DNA of 64,000 bases from Zanthoxylum bungeanum (lineage: Eukaryota > Streptophyta > Magnoliopsida > Sapindales > Rutaceae), in assembly GCA_019454045.1 (NCBI GenBank), contig SKCR01006518.1, forward strand, positions 186,001 to 250,000, read 5' to 3'. Under the pieces are notes generated by a model. The model did not search any database, was not told the DNA's origin, and was given only the letters and a program-made list of their open reading frames with translations. The translations under genes were made by a program, and so were the position numbers. This document shows positions 1-64,000 of this stretch, one piece after another (position 1 is the stretch's first letter; each line of letters opens with the position of its first letter).

Positions 1-505
1 CGCGCTGTGAGTGTGCGATGATGCGGTCCAATAGATAGGCGACACGTGGCATCCATCGATTGGTTGAAAATTCGGTCATATGAGAGCTCGACATGTGGCA
101 AGCTGTGATTCGCCAAAGATTAGGTCCAATGATACAGTGACACGTGGCACGCGCTTTGGTTCGGTCCAATTGAGTTTTGACACGTGGCAACCGGCGCACG
201 TTAGCATGAGCGGCGAACGTTAGCAGACCACCCAGATTTTGACACGTGGCCACAACGCATTTTAGCAAGCGGCGCACATTAGACGTCGCGACACTGACTC
301 CTTTGGCGGCGTGACGCGCAAATGACGAAAATGCCTTTTTTGTCCATTTTTCTCTGTTTTGGCCCCAAATTGCCTCCAATGCTTTCCAAACTTTATTTAT
401 CTGTAAAATAACACAAAACGCATCAAAACGTTCACAAAACCCGAGAAACTATACAAAATATTAGGTTAAATGAGTGGGAAATAGTGATATAAATACCACT
501 CATCA
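1..505 (-). mobile_element. Athila family-A LTR, window-truncated
   Basis: This is the terminal ~500 bp of an LTR of the same family as the LTRs of element A. It ends ACCACTCATCA, which read on the minus strand is the LTR start TGATGAGTGG. Positions 1-300 hold five copies of ACACGTGGC or close variants, and GGCGCACRTTAG motifs, as in the matching part of the A LTRs (50170-50700 and 59540-60100). The far end lies outside the window, so I cannot tell a solo LTR from part of a full element. It abuts Tat integrase sequence at 506, so it is inserted in the Tat element. Confidence 0.85.
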
Positions 506-1004
506 AACGTCGCCGCGAACAAATAATTCGGTGACGCCGTTCCAATTAGTGTATGGTCAAGAAGCTGTGCTTCCAATAGAAATGAATATTGAGTCTACCA
601 GGGTGATGCTGCAAGAAAAACTGACACGGGAAGACTACGACGAGACAATGATCCAGAACTTGTTGGAATTGGACGACATCAGATGTGATGCGCTAAATCG
701 TCTAGAAGCACAAAAGAAAAGGATAGCCAAGGAATACAACCTCAGAGTAATGGCTAAATCGTTCAGGGAGGGCGAATTAGTGTGGAAGACTGTGTTGCCA
801 CTTGGTTCTAAGGTCCCAGCGTATGACAAATGGTCGCCCAATTGGGAAGGCCCATTCATGGTAAAAAAACGTGTTGCCAAATGGAGCCTATCATCTACAA
901 GACTTAAACGGGAGAATGCATACAAGAGCAATAAACTGCAAATACTTAAAGAAATATGTGCCCTCATTTTGGGAGCACGAAAACAAAATGCACTGAAACA
1001 ATAA
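506..1004 (+). pseudogene. Tat integrase C-terminal fragment
   Basis: The reading frame is open from 474 to the stop at 1002-1004, but its first codons lie in the inserted LTR. The real part starts near 506 with TSPRTNNSVTPF. It shows the plant Ty3/gypsy integrase C-terminal signature: TPFQLVYGQEAVLP, then a charged helix, then SFREGELVWKTVLPLGS and KWSPNWEGPFMV, the chromodomain-less GPY/F-type tail. Catalytic core residues are absent, so it is not functional. About 165 residues remain of an integrase that is usually over 400. The Tat assignment rests on motif wording that I recognise, not on a search. Confidence 0.85.
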
Positions 1005-1151
1005 CAAGTTCTCATTAAACATGGACGAAAACGTCCTAAGAATACAAAGATAGACGATATAACGTCTTACAAAATATTACTTTTGGCCCGAAGATCACCG
1101 AAAATCCCCAGGAAGTCCCTTAATGGACGAAATCGTTTCCCTCATCAGACG

Positions 1152-1332
1152 TCATTCGTCCTGTATTCCCATACCCACTGCGTCTAAGTCGGCCAGGCTT
1201 TTCTCAAAATTGATGCGGGCCAACCCCTCATACTCTGCCATAGACTCGTCCATCTCCTCTACTCGAGTAATGAGGGTCCTCCTGGACTGAGGGATTAGCT
1301 GAATGATGGGCCGGTCGATCAGAACAGGATAG
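1152..1332 (-). pseudogene. antisense exon remnant of a Tat aORF
   Basis: On the minus strand a 60-codon open stretch ends in TGA at 1154-1152. It starts just after a good 3' splice site (pyrimidine run, then CAG at 1335-1333). The product is acidic and helix-prone, with RVEEMDESMAEYEGLA in the middle. It lies between the integrase and the 3' LTR, on the opposite strand, which is where Tat elements carry a spliced antisense ORF. Element F in this window has a fuller example (44370-46796). I did not find sequence identity to that copy, so the link is positional. Confidence 0.45.
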
Positions 1333-1481
1333 CTGAGGAAAAAAGGGAACGTCTGTCAGGACAACTCTCAGTTGGCGTAGTGGTCTTCCCTGAAACGAGG
1401 AAAGAACGAACCGGGATGGAAACTAAAAAATTCACCTCGATCTTCACGTCCAGTGCCATCAAGGTAAATTTGGGGGACAAT

Positions 1482-2090
1482 TGTTAACAGACGAAAATCT
1501 CCACCGTAGAACGAAATCGCCCTGAGACTAAAGAACGAGCGAATGGAGAAATGTCGATGGACCAAAGGGCGACAAAGAGCGTGGGGCGATCAGACCAGCG
1601 GTTAGGACGAAAGCCCATTATGCGGTAAAGAGCGTGGGGCGATCAGACCAGCGGTTAGGACGAAAGCCCATTATGCGGTTACATTTAGGACGAAAACCCA
1701 TGATACGGTTACTCCCACGATCATGGCAGTTGGACAGTTTTCCTCTACAACCAAGCTGTTGAGACGCACAGCTCAGCGGTTACAGGCACGATCCAGCAAC
1801 GGCAGGGAGATACTGGAACCGCTTAAAACAGTTGACAAAATTCACTATAAAAACTTATTTATGCCAAGAGAAAAAGCCCATGATCAAATGAAGACTCAAA
1901 TGAGCATATTTTTATTTTTCATTTCTTAGATTGTAATCTTAGGACTGTAACTTGTGTGTTTGCGCCCCTTGAAGGCTTATTCACTTAATCAAACACCATT
2001 TGCTGGGACATTGTCTCAGGAGGTTTGAACCTTACACGCTCTTCTTTCTTGATGCATAAAAAATTGCGCAAACAAAAACATATCACTCAA
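1482..2090 (+). repeat. Tat 3' LTR (approximate right end)
   Basis: The LTR starts TGTTAACAG after a purine-rich tract containing TTTGGGGGACAAT. A 53-bp unit is tandemly duplicated at 1574-1626 and 1627-1679. A TATA-like CACTATAAAAAC sits at 1842-1853, followed by T-rich sequence and possible polyadenylation signals. The right end is not fixed because no target-site duplication could be paired. Confidence 0.55.
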
Positions 2091-2477
2091 AACAATGTGT
2101 TTTATTATATAATATATTACAATTAGTGTTTTTATATTTTTTTAGTTTGGTTACCATTCTATTAAAATAAAGGATCACTCATTAGACGTGGACCATATAT
2201 ATTGAGAAAAAAATACATTCCACAAATTAGATTAGGATCGATAGTGTTTTTTTATGCATCATTTTTACCTACATCCTATCTTCCACGTGTCACGTTCGAA
2301 AAGTATTATTCTCCAACAAGTTTCTTAATGGAAGTTTACTATCAATAGCATATAGACTATATCTGGACACGTGTCACACATATATAAGGACATCTATGCC
2401 AAGTCACAATCCTAATAAAATAAAAGTGGTATCAGAATCACTATGAATCACAATAATCTCACTTATTTGCATGTAAT
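2091..2477. other. unassigned AT-rich spacer
   Basis: No ORF, terminal repeat or recognisable element piece was found here. One CCACGTGTCACG motif at about 2283 resembles the G-box units of family-A LTRs but stands alone. Confidence 0.4.
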
Positions 2478-3765
2478 TAACACACCCACAAAGTGGTTCT
2501 TTTATTTCTAAGTATAAGAGTGTTGAAGTAATAAAATAACCCGGTAAGATCGTAGTCGATCCACAGAGAATATATTTAATAGAATAAAATATTAATTTGA
2601 GTTAAAAGAAAAAGATTGAATTATTTGAGTGATTGGAAATTTTAAATTAAACTATAACAATAAAATAAAATGTTGGGGCCATGCGATCTACTTTTAATAT
2701 TTGAAATTTAAAAATCTTACTTTTTATAATATATAAATTATCATTATTACCCAATTAATTTATTTCAGGGATTAATTATGCCAAAACATTTAAAACCAAC
2801 CGTAAAAGCGGTGATAGCTTTTGTCTATAACAAGTACAATTAGGTACTCAATTATGCCAAATAAATAAAATCAGTCATATAGGCAGTAACAAAATTTTTC
2901 AATAATTAATCCAGATTTAAATTAAATATTAATTATTAGATTATAATTTATATATTATAATATAAATAAGATTAATCTAAATTTTCATTAAAAGTTTCAC
3001 CCATTACCCCAGCATGGTGAAATTAACTACTTAATTTGAATAAAAACACTCATAATTTTATTATTGAAATAAAAAAAAAATTACAAAAAAAGCTTACAAA
3101 ATTAAAACACACAAGAACTGGATCTCTTCACAAATTTTCAAAGTGAAATTGTGTGAAGGAAGTTGAGTAAATAGAGGTGCTCAGCACCTCTTTACATCTG
3201 TAATTGCTTAGCAATTGTTGAAATTTCTAAGTAATTGCATGTGATGGAGGGTTCCATCCACCGAAAGGTGGAGGGTTCCATCCACCGAAATTATTTAATT
3301 ATTTTTTATTTGACTTGACTTTAATAATTACATATAACACATGTTGGATTTTTCATCAATTTCGGCCTTGAAAACTTCAGAACTATAAAATCTTGTCAAC
3401 AATAAAGTTGTAGATATTTGAGTTTTCTTTCATCTGGAACCAGAATCGCCTCAATTCTATATTGGAGTAAAAATTGATGGCCAACATATGAAAATTACGC
3501 AAGGTTGGAATTTCCGAATTTGTACACTGTTAGAATGCCATTTTAAATTCCTGGCCTCCAAAGTCCAAATGTCCCGTTCATTTTTCTAATTATGCATCCA
3601 AAGTATTATTTCACCTACATAAGAAATAAATATAACAATACATATATATAAAATATGAATATAAATATTATTTTACAAATGTACTAAATTAAGAGGATTA
3701 ACGAAACTATAAGTGTAAAATGATTATTTTTTCTTTTATAAATGTGTATTTTTTAGTGTTCATCA
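2478..3765 (-). repeat. B1 3' LTR
   Basis: Runs from TAACACACCC (mutated from TGACACAC) to AGTGTTCATCA; on the minus strand it therefore begins TGATGAACAC. Compared with the 5' LTR at 33387 it has lost one of two palindromes and the TATA region between them (only GAGGTGCTCAGCACCTC at about 3174-3190 is left). It also carries degraded copies of the hairpin motif seen in all Athila LTRs here. Confidence 0.85.
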
Positions 3766-5150
3766 CACACCCAACTAGCTTATTACTAGTCCCTAGTAAT
3801 TTAAGCGAAAACTTAAAAGAAAAATTTGTATCCAAGTTAATAATTATTTTCTTTCTTTCTGAATGATCAATTAAGTAAATTCTTCGGTACTTTTTACCCT
3901 TATTTCATACATACATAAAATAAGGTATCAATTAATTCGTTGTGCCCACAATTTCACAGGTCTTGTTGAAAAATAGTAATATTTTTGTCATAAAATTATA
4001 TTAGAGTTCACACCTTTTGGCAATAAGAGTTTATGTATAAATACAAAAATATTTTTTTTAAAAAATAATAATACATCTTCAATTATTGTAACGAGCTTTG
4101 GGCCAGTGACTCCCAAACCAGTTGGCTTTAGGGCATTAGGTGTTAAGACACATCTACGGACTTAATTGCTTGGATCTCAGATGTTAAAAAGAAGAAGTGT
4201 CCAATTTCCTTAAGCTTTCTCTTTAACCCATGTAACGAGTTTTGGGTCAGTGACTTCCAGACCAGTTGGCCTTAGGGCACTAAGTGTTAAAACACCCTTA
4301 CAGACTTAATTGCTTGAGTTAGAGAGGCTACGAAATCGAACTTATACACAATTTTTTTTTTTACAAACTCAAGCTCTACCGTTTTACATGAACAATCACT
4401 GTTTACTGAGGCAAAATGTTTCATTACTAAGTAAAAACTTGATTATGCTCCACCATTTTACGCGAACAATCACTGCTTGCTGAGGTAAGATGTATGGTTA
4501 CTAAGTAAAAGCATGATTAGTTTTTTTGAATAAAAATAAAAATTTCACTGCCTTTAAGTGCTAATTCCAACAAATTAGAGAACTGAATATTACAAAATTT
4601 TCAATTACGACCCACGATCATATGTTACGTGTATGTTGATAATATTTGTCAAATGAGCATATGAAGATCAAATTTAATCAATATTATGGAGAATTCATAA
4701 ATTTAAATAATTTAAAAAGAAAGGAACAAAAATAACTTATTATGAATTATTTTGAGATGCGTTTCAGGAGCGAAAACTCTTTACGCCACCTCTGAACAAC
4801 AATTCCACTTGGTTAGTCAAAAATTTATTGTTAGTTTATTTATAATTTTTTTTTTTGAAAAAACATAAAATAAAATCAACACAATACTTTTTTTTACACA
4901 CAAAATAACAACAAAGTAAAAACAACATAATTTTTTTTTATAAAACAACACAAAAATGAAAATATATTTTTTTTGAAAGAAAAACACAACATGAAAATAA
5001 AAATTATCTAGTCAACTATCTCCTCCTCCCAACCAAATTGAAATATTGTCCCCAATGTCTCAATACGAAGAAGTAGAGTTTAGAAGACATTACCTGGTTA
5101 GTGTAGAATTGACAATTGAATCTACGACTAAGTAAAAGAAAAGTAAAAAA
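3766..5150 (-). other. B1 3' spacer with tandem structured module
   Basis: Non-coding stretch between LOG and the 3' LTR. It contains two direct copies of a ~100-bp module starting TGTAACGAG at 4087 and 4231 (period 144). Each can form TTTGGG/CCCAAA-type and GGTGTTAAGACACC hairpins. The same pair occurs in B2 and A. No ORF of note. Confidence 0.7.
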
Positions 5151-5921
5151 TTACAGATTAAGATTAAAGTCCACTCTACGCTTTTTGCCACGATCGTTAT
5201 CAGACCAGTTCAACTTGGAAAAAATGAGATCCATTTTTGGTTCATAAGCTAAGAGTTGGTCAATTAATTTATCATTTTTTCTTGCAGTTAGGACGATATC
5301 TTTTACCGGTTTCGAAATGAACCCAAGTCTTTTGGCATCCTCAAGAAATACTAAAAGAAAATCTAAAAATGGTCAACATTAAGTAGACCAATGAGTTTTT
5401 GGTGAATGTTCAAGTTCGCCCATTATGTAACTGTGAAGATGTCTTCCAATGTGCCTAGACCACCTAGTAAAGCAATAAAAGTGTCAGCATGATTCATCAT
5501 TTCAGTAAGTCTTTCAGACATACTTGAGATAATGCATTCTTCTCCATTTGATTTTCTGATGAGGTTTTCGTTTGCCAAAGGTTTTGGAATGATCCCCAAA
5601 ACTGGACTACCGCATTCTTGCACAACCTTTGAAACACATCCCATCAATCCAAGATTGCCACCGTCATATACTTAGGGATGAGCAAAATCGGTTTCGGTTC
5701 CGATTCCGCATGGAACCGGAACCTACCCGGAAAAAATCGGTTTCTAACTAAGTGGAACTGGAACCTACCCAATTAAATAGGGTATCCTATTATTTGGTTT
5801 CAATTTGGTTCCGGTCCGGTTCCGAATTACCCTATTTATATAACATTGTAATTATTTATCACACGAGAATAAAATATTGCATAATATTCTTGGCACTCGT
5901 TTGTCTGTATATAAACTAGAT

Positions 5922-6017
5922 TTTGCCCGTGCCTACGGCACGGTGTTACAGTATTTGCTCGTGCCTACGGCACGGTGTTACAGTATTTGCCCGTGCCTAC
6001 GGCACGGTGTTACAGAA
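5922..6017. repeat. 3 x 32-bp tandem repeat with hairpin core
   Basis: Three units of exactly 32 bp start at 5922, 5954 and 5986. Each holds the inverted repeat CCGTGCC-TAC-GGCACGG (one unit has a single change outside it) followed by TGTTACAG. It lies inside the hAT-like element at 5673-9059. Confidence 0.85.
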
Positions 6018-6254
6018 TTATATGATTTTATTTTTTAATTAAATGATTTTATTTTAACTTTCTATTTTTTAATTTGAAAATTTTTGACTCTTTCCATCAA
6101 TCAATTCACTCTCTTTCCTCCAATTACCAATGAAATGATATGTGCCGTCAATTAAGCCACATAAAGAGAGCCGTTGGATACACTCTCTTTCCTCCAACAT
6201 CATTCTCCTTTATTATATAGATATTACATAAATACAAGTTACAACAACAAATAT

Positions 6255-6545
6255 CAAAAATAGTAGAAAAATATCAGCAGAAATAGAATGCTGAAACAAC
6301 AGACTCAGCAAAAATAGAAACCAGAAATAGCAGCAACAGAGAGTAGAAAACAGCAGCAAAAACAGAAAGCAGAAACAGCAGCAGCAAGCCAGCAACAGTA
6401 GAAGCACAGAAACAACAGCAGAAACAGTAGCAGAAACAACAACATAAATAGCAAAAACAGTAGCACAAATAGTAGCATAAATAGAAAAAATAACAGCAGA
6501 AATAGAAAATAGAAACATCAAAACATGAAAACAGCAGCAACACTA
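6255..6545. repeat. low-complexity CAGCAA/AGAAA-rich stretch
   Basis: Irregular purine- and CAG-rich repeats such as AACAGCAGCAGAAATAG. The antisense open frames here encode only Cys/Phe/Leu/Ser-rich low-complexity peptides and are not genes. Confidence 0.75.
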
Positions 6546-7099
6546 GGAAGAAAACAGACCCACAGTATCGTCATTAGCTCTTAAATTTCACAACACATCA
6601 AAAACGAATTACATCTTCTGTAGTATTTTCTTGCAATGACAATAAAAACAAATAGGAGCAAAAGATTAAACATGCATAACAAATGAGATCTCATCATAAT
6701 ACTAATAGATTAAATCGACTCACAAACCAGTAGATTTTTCGGAACAAACCCAGTATTTAGAAAATTGAAAATTGAAAACAAACTCATTAGATTTTTCAGC
6801 AATGGAAGCAAATTAATATAAATTTTTCGACAATTGAAAACAAAACCAGAAGATTTAGAAAATTGAAAATTGAAAACAAACCAATGAGATATTAATATAA
6901 ATTTATAAATATTATTAGCTTAAATTCCATGCAAACAAGTCAAAAGCACACACTTATGAGAGATTGAAGAAGAGAAGCGATGGCGAGAGAGAAGAGTGGC
7001 GAGAGGAAAATTGAAAACCTAAAATGGCAACTGGTGGCAAGAGGAAAAATTAAGAGAAGAAAGTGCAATGCAACTGCTTTATATACCAAATTTCAAAAC

Positions 7100-8714
7100 T
7101 GTTGGCGACTTGATCGCATAAAAGGATTTTAATGACGTCAACGTGAATGAAGACTTCGACGTACAAACACGAAGCATTACAAAAAGTGTCGAAGCATATG
7201 GGGTGAAGAGCGAGAATATGAAGACTAGCGGCAAATCGAAGATAATGATTAAGAGCTAAATTTTATTGTAAGTGAGTTTACTCAAGTGATCTAAAGCTCG
7301 TAGGAATCATACATTTTGCATCACTTGCATTTAAAATGGCTTAGAATGCTAAAAAAAATCATTTGCATTTTATTTGCACCAAAATGAACTTCATGCACAA
7401 GTACATCGGTAAATGATCTTCTAAAAACTAGAAAACGGTTGAATTAAACTTCAAATGATATACCTTTAGATAGGTATGTGTATCTTGTTTGCTACGGTTC
7501 AAACGGAACACAATTTCGATGTATAGAACTTTTTATAGAGCCATTTTACTACAACATGTTCAGATGTGCGTTTTCTGCATACATGTCACATTAGAAACAT
7601 TCCATAAAATTCATCTTAATGTTTTTGGAGCTGATATTTGTACTGTAGCTAGATCTATGTGTCTAGTTTATTCAGAAATTTACGGATCATGATTTGGAAT
7701 TTTCTAGAGAGAGTTATGGCCAAAATACCAAGTGTCGTTAGTCTTGACTGGTCATCAAAACTGAAACCAGGGAGCTGAAACCAGGGAGTTCCATGCCGGT
7801 TTTCTCGCCGGTCTTCATGACGGTTTTGGCTGAGAAAAACATGCTCTCTGGAACCAGGAGCTCCTCGCCGGTTTCCATACCGGTTTCTCACCGGTCTAAC
7901 GGCTAGTTTTTCGAACGTTATATAGCCGTTGGGAGATATTGAAACCCTAGACCGGCATGCCGGTCTCCTCGCCGGTTTGCTCACCGGTCTCGCTGTAATT
8001 GGGGAAAGCTTTGCATTTATTATAAATAGAACCCCAACTCTTTTGCCTTAAGTTAGAGATCTAGAAAACTTCATACACATTCTCTAAGGCAAACAAAGAG
8101 TGTCATACACCTTCATATTCATAAACACCATCGCTCAGCTCACACACACACCTTCCATACATTTAGTGAGCTTAGAAACACTTGGGTTTGCTCTCACACA
8201 ATATGCTCTATTATTTGTGAGTGCCCAAGTGTGTTTTAATTCTTCTTTATCAAAAACACTTGTGATTTGTGAAATCCCATCGTTTGGGTAATTTGTAAAG
8301 GTTGTGAGTGCACCTACGTAGAAAAACTCAATCTTGTAAAAGGTTTGGAGTGCGCCTTGGCGGAAAACTCTTGGTTACGAGTGAACCACGGAAAACTCGA
8401 TTCTAGTGGAAATCTTCAAGCGAGGCTTGGGGGAGTGGACGTAGGCACGTTTGGCCGAACCACTATAAATCGTGGTGTCGTATTTCTCTTTCCCTTAACT
8501 TTTACTTATTTGCAAGTTTGATTAATTTATAATATTGATTAGAAACTTGCATATAGGCTATTAATTGGAATAGAGAAAATGTCTAAAACTCCCACTTGGT
8601 AATAAGAGCTTAAAATTGGCAAAGATTTATAATTCCGCATTTATAGCGATAACCCAATTCACCCCCCTCTTGGGTATAGAGATTTCTTGTCGCTATTGCT
8701 TGTAGGTACTTTCA
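7100..8714 (+). mobile_element. solo LTR, probably Copia (SIRE/Maximus-like)
   Basis: Begins TGTTGGCGACTTG and ends GGTACTTTCA (TG...CA), flanked by the 5-bp duplication AAAAC (7095-7099 and 8715-8719). Length 1615 bp. A TATA box (TATAAATAGA, 8021-8030) marks plus orientation. The sequence near the 3' end (CAATTCACCCCCCTCTTGGG) is typical of SIRE/Maximus Copia LTRs. 7790-7990 is rich in repeated CCGGTTTC/GCCGGT motifs. No internal coding region is left, so it is a solo LTR made by LTR-LTR recombination. Confidence 0.85.
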
Positions 8715-9198
8715 AAAACGACGCTATTTGGCTTATAAAATTACTAAATTAGGGTATAAAATTCGAGTATAAATAGGGTAGAAATTCGATTATGAATTCG
8801 GTTCTATAACTGGTTCTAATTCAGTTCCAGAAATTGGTTCTAAATTCGGTTTCAGAAATCGGTTCTATATTTGGTTCCAAAAATCGATTCTATGATCTGG
8901 TTCCGGTTATTGTCTTTTTAGAATCGGAACCGGACCGGTTAAATTCGGTTCCTTCAATTTGGAATCGAAACTGGACCGGTTATAACCGGTTCAGATTCCA
9001 AACCCGGAAAAACTATCTGGTTCCAACCAGTTCCGGGCCGGAACCGGTGCTCAACCCTACATATACTAAGTGCATGTTTCTTTCCGCCATAACTCTACCC
9101 AATTATTTTGCAGCTTCAACAAATTTTGGTTTAGTTCCAGAGCTAGTTCCACAAAACACACAGATATTAGTGACTCGTCGTCTTGAAGTTTTCTCTAT

Positions 9199-9523
9199 TT
9201 TTGTTCTCTCTCTTATCTGGATGTGTCAAAGAGAGAAATGTCGAGCTGAATTTATAGATCCTGAAAAAGAGTGAGTAATAAATACACTAGTACTTGCAAA
9301 ATGATAATTGTCAGATGAACAGTAAAATAGATCGTGAAAGTAAAAAAATTTAGATACTGTCGGTAAAAATTAAGGAAGTCAAAACAGTAACTTAAAGTAA
9401 ATCAAAGCAGTAATTTAAAGTAAAGGAAATCAAAGCAATAAATTAAAACAATATATACTGGTAGTTGTGATTGTGGCTCACATCTTCCTCTGGTTTTACG
9501 TCCAGTAACGGCTTGAACGCCCT
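9199..9523 (-). other. B1 spacer between the two extra ORFs
   Basis: AT-rich non-coding sequence collinear with 53509-53758 of element A, including a matching CCTGAAAAAG stretch. It is the leader of the LOG ORF on the minus strand. No separate promoter is obvious. Confidence 0.6.
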
Positions 9524-10243
9524 CTATGGGTCGGAGATACGCTTCCCATCCAATTTTCTTATAAATTGGCAAACATGGTCTTTTAAAGTCAGATTCCCGA
9601 GACTGTATTGTTGTCTTTCTTTTTGAAATTGTGTATGTAAATTGAGAATTACTCGATGAACATGTCCATTAGGATGCGTCTCAAAAATCAATGATATATC
9701 ATCTAAAGACTCCTTACTCAAGTTATCTCTAATGAATTGAATTTTTATCTTCGCGATTGTCAGACATCATTCCTAAAGAAAGACAACGAGTGTTGCACAT
9801 CCAGCGTGCACATTTATAACAAAAACCTAATTGTTTAGCTCTTCGTTTCTTAGCATAAGTGTTTTTCCCTAAACCAGACATGTAAGAAATGAAAGAGTCA
9901 GACGACTCATCTGCCAAGCGAACCATTGCTTCAATTATCCAACGAATATCACTAGGAATACCATGGATCATAAGAAGCCACATTCTTTCGGTTCGTGCTT
10001 TGTAAATTTTCATCATCAAGATGAAAAGCTTGTCTCAGTTTTTATCAGCATAGATAAAGATAACTATAAGGAAGCCTGATGAGAGTTTATCCTAAGACAG
10101 AAACATAAGACATTAAATGGTAGATCACCCAGAAAAGGTTCAAGGAATTTTTTGGAGTTAAAAAGAAAAGAACCTAACATAGTTCAACAATCTACACAAA
10201 GAGAAGGAAAATATTTGTGAAGTTTTGCGAGAGTTTCTTCCAT
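9524..10243 (-). pseudogene. cysteine-rich basic protein (viral NABP-like), B1 copy
   Basis: Homologue of the ORF at 53759-54307 in A. The start MEETLAKLHKYFPSL is at 10243; about 170 bp of unrelated sequence (~10030-10200) then interrupts it; the rest reads to 9729 and, after a one-base insertion in an A run near 9735, from 9721 to 9524. The same features remain: a basic stretch TYAKKRRAKQLG, then Cys-x2-Cys and Cys-x3-Cys. Family and role are as discussed for the A copy. In B1 the frame is broken and probably makes no protein. The ~170-bp interruption could be an insertion or an intron; it lacks clear consensus ends. Confidence 0.65.
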
Positions 10244-10437
10244 GTCTTGATTGTAGGGTATCAGTAATTTTAGGAAACTGAAAGAACCGACTTAGTGTCA
10301 CGGAGTACCGTTATTCGCTGTTTAACAGAGGTGCAAAAGAGAGAGAATTTTTTTGCAAAACTCAAGAAAATGAAAATTAGACAATGAAAAGAAAATACAT
10401 CAATCACAATACACTATGTTTGAAAGGAAAAAAATTC
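10244..10437 (-). other. B1 gap between integrase and NABP-like ORF
   Basis: No coding content. In element A the equivalent stretch carries the AGCGCT...GGGAGGCAACCC motif; I do not find it here. Confidence 0.5.
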
Positions 10438-12033
10438 TTAAAATTTTGAACACTCCAAAAATGATTTCAAATGTTGTCCATTCACTTTAAATACATCACC
10501 ATCCCTATGACTCTCAATGTCAATGGCTCTATATAGGTAAACGTGCTTCACAATAAATGGGCCACTCCATTTGGATTTCAATTTTCCAGGAAATAAATGA
10601 ATACGAGAATTATAAAGCAAAAATTTCTGACCAATTTCAAATATTTTTCGTGAAATTCGACTGTCATGAAAGGACTTACTTTTAGCTTTAAGAATTTTCG
10701 CATTCTCATATGAATCATTCCTGAACTCTTCAAGTTCATTTAATTGCAGTTTATGTTCATGATTTTTCAAGATTTGAATTGAAAGCTTTAAGAGCCCAAT
10801 ATGCCTTATGTTTAAGTTCTACAAGCAAATAACAATGTTTTCCATAAACTAGACGATAGGGAGACATTCCCAAAGATGTTTTGAAAACTGTTCAGCATAC
10901 CCAAAGTGCATCAGTCAGTACTAATCTTTACGATTTGGGTTTACCATTTTTTTCCAAAATTTGTTTGATTTCCCTATTTGCTAGTTCAACTTGACCATTT
11001 GTCTGAGGGTGATAGGAGATGGAAACTTTATGTGTAACTCCATACTTTTTCATTAAGGACTCAAAAAGCATGTTACAAAAGTGTTTACCTCCATCACTTA
11101 TAATGCCCCGAGAGATTCCGAATCGACTTAACATATTTTCTTTTAAAAATTTAATCACAATTTTGTGATCATTGTTTCGACAAGGAATCGCCTCAACTCA
11201 TTTTGAGACATAATCGACTGCAACTAAAATATATAAAAATCCAAATGACGGTGAAAATGGACCCATGAAATCTATTCCCCAACAATCAAAGATTTCAATG
11301 ACAATGATGAGATTTAAAGACATCATGTTTCTTTTTAAAATGGATCCCACCTTTTGACAATTTCCACAAGTTTTGCAGAAAGCGTGTGTATCTTTAAAAA
11401 TGACATGCCAATAAAATCCACACTTTTCCTAGATGAGAAGTAACCTCCACATGCTTCTGAATGATAAAATTGAATAACATCACTTATCTTATTGTCTGGT
11501 ATGCATCATCGGAAAGTTTGATCAGGGCAATACTTGAACGGATATGGATCGTCCAGGTAGAATCTTTTGACTTCGGTCAAAAATTTCTTCTTATCTTGAT
11601 GGCTCTAATCTGGAGGTATTTTTCATGTTGTAAGAAAATTGACAATATTAGCATACCAAGACATTGTATTTACATAAAATAAAAAATATCAGGAAAAGAA
11701 CCATTAATATGAGTTGTGTCAATTGATGACTCATTTGTGAGTCTCGATAAATGATCTGCAACCACATTCTCATCTCATTTCTTGTCTTTGATTGTGAGAT
11801 TAAATTCTTGAAGTGACAAAATCCACCGTAGTAATCTTGGCTTTGCATCCTGTTTAGATATCAAATATCTAACAGCAGCATGGTCAGAATAAACAATGGT
11901 TGGGGAACCAATTAAATATGATCGAAATTTATCCAATGTAAATATTACAGCAAGTAGTTCTTTTTCTGTGGTAGTGCAATTCATTTATGCATTGTTTAAA
12001 GTTCTAATTGTGTAATAAATTACATACGGCTTA
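10438..12033 (-). pseudogene. B1 pol 3' part: RNase H end and integrase
   Basis: Read on the minus strand from B2 leftward. RNase H is at 12033-~11760 ([30 protein letters not shown]). A degraded HHCC region and an integrase core follow, with AVDYVSK and SDGGKHFCN carrying the two Asp and NGQVELANREI the Glu of the D,D(35)E triad. The C-terminal [18 protein letters not shown] and KSKWSGPFIV are Athila-type. Stops and frameshifts are frequent (for example after NNA at 11984 and near 10928). The frame ends in TAA at 10440-10438. B2 interrupts it within RNase H. Confidence 0.85.
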
Positions 12034-12038
12034 CCTTC

Positions 12039-13432
12039 TGACACGCTTAAAAAATGGTTTTTTACTCCCAAGTATAAGAGTGTCAAAGTAATAAAATAAC
12101 TCGGTAAGTCCGGGGTCGATCCACAGGGAATAAATTTAATAAGATAAAATAATAATTCAACTAATAAAATAAAAACAATAAAATAAAATACTATGGTTAG
12201 AGGATCCACTCTTGATATTTCAAATATAAAATAATTTTTACCTTTTATAAAATATAAATTATAATTATTTCTCAATCAATTTATTTCATAATTATCAGGT
12301 ATGAATTATGCCAACACACGTGATCTGTCATGTCGATAATTAGTCATGCTAAGGTACTAAATATGCCAAAACATATAAAATCAGCCATAAATGCTGTGAT
12401 ATTATTTGTCTATAACAAGTCCAGTTAGGTACTCAATTATGCCAAATATATAAAACCAGCTATATAGGCGGTAACAAAATTTGTTAATAATTAATACAGA
12501 TCTTTGATAGTTCACTCTCTCTCACTTATGAGATTCAAGTATTATATGTGTCAATCAGAGATTGTCTACAGCTAGTCAAGAGTCCTCAATAAACTAGAAA
12601 GAGTATGAATTTTATTTGGGAAATTATCACAATTTATAAAATATAATATAAATAAAAATCATATATATTTTCATACCAATAGCTTTACTCTTTACCATAA
12701 CATGATACAAATTTATAAAACAAGATATAAATAAAAACACCCATAATTTTATTAATAAAAGAAAAATAAATTACAAAAAAAAATACGCACAAGAGCTCAT
12801 CCCCCAAAGTCTCAGAGAGACCTGTGGAAATTTTCACTAATGAGAATGAAATGTTGAACACCTCTATTTTTTTTATGCAATTACAAATTAAAATGACACA
12901 CTCACTTTTTTTTTTTTTGTCCTTATTTGTTTGTCAAAGCATGCAAATTTCTTTGCATGCATTGACAAATCCTCCACCTTTTGGTGGAAAGGTGGAGGAA
13001 AATTTATAATTTTTTTTTTGTCTTTTATTATTTGTTTGTGTTTTTAATAATTATATATAACACACTTTGGATTTTTCATCAATTTCGGCATTGAAAACTT
13101 CAGCATTCAAAAATCTTATGAACATCAAAGTTGTAGATCTTTGAGTCTTCTTTCATCTGGATCCTGAATCACCTTAATCCGATATCGGAGTAAAAAGTTA
13201 TGGACAAAATACAAACATTGCATAGGGTTGGAATTTCCGAAGTTGTACACTAGTCCTTTTTTCTAGATATATATCCAAAGTATTATTTCACCTACATAAG
13301 AAATAAAAACCATAATAAAAATATATAAAATATAAATTTAATTAATATGCTAAATTAAAGGGATAAATGAAACTATAAGTGTAAAATGATTGATTTTTCT
13401 TTTAATAAATGTGTTCTTTTTAGTATTCATCA
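12039..13432 (-). repeat. B2 3' LTR
   Basis: 1394 bp, TGACACGC to GTATTCATCA. Contains hairpin units near 12385 and 12451. Relative to the 5' LTR it has lost the TATA/palindrome segment (near 12860), one reason the two LTRs differ in length. Confidence 0.9.
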
Positions 13433-15216
13433 CACCCCCCCCCCAAAACCATCTTATTATTAGTCCCTAGTAATTTAAGTGAAAAAATTAAAAAAGACAA
13501 ATTCTTATCCAAATTAATAATTGTTTTCTTTCTTTCTAAATGTTCAAACAAGTAAATTCTCATGTACTTTTTACCCTTCTTCCATACACATAAAAATAAG
13601 GTATCAATCAAATCATTGTGCCCATAATATTCACAGGTCTTGTTGAAAAAAAGTAATATTTTTGTCCTAAAATTACATTAGAGATCACACTTTTTGGCAA
13701 TGAAAGTTTATTTATAAATAAAAAAAAATAGTTTTTATTTTATTTTATAATAATAATACATCTTCAATCCTTGTAACGAGCTTTGGGCCAGTGACTCCCA
13801 AACCAATTGGCTTTAGAGCACTAGGTGTTAAGACACCCCCACAGACGTAATTGCTCGGATCTGAGATATTAAAAAGAAAAAGTGTCTGATTTCCTTAAGC
13901 TTTCTCCTTAACCAAGGTAACGAGCTTTGGGCCAGTGACTCCCAGACCAGTTGGCCTTAGGGCCTTAAAATACCCATACGGAATTCATTGCTCGAGTTAG
14001 AGATATAGGTGTTCGTGGTGCGGTTCGGGTCGGTTTTTCGTTTTTCACTTCAAACCGCGCGGGTTGGCAGTTTGAGAAATTAGAAACCGAAACCGCAAAT
14101 TTGATAAGGAAAACCGCGGCGGTTTGGGTTGGCGGTTTAGCGGTTTGGGCGGTTCGGGTCGGCGGTTTGGATTATAAATTTTTTAAGAAAATTTTGTGTG
14201 TTTTCACATAATAATTAAAGAGAAAAAATACATAATTTTCATTTATACATTGCATATTGTCATATGATCATTAAATATCTTAAATTTCATGGTTAAAGAA
14301 GAAGAAAAATATAAAATAATATCTAATTTGAATGCGGGTCGGTGGTTTAGGCGGTTCAGGTTGCGGTTTGAGTCAAAATTTACGGTTTTGGGCGGTTCGG
14401 GTCGCGGTTGGGTCAAAACCGCACACCGACCCGAAATTTTCGGTTCGATTCCGATTGACCCGAAATCATTTTTAATTTTTTTTCAAACCGCGTGGTGCGA
14501 TTCGGGTTTGTGCGGTTCAGGTCGGGTTGCGGTTTGACCCGAAACCGTGATCACCCCTAGTTAGAGAGACTACAAAATCGAACTTATTCACACAATTTTT
14601 CCCTTTTCTTTTCTTTTTTTACAAACTCAGGCTCTACCGTTTTATGCGAACAATCACTGCTTACCGAGGCAAGATGTCCGGTTACTAAGTAAAAGCTTGA
14701 ATAGATTTTTTTGAATAAAAATACAAATTCCACTACCTTTAGGTGCTGCCTCCAACAAACTAGAGAACTGAATATTATAAAATTTTCACTTACAATCCAT
14801 GTTAATATGTTATCGTGTATGTTGATAATACATGTCAGACGAACATATGAAGATCAAATTTAATCAATATTATGGAGAATTCATAAATTTAAATGATTCA
14901 AAAAGAAATGAACAAAAATAACTTGTTACGAATTATTTTGAAAATGAAAAACAAATTTTTTTATTATTTTTTTTTCACACCAAAATAAAATAATTTTTTT
15001 TTTAAAAAATAAAAAATAAAAGGCATTTGAGTCAACTATCCCCTCCCCCAACCAAATTGAGATATTGTCCCCAATGTCTGAATAAGAGGAAGTAGAGTTT
15101 AAAAGACATCATTTGGTTCGTGTGGAATTGACAATTGAATCTACAATACTGCTACTAAAAAGAAAGGTTATAGCTTAAAAAATCAAAATAGTAAATTGAA
15201 ATGTAATTGTGATGTG
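13433..15216 (-). other. B2 3' spacer with tandem structured module
   Basis: Starts with a C-rich run, which on the minus strand is a G-rich polypurine tract next to the LTR. Two copies of the structured module begin at 13772 and 13916 (period 144, as in B1). The MITE at 14004-14559 lies in the second copy. The right end corresponds to sequence just downstream of LOG in B1 and A, but LOG itself is deleted. Confidence 0.7.
14004..14559. mobile_element. 556-bp hAT-type MITE, copy 1
   Basis: Ends TATAGGTGTTCG and GATCACCCCTA are imperfect inverted repeats; the 8-bp target duplication GTTAGAGA is perfect (13996-14003, 14560-14567). Subterminal regions are full of GCGGTTTGGGCGGTTCGGG-type repeats. 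No transposase. The copy at 50913-51468 is in the opposite orientation and has the same length. Confidence 0.9.
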
Positions 15217-15223
15217 GGCTCAC

Positions 15224-18138
15224 TAGACCTGGTCGGCGGTTCGGTTCCGGTTCGGACCGAATCGAACCGGCCGATTTCCGGTTCCACACTTAAGTGGAAC
15301 CGGAACCTTGAACCGAACCGGAACCGACCGGTTCGGTTCCGGTTCCGAACTTTTTTTTTTTAAATTTCGAAAATAAATTAAAATAAATGAGATTAATTTT
15401 ATAAATAAATAAAATTATTACATTGAAGAGCTTGAGCTTAAATTTTTAAAAATTTAAGTTGCCTACGTATCCTCCAGAGGTGAGAGGAATCAAAGCTCAC
15501 ATAGTTCCATTACAATTTTAAGACATTTCCCCTTTGTAAATTTACAATTTTACAATTATCAATCATCATTATCAGTTGATCCTTCAGCTCCGGTTCCGCT
15601 TGCACTTGTTGTTGCAGATGTATTATCGAACAAATCTTCAAAATCATCGGGGGCATCTTCTTGTTGTCTCAGATCAGCTCGAGTCCAATCATCCACACAA
15701 GCTGTTGCTTCTAGAGTGCTTGGATGTAATGAAGATCGTCTAGCTTCCAATATATTGCCTCCCAAGCTGAAGGCTTACTCAACCGCAACGGTGGAAATAT
15801 GTGCTGCCAATATCTCTTTAGCAATAATTGATAAAACATGATATATATTTTGATGTCGGTTCCACCAGTCAAAGATTTTAAAATTTTTACTAACTAAACT
15901 TTCAGTAGGAAACTCGAAATTTGTAGATAAATAATTATCTAATTCGGGGTTATTAGTTGTCGTATCCCTAACTTTTTTATTTCGTTGCAATAACCAATGA
16001 TCCCCTGCGCTAAGTCTTGTTTGAATTACCGGGTCGCTACTACTAGATTCACCTAATGTTCCTAAGTTATATCTTACAATATAATCATTAAATAACTCAA
16101 TTAAATCATTTCTTAATTTCGTCATTATTCTTGTAATATCAATTTCTTCTAATATTCCTAAATAACCATAGTAAGCTTGTAAAGCACCATTCAAACCTTC
16201 TAATTTAAATCTAGGATCAAAAACAGCAGTAATAAGATAAAGTAGGGAATGTCTCTAAAATAATTCAACCATTTTACCTTCATAACAGTAATGGCTTCTA
16301 ACAAAACAATATCATTAGGATCGCTACTTTCATCATGTTCATCGAGAGCACCAACAATATTCAAACTTTCAAGAAGAAATAATTGTACTGTTGGATAATA
16401 AACACCGCTAAAAGTTAAAGTAGCTTCATTAAAAACTTTTAAAATATCTAAAATGTTTTCACAAATATCCCATTTACTAGGATAAAGTGTGACATTTTGA
16501 ACATGTTGAGAAAAAAAACTACATAATGCATCTTTGTATTGAAATGCTTGGCATAAAAGAAAATAAGTTGAATTCCGACGTGTTGGAACATCTCTTGAAA
16601 ATTTAATCGGTTTAATACCATTTATTTTACAAAACTTCGTCCATTCTCTCATAACTTGAGAATATGACCAAATACAATTTAGTGCATTTTAATAGGATCA
16701 AGGAAAGGTGATAATAATTTTAGACCGTCTTGAACACATAAGTTAAGGACATGACATGTACAACGAATATGAAAAAATCGACCCCCTAAATTTGGTTCAC
16801 ATAAGGATTTTAAATCATTGATGGATGCAGTATTTGCATATGCATTATCAAATCCAATTGTTAAAATTTTGTGCAATAAACCATATTCATCAAAAATTAC
16901 CTTCATCATTCTATAAATATTTTGTGCAGTATGTTGGTCATCAAAAACTCTAAATGCAATAAGTCATTTTTGCATGGTAAATGATGCATCAATCCAATGA
17001 CAAGTCACACCCATGTATGAATGTATTTGCCAATGGTCACTCCAAATATCAGAACATATAGAAATACGACCTTTCATCTCTTTAAATATTTCATTTAAAA
17101 TAATTTTATCATCTTTATATAATTTAAAAATATGACGTTTTGTTGTGTTTCGAGTCATTCTACATGCAGAAGGATTTAAAGTATTATTCACGTAATTAGT
17201 AAAATGAAGTTTTTCACCAAAGCTTAAAGAAAGATGTGTCATACAAGTTAATTTCGCAAATTCTTCTCTATTTTTTGCATCAGAATATTTAAATAAATCT
17301 ACAGCACTCGTACCTCTACTAGATGATGCGTACCTGACCATTTGAGTTTGTGTAGTATCAATTCCAAGTTCAACCGGATGATGTCTTTCCATGCGCTTGA
17401 TCATATTGCCGTATCCACCAGAAAATTTGTAGATAACCCCACAATAGTTGCAAATTGCTCGTTGTGTATCATCTTCTAGGCGTTCCAAATGAAAATGAAT
17501 TTTGAAAACATCCGAGGAACGAGCCTTAACTTCTCTTCTCCGTGATTGTGCATCAAAACTAGGGCCGTTCTCTTGGGTTGGCATAATTGACATTATGTTC
17601 TCAGATGAGCTTGCCATTTTTCGTTTGAGAAATTAGGAAGAAAAATAAGAAAATTGACTAATTGCGAATGATAATAACTAATTGAATTGAGATTGAGAAT
17701 AAGAGAATTGTATGAATTGAGATTGAGAATAAGAGAATTGTAGGAAATGAGAGAGTTGGATTTGGTGTGTTGAAATAATGAAAAATGAATCATATTTATA
17801 GAGTTTTAGAATTTTTTGGATACCAAAAATGCCCATAAATATAACCGTTTTATTACCATTATTAGGGATATATTAGTAATTTATATTTTATTTTATTATT
17901 ATTTTTTTAAAACAGATTTTTTTTTATATTAAGGGCGGGAGCCAACGGCTCCCTGCCCCCCAACGACAACTAGCCGTTGGGGACGTAGGGTTCATGTTGG
18001 AACCGTAGAATCGGTGGAACCGTAATTCCGACCGGTTCGGATTGGGGTCGAACCCCAACCGAACCGGTCGGCCACGATTTCGGTTCCGATTCAGTTCCAG
18101 TTCGGTTCCGGTTCTGTACCGGAACCGTGGCCGGGTCA
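15224..18138 (-). mobile_element. hAT (Ac-like) transposon with decayed transposase
   Basis: Ends TAGACCTGGTCGGCGG and CCGTGGCCGGGTCA are imperfect inverted repeats. The target duplication GGCTCAC is 7 bp as seen (15217-15223, 18139-18145), or 8 bp with one mismatch. Subterminal GGTTCCGG repeats are dense at both ends. It encodes a hAT transposase on the minus strand. Inserted in B2 at the stub of the NABP-like ORF. Confidence 0.9.
15559..17617 (-). pseudogene. hAT transposase (BED finger, hATC dimerisation)
   Basis: Starts ATG at 17617. The N-terminus has a BED zinc finger (C56, C59, H79/H80) followed by the region with SICSDIWSDHWQIHSYMG. After a break the frame continues with DNAYANTASINDL and RCTCHVLNLCVQDGL, then DVPTRRNSTY (usually TRWNST; Trp is Arg here). 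A one-base shift near 16240 separates this from FDPRFKLEGLNGALQAYYG and the hATC dimerisation end (NYLSTNFEFP, WWNRHQ, GGNILEARRSSLHPSTLEA). An in-frame TAA at 15777-15775 precedes AFSLGGN. With at least two frameshifts and one stop it is inactive. Total length about 670 codons fits Ac-like transposases. Confidence 0.9.
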
Positions 18139-18287
18139 GGCTCACATCTTCCTATGGTTTTACGTTTAGTAACGGCTTGAACACCCTCTAAGGGTCGAAG
18201 ATATGCTTCCCATCCAATTTTCTTAAAAACCAGCAAACATTGTCTTTTAAAGTCAGAATCCCGAGACTATAATTTAGCAAAGTGATT
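18139..18287 (-). pseudogene. stub of NABP-like ORF in B2
   Basis: On the minus strand about 28 codons read SLGILTLKDNVCWFLRKLDG, matching the C-terminal end of the NABP-like ORF of A and B1. It shows that the ancestor of B2 carried the extra-ORF cassette before deletion. Confidence 0.75.
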
Positions 18288-18407
18288 TTTTTTTTACAAA
18301 ATACAGAAAACAACAAAAAATATAAAAGATTTGTTTTTTAAAACACATAAAAGTGAAAAAAATATATATAATGTTAAATTATTACTCTATCTATTAAATT
18401 TTATTAC

Positions 18408-18426
18408 CCGACAACGACGCCAAAGA
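18408..18426 (-). promoter_or_regulatory. B2 primer binding site, degenerate tRNA-Asp type
   Basis: Minus strand next to the 5' LTR reads TTTGGCGTCGTTGTCGGG, differing from the standard TGGCGCCGTTGCCGGGG at sites that fit CpG decay. Confidence 0.75.
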
Positions 18427-18428
18427 CT

Positions 18429-19867
18429 TGACACGCTTAAAGAGTGGTTCTTTACTCCCAAGTATAAGAGTGTCGAAGTAATAAAATAATCTGGTAAGTC
18501 CAGGGTCGATCCATATGGAATAAATTTAATAAGATAAAATAATAATTCAATTAATAAAATAAAAACAATAAAATAATATAATATGATTACAGGATCCACT
18601 CTTGATATTTCAAATATAAAATAATTTTCACCTTTTATAAAATATAAATTATAATTATTTCTCAATCAATTTATTTCATAATTATCATGTATTAATTATG
18701 CCAACATACGTGATCTGTCATGTCGATAATTAGTCTTGCCAATGTACTAAATATGCCAAAACATATCAAACTAGCCATAAAGGCGGTGATATTATTTGTC
18801 TATAACAAGTCCAGTTAGGTACTCAATTATGCCAAATATATAAAACCAGCCATATAGGCGGTAACAAAATTTGTTAATAATTAATACATATCTTTGATAG
18901 CCCACTCTCTCTCATTTATGGGATTCAAGTATTATCTGTGCCAATCAGGGACTGTCTACAGCTAGTCAAGAGTCCTCAATAAACTAGAAGGAGTATGAAT
19001 TTTATTTGGGAAATTATCACAATTTATAAAATATAATATAAATAAAAATCATATATAATTTCATACCAAGAGCTTCACTCTTTACCCTAACATGATACAA
19101 ATTTATAAAATAAGATATAAATAAAAACACCCATAATTTTATTAATAAAAGAAAAATAAATTAAAAAAAATACACACAAGAGCTCATCCCACAAAGTCTC
19201 AAATAGACATGTGAAAATTTTTGCTGAGGAGAATGAAATGCTGAGCACCTATATTTATAGAGGTGCTCAACACCTCTTATGCAATTGCAAATTAAAATGA
19301 CACTCATTTATTTTATTTTATTTTGTCCTTATTTGTTTGTCAACGCATGCAAATTTCGTTGCATGCTTTGACAAATCCTCCACCTTTCGATGGAAAGGTG
19401 GAGGAAAATTTATATTTTTTTGTCTTTTATTGTTTGTTTGTGTTTTTAATAATTATATATAACACACTTTGGATTTTTCATCAATTTCGGTCTTGAAAAC
19501 TTCAGAATTCGAAAATCTTATGAACATCAAAGTTGTAGATCTTTGAGTCTTCTTTCATCTGGACCTTGAATCACCTTAATCCGATATCAGAGTAAAACGT
19601 TATGGACAAAATTCAAATATTGCATAAGGCTGGAATTTCCGAAGTTGTACACTGTTAGAATACCCTATTAAATTTCTGGCCTCCAAAATCTAAATGTCAA
19701 GTCCAATTTTCTAGATATACATTCACCTACATAAGAAATAAAAATCACAATAAAAAAATATAAAATAGAAATTTAATTAATATGATAAATTAGAGGGATA
19801 AATGAAACTACAAATGTAAAATGGTTGATTTTTCTTTTAATAAATGTGCACTTTTTAGTGTTCATCA
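18429..19867 (-). repeat. B2 5' LTR
   Basis: 1439 bp. Holds the intact promoter region: palindromes near 19240-19276 flank a TATA box (minus strand CTATAAATATAG). Hairpin units occur near 18765 and 18845. Confidence 0.9.
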
Positions 19868-19872
19868 CCTTC

Positions 19873-20563
19873 ATTTTTCTGTCCAAACACTGCGCCAACT
19901 GCATAATCACTGGCATCACAAATTAGCTTAAAAGGCAAAGATAATTATGGGATTGCATGATAGGGGCAGCAGTCAAAAGACTGATAATATTTTCAAATGA
20001 TTTTTGACATTCTTTTGTCCATTCAAATGTTGCATCTTTTAATAAGAGGTTACACAATCATCTGGATATGATACTAAAGTTTTTTTTATGAACCTCCTAT
20101 AAAATCCTGCATGTCCTAAGAAAAAACGGATTTCCCTGACTGTTTTTGGTGGTGGCAATTTAGAGATTACCTCTATTTTTGGCTTGTCAACCTCAATACA
20201 TTTAGATGACATAACGTGTCCCAAAATAATTCCTGAATTAGTCATGAAATGATATTTTTCTCGGTTTAACACAAGTCATTTTTCTTCACATATTTTCAAA
20301 ATATTTTCTAAATTTTTCAAGCAATTATCAAATGAGTCACAAAAAACAGTTATATCATCAATAAAGACCTCTAAACAGTGTTACTAAATATGCTTAACAT
20401 GCATCTTTGGAATGTTGATGGTGCATTACAAAGTCCAAAAGACATTTTCCTAAATGTAAATGTTCCAAAGGAACATGTGAATGTGGTCTTTTCCTGGTCT
20501 TCTAATGAAATGAGAATTTGATAATAACCTAAGTAACCATCAAGAAAGCAGTAGTATGGATGT
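19873..20563 (-). pseudogene. B1 reverse transcriptase C-terminal part and RNase H start
   Basis: Minus strand right to left: YYCFLDGY, FGLCNAPSTFQRCM (palm/thumb), then LNREKYHFMTNSGIILGH, KLPPPKTVREIRFFLGHAGFYRRF, and the RNase H start (ICDASDYAVGAVFGQKNEG) up to the B2 insertion. Several frameshifts. Positions 20323-20563 are duplicated at 28028-28278, on the other side of C. Confidence 0.85.
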
Positions 20564-21828
20564 TGATAAGTGCAGTTTATACCCACTTATTCATGCATTC
20601 TTAGATTACTATTTATTTAGATTTCATGTCTTTTAATGTATTTTGTAATTTTTTTTACGTTTTATTAGTAGGAAGCATTGGAACATGGATATTTGAGCAA
20701 TTATACGTCTTTTGGGACCCTACGGATGCATCGGAAGCGCGTGGGAAGAGTGAAAAACGTAGAAAACATCACACCAGAAAAATACACCTATTCAGCATGC
20801 ATCCATACTGATTTCCCGAGAGTTGGGCGCCGCGACGCCAATTCCGGCGTCGAGACGCTGCGACAGGAGCCCAAAATCTTCAGAAATTATTATTTTACAT
20901 GCCCAAGGACTCCAGAACTTTCTTATAAATATAGAGGCTCGTCCAAAATCCTAAGAGGGGAGGCTAATACACAACTCAAGAATTCAAAATACATATTTTA
21001 GAGAGATCTAAAGAGAAAGATTGAAGAGAGCATGGTCATGAATCTAATAGAAATCATTAGAGTTAAAGAAATAAACTAGAAGATTAAACCCGAATCGAAT
21101 CCCTTCGTCTTCATTATTATTTGGTCATGAACTAACTCTATTATTCTAGATGATGATGTAGCCAATGCTTGAACCTATGTATTGATTGTCAATTTAATTG
21201 TTATGAAGTTTTATTTCAGTTTATTTATATTCTCTTATGTTTAATGCTTCTTGTTTGTTGACCACAAATTGAGATGATGCATGTTTAGAATCTATCACTC
21301 GGGAGAGGGGATTTTGAATATGATCTAGAGAATATAACCTACGAGTTTTATAGAGTTCGGGAGAATCTATAATTCCTTTGAAGTCGTTAACACATAATCA
21401 CAGAGCGAAATGAATTATTAATTACTAGATTTTTATAGGGATATCAAAGTCTGTAATTGATAATATATTCACTCGGTACTCGGGAGAGAGAGTTAGAATA
21501 ATTTAGGATTCTTGACTTATAAACAATGCAACTGAATAAGAATTGAATGACATGACAAATACATAGGGAATAACTAGGTGAAATCAAACTCTAGAATCTC
21601 TCTCTTATTGGATTATCTTAATTAAATGTTTTAATATCTCGTTTCTTTAGTTTTTAGTTTTAATATTAGTTTATTCTAAATTTAGTTGCTTTCTAAATAA
21701 TTTTAGGTTTACTAATTATAGTACTTAGTGTGAGTTGAATACAATCCATGTGGGTTCGACACTCTTTCACTTATCTTTACTAAAACTTGACACCGTACAT
21801 TTGCGGTATGATAGAAAATATCACAACA
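20564..21828 (+). repeat. C 5' LTR
   Basis: 1265 bp. TATA box TTATAAATATA at 20923-20933. A GC-rich near-palindrome GGCGCCGCGACGCC lies upstream at about 20826. The end contains GTGGGTTCGACAC, equivalent to a conserved block near the ends of the other Athila LTRs here. Confidence 0.9.
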
Positions 21829-21834
21829 AGTTTT

Positions 21835-21852
21835 TGGCGCCGTTGTCGGGGA
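21835..21852 (+). promoter_or_regulatory. C primer binding site (tRNA-Asp)
   Basis: TGGCGCCGTTGTCGGGGA follows the LTR after a short spacer. It complements the 3' end of plant tRNA-Asp with one mismatch. Confidence 0.9.
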
Positions 21853-21954
21853 TTGTTAATCTAATTCACATTAATACTATTACCAAGTACCCTTGACTTT
21901 AATTTAGTTTATTTTTATTTTTATTTTTATTTTTTCTTTATTTTCTTTCGTGAA

Positions 21955-23442
21955 ATGAACATCGAAAAAGAAGTGATGGCAGCTGAAAATAAAGAGAATA
22001 ACCTACGTCAGGTGGCAATACGGGATCACTTTAAGCCAGTTATTAATGACAATTATTTTGGGATTTCCCATCAACCAATCAACGCCAACAATTTTGAGCT
22101 GAAACCTGGATTGATCAACATGGTACAAAAGAACCAGTTTGGGGGTTCAGCTGTAGATAATCTCAATGTTCATTTAAAGATGTTCTTGGAGATGGCGGAT
22201 ACCATAAATATGAATGGCGTAACTAAATAGATCATCAGGCTACGTCTGTTCCCATTCTCTTTAAGGGATAAAATGAAAGGTTGGCTGCAATCTATTCTGT
22301 TGGAGAGCATCATGACACGGCAAGATATGGCTACAACATTTCTTGCGAGGTTCTTTCCACCAGCTAAGTCAGCCCGACTGTGAACAAAGCAGTTGGAGAA
22401 TTTTAAAGATCTACTCAAGAGATGCCCACAACATAATTTCGAAGACTGGATTCAGATTCAGTTATTCTACAATGGGTTGAATGGTCCTAATAGAATCATG
22501 GTCGATGAACTGCTGGAGGAACCTTATTCAAGAAATCTTCTGAAGATGCCTATGCTCTACTGGAGGAGATGGCCATTAATAATTTCCAATGGCCGAGTGA
22601 ACACCCTACTGTGCCTAAGGTGGATGGTATATACGAGGTGGATCCTATTATTGCACTTACAGCTCAAGTGTCATCTCTCATGACTTATCTAGCAACATTG
22701 ACCAATCAATAGGGCAAACCATCTATTGAAACTGCTATTGCTAATAGAATGCTCTTACCTAACGGAGGATATGAGCAAGTCCAATATCTAAACAATCGAA
22801 ACTTCAACAACTATAGAGGTAATCCTATGACTAACTATTATCATCCGAACTTGTCATATGCTAACACATAGAATGTATTGCAACCTCATTCTGGATCCAA
22901 TAATCAAAGAGCTGAGCAGAAACCATCATTAGAAGATCTCATGAAAACGTTTCTTACTAAAACTTCAGAGAGGTTTGAGAAGAATGAGTCGAGGCTGAAC
23001 AACATTGAAACACATATGGGCAACAATGAAGTCATTAGAAGTGCAAATTGGTCAAAATGCTTATTCCATGGCTAATCAACAGAAAAAAGTGTTTCCTAGC
23101 AATACTGAGGTCAACCCTAAAGAGCAGTATCAAGCCATTACCCTTAGGAGTGGGAAAGAGACTAGAGATAGTCCTAAGGACTTAGGCAGTAAAGAAAAAG
23201 AAGCGGCACTTCAGGAGGAAACAGTAACAGAAGAGGAGAACAGTATAACAGCTCCTCCATATAAGCCACCTCTCATCCCAAAGGCACATTTTCCGTACCC
23301 TATGTGCTTTCAAATGAAGAAATTGGATGCTCAGTTTGCTAAATTTCTAAATATCTTCAAAAAGATCCATATCAACATTCCCTTCGTAGATGCTTTGGAA
23401 CAAATGCCAAGAAGAGGAAGCTGGCAGATTTTGAAACAGTAG
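21955..23442 (+). pseudogene. C gag
   Basis: Begins MNIEKEVMAAENKEN. The gag core is recognisable: LFPFSLRDKMKGWLQS, ARFFPPAKSA, LLKRCPQHNFEDWIQIQLFYNGL, then EDAYALLEEMAINNFQWP in another frame, and a coiled-coil-like RFEKNESRLNNIETHMG. In-frame stops (TAG after GVTK at 22228, TGA at 22381) and at least two frameshifts make it inactive. It is the structural protein that would form particles. It runs into protease without a pol gene behind it. Confidence 0.85.
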
Positions 23443-24341
23443 CACTCACAGAGGAGTGCAGTGTTATCATACAGAAGAAGCTCCCTCCAAAACTGAAGGA
23501 TCCTGACAGCTTTACTATTTCGTGCACTATTGGGAATCAATATTTTAGTAAGACGCTATGTGATTTGGGTGCAAGTATAAATCACATGCTCTTATCCATC
23601 TACAAACAGTTCGGAATAGGTGAGGCAAAGCCAACCACAATCACATTGCAGCTAACAGATAGATCCATCACCTACCCGAGAGGAATAGTAGAGGATGTGT
23701 TGGTTAAGGTGGATAAATTTTACTTTCATGCGGACTTTCTTGTCATTGATATGGAAGATGATCATGTCGTTCCAATCATCATTGGAAGACCTTTCTTGGC
23801 AACAGGCAGAGCAATCATTGATGTGCAGAAAGATGAACTTAAAATGAGAGTTCAAGATGAAGAAGTCATCTTCAGTATTTTTCGAACAATGTCGAGCCCT
23901 CAAGGTGATGAAGAATGTCGCAGGATAGACATTGTAGAAAAATCAGCTGCAATAGATAATGACCATGCATTAGACGTGTCTCCATGTATTCAAACAAACC
24001 TACAGGGTGAACCAATAATCAAGCAGCCAAATAGCATAGTGCAGGCATGCAAAGAAGAATCTCGGTAACCAGAACTGAAACTGATTCCAAAACACCGCAA
24101 AAAGAGGAAATCAAGAGTCAGTGCTCACTTGAAGATGATCCATACAAAGCTAAAAAGGTGGTCGAACCAAGTTTGCCACATGTGCAGTCCAAAATTTCAA
24201 CTATTAGTAGACTATGGGGGACCATCCATGGATAAACTGCCACAGCCTGCCAAACTGTCTTTTTCATGTCATAACAACCGGTGGATACCAAAGAAGAAAG
24301 CACATGTGATTACCCGGTTTGCTACATTGAAGCCACCATGA
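23443..24341 (+). pseudogene. C protease and conserved C-terminal tail
   Basis: An aspartic protease-like domain holds TLCDLGASINHM (the Asp of the DSG-type site is in DLG), DRSITYPRGIVEDVLVKVD and PIIIGRPFLATGRA, up to a stop at 24068. In the next frame a tail continues to 24341: basic KHRKKRKSRV, then CSPKF, GGPSMDKLPQPAKLSFSCH, NRWIPKKK and TLKPP. The same tail ends the D ORF. Reverse transcriptase and integrase are missing between the two. The conserved tail has no function that I can name. Confidence 0.8.
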
Positions 24342-24372
24342 TCACTTGGGTGGTTGCGTCTGGCTGAAGACG

Positions 24373-24404
24373 TTAAACTTAGCGCTAGCGGGGAGGCAAC
24401 CCTT
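24373..24404 (+). promoter_or_regulatory. conserved AGCGCT...GGGAGGCAACCC motif in C
   Basis: TTAAACTTAGCGCTAGCG followed by GGGAGGCAACCC lies just after the last ORF. Upstream GGGTGGTTGC can pair with GGCAACCC. D (40175-40210) and A (54382-54415) have the same motif at the equivalent place, and I know a similar block after pol in other Athila elements. Confidence 0.65.
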
Positions 24405-24677
24405 GCATTTGTTTTATTTTTATTTTCTTTACTTTATTTTTATTTTATTGTGTGCTATTTGATAGTTTATTAGTTTGCATGTGTATTTATGCAGGTATTA
24501 GTACGACCCACACAACCCGCGTAACCAAATTCTGACCAGCATGAGTCTGATCAACTCCATGCAAGGTAGTGTTGTTCCTTACTTTTGTTTCTTTATGTTT
24601 ATCTTACATTGAGGACAATGCAAGTTTTAAGTTTGGGTGTGCATGTAGTGATAGTTCCTGTTGTTTATTTAAAAAAG

Positions 24678-24752
<75 letters not shown>

Positions 24753-25522
24753 CTAATAATGAATTATGTTTGCTTTAGATGAAATCTTAGAAACGATAAG
24801 TTCCCAATTGATTTTTATCTGATGTCTTGAGTAGGTGATCTAGGTTAGACTCGTAAGCACTTAACAATAGGTTTTTAGCAGTAGGAATCTAGGTAGTTGG
24901 TAAAGTGACTAGTTGAAGAAATTATTTGCCGATGAATGACCGTTTACTTAGATATCTATCTCAATATGCTAGTGTTATGATGTATGGAATGGTTAAAAAT
25001 AAAAGAAAAAATTTGAAAAAAAAAAAAAAAGTTAAACCACCTATAACCGAGAAGCGTGAAGCTACCCATGAGCGAGTGTTAGGATCACCATGAGGAGAAA
25101 TGCTACCTTAAAGGGTAGGTGTGTTGAAAAAAGGAAAAACAAAAAGGAAAAAATCATACCATACTGAGCAAAGAAAGACAATTACATAGTACTTTTGAGA
25201 TATCTAGGTTGGTTTGACCTTTCGAATCTCAATTTTTGAGACAAAATCATTGAGTTGGATTTTTTAGGAGTCGAGCTGTGAATGAACCTTTACACACACA
25301 TATTGTGAGTCTGACTTAGATGATTTATTCAAGAACTTGGATTTAAGTTGCATTGACTACTTTGAAGGTTCTCTGATTTCATTGGTAGGCATTCTTTGAG
25401 GACAATATCATGTGTAACTACTATAACTCTTTTATTTTATTTGCTTTTATTATTTTTTTGCATGATTGTGTGTGAATGACGTTTGTGGGTGTCGTTGCTG
25501 TAAGCCCTCACGAGACTATAAC
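24405..25522 (+). other. C 3' spacer
   Basis: Non-coding. Holds an AT microsatellite, an A-run near 25018, and CGAGAAGCGTGAAGCTACCC and CTACCTTAAAGGGTAGG, palindromic stretches kept in D (39470-39560, opposite strand). The conserved block next to the polypurine tract starts at ~25470 and is split by G. Confidence 0.7.
24679..24750. repeat. (AT)n microsatellite
   Basis: About 35 uninterrupted TA units. Confidence 0.98.
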
Positions 25523-27885
25523 TGATGGGGTTTTATACAGAATTACATGGTTAGCGCAGCGGAACGCGGAAAACAGATTTTTCTGATTTCAAAATTTTTT
25601 CTTAGAACAATTAAATAAACTTATTTATTTAATTAAAAAATACTTAAAATCTGAAATTTTAACCCAAGAAATCAAATTTCTATTAATTGCCGAATTACCC
25701 CAATATTTTACAATTTGATTATTTTGGTCCTAAAGTGTCAAATACATATTTAATTGATTCCAAATCAATCCCAAAATGATTTATACATGTCTAATACATG
25801 AAAAATATAATTTTCAACACAAATCCCTAATTTTTCTACAAATGCCGAGGGCACCCCTGAATTTCCATTAATTGCGATTTGGCCCCAAATATTCAAAACA
25901 TGTTAAAATCAAATCTAATCAATCCAAAATTTAATATACATCATATATACATCAAATTACATCACATATATGAAAAGCCCCAAAATTGGATTAGATTTAT
26001 AACCCTAATTTCACAAATTACACCAATTGCACAATTTACACTAAATTGATAAAATTCAACACTTTAATCAATCCAATACCACACCAATCAAGTCTCACCA
26101 TCATGAAACAACTCAAGAACAATTCTAGGTTAATTATGAATGGCTAAGCAACTCTAGAATGACAACTACACCATCAAATTACTTAAAGATTACTAAATGA
26201 ATAATTTCATTCAATCTTTAATTAATATACATGCTCATCTTTCAAACAAGTTTACAACCATTTAAATTACATACTTAAGGAGTAGAGAAAATTCTAAGCA
26301 TCACAAATTGAAGTCTAGATACATGGAAATAATTTCCTAGTTGAAGAAAGTTAAGAAAAACTTACCAATTCCAAGCTTTGATGAAGTTTTTTTCCTTCAC
26401 TTTTCTCTCAACCTTTTCTTTTGTAATTATTTTGTAACTTGAACTTGTGTTTGAAAAAATGAAACAAAACAATTTTGTTAAACATTTTCCAAAATGGCCG
26501 AATTACATAAATAAATAAAATAACAATTAATTTATTTTTGTTGCATTTCTATTAGTCCACATTTTACTTTAATAAAGTTAACACTTATCTTTAATAAAGT
26601 AAATACACAAATGGACCAATGAAAACAAGCCATTAAAAAGGCAAAATCATTACTTAAGATATTTATTTTATTACTCAATTTAATTATTTAACAATGAAAT
26701 AATTAAATAATAAATATAAATATCTTAAATATATGTATTATATTTACATTAAATATCTCAAATACATATATTAATGATATATGTCAAATATCACAATTTG
26801 ATATTTAATTAATGTGTATTTAATAATATCAAATATTAAATACAAATACATATTAATTCGTAAATGACGATTAGGTTCCGATTGCATGTATTTTTCGTTT
26901 AACCATTAAACGAGTTATAAATAATCAATATTATTCATAAAAGTTGCCATAGTGCTCTACAAGTATATTTCATTAGTGAGACTTCTAGATTCAGACATAT
27001 CCGTCACGAAATCAAATTTCGTGTCCATAATTCACCCACCCGTAAATTATGACGAACACGGATAAACTCTCTGAATCATACAGATCGAGGTCACTGCATA
27101 CGTATAATCCCTTCGTCACAGGTATCCGGATTATTCCAGAGATATAGATACAAACGTCAAATCTCTATAGATATAATCACGTCGACATTTCTTTTAGCAA
27201 TCTCATAATAACACTTAGAACTGATTTCTACAGTGTACCACAGACCCATAGATTTAACATATTGTTAATTCCATATTGAATATATATGCTTTGTACACAT
27301 AACTGACGGATCATTTCTTGATACACACATGATATCCTGAGCATCAGTCCACACCCAACGAACAAACGAATATATGATCTAAATAGATCGGTGACATGAC
27401 TGCCATCTAAGTGTGGAGGATAACTCATATATCCACAGTGGTATCTCAAGTCAAAGAATCAATATGCTCACCCAACCCGAGAAGATTCTTATTGACGTTG
27501 GTGTACCATCCATTAAGAATCTTTGGTGAGTCGTTCAGTGTTTATCAGCTATAAACACCTACACGTCTATACGAGTCTCCAAGACTCATGGTTCATTGAG
27601 AAACCATCGGAATCTAAGATTCCAATATACGACATGTACTAGTCTCAACTGGTTTACTTTACTGACCAAGTAGTGTAAACCTTGATCGGAAATACAACTC
27701 AATATCAGTTGTGACGCTTTTGCAATAGTATCATAACTAATCATTTTAAGGTCTGTTACGTCTTTACCATATATAAGAAGATGTTATATAAAAGAAACTG
27801 TTTATTTTATTCATAATAAAATATTACATTAGTATTTACAAGGAAATACATAATAAAATTGGCGCCCAGAGCACCAACCCTAACA
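25523..27885 (-). mobile_element. G: long solo LTR or LARD-like element
   Basis: TGATGGGG...CCTAACA with a perfect 5-bp duplication ATAAC (25518-25522, 27886-27890), inserted in the C 3' spacer. 2363 bp, no coding capacity. On the minus strand it begins TGTTAGGGTTGGTGC, matching the start of H (TGTTGGAGTCAGTGC). Both share a region around an ACATGTAC/TCGTATA stretch, also present at 60840-61165. The family is not one I can name with confidence; no primer site is visible, which favours a solo LTR. Confidence 0.75.
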
Positions 27886-28027
27886 ATAACTCGTCCACTA
27901 GGGCCGTCTAGGGGTTTAAAGGCTTGTTGCATACGCTAAATGCAATCGTGATCCATACGAAAGTAGCATAGTTAATTTTGTTACTTTTGTTTGTTTATTT
28001 TTATTTAGTTTTTATTTAGTCCTAGTT
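27886..28027 (+). other. C conserved 3' block, rest
   Basis: Continues the block cut by G, with GGGGTTTAAAGGCTTGTTGC and AAATGCAATCGTGATCC. It then breaks off at about 28027 into duplicated B1 reverse-transcriptase sequence before any polypurine tract or LTR. Confidence 0.8.
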
Positions 28028-28745
28028 AATTATCAAATGAGTCACCAAAAACAGTTATATCATCAATAAAGACCTCTAAACATTGTTCCACCATGTCACT
28101 AAATATGCTTAACATGCATCTTTGGAATGTTGCTGGTGCATTACAAAGTCCAAAAGTTATTTTCCTAAATGTTAATGTTCCAAAGGGACATGCGAATATG
28201 GTCTTTTCCTGGTCTTCTAAAGCAATGAGAATTTGATAATAACCTGAGTAACCATCAAGAAAGCAATAGTATGGATGTCCTGCCACTCTTTCCAAAATTT
28301 GGTCAAGAAATGGTAAAAAAAGATATTTTCTAGTGGTGTCATTTAATTTCCTATAGTCAATGCACATACGCCAACTAGATGGGATTCGAGTTGGAATTAA
28401 TTATTCTCTATCATTTTTACAACAGTTATTCCAGATTTTTTAGACACAACTTGTGTAGGACTTACCCACTTACTATCGGAGATAGGGTAGATAATGCCTA
28501 CATCAAGAAGTTTAAGGACTTATGTTTTTACCACTTCTTTCATATGAGGGTTTAACCTTATTTGGGGCTGATGATTTGTCCTAGCATTATCTTCTAAATG
28601 TATTCTATGTGTGCAGATCAATGGATTAATGCATTTTATGTCTTTTAAAGTCCATCCAATTGTCAGTTTATGTTCTCTTAATATATTTAACAACTTACCT
28701 TCTTGATTACTTGTGAGGGAAGAAGAAATTACCACAGGATAAGTT
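28028..28745 (-). pseudogene. B1 reverse transcriptase N-terminal part
   Basis: Minus strand: SLTSNQEGKLLNILREHK, IGWTLKDIKCI, LNPHMKEVVK, then MCIDYRKLNDTTRK, HPYYCFLDGYSGYYQI, FGLCNAPATFQRCM and VFIDDITVFG (the DD of the YxDD-type site appears as IDD). Stops and shifts occur around 28368-28520. The part 28028-28278 repeats 20323-20563, so RT is split around C with a shared segment. Confidence 0.85.
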
Positions 28746-29512
28746 TGTTCATCTCAAAGAAATGCATACTTCAATCCTTATGGCAAAGTCTTTAACTCCA
28801 ATTTGAGTGCTTCCACATGTTTTTCTTCTTCCAATATTTCAAGTTCCTCCAAATTCTATTTTTCTCCATCGTTTTCCAGTACCAGTGTAGAATCGAGTAA
28901 AAAATCATTAGGAGTATTCGAATTTAATTACGTACTTGATTCAAGAAAATTAGCAGTATAAATTTTCATGGGATCAGATAAACTCCCCTGAATATGTTCC
29001 TCCAAAATTGGTTCAATCAGCTTCATGCTCTCGTTTTCACTGTCATCATCATATGGTTGTTTGTACATGTTAAAAATATTAAGCTCCAACATCATATTGC
29101 CAAAGGATAAATTCATGATTTCATTCATGCAATTAATTAAAGCATTAGTTGTTGCTAAAAATGGGAGACCAGGTATTACATGAATTGGCTTATAACTGTC
29201 TGCTATAGGTTGTGTTTCCAAGACAATAAAATCCACATGATATATGAATTTATCAACTTGTAATAACATGTTTTAAATAATTCCTTTCGATATCTTGACT
29301 AATCTATCGACAAGTAAAAGAGTAGTTGATGTTGGTTTTAACTCACCAATATTAAGTTGTTGGTAAACCGAAAATGGAATCAACTTGACAGTGGCTCCAA
29401 GATCAAGCAAAACATGTTCAATTTTTTGATTTCCAATCATAAATGAAATAGTTGGACAACTAGGGTCCTTGTATTTTAATGCATTATTGGTTGAGAGAAT
29501 GAAACTTACTGT
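28746..29512 (-). pseudogene. B1 protease region
   Basis: Minus strand contains HVLLDLGATVKLIPFSVYQQ (aspartic protease DLGA site), DRLVKISKGII, a stop, then MLLQVDKFIYHVDFIVLE and PGLPFLATTNALINC. Collinear with the A (56009-56284) and C proteases. Inactive because of stops. Confidence 0.8.
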
Positions 29513-30463
29513 TCAGCTAGAAAAAATTTCTTTCTTACTTGATGTTTTTTTAACGGTGCACAAGTCTTTCAGAAATTTGACATAAGATGGTATCTGTTGG
29601 ATGACATGTAACAAATGAATTTTGACCTTTACATGTTTGAATATTTCATATATCTCTAGGGAATGGTTCAATTTCTTTGTTTTTAATACTTGAGGAAATG
29701 AAGGTGCATGAGAAAAATTATTATCATCAACGATAGGTAATGGTTCATCAACCCATTTCTTACCTTCTGAATCTGATTTATTTTCAGCTTCGCGAGGTTC
29801 AAGAATTGGTATGTGGATGACCTTACCACTACGAAGAGTAATAACATATTTGACTTGGTCTATGTGTTGACTACCAGAACTACCATTGTGAGGATTTTGA
29901 TGACTCTTGGGGTTTGGCTGTGGTTGTGCAAGGAAATTTCCTTTCTCATTAATGGTCAATGCAGATGTGATTTTGGAGAAAGTATCTTTCAGATCAATCA
30001 ATGTTTGCACATTTTGGTTATTGATGGCTTCCTGTTTTTCAATGAATGCATGCAAGGTATCCTCAAGGGTTTTCTTAGGTGGTGGGACATATGGTGCATA
30101 ATTCTGGGAATTTTAGAAATTCTGGTGTACCTGGGGAGGTTGTTGCGACAGTTGTTCTTGGTTATCATTCCTCCAATTGAAGTTTGGATGGTTTCTCCAA
30201 CCAGAATTGTAGGTTTGGGAGTATAGGTTTGGATTTGATCTCTTGAAATTGTTTATGGAACTGACTTGGTCAGGGAGACATTCTTGCAGGGCTGGCAAGG
30301 TTGGGCAAACTTTTGTGACGTGTTCATATGAATTACAGATTTGACAAGCGACTTCTTGGATAGACTTGATATGATCACTCTTCCTCATTTCCAATGTCTC
30401 AACTTTTTTAGCTAGAGATGCATACTTAGCAGAAAGATCATGGTCTTCCCTAAGGTTAAACAT
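29513..30463 (-). pseudogene. B1 gag C-terminal half
   Basis: Minus strand from 30463: a coiled-coil-like start, then a CCHC zinc knuckle CQICNSYEHVTKVC (C-x2-C-x4-H-x4-C), Asn/Gln-rich spacer, then YVITLRSGKVIH (the gag-pro junction signature, compare AITLKSGTEI in A) and a Lys-rich end. A stop near 30110 splits it. H interrupts the gene at 30464. Confidence 0.8.
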
Positions 30464-32090
30464 GTTGGAGTCAGTGCTTGGAGCGCCAATCTGGATAATG
30501 TATAGTACATTATATTTTATTATTTATTAATAAAATAACTACATTTTTCATTTCAAACCTTATTAATGGTATTGTCATTATGCATATTAGATTGATGTAT
30601 AAATATGCTAAGAATGACATCAACCTTAGAATAATCATGTAGTAATATTGGAAAATAGGTGGTCTGACAATGAGATAAGTATTACTATTATAAATTATTC
30701 TTAAATTTTGTATATATATATTCATAGTCGTTGGTTTTGGAATACGGTCGAATTCCTATGACCTAGAAGACTAGCACATGTCGTATATTGAAATTGGAGT
30801 TTCAATGGTTTAACCTGATGTACCATGAGCTTTGGAAGCTCATATAGACATGTGGGTATTGGTTGAACCGAATACTGAATAACTCACAGGTGATTCCTAA
30901 TAGTTGGAAGTACACACCACCGTCAATAGGAATCTCCTCGAGTCGAGTATCATATGTGATCATTTGACTATAGGATAACATTGATTTTGTGTGAGATCCT
31001 CCACACTTTGATGCCATGTATGTCAAAAACCTTTCATGGTATAGCCTCTAGACATTCGTTGGGTGTTGACCAATGCACTCAGTAATCAAGTACGAGTCAA
31101 GATAGAATTTGTCGACCCGTATGTGTACCATAAGGGGTTTAGGTATCCATGTGAGTAAGTCACGATTCTTAAGACTTTGGCCAAATCCGATCACCTAGGG
31201 TGGATCACATCAGTTATAAAGAATCGTGGACATGTTGACATGAGATATGCGCCTTTGGAAACTTGACGGTGTATTCTATGTTTCCTAAGCGCAACTCGAA
31301 TAGCCTACGACGGAAGGATTGTTAAAAATATGTGATGTCCTCGACTTGTATAGTTCAGAAAGGTCGTTCGTGTTCTTCGTGAATTTGGAGGTGGCTGAAT
31401 TGCGTACATATTAGTTAGGCTTATATGACGAACGTGTCTGAACTTAGAGTCCCAATATGAAGTATACTCGTTGAGCACTTGGGTAGCTGATTAATTTTTG
31501 ATAAAAGATAATATTTAATATTATAATTATCAACTAAGATAATCAAGTATTATTGGATAACATTGATTTTTACTTTGACCTAATTGGATTAATTGGATTA
31601 ATTCAATAATTACACAAGAGTTTAATTGTAAAATCATAATTATCTCTACAATTTGAGGATATTATGGTAATTATAAGTATGTAATAATATATAGTTTTGA
31701 CTTGATTTAATTGGATTAAATCAAAATGGCAAACATTGAACTAATCAATTTCCTAATCCTTGTCTTGATTTAATTGGATTAAATCATAGTGGTAGACAAT
31801 GGAGATTAGTCACACCTAATTATACATATTTGGACAAATTAGATTAAGCCCACCTAAAAATTGATTACAACTTTTATTAATTAAAAATTACCTAAGTTTT
31901 GCTATAAATATCAAGTTTTAGGAAGGTTTTAATTAAGCAAAGCAAAAGCTTGAGAAAGCTAAATACAAACAAGTATTAGAGAAATTAGCCTAAGTTAGAG
32001 AAATGTTTAAAGAAGATTTGTGAGGTCTCTATAATATTTCATATAAGAGAAATCAAGATTGGATCTTTAGGTGAAGCTTGCTAGCATTGG
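30464..32090 (+). mobile_element. H: partial LTR-like element related to G
   Basis: Begins TGTTGGAGTCAGTGC exactly where the B1 gag frame breaks. Plus orientation, opposite to G. It shares with G and 60840-61165 a region around GCACATGTCGTATA (30774). No ORF. The right end near 32090 lacks a clean CA terminus and I cannot pair the left flank AAACA, so the end is probably deleted. A short duplication CAAGATTGGATCTTTA occurs at 32052 and 32094. Confidence 0.65.
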
Positions 32091-32793
32091 ATTCAAGATT
32101 GGATCTTTATGTGTTCTAAGTAATCTAGTGCATTTTCGAGATTTTTGTCCATAAATTCACTTTTACACATTATTTCCACTTCTTGTCTACCTTGGGGTGT
32201 TAAACCTTCGTAGAAGTAGGCTACCAGCCTCCGTGTTTCAAACTCGTGATGTGGACAAACATTCAACATTTCTTTGAATCTATCACAACATTGGTAAAGT
32301 GTTTTCCCCGACTCTTGTGTGAAAGTTATGTTTCTTCTCTTAAAGGAGTTTGTCTTGTGAGTGGGAAATAATTTTTTCAGAAATTGTTCTTGCAAATCAT
32401 CACATGTTCCGATGGATCCTAACCTAAGGTTCTGCAGACAAATTTTAGCTTTATCTTTTAAAGAAAAGGGAAAAAACTTTAATCGAATTATATTCATGCT
32501 GCAATTTTGGTATGTGCAAGTGTTACATACCTCTTCAAATTCCCTTAAGTGCTTATAAGAGTTTTCTGATTCTAGACCGTGGAATTTGGATAAAAGTTGG
32601 ATGACACATGATTTAAAATTGAAACATAATGCATCTGGGGGAAAATAATGCAGGATGGTGATCATGTCCTAGCGGGATTCATGTGTCTGAGTGTCATAGG
32701 ATGATTAAGATCGCCATGCTGAGACTCGTTCTCTTCCTGATCAACTAGATTTTTAACTCGGACAAATGGATTTTCAATTTGGTTCTCGGCCAT
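32091..32793 (-). pseudogene. B1 gag N-terminal half
   Basis: Start ATG at 32793 (MAENQIENPFVRVKNLVDQ). After a one-base shift in a C run near 32645 it continues CFNFKSCVIQLLSKFHGLES, HLREFEEVCNTC, FFPFSLKDKAKICLQNL, MLNVCPHHEFETRRLVAYFYEGL: the standard Athila gag core. Ends at the H insertion. Confidence 0.85.
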
Positions 32794-33361
32794 TTTGACT
32801 GACAGTGAAGGTGATGGACTATCTCTTTAATCTACTACTAGATGATCGAGACCAATGTCTCATGCAACTTAAATTTAGACTATATGCTAAAATTTAAAAA
32901 TACAATACTTACAAAAATGAAAAAAATAAACAAGTGGGAAAAAATAAAAAGAAAAGAAAAACATGTAAAGAAAATACAGAGCATTGATTAGATCTAAAAA
33001 CGCTATCTAATTCTTGTTAATACATATCTCAATTGAATTTCTCGTTCAACTGGGGATGGTTCAAGAAATTCTTTGTCAAAATGCAAACTCCATTTTAAAT
33101 GATTTTTATGTCTCGTGTAACCTTGAAGAATTAAGTACATGATCTGTCTGTATGTGGGATGTCTGGGTTTAGGATTCATTTATGATAAATCAGGACATTT
33201 TGGATCACACAAATGCAAAGAAGAAAGAAAATGAGATGCAGAAAATATTAAAAAAAAAAAAAACAAAGGGAATACAAAAGAAAAGAAAAAAATAAAAAAG
33301 AAGTGGAAAAAAATAAAAAATAAAAAGAAAGAAAAATTATTATTCTATCTACTAAATTATA
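32794..33361 (-). other. B1 untranslated leader
   Basis: Between primer site and gag start, purine-rich with long A runs on the plus strand (33249-33350). No ORF. Confidence 0.7.
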
Positions 33362-33380
33362 TTCCCCGGCAATGACGTTA
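33362..33380 (-). promoter_or_regulatory. B1 primer binding site, decayed tRNA-Asp type
   Basis: Minus strand TTAACGTCATTGCCGGGGA, compared with the intact TGGCGCCGTTGCCGGGGA of A and D. Confidence 0.8.
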
Positions 33381-33386
33381 AAAACT

Positions 33387-34438
33387 TGACACACTCACAA
33401 AGTGGTTTTTTTAATCCAAAGTATAAGAGCGTCGAAGTAATAAAATAACCCGGTAAGACCGGGTTCGATCCACAAAGAATAGATTTAACATAATAAAATA
33501 ATAATTTGGGTGAAAAGAAAAAGATTGAATTGTTTGAGTGATTGAAAATTTTAAATTAAACTGCAACAAGAAAATAAAATGTTGGGGCCATGTGATCCAC
33601 TTTTAATGTTTCAAATTTATAAATCTTACTTTTTATAATATATAAATTGTTATTATTACTCAATTAATTTCTTTCAGGAATTAATTATGTCAAAATATTT
33701 AAAACTAGCCATAAAGGCGGTGATAGCTTTTGTCTATAACAAGTCCAATTAGGTACTCAATTATGCCAAATAAATAAAACTAGCCATATAGGCGGTAACA
33801 AAGTTTATCAATAATTAATCCAGATTTAAATTAAATATTAATTATTAGATTACAATTTATATATTATAATATAAATAAGATTAATATAAACTTTTATATT
33901 AAAAGCTTCACCATTACCTCAGCAGGGGTGAAACTACTCATAATTTGAATAAAAATATTCATAATTTTATTACTGGAAGAAAAAATTACAAAAAAAACTT
34001 ACAAAATTAAAACACATAAAAGCTGGATCCATTTATAAATTTTCAAAGTGAAATTGCGTAAAGGAAACTGAGTAAATAAGGTGCTGAGCACCTCGATTTG
34101 TAGAGGTGCTGAACACCTCTTTACATTTGCAATTGCATGTGATGGAGGGTTCAATCCAACGAAAGGTGGATGGTGACCTTCCACCAAAATTATTTAATTA
34201 TTTTTTTATTTGACTTGACTTTAATAATTACATATAACACACTTTGGATTTTTCATCAATTTCAACTTTGAAAACTTTAGAACTAGAAAATCTTGTCAAC
34301 AGTAAAGATGTGGATATTTGCGTCTTCTTTCATCTGGAACTCGAATCGCCTCAATCCGATATCGGAGAAAAAAATTATGGCCAAAATATGAATATTACGC
34401 AAGCTTGGAATTTCCGAATTTGTACACTGTTAGGATGC
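33387..34438 (-). repeat. B1 5' LTR, truncated by E
   Basis: TGACACACTC to TTAGGATGC; the sequence then breaks where the 3' LTR continues CATTTTAAATTCC. It holds two palindromes (AGGTGCTGAGCACCT and GAGGTGCTGAACACCTC, 34080-34119) around a decayed TATA, and hairpin units near 33705 and 33779. CCGGGTTCGATCC at 33459-33471 equals the tRNA-Asp T-arm sequence. Confidence 0.85.
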
Positions 34439-36400
34439 TGACCAGTGCTTACACACGCGTATAACGCAAGCGCACGTATCGTTCAAGTAGTATAAAAAGT
34501 ATCGATCCCACGAGGACTTAATACCTAATCTATTAATTTTATGAGGTCAAATGATTACTAGTATCTAACAGATTGATTGATTGATTTGAAATGATGAAGG
34601 TTTTGAATTTAAAAACAAGTAAATAAAATTGCTCGAATGTAGGTTTAAGAAACTTCAATATTAAAAACTATCTAGGGTTGGGATTTCCTCCAATATCATT
34701 TTAAAGATGAAGTGGTTATTTTATGTTTGTGTAATAAATCGATTTACTAACCTGGAACACTAAATTATGCAAAAGCCTCTGTCGATGGTCAGACGCAAAT
34801 ACCCAGTTTAACCCAATTGAACCATATGTCTATGTCAACCAAATTATCTGGATTCATTAAGTTTAAGTTCCAATAATGGCTACCCCCGCCCGACATGTAT
34901 ATGTCTATCCTGTAAGGAAATATATTAAAGGTTTATCTATCCTCAAGGAAGATCGTGGGCTATTAAGTCTAAGGCTGAAACCTAAAATTCTTTTGTCAAG
35001 TTTATTTTAGATTTACCACATCAATCTTATTAGTGGCCAATTAACAAGACGCATTAAGCTTCAGACTTAATAAGTAAACCTTTAAATTACTCAAACTATA
35101 ATTTAACCCCTTATAAACCGGTGATATTGGATTTCATCACAACCCCAGATAACTGGCTTAGTTACGACACATATTTACGGGTAGTAAAAAAACTTAAATA
35201 AAATAAAAGACATAAAGTAAATACTGAAAATTAAATACTGAGAATTAAATGCTGAAAAGTAAATGCTGAAAGTAAATGCTGAAATTAAATACTGAAAATT
35301 AAATACTGAAAAGTAAATTGCTGAAAAGTAAATGCTGAAAGTAAATTGCTGAAAAGTAAATAAAGTAAAAGTGCAATAAAAGAAAATGTTGAGGTAAAAT
35401 GATCCACTTTTATTACTTCTATTTTAGATATCTCCCTTAATATAATATATTAACTTTGCATGATAATTACCAACCAGCCATATAGGCGGTATCCAGATTA
35501 AGTCAAATTAACAATTAATTACCAACCGACCAATCAGGCGGTATCCAGTTTAGTAAGGTTAAAACCAATTTAAATAATTACCAACCGACCAATATGGCGG
35601 TATCCTCGTTAAGTCAGGTTTTAACTAGTTTATATATTATAATTAAGGGAGATTAATCTAAATATTAGTAATAAAAGTTTTACCTTTTACCCCAGCAAAG
35701 GGGAGTTACCTCCTCATTACTGAAAAGTAAAAACTGAAAATTAAAGAAAGAAAAGTATTGTGCGTAAAAGTAAATTGCGGAAAGTAAAAACTGAAAAGTA
35801 AAGAAAATAAAGTGCGAAAGCGGAAATTAATTACTGAAAGCTGTAAATAAACAAACAAGATACAATCTTCTTAGTATTCTTAAGGAATTCCTTAGAAGAA
35901 AGTATGAATTTACAAATGAAATGACTTGGTATTTATAGGCAAAATTTTGCCTCCATCAAATCATCCACCAAATCAATTATTAATTGCTCCACTAATTGCT
36001 CCACTAATTGCTCTACCAAATCCATTATTAAATGCTCCACTAATTGCTTATCGTGTTTGGTGGTGATTTGATAATTTTTATTATTTATTATTAATTTATT
36101 TTTGCTTTGAAAATGATTGAAAATGACTTTAATAATTACACACAACACACTTATGGATGGTTCATCAATTTCGAGCATGAAATCTTCAGAATTCGAAATT
36201 ATTTTGTCTTTCAAAGTTGTAGATCTTTGATTCTTCTTTAATCTGGAACTTGAATCAGCTCAATCCGATATCGGAGTAAAACGTTATGCCCAATATACGA
36301 TAGATGCGCAAAATTGGAATTTCCAAAACTGCACTTCATTAAAACGCCATTTCAAGTTTCCAATCTCCAAAATTAATATGTCAAGTCCAATTTTTAAAAT
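34439..36400 (-). mobile_element. E: mosaic Athila LTR, right end truncated
   Basis: Begins TGACCAGTGCTTACACACG, matching family-A LTR ends. To about 35940 it is A-like, with three hairpin units at about 35474, 35523 and 35582. From there to ~36400 it matches the B-family LTR (CTTTAATAATTACACACAACAC, AATCCGATATCGGAG). No TCATCA end is found, so the right side is deleted or cut by F. Repeated CTGAAAAGTAAA-type units fill 35215-35370. Confidence 0.7.
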
Positions 36401-37472
36401 GGAATGGAATGTAAAAAGGATGGCCAACGATCATCTATTAGGACTGAGTTGTAGAATGAAATGTAACGTCAAAAATGTGTGACGTTTGCCGGCCGTAGTA
36501 GTACAAGCTCCTCCGAGAGAAGCTGCTACGCCTGTTCGGTCTGCCAGGTCCTCAGTTTCACGGCCAAGGTAGTCCTCAAGGATTGGCCAGGGAACCAGTA
36601 GGCCAATGGCACGAGATCGGCATCCATCAGGGCCCCTCCTTTCAGCACAATGGCCTCCCCGAATGAGAGGAAATTAGAAAAAGCCCACGGGGCGGGCCAC
36701 AATGAGTCAGAATAGAAGATCCCGACTAGACTCTCAGATTTGCTCAGAAATGATTCTGCAAGGCCCGATCGGGGACTTCCTGTCAACAAAGTCTGGAGCT
36801 TTCAAAGTCAAGCTCGGACTAGAAGATGTGTCAGACTACAAGTAGAGAACCAGACATGATTGTAAAAGTCTCTCTTAAAATGACCCACAAAGAGTTGTAA
36901 GAAGGCAGCATGTCTCTTGAATATGAATAAAACTTTCTCTTTTGAATTAAGAAACCTGTCAATTTTACTTGTTTATTAATCGAATGCGAAAGCTATGTTC
37001 GATATTCTTGGAATGTGCTCGATACAAAGGGGTGATCGGTAGTTAGGAAGGACACCAAGCCCGTGGCACGCCAATCTCATGTGTCATTATCAAACCCCCG
37101 GGTGGAAGTGTTCCGATCCGACTCCTTTCACCTTTGAGGATCCAGAACGCATCAAGAGATAAGGTACATATGGGAAAAGCGCGAACCCCTCGTGGCATGC
37201 CAATCCCAGGTGTCATTATCAAACCCCCGAGGCTGAAATGTTACTACCCCATGACTCATATTTTTGAGGAGTAGCTCGGGTAAACTGGACCCATGGAGGT
37301 TTCTTCCCCTGCGAGTTGGCTGGTGAATCTAGTTGAGAACTACCAGGGCACATGGCATGGGGACGGCTGAAGAGCCTTCATGACCATTGTGACCTCGGGT
37401 AAACTGGACACATGAAGGTTTCTTCCACTGCGAGTTGGCTGGTGAGTCCCGTTGAGAAACACTCAGGGATGG
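36401..37472 (+). other. F left part, unresolved
   Basis: GC-richer than its neighbours. No sense ORF is convincing; the antisense 87-codon frame at 36526-36789 has no motif that I know. 37275-37470 holds two copies of a ~118-bp unit (CTCGGGTAAACTGGAC, GCGAGTTGGCTGGTGA). GCCAATCTCATGTGTCATTA at 37071 recurs with changes near 37199. Confidence 0.5.
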
Positions 37473-38879
37473 TGTTGTGATATTTTTATATCGTACCGCA
37501 AGTGTACGGTGTCAAGTTTTAGTATAAATCAGTGAAAGAGTGTCGAACCCACAGGGATTGCGTTAACTCGCACTACGTACTACAATTGATAATCCTAACT
37601 TTATTTAGAAAACAATTAATAAAGATTTTTATAATAAATAAAAATATAAAAATAAAAATAATTATATAGGAGGAACTAATACGATAGAGACTCTGGATCC
37701 TGATTTCACCTAGCTGTTACCTATGTATTTGTTATGTCAATTAATCCTTGTTCAGATATATTATTTATAAGTCAAGATCCTAAAATATCCACTCCCTCTC
37801 TCGAGTGCCGAGTGAAAATATTATCAACTATAGACTTCGATATCTCTATAAAAATCCAATAGTTAATAACTCATTACGATTTGTGATTCTATGTTAACGA
37901 CTTCAAAGGACTACAGATTCTCTCGAACTCTATAAAACCCTAGGTTATATTCTCTAGATCTATTCAAAATCCCCTCTCTCGAGTGATAGATTCTAAACAT
38001 TCATCATCTCAATTGTGGCCAGCAATCAAGAAGCATTAAACTCAAAAGAATATAAATAATTAATAAAACTTCATTACAAAACTGATAAACAAAATACAAG
38101 GTTTGAGCATAGATTACAATCGTTCTCCAAAATTAAGGAGTAAATTCATGACAAAAGATAAAACAATAAATAATCAAGCCACGAATTTAATGGAAATCAT
38201 TAGAGTCTAAGAAAGAAATAAGAAGATAAAACCCGAATTGAATCTCTTCCTCTCCGGATATTACAGCCTTTGTCTCCTCTTGTCGCTCTTCAATCCTCTC
38301 CTTGGATCTCTAAAAATATGTGTTTCTGTGTTTTGTGCTCTGTATTAGCCTCCCCTTTGAATGTTGGATGTAATGTTATATTTATAGTTGAGGCTGGGAG
38401 TCTTAGGGTAACATTAGGATTATTAAAAACCCTAAAATCACTTTCCCGGAACGTGTCAGGTCTTCTCGCAGCGCCGCGGCGCATAATCCTCGGCATTTTG
38501 TATGAGAATTGGCAATTTAGGGCGCCGCGGCGCCTGGCTCTCTTCATTGGCGCCTCGGCGCCCTATGTTACTCCATGAATGGGCGCCGCGGCGCCCATTG
38601 CTTGTGGTTAATGGCGCCGCGGCGCTTAAGCTCCTGGATTTTGTATGGGGAGCTAGCGCCGCGGCGCTAGTTGTATGAGAAGCTTGAGGTGCTTTGGTGT
38701 CTGCGTGTCCTGTGTCTCCCGAAAGTTCCCAAAACACGTGCAATTATTCCCCGATCCATATATTAATGCTCCTATAAATAAAACATAAAATAAATTATAA
38801 ATCATATTAAATATCTCGAATTATAACAAAATAATAAGCTGAGAATGTCATAATAAGTGGGTATAAACCACACTTATCA
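37473..38879 (-). repeat. D 3' LTR
   Basis: TGTTGTGATATT to CACACTTATCA. Six GCGCCGCGGCGC-type palindromes at 38469-38670; TATA on the minus strand near 38378-38390. Confidence 0.95.
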
Positions 38880-39863
38880 AATACCCCCAAACTTAAGGTT
38901 TTGCTAGTCCCGAGCAAAAGATAAAATAAAAACTAAATTCAAATAACAAATAAAAATTACTAAATTAACTAAGTCACTTTCGTAGGGATCACGATTGCAT
39001 TTAGCATATGCAACAAGCCTTTAAACCCCTAGGCGGCCCTAGTGGACGAGTTATAGTCTCGTGAGGGCTTACAGCGACGACACCCACAAACGTCATTCAC
39101 ACAATCACGCAAAAAATATAAAAATAAATAAAAGAAATATCCCGATAGTTGCACATAAAATTTTTCCTCAAAGAAAGCTTATAAATGAAATTAGAGAACT
39201 TTCAAAGTACGCAATTGCAACTCGAATCCAAATTCTGAATAAATTATCTAAGCTAGACTCAAGGTGTGTGTGTAAAGGTTCATCACAGCTTTGATCTTAA
39301 GTAAGCCAACTCAATGATTTCGTTTAAAAATTAGAATCAATGGGTCAAACCAACTTAGATATCTCAATTATGCTCTGTAATTGCTTTATTTTGTGCTCAG
39401 TATGGTATGATTTTCTTTTCTTTTCTTGTCTCTTTTTTTTTTTTCATTTTTGCACCTTTTTTTTTTCAACTCACCTACCCTTAAGGTAGCATTTCTCCTC
39501 ATGGTGGTCCTAATACTCGCCCATGGGTAGCTTCACGCTTATCGGTTATAGGTGGTTTATTTTCTTTCTTTAGAGACACTTTTCTTTTCTTTTTAGCTAT
39601 ATCATACTTCATAACACTAGCAAATCAAGATAGATATCTAAGCAAACGGTCATTCATCGACATGCAATTTCTTCAACTGATCACCTTGTCAACTACTTAA
39701 GTTTTACTGCTAAAAACCTATTTTTAAGTGCTTACGAGTCTAACATAGATCAATTATTCAAGGCATCAGATAAAAGTAAATTAGGCACTTATCGTTTCTA
39801 AAATTTCACCCATAAACAAACAATATTATCACAAGATTTATGCTTTACTATCAAAGACTAAAA

Positions 39864-39906
<43 letters not shown>

Positions 39907-40235
39907 AATTTAAACAACTAAATAGCAAGTAAACAACATGCACACACCCCCAAACTTAAAATTTGCATTGTCCTCAATGTAAGATAAATATCAAGAGCAA
40001 GAGTGAGGAACAACACTACCGTGCATGGAGTTGATCAGACTCTTGCTGGTTGAAATTTGGTTGCGCGGGCGTTGTGTGTCTCGTACTACCTGCATAAATA
40101 ACATGCAAATAAATAAATAGCACACAATAAAATAAAAATTAAAAATAAAGAAAATAATAATAAAATAAATGCAAGGGTTGCCTCCCCGCTAGCGCTAAGT
40201 TTAACGTCTTCAGCCAGACGCAACCACCCAAATGG
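38880..40235 (-). other. D 3' spacer and polypurine tract
   Basis: AATACCCCCAAACTT at 38880 gives a minus-strand polypurine tract AGTTTGGGGGTATT next to the LTR. 38974-39090 is the conserved block shared with A, A2 and C. 39440-39560 matches the C spacer. A T36-type run is at 39867-39902. 40175-40210 holds the AGCGCT/GGGAGGCAACCC motif. The ORF at 39061-39294 is a shadow. Confidence 0.8.
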
Positions 40236-41339
40236 TTATGGTGGCTTAAACGTAGTGAACCGGGTAATCTCATCTGTTTTCTTCTTTGGTATCCACCGGT
40301 TCTTATGACATGAAAAAGATAGCTTGGCAGGCTGTGGTGATTTATCCATAGATGGTCCCCCAGGATATGTAGATTTTCTCTCAATTAGAAATTCTGGACT
40401 GCACGTTCGGCAAAACTGGCTCGGTTTTCTTTTTAATCTTCCAGGAATTATCTCTAAGTGAGAACTGGCCTTTCTTTTCCTCTTTTTACGGCCCTTTGGG
40501 AGTGGTTTCGAGTTTAGCTGCAGAGAATTTTCCTTTATGCTTGGCTGCATTATGCTTATAGGCTGTTGAAATACTGATTCACCCTGTCTGGTTTCAACTC
40601 CCTTTTCTACTGTATCTATCATGTGACAGTCTGCGTCACCTTGAGAACTCGGCATGGCTCTGAAAACACTGAAGGTGATTTCTTCATTTTGACCTCTAAT
40701 TATCAATTCACCTATGTTTTCTTCTTCTGTTACTGTTTCCTCCTGAAATACCATTTCATCTTCTTTACTGCCTAAGTCCTGAGAGGTGTCTTTAAACTCT
40801 TTTCCGCTCCTACAGGTTCTAATTTGACATTGCTCATTGGGGTTGACTTCAGTATCACTCGGAAAATCCCATGTCTGTTGATTGGCCATGGAAGAAGCAA
40901 GCAACTCAATTTTTGCTTCTAAAGATTTCATATTTGCCTCTATATTGCCCATTCGTGTTTCGATATTATCCAGCATTGACTCATTCTTCTCAAACCTCTC
41001 TGAGCTTGTAGCTACAAACGTGATCATGAGGTCTTCTAAGGAAGGTTTCTGCTCAACTTTTGGATAATTGAAGCCATGAGGAGGTTGCAAAATGTTCTCC
41101 ATATCAGCATATGAAAAATTCGGATGATAATAATTAAGCATATGACTGCCTCTACAGTTGTTGAAGTTCCAATTGTTCACATACTGCACTTGTTCAAATC
41201 CTGCTCCTCTGTTGGATAAAAACATTCCATTAGCAGAAACAGCTTCAATCGACGGTTGACTCATTTGATTTATCAATACTGCTAGATGAGTCGTGAAGGA
41301 CGATACTTCAGCTATCAGTGCACTAACAGGATCTGTCAT
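40236..41339 (-). CDS. D gag-derived fusion protein, intact
   Basis: Complete 367-codon ORF, ATG at 41339 (MTDPVSALIAEVSS), stop at 40238-40236. It begins in the later half of gag: residues ~70-170 match C gag (QKPSLEDLM, SERFEKNESMLDNIETRMG, a likely coiled coil). Residues ~215-245 (EITFSVFRAMPSSQGDADC) match the end of C protease, so the gag core and the protease active site are deleted. The C-terminal ~95 residues have a basic patch (KGRKKRKRK), two or three Cys (CRTCSPEF) and the tail GGPSMDKSPQPAKLSFSCHKN, RWIPKKK, TFKPP shared with C. That tail is conserved though pol is gone, which suggests a function, perhaps RNA binding. No catalytic motif. Expressed from the D 5' LTR if active. Confidence 0.8.
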   Translation of the reverse strand: MTDPVSALIAEVSSFTTHLAVLINQMSQPSIEAVSANGMFLSNRGAGFEQVQYVNNWNFNNCRGSHMLNYYHPNFSYADMENILQPPHGFNYPKVEQKPSLEDLMITFVATSSERFEKNESMLDNIETRMGNIEANMKSLEAKIELLASSMANQQTWDFPSDTEVNPNEQCQIRTCRSGKEFKDTSQDLGSKEDEMVFQEETVTEEENIGELIIRGQNEEITFSVFRAMPSSQGDADCHMIDTVEKGVETRQGESVFQQPISIMQPSIKENSLQLNSKPLPKGRKKRKRKASSHLEIIPGRLKRKPSQFCRTCSPEFLIERKSTYPGGPSMDKSPQPAKLSFSCHKNRWIPKKKTDEITRFTTFKPP

Positions 41340-41564
41340 TGGTTCTTTTCAAACTCACCTCGTAAGAAAAAAATAAAACAAAAATAAAAATAAAATCAAA
41401 TCAAATCAAATAAGAAAAAAAGAAATAATAACAAAAATAAAAATAAAACTTAAGACAAAAATAAAGGAAATAAAAATAATAAAATTAAAATTAAAATTAA
41501 AATAAAATTCTAAATTAAAGCTAAAATTACTTGGTAGTAGTATTAATGTGAATTAAACAAACAA

Positions 41565-41582
41565 TCCCCGGCAACGGCGCCA
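41565..41582 (-). promoter_or_regulatory. D primer binding site (tRNA-Asp, perfect)
   Basis: Minus strand TGGCGCCGTTGCCGGGGA, complementary to the last 18 nt of plant tRNA-Asp including CCA. Six bases from the LTR end. Confidence 0.95.
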
Positions 41583-41588
41583 AAAACT

Positions 41589-42995
41589 TGTTGTGATATT
41601 TTATATCGTACCGCAAGTGTACGGTGTCAAGTTTTAGTATAAATCAGTGAAAGAGTGTCGAACCCACAGGGATTGCGTTAACTCGCACTACGTACTACAA
41701 TTGATAATCCTAACTTTATTTAGAAAACAATTAATAAAGATTTTTATAAATAAATAAATATAAAAATAAAAATAATTATATAGGAGGAACTAATACGATA
41801 GAGACTCTGGATCCTGATTTCACCTAGCTGTTACCTATGTATTTGTTATGTCAATTAATCCTTGTTCAGATATATTATTTATAAGTCAAGATCCTAAAAT
41901 ATCCACTCCCTCTCTCGAGTGCCGAGTGAAAATATTATCAACTATAGACTTCGATATCTCTATAAAAATCCAATAGTTAATAACTCATTACGATTTGTGA
42001 TTCTATGTTAACGACTTCAAAGGACTACAGATTCTCTCGAACTCTATAAAACCCTAGGTTATATTCTCTAGATCTATTCAAAATCCCCTCTCTCGAGTGA
42101 TAGATTCTAAACATTCATCATCTCAAATTGTGGCCAGCAATCAAGAAGCATTAAACTCAAAAGAATATAAATAATTAATAAAACTTCATTACAAAACTGA
42201 TAAACAAAATACAAGGTTTGAGCATAGATTACAATCGTTCTCCAAAATTAAGGAGTAAATTCATGACAAAAGATAAAACAATAAATAATCAAGCCACGAA
42301 TTTAATGGAAATCATTAGAGTCTTAAGAAAGAAATAAGAAGATAAAACCCGAATTGAATCTCTTCCTCTTCGGATATTACAGCCTTTGTCTCCTCTTGTC
42401 GCTCTTCAATCCTCTCCTTGGATCTCTAAAAATATGTGTTTTGTGTTTTGTGCTCTGTATTAGCCTCCCTTTTGAATGTTGGATGTAATGTTATATTTAT
42501 AGTTGAGGCTGGGAGTCTTAGGGTATCATTAGGATTATTGAAAACCCTAAAATCACTTTCCCGGAACGTGTCAGGTCTTCTCGCAGCGCCGCGGCGCATA
42601 ATCCTCGGCATTTTGTATGAGAATTGGCAATTTAGGGCGCCGCGGCGCCTGGCTCTCTTCATTGGCGCCTCGGCGCCCTATGTTACTCCATGAATGGGCG
42701 CCGCGGCGCCCATTGCTTGTGGTTAATGGCGCCGCGGCGCTTAAGCTCCTGGATTTTGTATGGGGAGCTAGCGCCGCGGCGCTAGTTGTATGAGAAGCTT
42801 GAGGTGCTTTGGTGTCTGCGTGTCCTGTGTCTTCCCGAAAGTTCCCAAAACACGTGCAATTATTCCCCGATCCATATATTAATGCTCCTATAAATAAAAC
42901 ATAAAATAAATTATAAATCATATTAAATATCTCGAATTATAACAAAATAATAAGCTGAGAATGTCATAATAAGTGGGTATAAACCACACTTATCA
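41589..42995 (-). repeat. D 5' LTR
   Basis: Same ends and length as the 3' LTR. Promoter on the minus strand with TATA (ACTATAAATATAAC) at about 42491-42503 and six GC palindromes upstream at 42585-42785. Confidence 0.95.
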
Positions 42996-43000
42996 GATGG

Positions 43001-44369
43001 TGCACACGGGGAGTCTTCTTCCCCCATGGGGTATCTGCCTAACTGCCTCGGATCAGGAGAAGCATGGCATGGTGAGGTTTCTGCCCTTATAGCGCTTGCA
43101 GACTCTAGAGCCGCCCAGCATGAGGAGGTTTCTGCCCTCATGGATTCGACCGCTCACCGATCCGTAGCCCGACTAGCCGAGATACTGAATTGTAAGATTC
43201 AGAATTGTGTTTTGGGAGGCACCAGGCAGGACGCTGCCTCGGGGCACTCGAGTTGATATCTTTTTTGGGTCTGTGTGGAGTATGTGGTAAGTCACCTCCG
43301 TTGTGCTAACTTAGTCTTGTTTCCACTTTTTTGTTTTTGCTGATGTCCGGCAATGGGACTCCTGCACCGGGATCCGCAGAGCCTCAGAGGTTGAAATTCT
43401 TCCCTCATGATTAAGTCTCATATGTTCCACCAGCTCGGGGCTGGATTAGTTCCATCGTGGCTATCTTGTTCTACCAGCTCATGGCTGGATTCGTTCCGCC
43501 GAGGCTATTATGTTCCACCAGCTCGGGGCTTGATTCGTTCCGCCAAGGTTATGTGTTCCACCAGCTCGGGGCTGGATTCGTTCTGCCAAGGCTATCATAT
43601 TTCTTCAGCTCGGGTCGGGTTACATCCCACTGAGTACATATGATCGGCATGGGGACAGAGCATTCCCTCATTGCCGGATCTTTATTGGTTTAGGGAGGTA
43701 ACATTCCCCCAGAGCCAAGTGTTTCTTCAACTCGGGGTCGAGTTACGTCCCACCGAGTACATATGATCGGCATGGGGACGGAGCATTCCCTCATGGCCGG
43801 ATCTTTGTTGGTCTAGGGAGATAATATTCCCTCAGAGCCAAGTGTTTCTTTAGCTCAGGGTCGGGTTACGTCCCACCGAGTACATATAATCGACATGGGG
43901 ATGAAGCATTCACCCATGGCCGGATCTTTGTTGGTCTGGGGAGGTAACATTCCCCCAGAGCCAAGTGTTTCTTCAGCTCGGGGTCGGGTTACGTCCTACC
44001 GAGTACATATGATCGGCATGGGGACGAAGCATTTCCCCATGCCCGGATCTTTGTTGGTCTGGGGAGGTAACATTCCTCAAGAGCCAAGTGTTTCATCAGC
44101 TCGGGGTCGGGTTATGTCCCACCAAGTGCATTTGTCATCGGCTCGGGGACGGAGCATTCTCCTCATGGCCAGATCCGAATTGATCAGGGTCAGAATTTCT
44201 TCTCACATTCATACTCAGAAGAGCAAGTTAGTAAATTGAAAGAAGAAATTTAGCTAAGTATGGGAAGCAGGAAGTAGAACATTCAAAATGTATAGCAAAG
44301 AAGAAATTGTGCATTGTTATTAAAAAATAAGCGTATTGTTTGGTACATAGGGCCCCATTAGGGTCACCC
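43001..44369. repeat. F tandem-repeat region
   Basis: Four ~44-bp units (GTTCCACCAGCTCGGGGCTG type) start at 43424, 43468, 43512 and 43555. Nearly five 123-bp units start at 43601, 43723, 43846, 43969 and 44092 (TTCTTCAGCTCGGGGTCGGG, GAGTACATATGATCGGCATG, GAGGTAACATTCCCCCAGAG). It lies downstream of the antisense ORF. Plus-strand frames through it are repeat artefacts. Confidence 0.9.
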
Positions 44370-46796
44370 TCACTCATCAGCCCGCACAGGGGCAGTTGTT
44401 TCTTCTTGGTCGGGCCCGGGTGGCAGGACTTCAGGCACATGCTCAGCAGAAGGGGCCTCGATTTCGGCATGGGAGGCAGGAGGAGCTTCAACAGCTTCTG
44501 CTTCGGGCACTTTAGGGGCAAGGGCAAGAGCCTCAGGTGGTATCTCCTCAGGGACCGGGGACATGGCACGGCAGAAAGGGGCTAAGGATCTTGAATTTCC
44601 TCCGAAGGGAGGGCAAGTAACTCGCGAGCCTCCTCCTCCGAGAGGTCCCCTCTGCAGAACCAGATAGCCACATGGATTGGTCCCATGTCAATCTCGGGCA
44701 TCACCATCGGAATGATTTAAGCACAGTCGCTGACCCCCTCGAGCCTAGCCTTCTCCAACTTGTCCTCCAGTTCAGCCTCTCTCTTCTTCAGCGCCTCCCG
44801 AGCTTGATCCATCTCTTTGGTCATCGCCGCCTCCCACCTCAGATGTTTGGATTCCTCTTGGGCGGCCTCCATATTTTTCTTGGCAATGGCAGAGGCATTG
44901 TGGAGGGAATCGTTCAAAGCGACAGCCTCGGCCGCGGCTTGATTGAGTACTTGGTTTTCTCTCATTTCTCCGGCCAGCTCGGCCATGGCCTCCCTCAGGT
45001 CCTCCTCATTCTTGGCCAGCTCGGCCTCCCGCTCCGTGATTTGGCTTTGGAGCCTCTGCACCTGGCCCCCCTCGGATAAAAGGCTCATCAGTAGAGCCTT
45101 ATTACGGGCCATCACATAGTTTGCCTGCAAGAAAGACAAGAAAAAGTCAGAAATCAACAAGTAAAATGTGGGACGGGGACACAGAAGCATATTTACCTCG
45201 GTAATTCTGGTAGAGAACTTGGAAATTACTTCCTCGGGGGAGATGTCCTCAAATTTTGGGATCCGCTCGAGGGGCACCGCGTCGGCCATTAGGTTGAACG
45301 CCGACACCAGATGGGACGTAGCATCCCGGACCTTTTCGCTGAGGTCATCCACCCCCAGCACGACCCCTTCCTTCCCGATTTTCAGAGGAGCCTCGGCAGC
45401 TCGCCTCTCCCTCCGAGCAGTAGATCTCCTGATCAAGAGTTGCTCATCTTCCTCCTCCTCTGGAAGCTCAGCTACCCCATCTCCGAGCAGGCGGTGGCGT
45501 TTGCTCGCAGGTCTGGAGGAGCCAGAATAGGGTCAGATCGTTGTACTTGGTGCCGCCCTTGTTGGAGAAGATGTGGGTTGTGCCACCGGCCGAGCAGTCA
45601 GTTTTGTTTTCCCCTTACCTTCCACGGGGATCGGAGCAGCCGTCCGTTTCCGAGAGCTCCCGGCTTCGCTCGGCCAGGACTTCTTGGTCAGACCTTGGAG
45701 CCGCCCAATGAATTTGGCTGGTTTTGACATTCCTGCAGAATATAAGTCATAAAGCATGTTCAGTTTCTAGATTCAGATAACTTTATTCAGTTTGAGCTGA
45801 GCACAAGGAATCTATTCGATGGTTAGTTGGGAGCTACCTAATCGCCCGGGGCCTGTGGGGGTACGCTCCGAATAAGGCCCGACTCCACGAATGCCGCATC
45901 ATTGACCATCTTCATCCAATGGCCAATGAAGTTCCGAGCTCTCTTGATCCTAGTCCGGACCTCGTGGCTAACTTTGGGAGGATCCCTCCAGCAGACTGAG
46001 AATGTTTGGTGAGTTACTACTTATTGAGGAAAATTAAGAAAATAAGCGGAGGGCTCGGTTTCTCACCTCCCATCGGGAAGACATTTGAGACCTCTATCTC
46101 TTCTGAACCCATTGACCGAGATCGCCCCCAGTCACCCATGGCCCAGAACCAGGGATCCTTGAAGTTTTTGTTGGTTTGGGGGAGCTCCGTGATGAGGGCA
46201 GGGACGTCAGCATATGAAGAGAGATAGTACCAACTATGGTGTGACTTTGGGTTGGCCTTCAGCTTGTATAGCCTTTTCAACTCTTCAAAGGTCAGCTCTC
46301 CAAGGCCTGCACGGTGCCATATCACGTATAGGCCGGCCAGTATCCTCCAGCTATTCAAGTTCAACTGGCAAGGGGCAATCTCCATCTGGGCCAGGATCCT
46401 CGCAAAATATAGTTGTAGGGGTAGCCGAAGACCGCACTCAAAGAATAAAGGGAGAAGGGCCACAGAGCCGGAGTCAGGCTGGCTCGCGCGTTCAACTGTA
46501 CCATGGACCTCAAGAGCTATATCAATTGGGATTTCGTACTATTGGCAGAGTACACCCAAGGCATCTTCTATGATGGTAGAGGGGCGGTTCATGTCCAATG
46601 AGGACCAGTTCAGTTCGCCTAGCTCAGGGTATTTACAGGGAATTTTGTGGTGATATGTATCATTTGCTTCTTGAGAAGGGGTTGGCGTGGTATCCAGCTC
46701 CTCTAAGCTGGATGTTCCCGAGCTGGAGGAGGATTCTTCAGTCCGAGGAGGTTGAGGTTTTAGAGGTTTGGCCGATGAGGATTCAGCGTCAGACAT
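44370..46796 (-). pseudogene. F antisense ORF (aORF), spliced, gypsy-type transposon domain
   Basis: Minus-strand gene with exons and introns. Exon 1 starts MSDAESSSAKPLKPQPP at 46796 (Ser/Pro-rich). It holds a region like the Pfam 'putative gypsy type transposon' domain (LLPLFFECGLRLPLQLYF, QMEIAPCQLNLNSWRILAG, HSWYYLSS), with one TAG at about 46541-46539. Intron 45996-46066 (GGAG^GTGAGA...TTCTCAG). The exon continues CWRDPPKVSHEVRTRIKRARN. A 3' splice site at about 45734 starts MSKPAKFIGRLQGL. A 72-bp intron 45125-45196 (GTAAATATG...TCTTGCAG) precedes a long coiled coil (ANYVMARNKALLMSL to about 44720). Stops near 45533 and 44713 break it. The acidic Pro/Ala end is at 44564-44370. Tat/Grande-type elements carry such antisense genes; function unknown. 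Confidence 0.7.
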
Positions 46797-47828
46797 TTTG
46801 GCAATCGTAGTATGCGAGGAAGTCAGTTAGTGGACAACTTTGGGGCCCCGCGGACTCAAAATCTACTCTAACTTCTGGGAACCTATGCCTAAGGTTTCTA
46901 AATGTCCTAGCAGTGGCTAGAAACAACAAGTCTCTTCCTAAAACACCAAACCAAACACAAGACATAGAAAATCTGAAACACATACATCCTACCCCACGAC
47001 CCATCCTTCAATCAAGAAACACATACCTCATACATCATACACCTAACCCGAAACACACTTTGCAACATGAAACAAATGGATGAACATGCTAGAAGAAGGA
47101 AGAACGAGCAACATCAAATACATAAGCATTCGTAAACAATAGACAGACATGGTAAACTTCAGTAATAAAAATGAGGTCAAGCAGAAACTTACTTGGTTTG
47201 AGTAGATGTGTTGGCGGTTGATCTGGTCGGGCTTGAAGATTGTTGGTCTCATGAACGAAGAAGCTTTTGCAATTTGAGAGTTCATGTTTTCGTAAAAGAG
47301 AGAAAAAAAGTGTTGCTTCGCATTCTTATAATCAGCTCGAGGCTTTTTTTGGGCCGTTGGATTAGAGAGAGGCGTCAGATGTGCGCCGCGTGTCGTGTTC
47401 AGGCCCCATCTACTCAGATTGTGATGAACAGTTGAGATTGAAAGCTTTTCGATTGCCCCGTGAACGGTCGATTGATTTGGATTTTTGGCGGGAGAGCCAC
47501 AGATGCTCGATAAGTGTCACGCTCGAGTTAAACCCTAGAGATGATTTGATGGGCATTTAAGATGATGTGTTGGCTTACGGTTCTCGAGGGACGGCTACCA
47601 GAAAGGTAAAATGGGTATTTGCTTCTAGATGGAGAGTCATTTGAAGAGACATCAGAATCCTCAGTTACCGAGCACATGAAGACGACCGAGGCCGACCTTA
47701 TTTGCAGCCGAGGTAGTTTTCTACGTGGTTCCAAGAGCCGACCACCAGCTGTTTGATAGCACGCTTCCGATTTTGTAGTTCCCGGTACCAACTCGCATTC
47801 TCATTGGAACCGAGAACTATGGGACATA
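46797..47828 (-). other. upstream region of F aORF
   Basis: Minus-strand leader of the antisense gene. A TATA-like GATTATAAG lies near 47321-47329, and a 5' splice site CCAA^GTAAGTTTC at about 47190 could start a leader intron. No clear primer site or ORF. Confidence 0.4.
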
Positions 47829-48716
47829 TGTTGATTGTGATTTTTGTGACTAAGGTATTTGAACAGTTCGGAAAAGGTAGAGATGGGATTTTCCCTTTTG
47901 GAAGATCAGATGTTTAGAAGATTTGGTTTGTTCCTCAGCCAGGAAGAGAGTCCGGACTCAGTTTCCCGAATCTGGACGACTAGAGAAATATCATTGTACA
48001 GACCGCAGAGACCGACAATATTATAGCCGAGACCGACCACAGTAGCCCGGTAAGCTCGGTTCAGTTCTGTTTCACCTCATGTGTCGTAATGGATGGCTCG
48101 GATATTCTGGGTCAGGTCGGTAATATCTTTTACTGTTCGGAAGATCATCTGGCCGATCTCTTGAAGACCGACGTGTGACTAGGGTAGTTTGGACTTTTCC
48201 TTCTAACATACATCACAATTTGAAAGCTCTTTACAGGCTGGTTTCATTATGTTGCGTGTGGTAGTGTATAAAACAAGTTGATGTGACAAGCCGTCAGGTG
48301 GCAGGTTTGCTTTCGGCGAAGACAGTCTTGGGGCAAAAGCCCGTCAATCAGCCAGAGATCACGTGGATGACATCAAGAAAGCATGAGAATGGTGTTGTAA
48401 TTCTCTGAGTATATAAAGAGAAGTGAGATTCATTTGTAAAAGGATATCGAAATTTGTAACAAAAGAGGGAGCACTATCTGTAAAAACCAACGAAACAAAC
48501 AGCTCGGTTTCCTTTAGACCCGCCCCTAAACGAGTCGGTCGAGCTCAGTTTGGTAATGAAAATAATATTCCACTTTGTGCCCGTGGAAGTAGGCTTGACT
48601 TGCTCCGCCGAACCACGTTAAACTCTTTTTGTCGATTTTGTGTTCATTTTGCCTTTTGCTACATTTGCTTTTGGTCTCCCATAACCAAATAAATTCAAAG
48701 TTGAAGGAGGATTGTC

Positions 48717-51487
48717 TGACCGGCGTAAACACACATGTATAACGCAAGCGCACGTATCGTTCAAGTAGTAAAAATATATCAAGCGATCCCACGAGGACTT
48801 AATATCTAAACTATTAATTTTATGAAGTCAAATGATTACTAGTATCTAACAGGTTGTTTGATTGATTTGAAATGGTGACGATTCTAAATTTAAAAACAAG
48901 TAAATAAAATTATTCGAAAGTAGGTTTTAAGAAAATTCAATATTAAAAACTATCTAGGGTTGTAATTTCTTCCAATATCATTTAAAAGATGAAGTGGTTA
49001 TCTTAAAGTTGGGTAATATATTGATTTATTAACCTGGAACACTAAATTATGTAAAAGCCTCTTCCGATGGTCAACTACAAATATCCAGTATAACCCAATT
49101 GAACTATATGTCTATGTCAACCAAATTACCTGGATCATTAAGATTAAGTTCCAATTATGGCTACCCCCGCCCGACAGGTATATTCCTATCCTGTAAGGAA
49201 ATGTATTAAAGGGTTATCTATCCTCAAGGAAGATCGTGGGCTATTGAGTTTAAGGTCTTAAACTTAAAATCTCTATGTCTAGTTCATTTTAAGTTTACCA
49301 GTTCAATTTTATTAATGGCCAGTTAATGAAAAAACATTAAGATTAAGACTCAATAAATAAATCTAAAATTAATTACCATTACCCAAACTATAATTTAACC
49401 CCTTATAAACCGGTGATATTGGAATTCATCACAACCCCAGATATCTAACTTAGTTACGACACATAACTAGGGCTAATAAAAACTTAAAAGTAAAAGACAT
49501 AAAGTAAAAATGCTGAAAAGTAATTGCAGTAAAGTAAAAGCTGAAAAGTAAATTACAATAAAATAAAATGCTAAGGTAAAAGGAATTACTTTTAATAATA
49601 CTAATTTAGATATCTCCCATAATATAATATATAAACTTGTGATAACATTACCAACCATTACCAAGCCATATAAGCGGTAACCTGATTAAGTCAAATTAAG
49701 TCCAACCAGCACAGCCATTAAGGCGGTAAAAAGATTTGTCCATGAACCTGCCATATAGGCGGTAAGAAAGTTTAATTTAATTACCAATCGACCAATCTGA
49801 AAGGTATCCTTGATTAGTCAGGTTTAAACCAGATTAAAATGAATTACCAACCGACCAATCTGGCGGTATCCTTTTTAAGTCAATATTTTAAATAGTGAAT
49901 ATATTATATTTAAGGGAGATTAATCTAAATAGCAATAGTAAAAGAATTATCTTTCACCCTAGCTGGGGAAGTTACCTCCTCATGGTGAATAGTAAAAACT
50001 GTAAAAAGTAAGAAGTAAATTATTATTATTACAAAAAGTAATAAAAATTTAATTACAAAACTAAAATTAAAAGAAACTAGAGAGAGAAACTCCATCTTTA
50101 CATCAAAGAAATGAGAGGAGTGGTACAGTGACAACTGAAACTGGAATTTCGCGCTCTATTTATAGGCATCAGTAAGGGTCGAGCGTCGCGCGACGCCTGT
50201 TTGGTCGACGTGGCAGCTTCTGGTTCGTCGGTTCGTTGAAGATTCTGGATAAGGTGATAAGGTGACACGTGGCAAGGTGGTTGGGGCTCAATTATTGTGA
50301 CACGTGGTGTGGCTTCTGATTGGTCGACTAGATTCTTATCCGCCACGTGTCAGATAGAGCCAATAATTGATGCTGACATGGCGACACATGGAAATTTGAT
50401 TGTCGGCACCATAGAATCTCGACACGTGGCACGCTGTGATTGGTTTATGATGACGTGGCAGTTTGACTCGGTCAACCTGGTGATGTTGACGATGACGTGG
50501 CAATGACATGGAGTGACACATGGCGACACGTGGCGATGGTGACTGTTGGTACCGTAGGATGATGACACGTGGCACGGCGCATGTTAGCAGATCGGCTGTG
50601 ATGGTGACACGTGTCACGGCGTACGTTAGCAAAGTCAAATTTTTCTCAGATTCTGACTTGTGGACCCGGCGCACGTTAGCACTGTTCGGCGCACGTTACG
50701 CGTCACGACGCCAAGGGTTTGCGCGTCGCGACGCGCCTAAATTACCAAAATGCCATTTTTGCCAATTTTCACTATTTTGCTCCAAATTACCTCCAGAATG
50801 TCCTGAAACTTTATTTATCTACAAAATAACACAAAACACATCAAAATATTCACAAAAATCAAGAAACTATACAAAATATTAAGTTAAATGAGTGGGAAAT
50901 AATGATAGATTTTAGGGGTGAACACAATTTCGGGTCAAACCGCGAACCGCATCGAACCGCACCGCACCGAACCGAACCGCGCAGTTTGAAAAAATATTAA
51001 AAATAATTTTGAACCGCACCGAATCGAACCGCAAATTTCGGGTCGGTGTGCGGTTTTGACCCATGTCAAACCGCAAACCGCCCAAACCGCATATTTTGAC
51101 TCGAACCGCGACCCGAACCGCCTAAACCGCCGACCCGCGTACAAATTAAATATTATTTTATATTTTTCTTCTTCTTTAACTATGAAAATTAAGATATTTA
51201 ATGATCATATAACAATATGTAATGAATAAATGAAAATTATGTAATTTTTTCTTCAATTATAATGTGAAAACACACAAAAGTTACTTTAAAAAATTTATAA
51301 TCCAAACCGCCGAACCGAACCGCCCAAACCGCTAAACCGCCAACCCGAACCGCCGCGGTTTTCCTTATCAAATTTACGGTTTCGTTTTCTAATTTTCCAA
51401 ACCGCCAACCCGCGCGGTTTGAAGTAAAAAATGAAAAAACCGCCCAAACCGCACCGCGAACACCCCTAATAGATTTACCACTCATCA
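48717..51487 (-). repeat. A 3' LTR (with MITE)
   Basis: 2771 bp, or 2207 bp without the MITE and its duplication; the 5' LTR is 2200 bp. TATA at 50156-50165 on the minus strand. G-box/ABRE array at about 50205-50640. Hairpin units, partly degraded, at about 49660-49870. Confidence 0.95.
50913..51468. mobile_element. 556-bp hAT-type MITE, copy 2
   Basis: TAGGGGTGAACAC...GCGAACACCCCTA with perfect 8-bp duplication ATAGATTT (50905-50912, 51469-51476). Inverted relative to the copy at 14004-14559, same length. Interior dominated by AACCGC repeats at both ends around an AT-rich core. No ORF. Confidence 0.95.
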
Positions 51488-52148
51488 CACCCTCAAACCT
51501 AACATTTTGCTAGTTCTCGAGCAAAACACAAAATAAAATAACATAATAAAATTTAACTAAGCCACTTTTGTAGGGATCACAGTTGCATTTAGAGTATGCA
51601 ACAAGCCTTTAAACCCCTAGGTGTCCCTAGTGGACGAGTTGTAGTCTCGTGAGGCTTTACATCAATGATACCCACAAACATTTTACAAAAGTAAAAAGAA
51701 AGTAAAACTAATACACACAAAAGCAAAAAAACAAGCGAAAAGAGAATAAAGAAGTTAATGACTAATCAGGTGAAACTTCTACTCCAAGTTATCAATTGTT
51801 TTGTTTCTTTCTAAATTACTGAATAAGTAAATTCTCCGATCATTTTTACCATTCTTCATATACACAGTCAACATAATATTAAACAACTCATTTTTTCCCA
51901 CAACAGTCATAAGTGCAGTTGATAAGAGAGTAATATTTTTGTCCTAAAATTCTATCAGATTTCACACCTTTTGTAGCAATGGAATAATTTTTTGGATTTT
52001 TCTGATTTTTTCTTTGATTTTTGATTTTTTTATTTATATACAATATCTTCCATCTATGTAGCGAGTGTTGGGTCGGTGGCTCCCAAACCAGTTGGCTTTA
52101 GGGCACCAGGTGTTAAGACACCCCTACGGACTTAATTACTCAGACTTT

Positions 52149-52207
<59 letters not shown>

Positions 52208-52854
52208 TTGCAGCATCTTTGATCCATGTAGCAAGCTTTGGGCCAGTGATTCCCAAACCAGTTGGTTTTAGGGCACTAGGTGTTAAAACACCCTTACAGA
52301 CTTAATAACTCGGATCTCAGACGTTTTTTTTTTACTCCATTGCTTTTTGAGATGCTTCCTCCAATTAAACTAGAGCACTAAATATTACAAACTTTTCAAT
52401 TACAGTTCATGTCCGTATGTTTCCATGTATGTTGATAATACCTGTCAATTGAGCATATGAAGATCCATTTTAGTTAGTTTTATGGAGAATTCACAAATTA
52501 AATAATTTAAAAATGAAATAAACAAAAATTAACTTGTTTCGAAATAGGTTTGAGATACGTTTCAGGAGTGAAAACTCCTTACTCAGCTATCTCTTACCAA
52601 TTTCACCTTTTTAGTCAAAATAAAAACACAAAAACACAAAATATTTTTGTAATTTTTGAAAAATTTTCAAATTTTTTTATATTTTTCGAAAATTTTTAAA
52701 AAAAATACTAAAAACAACACACAACTAAAAAGAAGATACTAATCAACTAATTCCCACCCCCAAACCTAAATGAGACATTGTCCCCAATGTCTTAAACAGT
52801 AAAAGAATAGTTTAGAAGATAGTACCTGGTTAGCTGAAATTCTTACACGAAAAG
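51488..52854 (-). other. A 3' spacer
   Basis: Starts with a C-rich stretch (minus strand polypurine tract GGTTTGAGGGTG). 51561-51675 is the conserved block found in A2, C and D. Two structured modules begin at 52057 and 52227, separated by an AT microsatellite (52147-52206). No ORF. Confidence 0.8.
52147..52206. repeat. (AT)n microsatellite
   Basis: AT run with one break, lying between the two structured modules and lengthening their period from 144 to 170 bp. Confidence 0.95.
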
Positions 52855-53508
52855 TTAAAGGTTAAGATCCAGATTAACAGGACGCCTCTTACCACGATCG
52901 TCCTCAGACCAATTTATCTTTGAAAGGATAGGGTCAACTTGTGGTTCATAGGCTAAGAGTTGGTCTATTAGATCCGGAGCAGTTCTGGCAGTAAAGAGTA
53001 GTTCTTTTAAATGTTTTGACACGAACCCATTTCTTCTAGCATCATCAAGAAACACACAAAGAAAATCATAAAATCCATCAACGTTAAATAGCCCAATTGG
53101 TTTCTGGTGTATGTTCAAGTTCGCCCAAGATAGCACTATAAAAATTTCCTCCAATGTGCCCAAGCCACCTGGCAAAACAATAAAAGCATCAGCACGGTTA
53201 ATCATTTATACCAGTCGTCCAAACATACCTGGCACAATAAGTTCCTCTCTGTTTGATGGTTCAATAAGATTTTCCTCTGCCAAGGGTTTTGGGATGATTC
53301 TCAAAACGTGATTGCCTCCTTCCTGTATGGCATTTGAAACGATCCCCATTAGTCCAAGATTGCCTCCGCCATATACTAAGTGCATATTCCTTACTGCTAA
53401 GACTCGACCCAATTCCTGTGATGCTTCTACGTATTGTGGCTTAACACCAACATTAGTACCGCAAAACACACAGATGTTTTCAACTCGTCTTCTTGATGTG
53501 GCTTCCAT
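52855..53508 (-). pseudogene. LOG-like cytokinin riboside 5'-monophosphate phosphoribohydrolase in A
   Basis: ATG at 53508, 217 codons, TAA at 52857-52855; plant LOGs are about 210-230 residues. LOG enzymes cut the ribose 5'-phosphate from cytokinin nucleotides and release active cytokinin in the cytosol. Seen: NICVFCGTNVG (11-21), LVYGGGNLGLMG (44-55, phosphate loop), IIPKPL (71-76), GMFGR (94-98, with the conserved Arg), PGGLGTLEE (113-121, the family signature), then WANLNIHQKPIGLFNVDGFY. The only lesion is an in-frame TAA at codon 101, where B1 has Glu (TEM); the codon change is one base. No introns, so the gene probably came in as a processed copy. It lies between the NABP-like ORF and the 3' LTR, on the sense strand. 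The family assignment is firm; activity of the family's ancestral protein is inference. Confidence 0.9.
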
Positions 53509-53758
53509 GTTTTACTCTGGATGTCTTCAAAAGTTAAATGATGAGTTGAATTTATAGTACCTGAAAAAGGGTGAGTAAAATAATAGCACTAGTATCTGCC
53601 AAATGACAATTATTAGTTAAACAGTAAAATAAATCGTGATAGTCAAAAAGGTCTGGATCCTGTCGGAGAAAATAAAAGAAAACAACAAAATAAATTACAA
53701 TTATTAGGAAAAGACAAAGAGATATAATATGTACAAGAATTTACATCTTGATTGACGT
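53509..53758 (-). other. A spacer between NABP-like ORF and LOG
   Basis: 250 bp of AT-rich non-coding sequence, homologous to 9199-9523 in B1. How LOG would be translated (subgenomic or spliced mRNA) is not evident. Confidence 0.6.
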
Positions 53759-54307
53759 CTATGCGTCAGGGACAAGCTTCCCATCCAATTTTCTTATAAA
53801 TTGGCAAACATGGTCTTTTTTAGTCAGATTCCCAAGACTTAACTGTTGTCTTTCTTTTTGAAATTGTGTATGTAATTTTCGAAAGGCTATGTGAACATAT
53901 CCACTGGGATGCATCTCAAGAGTCAAAGATATATCATCTAAAGACTCCTTACTCAAGTCATCCCTAATGAATTTAATTTTGTCTTCGCGATTATTAGACA
54001 CCATTCCTAAAGAACGACAACGAGTAATGCAATTCCAGCGTGCACATTTGTAACAAACACCCATTTGTTTAGCTCTATGTTTCTTTGCATAGGTGCTTCT
54101 TCCAAAACCAGGCAGATGTGAAATAAAAGAGTCAGAAGACTCACCTGCCAATCGGACTCGTGCTTCAATTACCCAACGAATGTCATTAGGAACACCATGG
54201 ATTGTCAGTAACCTCATCCGTTCCAAGCGAGCTTTGTAAACTTTCATCATAGATTTTTTAGGGAGAGAAGGAAATTGCTTGTGAAGATTTGCGAGAGCTT
54301 CTTCCAT
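53759..54307 (-). CDS. cysteine-rich basic protein, viral NABP-like, intact
   Basis: Open to 54340; I choose the second Met (MEEALANLHKQFPSL, 54307) because B1 keeps it, giving 182 codons. Seen: a Leu/Ile-rich helix (about 30-50), basic GRSTYAKKHRAKQMG, then Cys-x2-Cys (CYKC) and Cys-x3-Cys (CITRC) about four residues later, then EDKIKFIRDD. The order of helix, GRS-Y-A-basic cluster, CxxC finger and Arg-Cys is that of the nucleic-acid-binding cysteine-rich proteins of carlaviruses and relatives, some of which suppress RNA silencing. The C-terminal ~65 residues are unlike them. Homologues in B1 and, as a stub, in B2. Likely role: RNA/DNA binding, perhaps defence suppression (inference). An unrelated zinc-binding protein is possible. 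Follows integrase by 139 bp. Confidence 0.55.
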   Translation of the reverse strand: MEEALANLHKQFPSLPKKSMMKVYKARLERMRLLTIHGVPNDIRWVIEARVRLAGESSDSFISHLPGFGRSTYAKKHRAKQMGVCYKCARWNCITRCRSLGMVSNNREDKIKFIRDDLSKESLDDISLTLEMHPSGYVHIAFRKLHTQFQKERQQLSLGNLTKKDHVCQFIRKLDGKLVPDA

Positions 54308-54381
54308 CTTGAAATTTCTTAATCTGCAAAAACTAAACACATAAAATTAAATCACACCAAATCACAATATATACAAAAATT

Positions 54382-54415
54382 GCATGGGTTGCCTCCCTGC
54401 AAGCGCTAAGTTTAA
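54382..54415 (-). promoter_or_regulatory. conserved AGCGCT...GGGAGGCAACCC motif in A
   Basis: Minus strand TTAAACTTAGCGCTTGCA followed by GGGAGGCAACCC lies in the 139-bp gap between integrase and the NABP-like ORF. Same motif after the last ORF of C and D. Candidate for a splice, transcription or RNA-structure signal serving the downstream ORFs. Confidence 0.6.
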
Positions 54416-54446
54416 ATGTCGTCAGCTAGACATGACTTCTTGAACG

Positions 54447-55856
54447 TTAGGCTGGATCTGAAAGTGTGACACTTTCTTTTTGTCGCTCAAATGATTCTCC
54501 CCAGTAATGCTTGACACGCTGACTGTTAACTTTGAATGTGTTGTTGGTGTTGGGATCCGGTAACTCAACAGCTCCATAAGGTAAAACCTGAGTGATCACA
54601 AATGGACCTGACCACCTAGATTTCAACTTTCCAGAGAAAAGTTTCAACCTCGAGTTGTACAACAACACCTGCTGCCTTGGTTCCAACAGTCTGTGCACTA
54701 TTTTTCGGTCATGCCATTTTTTGGTCTTTTCCTTGTACAATTTGGCATTCTCATAAGCCTGTAGGCGAAATTCCTCCAATTCGTTGAGTTGGTGAAATCT
54801 TTTCTCTCCTGCAGCTTGTGAATCAAAATTCAACTTCTTCAATGCCCAGTACGCCTTGTGCTCAAGCTCAACTGGCAGATGGCACGCTTTCCCAAACACC
54901 AATCGATATGGGGACATACCAATGAGTGTCTTGTAAGCTGTCCGGTAGGCCCATAATGCATCATCTAGTTTTCTTGACCAGTCACTCCTTGTTGATCCAA
55001 CGGTTCTTTCTAGGATTCTTTTGATTTCCCTATTTGAAACCTCAACCTGTCCATTTGACTGTGGATGGTAAGCTGTGGCATACTTGTGAGTAACTCTGTA
55101 TTTGGATATGAGTGCATCAAAGTATCTGTTGCAGAAATGAGAGCCACTATCATTGATGATTGCACGAGGTGTTCCGAACCGAGTAAAAATATTCTTTTTC
55201 GGGAATTTGATCACCACTTTTGAATCATTGGATGGTAATGCAATTGCTTCAACCCATTTGGAGATGTAGTCTACAGCAACCATGATGTACATGTTTCCGA
55301 ATGATGTAACAAAAGGTCACATGAAATCTATACCCTACACATCGAATATTTCCACTTCTAGAATGTTTTGCAATGGTCCTTCGTTTCTCCTGGAAATATT
55401 TCCCGTTCTCTGGCACCTGTCACATTGAAAAGCAAAAAGATAAGCATCTTTAAAAAGAGTAGGCCAGAACAAACCTGATTGTATGACTTTGGCTGCAGTT
55501 TTGTTTCCGTTGAAGTGTCCACCATATGGTGATGAATGACAGTGCTGCAAAACACTGTTGATTTCCTCCTGTGGAACACACCGTCTCAATAATTGATCAG
55601 CACAATATTTGAACTAGTACGGTTCATCCCAGATATAGTGCTTGACTTCTTTGAAGAACTTCTTCCGTTGCTGAGTTGTCCATTCCAACGGCCCTTTTCC
55701 TGACACAATGTAGTTGACATAGTCAGCATACCAAGGGACTTCCTGTTGTTTCATGGCAAACAGCTGTTCATCTGGAAAAGTTTCTTTGATTGACAGATCT
55801 TTGTCAGCTGTTTCTCTATTCTCGAGCCTCGATAGATGATCTGCCATCTGAAGCAT
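54447..55856 (-). pseudogene. A pol remnant: RNase H tail and integrase
   Basis: Minus strand: ADHLSRLENRETADKD (end of the RNase H connection), EVPWYADYVNYIVSG, then the zinc-binding HHCC region (LQHCHSSPYGGHF, CDRCQ), FDV-stop-GIDFM-stop, and an open 281-codon integrase core and tail (55292-54447). Catalytic D8, D48 and E84 of that frame give D,D(35)E exactly. [20 protein letters not shown] and [11 protein letters not shown] are Athila wording. Stops lie at about 55614, 55335 and 55310; the TAG in FDV*GIDF replaces Trp. Reverse transcriptase is missing; the join to protease is at about 55857 and also shifts frame. Product inserts cDNA in the nucleus when intact. Confidence 0.85.
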
Positions 55857-57982
55857 TCTTCTTCCTTTTCATCGCTCGGGAATTTCATGGCTTTGAAAAC
55901 ATTAAAGGTCACTTATTGGTCATGCACTTTCATGGTCAGTTCTCCTTTTTGCACATCAATCACAGTTTTACCTATAGCCAAGAATGGTCTCCCAAGAATG
56001 ATAGGTATTTATTTGTCTTCTTCCATGTCAAGGATGATGAAATCTGCTGGGAGAATTAGTTTGTCTACTTTGACCAGCACATCTTCAACAACACCTCTTG
56101 GAAATGCGAGTGTTCGGTCAGCAAGTTGCAATGAAACTGAGGTAGGTATTACTTCTCCAATCTGCAGTTTCCTGTAAATAGAAAAAGACATCAAGTTAAC
56201 ACTGGCTCCTAAATCACATAAAGCCTTACCGATGTAATGTTCTCCAATGGTGCATGGGACAGTGAAGCTGCCAGGATCTTTCAACTTCGGGGGAAGTTTC
56301 CTCTGAATGATGGCGCTTCATTCTTCCATTAATGCTACTGTTTCGTAGTCTCCCAATCTCCGTTTTCGTGAAAGAATGTCTTTTATGAATTTGACATAAT
56401 TGGGCATTTCTTCCAAGGCTTCTGCAAATGCGATGTTGATGTGAAGCTTTTTGAACACCTCCAGGAATCGAGCAAATTACTTGTCCAGTTTTTTTTTCTG
56501 AAGTCGTTGAGGAAAAGGTGGAGGTGGAATGATCTGTTCTTTTTCCTTTGCTTCTTTTTCCTCCATCTGTTGCTCTGATTCTTTTGGAACTTCTTCTTGG
56601 GACACCTTAATTCCAACATCTTTGTTGATTTCAGTACCGCTTTTCAAAGTAATGGCTTGACATTGCTCCTTCCATCGGTTCCTTGGATTGGGTTCTGTGT
56701 TGCTGGGAAGATTACCTGGTGGTCTGTAACTTTGAGCATTGGTCAGTTGTCCGATTTGATTCTCCAGTGCTTTGATGGAAGCTGATTGGCTCTGAAAGAT
56801 AGCATCGTACTTTTTTAACTGAGCCAGCACTTCTACTATTCCTGGTTCATTTGCCTGCTCCTGGCCTTTGTTTTGTTGCTGGAATCCAGTTGGTGGATAG
56901 TTCTGCTGTTGGAATCCAGGTGGTGGAATGTTCTTTGGCCTGAATTGTTGCTCCATGAAAAATTAGGATGATCCTCCACCCTGGGTTGTGTAGGTGTTGG
57001 AATATGGATTGTTCCCCTGTCTGTTGAAATTGTAGACATAATTCACCGTCTCTTCAAGTTGGTTCGACTCTGGTGCTCCTCCATATGGTGAACTTGTGGA
57101 TCCAGTGGTAAGAGTCTCCATGAATTTGCATATCTGATCTAACTTTGCGTTGACTACTGTATTGGGTCCACTTTCATAAATTCCTGCAATTCTTTGGATC
57201 ATGCTCTTTTCTGTTGGCCACAAGGAATTGTTGTTGGCCATTTCTTCGATTAGTTCCCAGGCTTGATCTTCTCCTTTCGCCATTAAAGCTCCTCCAGCAG
57301 CAACATTGATTGTGGTTCTCATTATTCCAGAAAGTCCATTATAGAATATTTGGACTTGAAGCCATTTTGGAATCTCATGGTGAGGACATTTCCGGAGCAA
57401 ATCTTTGTACCTTTCCCAAGATTCATAAAGAGTTTCTGAGTCTTATTGTACAAAGGATGTGATGTTATTCCTCAGTTTTCCAGTTCTGGCTAGTGGAAAG
57501 TATTGTGTAAGAAATTTGGTGGCTAAAGTGTTCCAAGTTATGATAGAACCTATTGGTAGTGTATGTAGCCAAGCTTTAGCTCTGTCCTTCAAGGAGTATG
57601 AGAAAACACGCAATCTCATTACTTCTTCAGCTTCTCGGTTGTAATTGAAAGTGCCGCAAACTTCCAGGAAGTTGCTGATATGGGCATTAGGATCTTCAGT
57701 TGCATTCCCTCCAAACTGAACTGACTGTTGAATCATCTGAATGCATGTTTTGATGTCACCCGCATTTGCTGGTAAGAGAGGAAGTACAATACAAGAAATG
57801 AGTCTGTTAACCATCGGAATGGTTCTGTCTCAAATGGGAATTGGTGGTGCAACCTCCAAAGGTTCAGGTTCCATGTTGACTAAAGCTTCTTGGCCTTCTC
57901 GCCTTTCCATTCTCAATTGTCTGGTGGTTCTTTCAATTTCTGGGTCAAGCGGTCGAAGTTCACAGCTTCTAGTTCGTCTCAT
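55857..57982 (-). pseudogene. A gag-protease
   Basis: One frame from ATG at 57982 (MRRTRSCELRPLDPE). Gag core: FGGNATEDPNAHISNFLEVC, FSYSLKDRAKAWLHTL, RKCPHHEIPKWLQVQIFYNGL, then the Gln/Asn-rich spacer, AITLKSGTEINKD, and protease KALCDLGASVNLMSFSIYRK, RTLAFPRGVVEDVLVKVD, with GRPFLA near 55990. In-frame stops at 57832-57830 (TGA), about 57445-57443 (TAA), near 56960 and near 56479, plus others, break it. I see no CCHC knuckle, unlike B1. Frame is otherwise kept, so decay is mainly point changes. Confidence 0.85.
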
Positions 57983-58091
57983 GAAGTTTCTGAGAACCTG
58001 AAACACAAGAAAACAAAAACAATAAGTAAAAAGAAAATTAGATACAAGTAAATGTATCTAACCTTAAAACTAATAGTGAAAGATAAATAAG

Positions 58092-58109
58092 TCCCCGGCA
58101 ACGGCGCCA
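58092..58109 (-). promoter_or_regulatory. A primer binding site (tRNA-Asp, perfect)
   Basis: Minus strand TGGCGCCGTTGCCGGGGA, 18 of 18 complementary to the 3' end of plant tRNA-Asp; six bases from the LTR. Confidence 0.95.
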
Positions 58110-58115
58110 AAAACT

Positions 58116-60315
58116 TGACCGGCGTAAACACACACGTATAACGCAAACGCACATATCGTTCAAGTAGTATAAAAATATCGATCCCACGAGGACTTAATAT
58201 CTAAACTATTAATTTTATGAGGTCAAATGATTACTAGTATCTAACAGGTTGTTTGGTTGATTTGAAATGGTGACGATTCTAAATTTAAAAACAAGTAAAT
58301 AAAATTATTCGAAAGTAGGTTTTAAGAAAATCCAATATTAAAAACTATCTAGGGTTGTAATTTCTTCCAATATCATTTAAAAGATGAAGTTGTTATCTTA
58401 AAGTTGGGTAATATGTTGATTTATTAACCTGGAACACTAAATTATGTAAAAGCCTCTTCTGATGGTCAACTACAAATATCCAGTATAACCCAATTGAACC
58501 ATATGTCTATGTCAACCAAATTACCTGAATTCATTAAGATTAAGTTCCAATTATGGCTACCCCCGCCCGACAGGTATATTCCTATCCTATAAGGAAGTGT
58601 ATTAAAGGGTTATCTATCCTCAAGGAAGATCGTGGGCTATTGAGTTTAAGGTCTTAAACTTAAAATCTCTATGTCTAGTTCATTTTAAGTTTACCAGTTC
58701 AATTTTATTAATGGCCAGTTAATGAAAAAACATTAAGATTAAGACTCAATAAATAAATCTAAAATTATATTACCCAAACTATAATTTAACCCCTTATAAA
58801 CCGGTGATATTGGAATTCATCACAACCCCAGATATCTAACTTAGTTACGACACATAACTAGGGCTAATAAAAACTTAAAAGTAAAAGACATAAAGTAAAA
58901 ATGCTGAAAAGTAATTGCAGTAAAGTAAAAGCTGAAAAGTAAATTACAATAAAATAAAATGCTAAGGTAAAAGGAATTACTTTTAATAATACTAATTTAG
59001 ATATTTACCATAATATAATATATAAACTTGTGATAACATTACCAACCAGCCATATAGGCGGTAACCTGATTAAGTCAAATTAAGTCTAACCAGCCATTAA
59101 GGCGGTAAAAAGATTTGTCCATGAACCTGCCATATAGGCGGTAAGAAAGTTTAATTACCAACCGACCAATCTGGCGGTATCCTTGATTAGTCAGGTTTAA
59201 ACCAGATTAAAATGAATTACCAACCGACCAATCTGGCGGTATCCTTTTTAAGTCAATATTTTAAATAGTGAATATATTATATTTAAGGGAGATTAATCTA
59301 AATAGCAATAGTAAAAGAATTACCTTTCACCCTAGCTGGGGAAGTTACCTCCTCATGGTGAATAGTAAAAACTGTAAAAAGTAAGAAAGTAAATTACTAT
59401 TATTACAAAAAGTAATTAAAATTTAATTACAAAACTAAAATTAAAAGAAACTAGAGAGAGAAACTTCATCTTTACATCAAAGAAATGAGAGAGAGTGGTA
59501 CAACTGAAACTGGAATTTCTCGCTCTATTTATAGTCATCAGTAATGGTCGCGCGTCGCGACGCTCGTTTGGTCGACGTGGCAGCTTCTGGTTCGTCGGTT
59601 GAAGATTCTGGATAAGGTGATAAGGTGACACGTGGCAAGGTGGTTGGGGCTCAATTATTGTGACACGTGGTGGCTTCTGATTGGTCAACTAGATTCTTAT
59701 CCGCCACATGTCAGATAGGGATAAGAGAACCAATAATTGATGTTGAAGTGGCGCTGACGTGGCGACACATGGCAATTTGACTGTCGGCACCATAGAATCT
59801 CGACACGTGACACTCTATGATTGGTTGATGATGACGTGGCAGTGACATGGTAGTTTGACTCGGTCAACCTGGTGATGTTGACGATGACGTGGCAATGATG
59901 TGGAGTGACATGTGGTGACACGTGGCGATGGTGACTGTTGGCACCGTAGGATGATGACACGTGGCACGTCGTATGTTAGCAGATCGACTGTGATGGTGAC
60001 ACGTGTCACGGCGTACGTTAGCAAAGTCAAACTTTTCTCAGATTCTGACTTGTGGACCCGGCGCACGTTAGCACTGTTCGGCGCACGTTAGGCGTCGCGA
60101 CGCCAAGGGCTTGCGTGTCGCAACTCGCCCAAATTACCAAAATACCATTTTTGCCAATTTTCACTGTTTTGCTCCAAATTACCTCCAGAATGTCCTGAAA
60201 CTTTATTTATCTACAAAATAACACAAAACACATCAAAATATTCACAAAACTCAAGAAACTATACAAAATATTAAGTTAAATGAGTAGGAAATAATGATAG
60301 ATTTACCACTCATCA
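58116..60315 (-). repeat. A 5' LTR
   Basis: 2200 bp. TATA on the minus strand at 59524-59533 (CTATAAATAG). Upstream U3 (59571-60012) holds about ten ACACGTGGC/TGACGTGG motifs. Five hairpin units at 59045, 59089, 59125, 59161 and 59223. Palindrome GGCGTCGCGACGCC near 60089-60102. Confidence 0.95.
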
Positions 60316-60371
60316 TTGTCTCGGGATAGTTATCTCGAAACTGCCCCTGGGACGAAAATCATCCGTCAACA

Positions 60372-60840
60372 AATATAAATTAAATTAGTTTTAATTAAAT
60401 TGAAAAACATTAATATAAAAATATCAATATAATCAAAAATCTTAATGGTTAAATTTCGTACTTCACTAATTCCTCCACTAATTCATTATTAATTTTTATT
60501 TTATTTTAATATTTTTTATTTTTACGGTTCCGAAACTAGAATTGGCGGTTCTGGTACCTTAAAAAGAAGAACCAGAACCGAACCATAAAATTACGATTCT
60601 GGTTTTGATTCCTAGAACCAGAATTGGAGGTTCTAGATGGTTTCGGTTCGAAACTGAACTGTGACCGGACTTGGGGATTGGTGCTCTGAGCGACAATTCG
60701 TATCGTATTTATGACATGCTTATGAATAAAAGCAATCACTTTTTCCATATTAATACCTATTTAATGGTAGCAGCTATTGTATTTTATATACATATTCAAT
60801 CTAATTTAGTTTAGAATGAAACTAACTGAGGTTTAGTGAT
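60372..60840. other. unassigned, with GGTTC-rich hAT-like remnant
   Basis: 60530-60680 has repeated GGTTCTGG/AACCAGAACCG motifs like hAT subterminal regions, but I could not find paired inverted repeats or a duplication. The rest is plain AT-rich sequence. Confidence 0.4.
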
Positions 60841-61165
60841 GTGTAGACAAAGATCCGAGAATATATAATAGTCACACAGTTACACCGAGGCTTGTAATTG
60901 ACATTGCGAGGTGTTATTAATTGTAGTATATTCTCAAATAAAGTTCCTGGTCGAGATTTGCTGACATGAGTCAATTAGTAAAATTCATTGAGACTAGTAC
61001 ATGTCGTATATCAAGACTTTATTCGATGGTTTATCCCAATGAAATATGAGTCTTATGAGACTCGTATAGATATGTATGTGTTCATTTGATGATCACTAAA
61101 TGACTCACCAAAAGTATTTCTAATAAATGGCACACTAACGTAAATAGAAATCTTACCGAGTCGAA
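60841..61165 (+). repeat. fragment related to G and H
   Basis: Shares ACATGTCGTATATCAAGA, GACTCGTATAGA and the CTTACCGAGTCGAATA end with the G/H family, in H orientation. Too short for boundaries. Confidence 0.6.
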
Positions 61166-62153
61166 TATGTAACATCCCACTAGAGGCAGGACGCTACCGA
61201 CAGAAAACGGGAATAACCCATCTCTCTAAGCCTCAAACCAACAGGAAACGAACATGTCTAACTCTAACATTTAGACATCCTTTATTAAACATATCATACA
61301 AAAGGACTTATGGTCCACCCAAAACACAACAAATCATAATGGCTAAAGGCTCATGCCCACAATTACATATAACTCAGCACTTTCGTTTACATACATATAA
61401 CACGTGCTCCGCACGATACTATACATAGTCATATGGTATATACTTTAATACACAAATACCATCCCCATGACACTAGACTGTGTGAGTGATCCCTCATCTT
61501 GAGCTTAAGCATCCACAATTCGGTGGCTGACCGATCTGGTTACCAACCTATAAAACTAGCAAACTGATATGGTGTGAATTATAAAACTCAGTAAGTCACC
61601 ACACACATCACAAAAAGCAAGCATGAAATTCACGTTTAGTGTAAATAATCACATTTATACGCATATATTTGTATATATATAATTGTTGTCTAAAATAAAA
61701 TAAAATAAAAAACCTTTATATTTCGTAATGTTCTTTATCCATGTTAAATATAACATCTTTCAGAAAAATTACATCCTTATTCCGATCCAAAAACTGAGTT
61801 CATAAGCATCCTTGATACAAATCCAAAACTATGTAATGCTTATATAAAATTTTAAATAATATACTTGATACGAGTGTAGATATAGATTTCAATAACGGCT
61901 GATGAATATAAAATAAGTTTTCCTAAGCCTTGATACGAGTGTAGATATAGATTTCTTAAGCCTTCAAAGTTCTTAAGGATTTCAACTTATAACATTGGTT
62001 TATGTAAGTATTTTCGAAAAACCGTATTTTTGGTAAGCATAAAGAATATAACGAAGTTTAAAAGGATTTCTGATAAACAACCAAATGTATATAATAATTG
62101 CTATATAAACTATTTTCATGTATTCTTGTTTTTACAATACATGCGTTGTTTGT
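61166..62153. repeat. possible LTR piece (TGTAACATCCC start)
   Basis: Starts near TGTAACATCCCACTAG, a start common to chromovirus LTRs. Internal CTCAGTAAGTCACC, read in reverse, resembles such LTRs as well. No pair, duplication or ORF. A 26-bp stretch around TACGAGTGTAGATATAGATT repeats at 61871 and 61932. Confidence 0.4.
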
Positions 62154-63364
62154 AACACCCCGTATATTCTAGCATGATTATCAAGGTCATATAAGTTATG
62201 CATATGACATTTCATGTATATGTAGGGTCTCCGAGTGTAGACCGACATGTACAAGTCAATTCATTCATTTTGTAGAGTGTTAGAAAATTTCAGTATTTTT
62301 ACGTTGGTATTGCATTCATATTAGCGTTCGAACACATTCAACATTTGCGATTATGGCGTGTTTATCAACACATTTGAACGAAAGCTTCCAAAGTGTTCCC
62401 GTTCGTGTTGTGTTCATTAGCTGTTCAAACGCAGGCAGGCATAGATGTTCATGTGTGTGTAGCGTTCGACGGGCATTCGAATGCTGCTGCGATTTTTAGA
62501 CAGAAATCTGAAAATTTCGGCCTATTATAAATAGGCCCCTTTAAATTTTTCTTCATTTCCATTCTCATCTCTCTCTCACGCCCTTTTCCTCCCAAAAATC
62601 TATTGCAATATCTTTAAATCAAGCTTAGAGCTTGAAGATTCTCATGTATTTCCAAGCTTTAGGAAGCTCAGGTAAGTCTTCTAAGCTATTCTTCAGCTAT
62701 TGTTTTGCATTTGGGAGAAACTCATTCTTTGACCTAGGTTTGTTTTACATGATCTAAATGATCAGTAAGTTAAATAAGCTTAGATAAGTAAGTATTATCA
62801 TGAAATGTGTAGGGAATGAGTTGAAACCCTTGGTATGTGTGAAGTAATGAAACCCTAGGTTTTGGGGATTTTGAATTGTTATGAGATCCATGGGTTGAGA
62901 AGCAATGCTAGTGTTTAGATGAGTGTTTTCTAGCATGAGTCAAGCACAAAATAGGTAAGATCCAAACCACCACGGGTTTGTGACAGTTATAGCCACGGGT
63001 TTGAGTGGTTTGGTGAAAGAACACACATAATCTTATGTTGTGAGAATATAAACATAAGTAGTAAGCTAGAGTTATGTTATTGATGTGTGAAATAATGAAA
63101 GTGTATCTTGAAATATGAGTCATTTGTTAAAGTGCTGTGTATCTGAAATGTGATATATGATGTGTTTGACCTACAAGTTTTCAACCATGAAACCTGTTGG
63201 CAAGTTTTCATTTAGAAGTATTGATCCGGTGAATTAGTAAACAAATTAACGTATTACCGAGGAAAATATTTCCAAATTTTTTATCATGAGTCTCTATGCA
63301 TAATCATTTCTAATATTTGATGTTAATAAGTGATTATGGTGAAACACATATAAATTAGAGGTAT
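62154..63364 (+). repeat. probable solo chromovirus-type (Tekay/Del-like) LTR
   Basis: Starts TGTAACACCCCGTATATTC. A TATA box (ATTATAAATAG, 62524-62534) is followed by a C/T-rich start region and a splice-donor-like CAGGTAAGTC at 62670. These are in the order typical of Tekay/Del LTRs. No internal domains follow; the right end is not defined. Confidence 0.55.
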
Positions 63365-63369
63365 ATGAT

Positions 63370-64000
63370 TGACCGGCGTAAACACACACGTATAACGCAA
63401 GCACACGTATCGTTCAAGTAGTATAAAAATATTAGGTTAGATGAGTGGGAAATAGTGATATAAATATCACTCATCACACCCCCAAACCTAACATTTTGCT
63501 AGTCCTCGAGCAAAACACAAAATAAAATAACAAAAATAAAATTAACTAAGCCACTTTCGTAGGGTTCACGGTTGCATTTAGCATATGCAACAAGCCTTTA
63601 AACCCTTAAGTGTCCCTATTGGACGAGTTGTAGTCTCGTGAGGGTTTACATCAATGATACCCACAAACATTTTACAAAAGTAAAAAGAAAGTAAAACTAA
63701 TGCACACAAAAGCAAAAAGACAAGCGAAAAGAGAATAAAGAAGTTAGTGACTAATCAGGTAAAACTTCTACTCCAAGTTACTAATTGTTTTGTTTCTTTC
63801 TAAATTATCGAATAAGTAAATTCTCCAATTATAATTACCATTCTCCATATACACAGCCAAAAAAATATTAAAAACTCATTTTTGCCCACAACAGTCACAA
63901 GTGCAGTTGATAAGAGAGTAATATTTTTATCCTAAAGTTTTATCAGAATTCACATCTTTTTGCAGCAATAGAATAATTTTTCGGATTTTTTTGATTTTTT
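63370..64000 (-). mobile_element. A2: second family-A element, enters window end
   Basis: A collapsed LTR (63370-63476, 107 bp) preceded by ATGAT, a candidate target duplication (63365-63369), is followed by family-A 3' spacer: polypurine tract (CACCCCCAAACCTAAC), conserved block at 63549-63666, and further sequence collinear with 51488-52010 of A. The rest of the element, possibly with its own LOG and NABP-like ORFs, lies beyond 64000. Confidence 0.9.

Follow-up and report, generated by a model that had tools for sequence, protein, structure and literature searches.

Our data indicate that a LOG-type gene, of the LONELY GUY family of cytokinin-activating enzymes, belongs to the regular gene set of a very large Ty3/gypsy retrotransposon family in Zanthoxylum bungeanum, and that it has been under purifying selection in the element copies as judged by codon comparisons. 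The gene was studied in a window of 64,000 nucleotides (the whole stretch of DNA that was analysed), whose sequence is plant-like and rich in LTR elements. The element that holds it carries a second accessory ORF, related by its profile matches to carlavirus nucleic-acid-binding proteins (NABP). The parts of this focal element are as follows.

48717..60315, minus strand: whole Athila/Tat-type Ty3/gypsy element holding the LOG ORF (LTR pair, TG..CA ends, TTGTC flanks)
60316..60320, no strand: target-site duplication TTGTC, right (flank sequence)
58116..60315, minus strand: 5' LTR (LTR pair comparison)
58092..58109, minus strand: primer-binding site TGGCGCCGTTGCCGGGGA, after the 5' LTR
56963..57829, minus strand: gag, two ORFs with the frame broken between them (Pfam Retrotrans_gag)
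56009..56317, minus strand: protease-type ORF (by eye; no Pfam match)
55335..55613, minus strand: integrase zinc-binding domain, H2C2 (Pfam, E 5.7e-11)
54447..55316, minus strand: integrase core and C-terminus (Pfam rve, E 3.7e-12)
53759..54307, minus strand: NABP-like ORF, 182 aa, open in the focal copy (Pfam Carla_C4)
52855..53508, minus strand: LOG ORF, 217 codons plus stop (ORF reading, Pfam, structure match)
52855..52890, minus strand: C-terminal tail of the focal LOG, KRRPVNLDLNL, a basic cluster and an EAR-like LxLxL
48717..51487, minus strand: 3' LTR, disrupted by a nested insertion (about 555 bases; LTR pair comparison)
48712..48716, no strand: target-site duplication TTGTC, left (flank sequence)

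The two LTRs are 93.9% identical, the termini are TG..CA and the 5-bp flanks are identical (TTGTC). The insert in the 3' LTR lies at about 50909-51467, and a similar stretch is found at 14008-14559. Read from the 5' LTR, the order is primer-binding site, gag, protease-type ORF, integrase zinc-binding domain and integrase. The primer-binding site TGGCGCCGTTGCCGGGGA presumably fits the 3' end of tRNA-Asp. The gag match has an E value of 1e-9 for 57443-57829 and of 0.004, under the curated cut-off, for 56963-57442. The distance from the end of the protease-type ORF (56009) to the start of the integrase zinc-binding ORF (55613) is only about 400 bases, so that the focal element has no room for a reverse transcriptase or for RT/RH as a whole. 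With this and with a stop in its LOG frame, the focal copy is dead. Divergence between the LTRs (K 0.029 over 2155 sites) corresponds to about 1.1 million years at a rate of 1.3e-8 per site and year, or to 2.1 million years at 7e-9. The available text of a survey of plant retrotransposons gives as features of the Athila/Tat (OTA) group the integrase, a 5-bp target duplication, a non-Met tRNA primer site and an extra ORF 3' of the integrase (PMC6317226). The focal element has the integrase, the 5-bp duplication, the primer site and the extra ORF, and belongs to the Athila/Tat group. Within this group Athila is told from Tat by the phylogeny of RT, RH and INT and by a missing aRH.

Several other features of the window were observed. 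On the plus strand at 57372-57478, antisense inside gag, there is an Rfam match to snoR71 (RF00097, 45.7 bits), which is either snoRNA-like sequence in gag or a sign that the Rfam family partly describes this element group. The LTRs of a young-looking pair at 37473-42995 share 99.15% identity and enclose only 2.7 kb; each flank reads GATGG, and part of a similar primer-site stretch lies beside one LTR. A tandem array with a period of about 122 bases occupies 43600-44175, and at the right edge of the window (63369-64000) a further element of the same family apparently starts, its LTR reduced to about 100 bases.

The preliminary description of this DNA had read 52855-53508 as an intronless LOG gene of full length, and the identification is borne out. 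The frame has 217 codons and no intron, and it encodes PGGLGTLEE, the VYGGG loop and, as residue 98, the conserved Arg. Its best solved relative is the Arabidopsis structure 2a33 (At2g37210; E 3.5e-54 with the stop read as X), and Pfam finds LDcluster4 in its first piece (2.7e-7) and Lysine_decarbox in its second (8.5e-25). On the opposite, plus strand the region is full of stops. When the LOG and NABP queries were reversed, they matched nothing in the window at E<=1, and a chance match was rejected on this ground. The gene was also said to lie on the sense strand between the integrase and the 3' LTR; it does lie there, with the integrase at 54447-55316, and runs in the element's own direction, but this is the minus strand of the window. 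The frame is not open, since codon 101 (53206-53208) is an in-frame stop, and the focal LOG copy is therefore not intact.

Copies of the gene were sought across the host genome (3.96 Gb). A search with LOG yielded 8833 candidates at first look; the best 40 were scored (the window copy and L033-L071), each of full length and about 94% identical or more. In the 2.5 to 4.7 kb of upstream sequence examined, the NABP-like ORF is present in 29 of these 40 and the integrase in 27. The LOG frame is uninterrupted in 18 of the 40 (14 of 29 copies with the NABP-like ORF, 4 of 11 without it) and broken in 22; because these are the copies most similar to the window LOG, 18/40 is an overestimate. The LxLxL tail is present in 34/40 and the basic cluster in 39/40. 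A sample chosen by integrase instead comprised the best 40 of 6566 candidates. The stretch from NABP to LOG was analysed in 11 of the 39 other matches, one more (L035) being left out as already in the LOG sample. All 11 have the NABP-like ORF and 10 have LOG, the tail being present in all 10; LOG is therefore a standing part of the family. The frame is open for the NABP-like ORF in 1/11 and for LOG in 1/10, with 9/10 LOGs broken, so that most copies in this small integrase sample are decayed.

Eleven of the 40 LOG-chosen copies (L036, L039, L041, L043, L044, L053-L055, L066, L067 and L071) have neither integrase nor NABP-like ORF in the stretch examined. Ten of the 11 match at least 467 bases of a 1.68-kb segment, and 8 match nearly all of it. 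The segment has a weak resemblance to the gag-side ORF in 2 of 8 tested (29%, E about 1e-5), and LTR-like and PBS-side stretches around eight LOG-only copies match the window element at about 75-88%. By sequence, these copies look like non-autonomous derivatives that keep LOG.

Further relatives of the two accessory genes are present in the window itself. Neither the second LOG copy below nor the NABP-like ORF of the focal element had been noted in the preliminary description.

9527..10016, minus strand: NABP-like copy of a second element (83.2% DNA identity to the first)
9068..9198, minus strand: second LOG copy, 5' part (similarity to the focal LOG)
5151..5672, minus strand: second, decayed LOG copy, 3' part, with frameshift, stops and tail RGKKRRVDFNLNL (similarity to the focal LOG)
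18191..18313, minus strand: third NABP-like copy, C-terminal fragment (similarity to the NABP-like ORF)

An insert of 3.4 kb, with CATATACT on either side as an 8-base duplication, separates the two parts of the second LOG copy. No LOG piece was found in the window beside the NABP-like fragment of the third relic. Between the two window LOGs (5151-9198 and 52855-53508; 216 codons, 4 skipped) dN/dS is 0.22 at dS 1.04. The pair of NABP-like ORFs (9527-10016 and 53762-54250; 162 codons) has a dN/dS of 0.36 at dS 0.39, with a codon-position test at p 0.08. The far higher dS of LOG, compared with the NABP-like ORF beside it, is a hint that element lineages have recombined.

Selection on LOG was examined in the 40 LOG-chosen copies. 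Variants common to at least two copies, taken as mostly arisen during element copying, have an N:S of 57:54 (codon positions 36/24/57), compared with 131:38 (65/58/55) for variants private to one copy (Fisher 8e-6). The neutral N:S for LOG is about 2.3 to 3.1, depending on transition bias. Against a reference of 2.45:1 the shared class differs at p 1.4e-5 and the private class at p 0.06 on the N-rich side; because the private variants are N-rich, the contrast between the classes may partly reflect recurrent third-position changes counted as shared. In a control from 651 bases of the 3' UTR, read in an arbitrary frame in 39 copies, shared variants gave 86:36 and private ones 141:49 (p 0.52). 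The shared variants are thus N-poor in LOG with no such shift in the UTR, which argues that LOG was constrained during proliferation. Pooled pairwise dN/dS is 0.389 at a median dS of 0.096 (28 of the 40 copies), and together with the 0.22 of the window pair and the shared N:S of 57:54 this indicates purifying selection among the element copies. Neither of the outcomes that the preliminary description had named as telling against it therefore holds: other copies do not lack LOG, and this one is not a very recent single insertion of one host gene with no purifying selection among the element copies. Uninterrupted LOGs do occur in other copies, at 18/40 where copies were picked by LOG similarity and at 1/10 in the integrase sample. 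Within the LOG-only group, a test for independent selection on LOG gave no support: of the 40 shared N/S variants in this group, 33 segregate among the other copies too, and the remaining 7 are N4:S3.

For the NABP-like ORF, 28 copies gave 67:50 for shared and 108:17 for private variants (p 3.8e-7). The private variants are N-rich (codon positions 53/50/29), seven shared stop variants were counted, and all variants together (N175:S67) are at about the neutral ratio computed for LOG. The contrast is driven as much by the N-rich private class as by constraint, and the total is near neutral, so the copy sample is no proof of constraint. The dN/dS of 0.36 in the window pair and conservation across plants suggest that this ORF is constrained.

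The element LOG has relatives in other plants. At E<=1e-40, 516 proteins match it; among the 120 matches listed, most are 217 aa long and there are several loci per genome in Paulownia, Reevesia and poplar. Those of 205-260 aa, 98 in number, are referred to here as element-type LOGs. We infer that these proteins of other plants are element genes, from the several near-copies per genome and from two gene models: P0136 and P0104 run into gag- or protease-like pieces, as judged by eye. In a gene model of Xanthoceras, LOG pieces stand, by eye, on both sides of a gag-like one. A LOG tree, proposed at the outset as a check, was built after the element tails had been cut off, from these 98 and the two window rows, 23 host rows (22 of the 120 listed LOG1/3/4-type proteins and one LOG8) and two bacterial LOGs. 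In this tree a single clade (100/96) unites the 100 element-type rows and is distinct from the 23 rows of sampled host LOGs, which group at 100/96, and from the bacterial LOGs. A search of viral contigs with the LOG alignment found only distant LOGs, at 24 loci. The six longest good matches among them, LOG-like genes on IMG/VR contigs (L001-L006), are 32-38% identical to the first member of the element LOG alignment.

The C-terminal tail marks the element-type LOGs. LxLxL is found in the tails of 82/98 of them among the matches listed, compared with 0/120 listed host LOGs, and is lacking in 16/98; the basic cluster is found in 95/98 compared with 1/120. Clustering at 80% identity left 24 representatives, 19 with LxLxL and 23 with the basic cluster. 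In shuffled tails LxLxL arose in 12.4 of 98 on average and in at most 23. Across an alignment of 40 members, the three alternating leucines are conserved at 90% or more. LxLxL is the consensus of EAR motifs, which bind TOPLESS, and by its motifs the tail is NLS/EAR-like. Effectors with EAR motifs that bind TOPLESS are described in the accessible part of a published report (PMC7748000). The model of a relative, P0122, has the LOG fold (mean pLDDT 86) and a tail below 50, a very low confidence from which the tail is predicted to be probably disordered.

Element LOGs share with plant LOG1 and LOG3, the cytokinin riboside 5'-monophosphate phosphoribohydrolases, their length, PGGxGTxxE, Arg98 and similarity over the whole domain, but differ in their separate clade, in the basic and LxLxL tail and in residue 99. 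In the 98 listed element-type LOGs, Arg98 is kept in 90 and the PGGxGT..E residues in 94 to 98. Lys99, beside Arg98, is present in 120/120 listed host LOGs and in the aligned bacterial LOGs, whereas 93 of the 98 element-type LOGs have L (47), M (26) or I (20) there, L being the residue of the focal copy. This loss of Lys99 means that the activity of the element-type LOG may be altered.

The second accessory ORF lies between the integrase and LOG. In the focal copy it scores 24.6 bits with Pfam Carla_C4, above the curated cut-off of 20.9, and 21.7 bits with Viral_NABP, below the cut-off of 23. It has 247 homologues at E<=0.001, with poplar, Xanthoceras, Orobanche, Acer and Rhamnella among the named sources of the matches listed (120 rows), which by eye carry PF01623. 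Carla_C4 was found in 39/47 and Viral_NABP in 38/47 aligned members (E<=0.01), and the cysteine cluster C-x2-C-x4-C-x3-C in 93 of the 120 homologues listed. In these profile matches and in the cysteine cluster it is similar to the NABP and other cysteine-rich proteins of carlaviruses and flexiviruses. It differs from these in being encoded by a retrotransposon and in a weak fold match: the fold was predicted with little confidence (pLDDT 68), and the best viral match in a fold search with it has E 0.52. The first six viral structure matches (E>=0.5) comprise three nucleic-acid-binding proteins, one silencing suppressor, one 15kDa protein and one phage protein, all but the last from plant viruses. 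In the Orobanche gene model P0104 a protease-like start runs into the NABP-like domain (by eye), which fits a place for this ORF inside such elements in another plant. One homologue, P0084, has an extended C-terminus ending NLSLSL and is the sole one of the 120 listed with LxLxL in its last 15 residues. A search of viral contigs for the NABP-like ORF found nothing, none of 41 pattern matches being confirmed.

Two Athila-like elements similar to LOGL4 were reportedly described by Steinbauerova and co-workers in 2011. The preliminary description knew of no retrotransposon carrying LOG, and this novelty was already lost to print: consensus LTR elements from Citrus sinensis and from C. clementina are reported to contain the YgdH domain of the LONELY GUY family, as are those from P. 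trichocarpa when one filter is disabled (PMC9289625). The available text of that study classes these elements as Ty3/gypsy and states agreement with Steinbauerova 2011. The Citrus and Populus elements thus resemble ours in having a LOG-type ORF inside a plant Ty3/gypsy element; the NABP-like partner, the LxLxL tail, a selection test of LOG and LOG-only derivatives, which are described here, receive no mention in the available text (PMC9289625). The same source describes an AlkB-type RNA demethylase ORF in orchid Ty3/gypsy elements, which is likewise an accessory enzyme in a plant gypsy family but a different enzyme in a different element family, and its activity was assayed there, whereas the element LOG is known from sequence (PMC9289625). 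A limited search of the open-access literature found no report of the NABP-like partner and the LxLxL tail of the element LOG. LOG in gypsy elements is therefore known, and the partner ORF, the tail, the selection and the LOG-only forms are new as far as we could find.

The explanation that we favour, at somewhat better than even chances, is a very large Athila/Tat-type family with two accessory genes behind the integrase, the NABP-like zinc-finger ORF and LOG. The element transcript would yield LOG, and we infer that LOG would act as an enzyme in the cells that express it, releasing active cytokinin from its nucleotide. Owing to its tail, LOG would enter the nucleus and act partly there, and the tail may also bind TOPLESS co-repressors. 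The element would benefit because meristem-like, dividing cells would be favoured, and insertions that arise in these are passed on to offspring. Of all this, the data establish the gene content, the position, the recurrence in the genome, the purifying selection on LOG, the clade, the conservation of the tail and the mostly kept PGGxGTxxE and Arg98. According to the accessible text of one report, NABP-type proteins of flexiviruses are called silencing suppressors, and p12 of chrysanthemum virus B is a transcription factor that induces hyperplasia (PMC12172455). An extended version would make the two genes a module for host manipulation, in which a virus-type zinc-finger protein, suppressing silencing or promoting growth as a transcription factor, and a cytokinin-activating enzyme that is nuclear and recruits TOPLESS would together push the host cell to division and away from silencing, while LOG-only derivatives would spread LOG. 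We regard this joint version as rather unlikely, because constraint on the NABP-like ORF is unproven by the copy sample.

It is conceivable, if doubtful, that the LOG fold has instead been repurposed: the enzyme would be weak or dead, or have another substrate, and the selected feature would be a nuclear, TOPLESS-binding tail that hinders the host in repressing or silencing the element. The loss of Lys99 in 93 of the 98 listed element LOGs would fit this, as would a tail absent from all 120 sampled host LOGs among the matches listed, with its three alternating leucines conserved at 90% or more in the alignment of 40 members and lying in a low-confidence stretch of the model, and EAR-motif effectors that bind TOPLESS are known from the accessible part of one report (PMC7748000). 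A pure scaffold, however, would not need PGGxGTxxE and Arg98, which are mostly kept, and dN/dS is well under 1 across the whole domain. The tailed clade could also be an ordinary host LOG subfamily of which one member was recently captured by an element, and some members are indeed annotated LOGL10 in poplar. This is quite improbable, given the several loci per genome in Paulownia, Reevesia and poplar, the Xanthoceras model in which a gag-like piece stands between LOG pieces (by eye), and the two LOG copies of the window, which are at dS of about 1 and yet in the same slot. Passive hitch-hiking, in which the element picked up a single host LOG transcript and simply went on copying it, would account for the missing introns and for the many broken copies (22/40 when chosen by LOG, 9/10 LOGs when chosen by integrase). 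We rejected it as barely credible, because dN/dS is 0.22 at dS 1.04 between the window LOGs and shared variants are N-poor relative to private ones while the UTR control is flat; the members, named from several plant orders, moreover form one clade.

Whether extra ORFs in plant retrotransposons have a function has been questioned in print, in a survey whose available text states that only extra ORFs of at least 250 codons were predicted, a cut-off that would omit both the LOG of 217 codons and the NABP-like ORF of 182 (PMC6317226). With a LOG kept by selection and a second ORF with a recognisable domain, the question becomes testable by ordinary assays. Should the LOG prove active, a growth hormone could be influenced by a mobile element whose candidate copies number in the thousands (8833 at first look, 40 scored). 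If its tail binds TOPLESS, the element would have a transposon-encoded handle on host repression.
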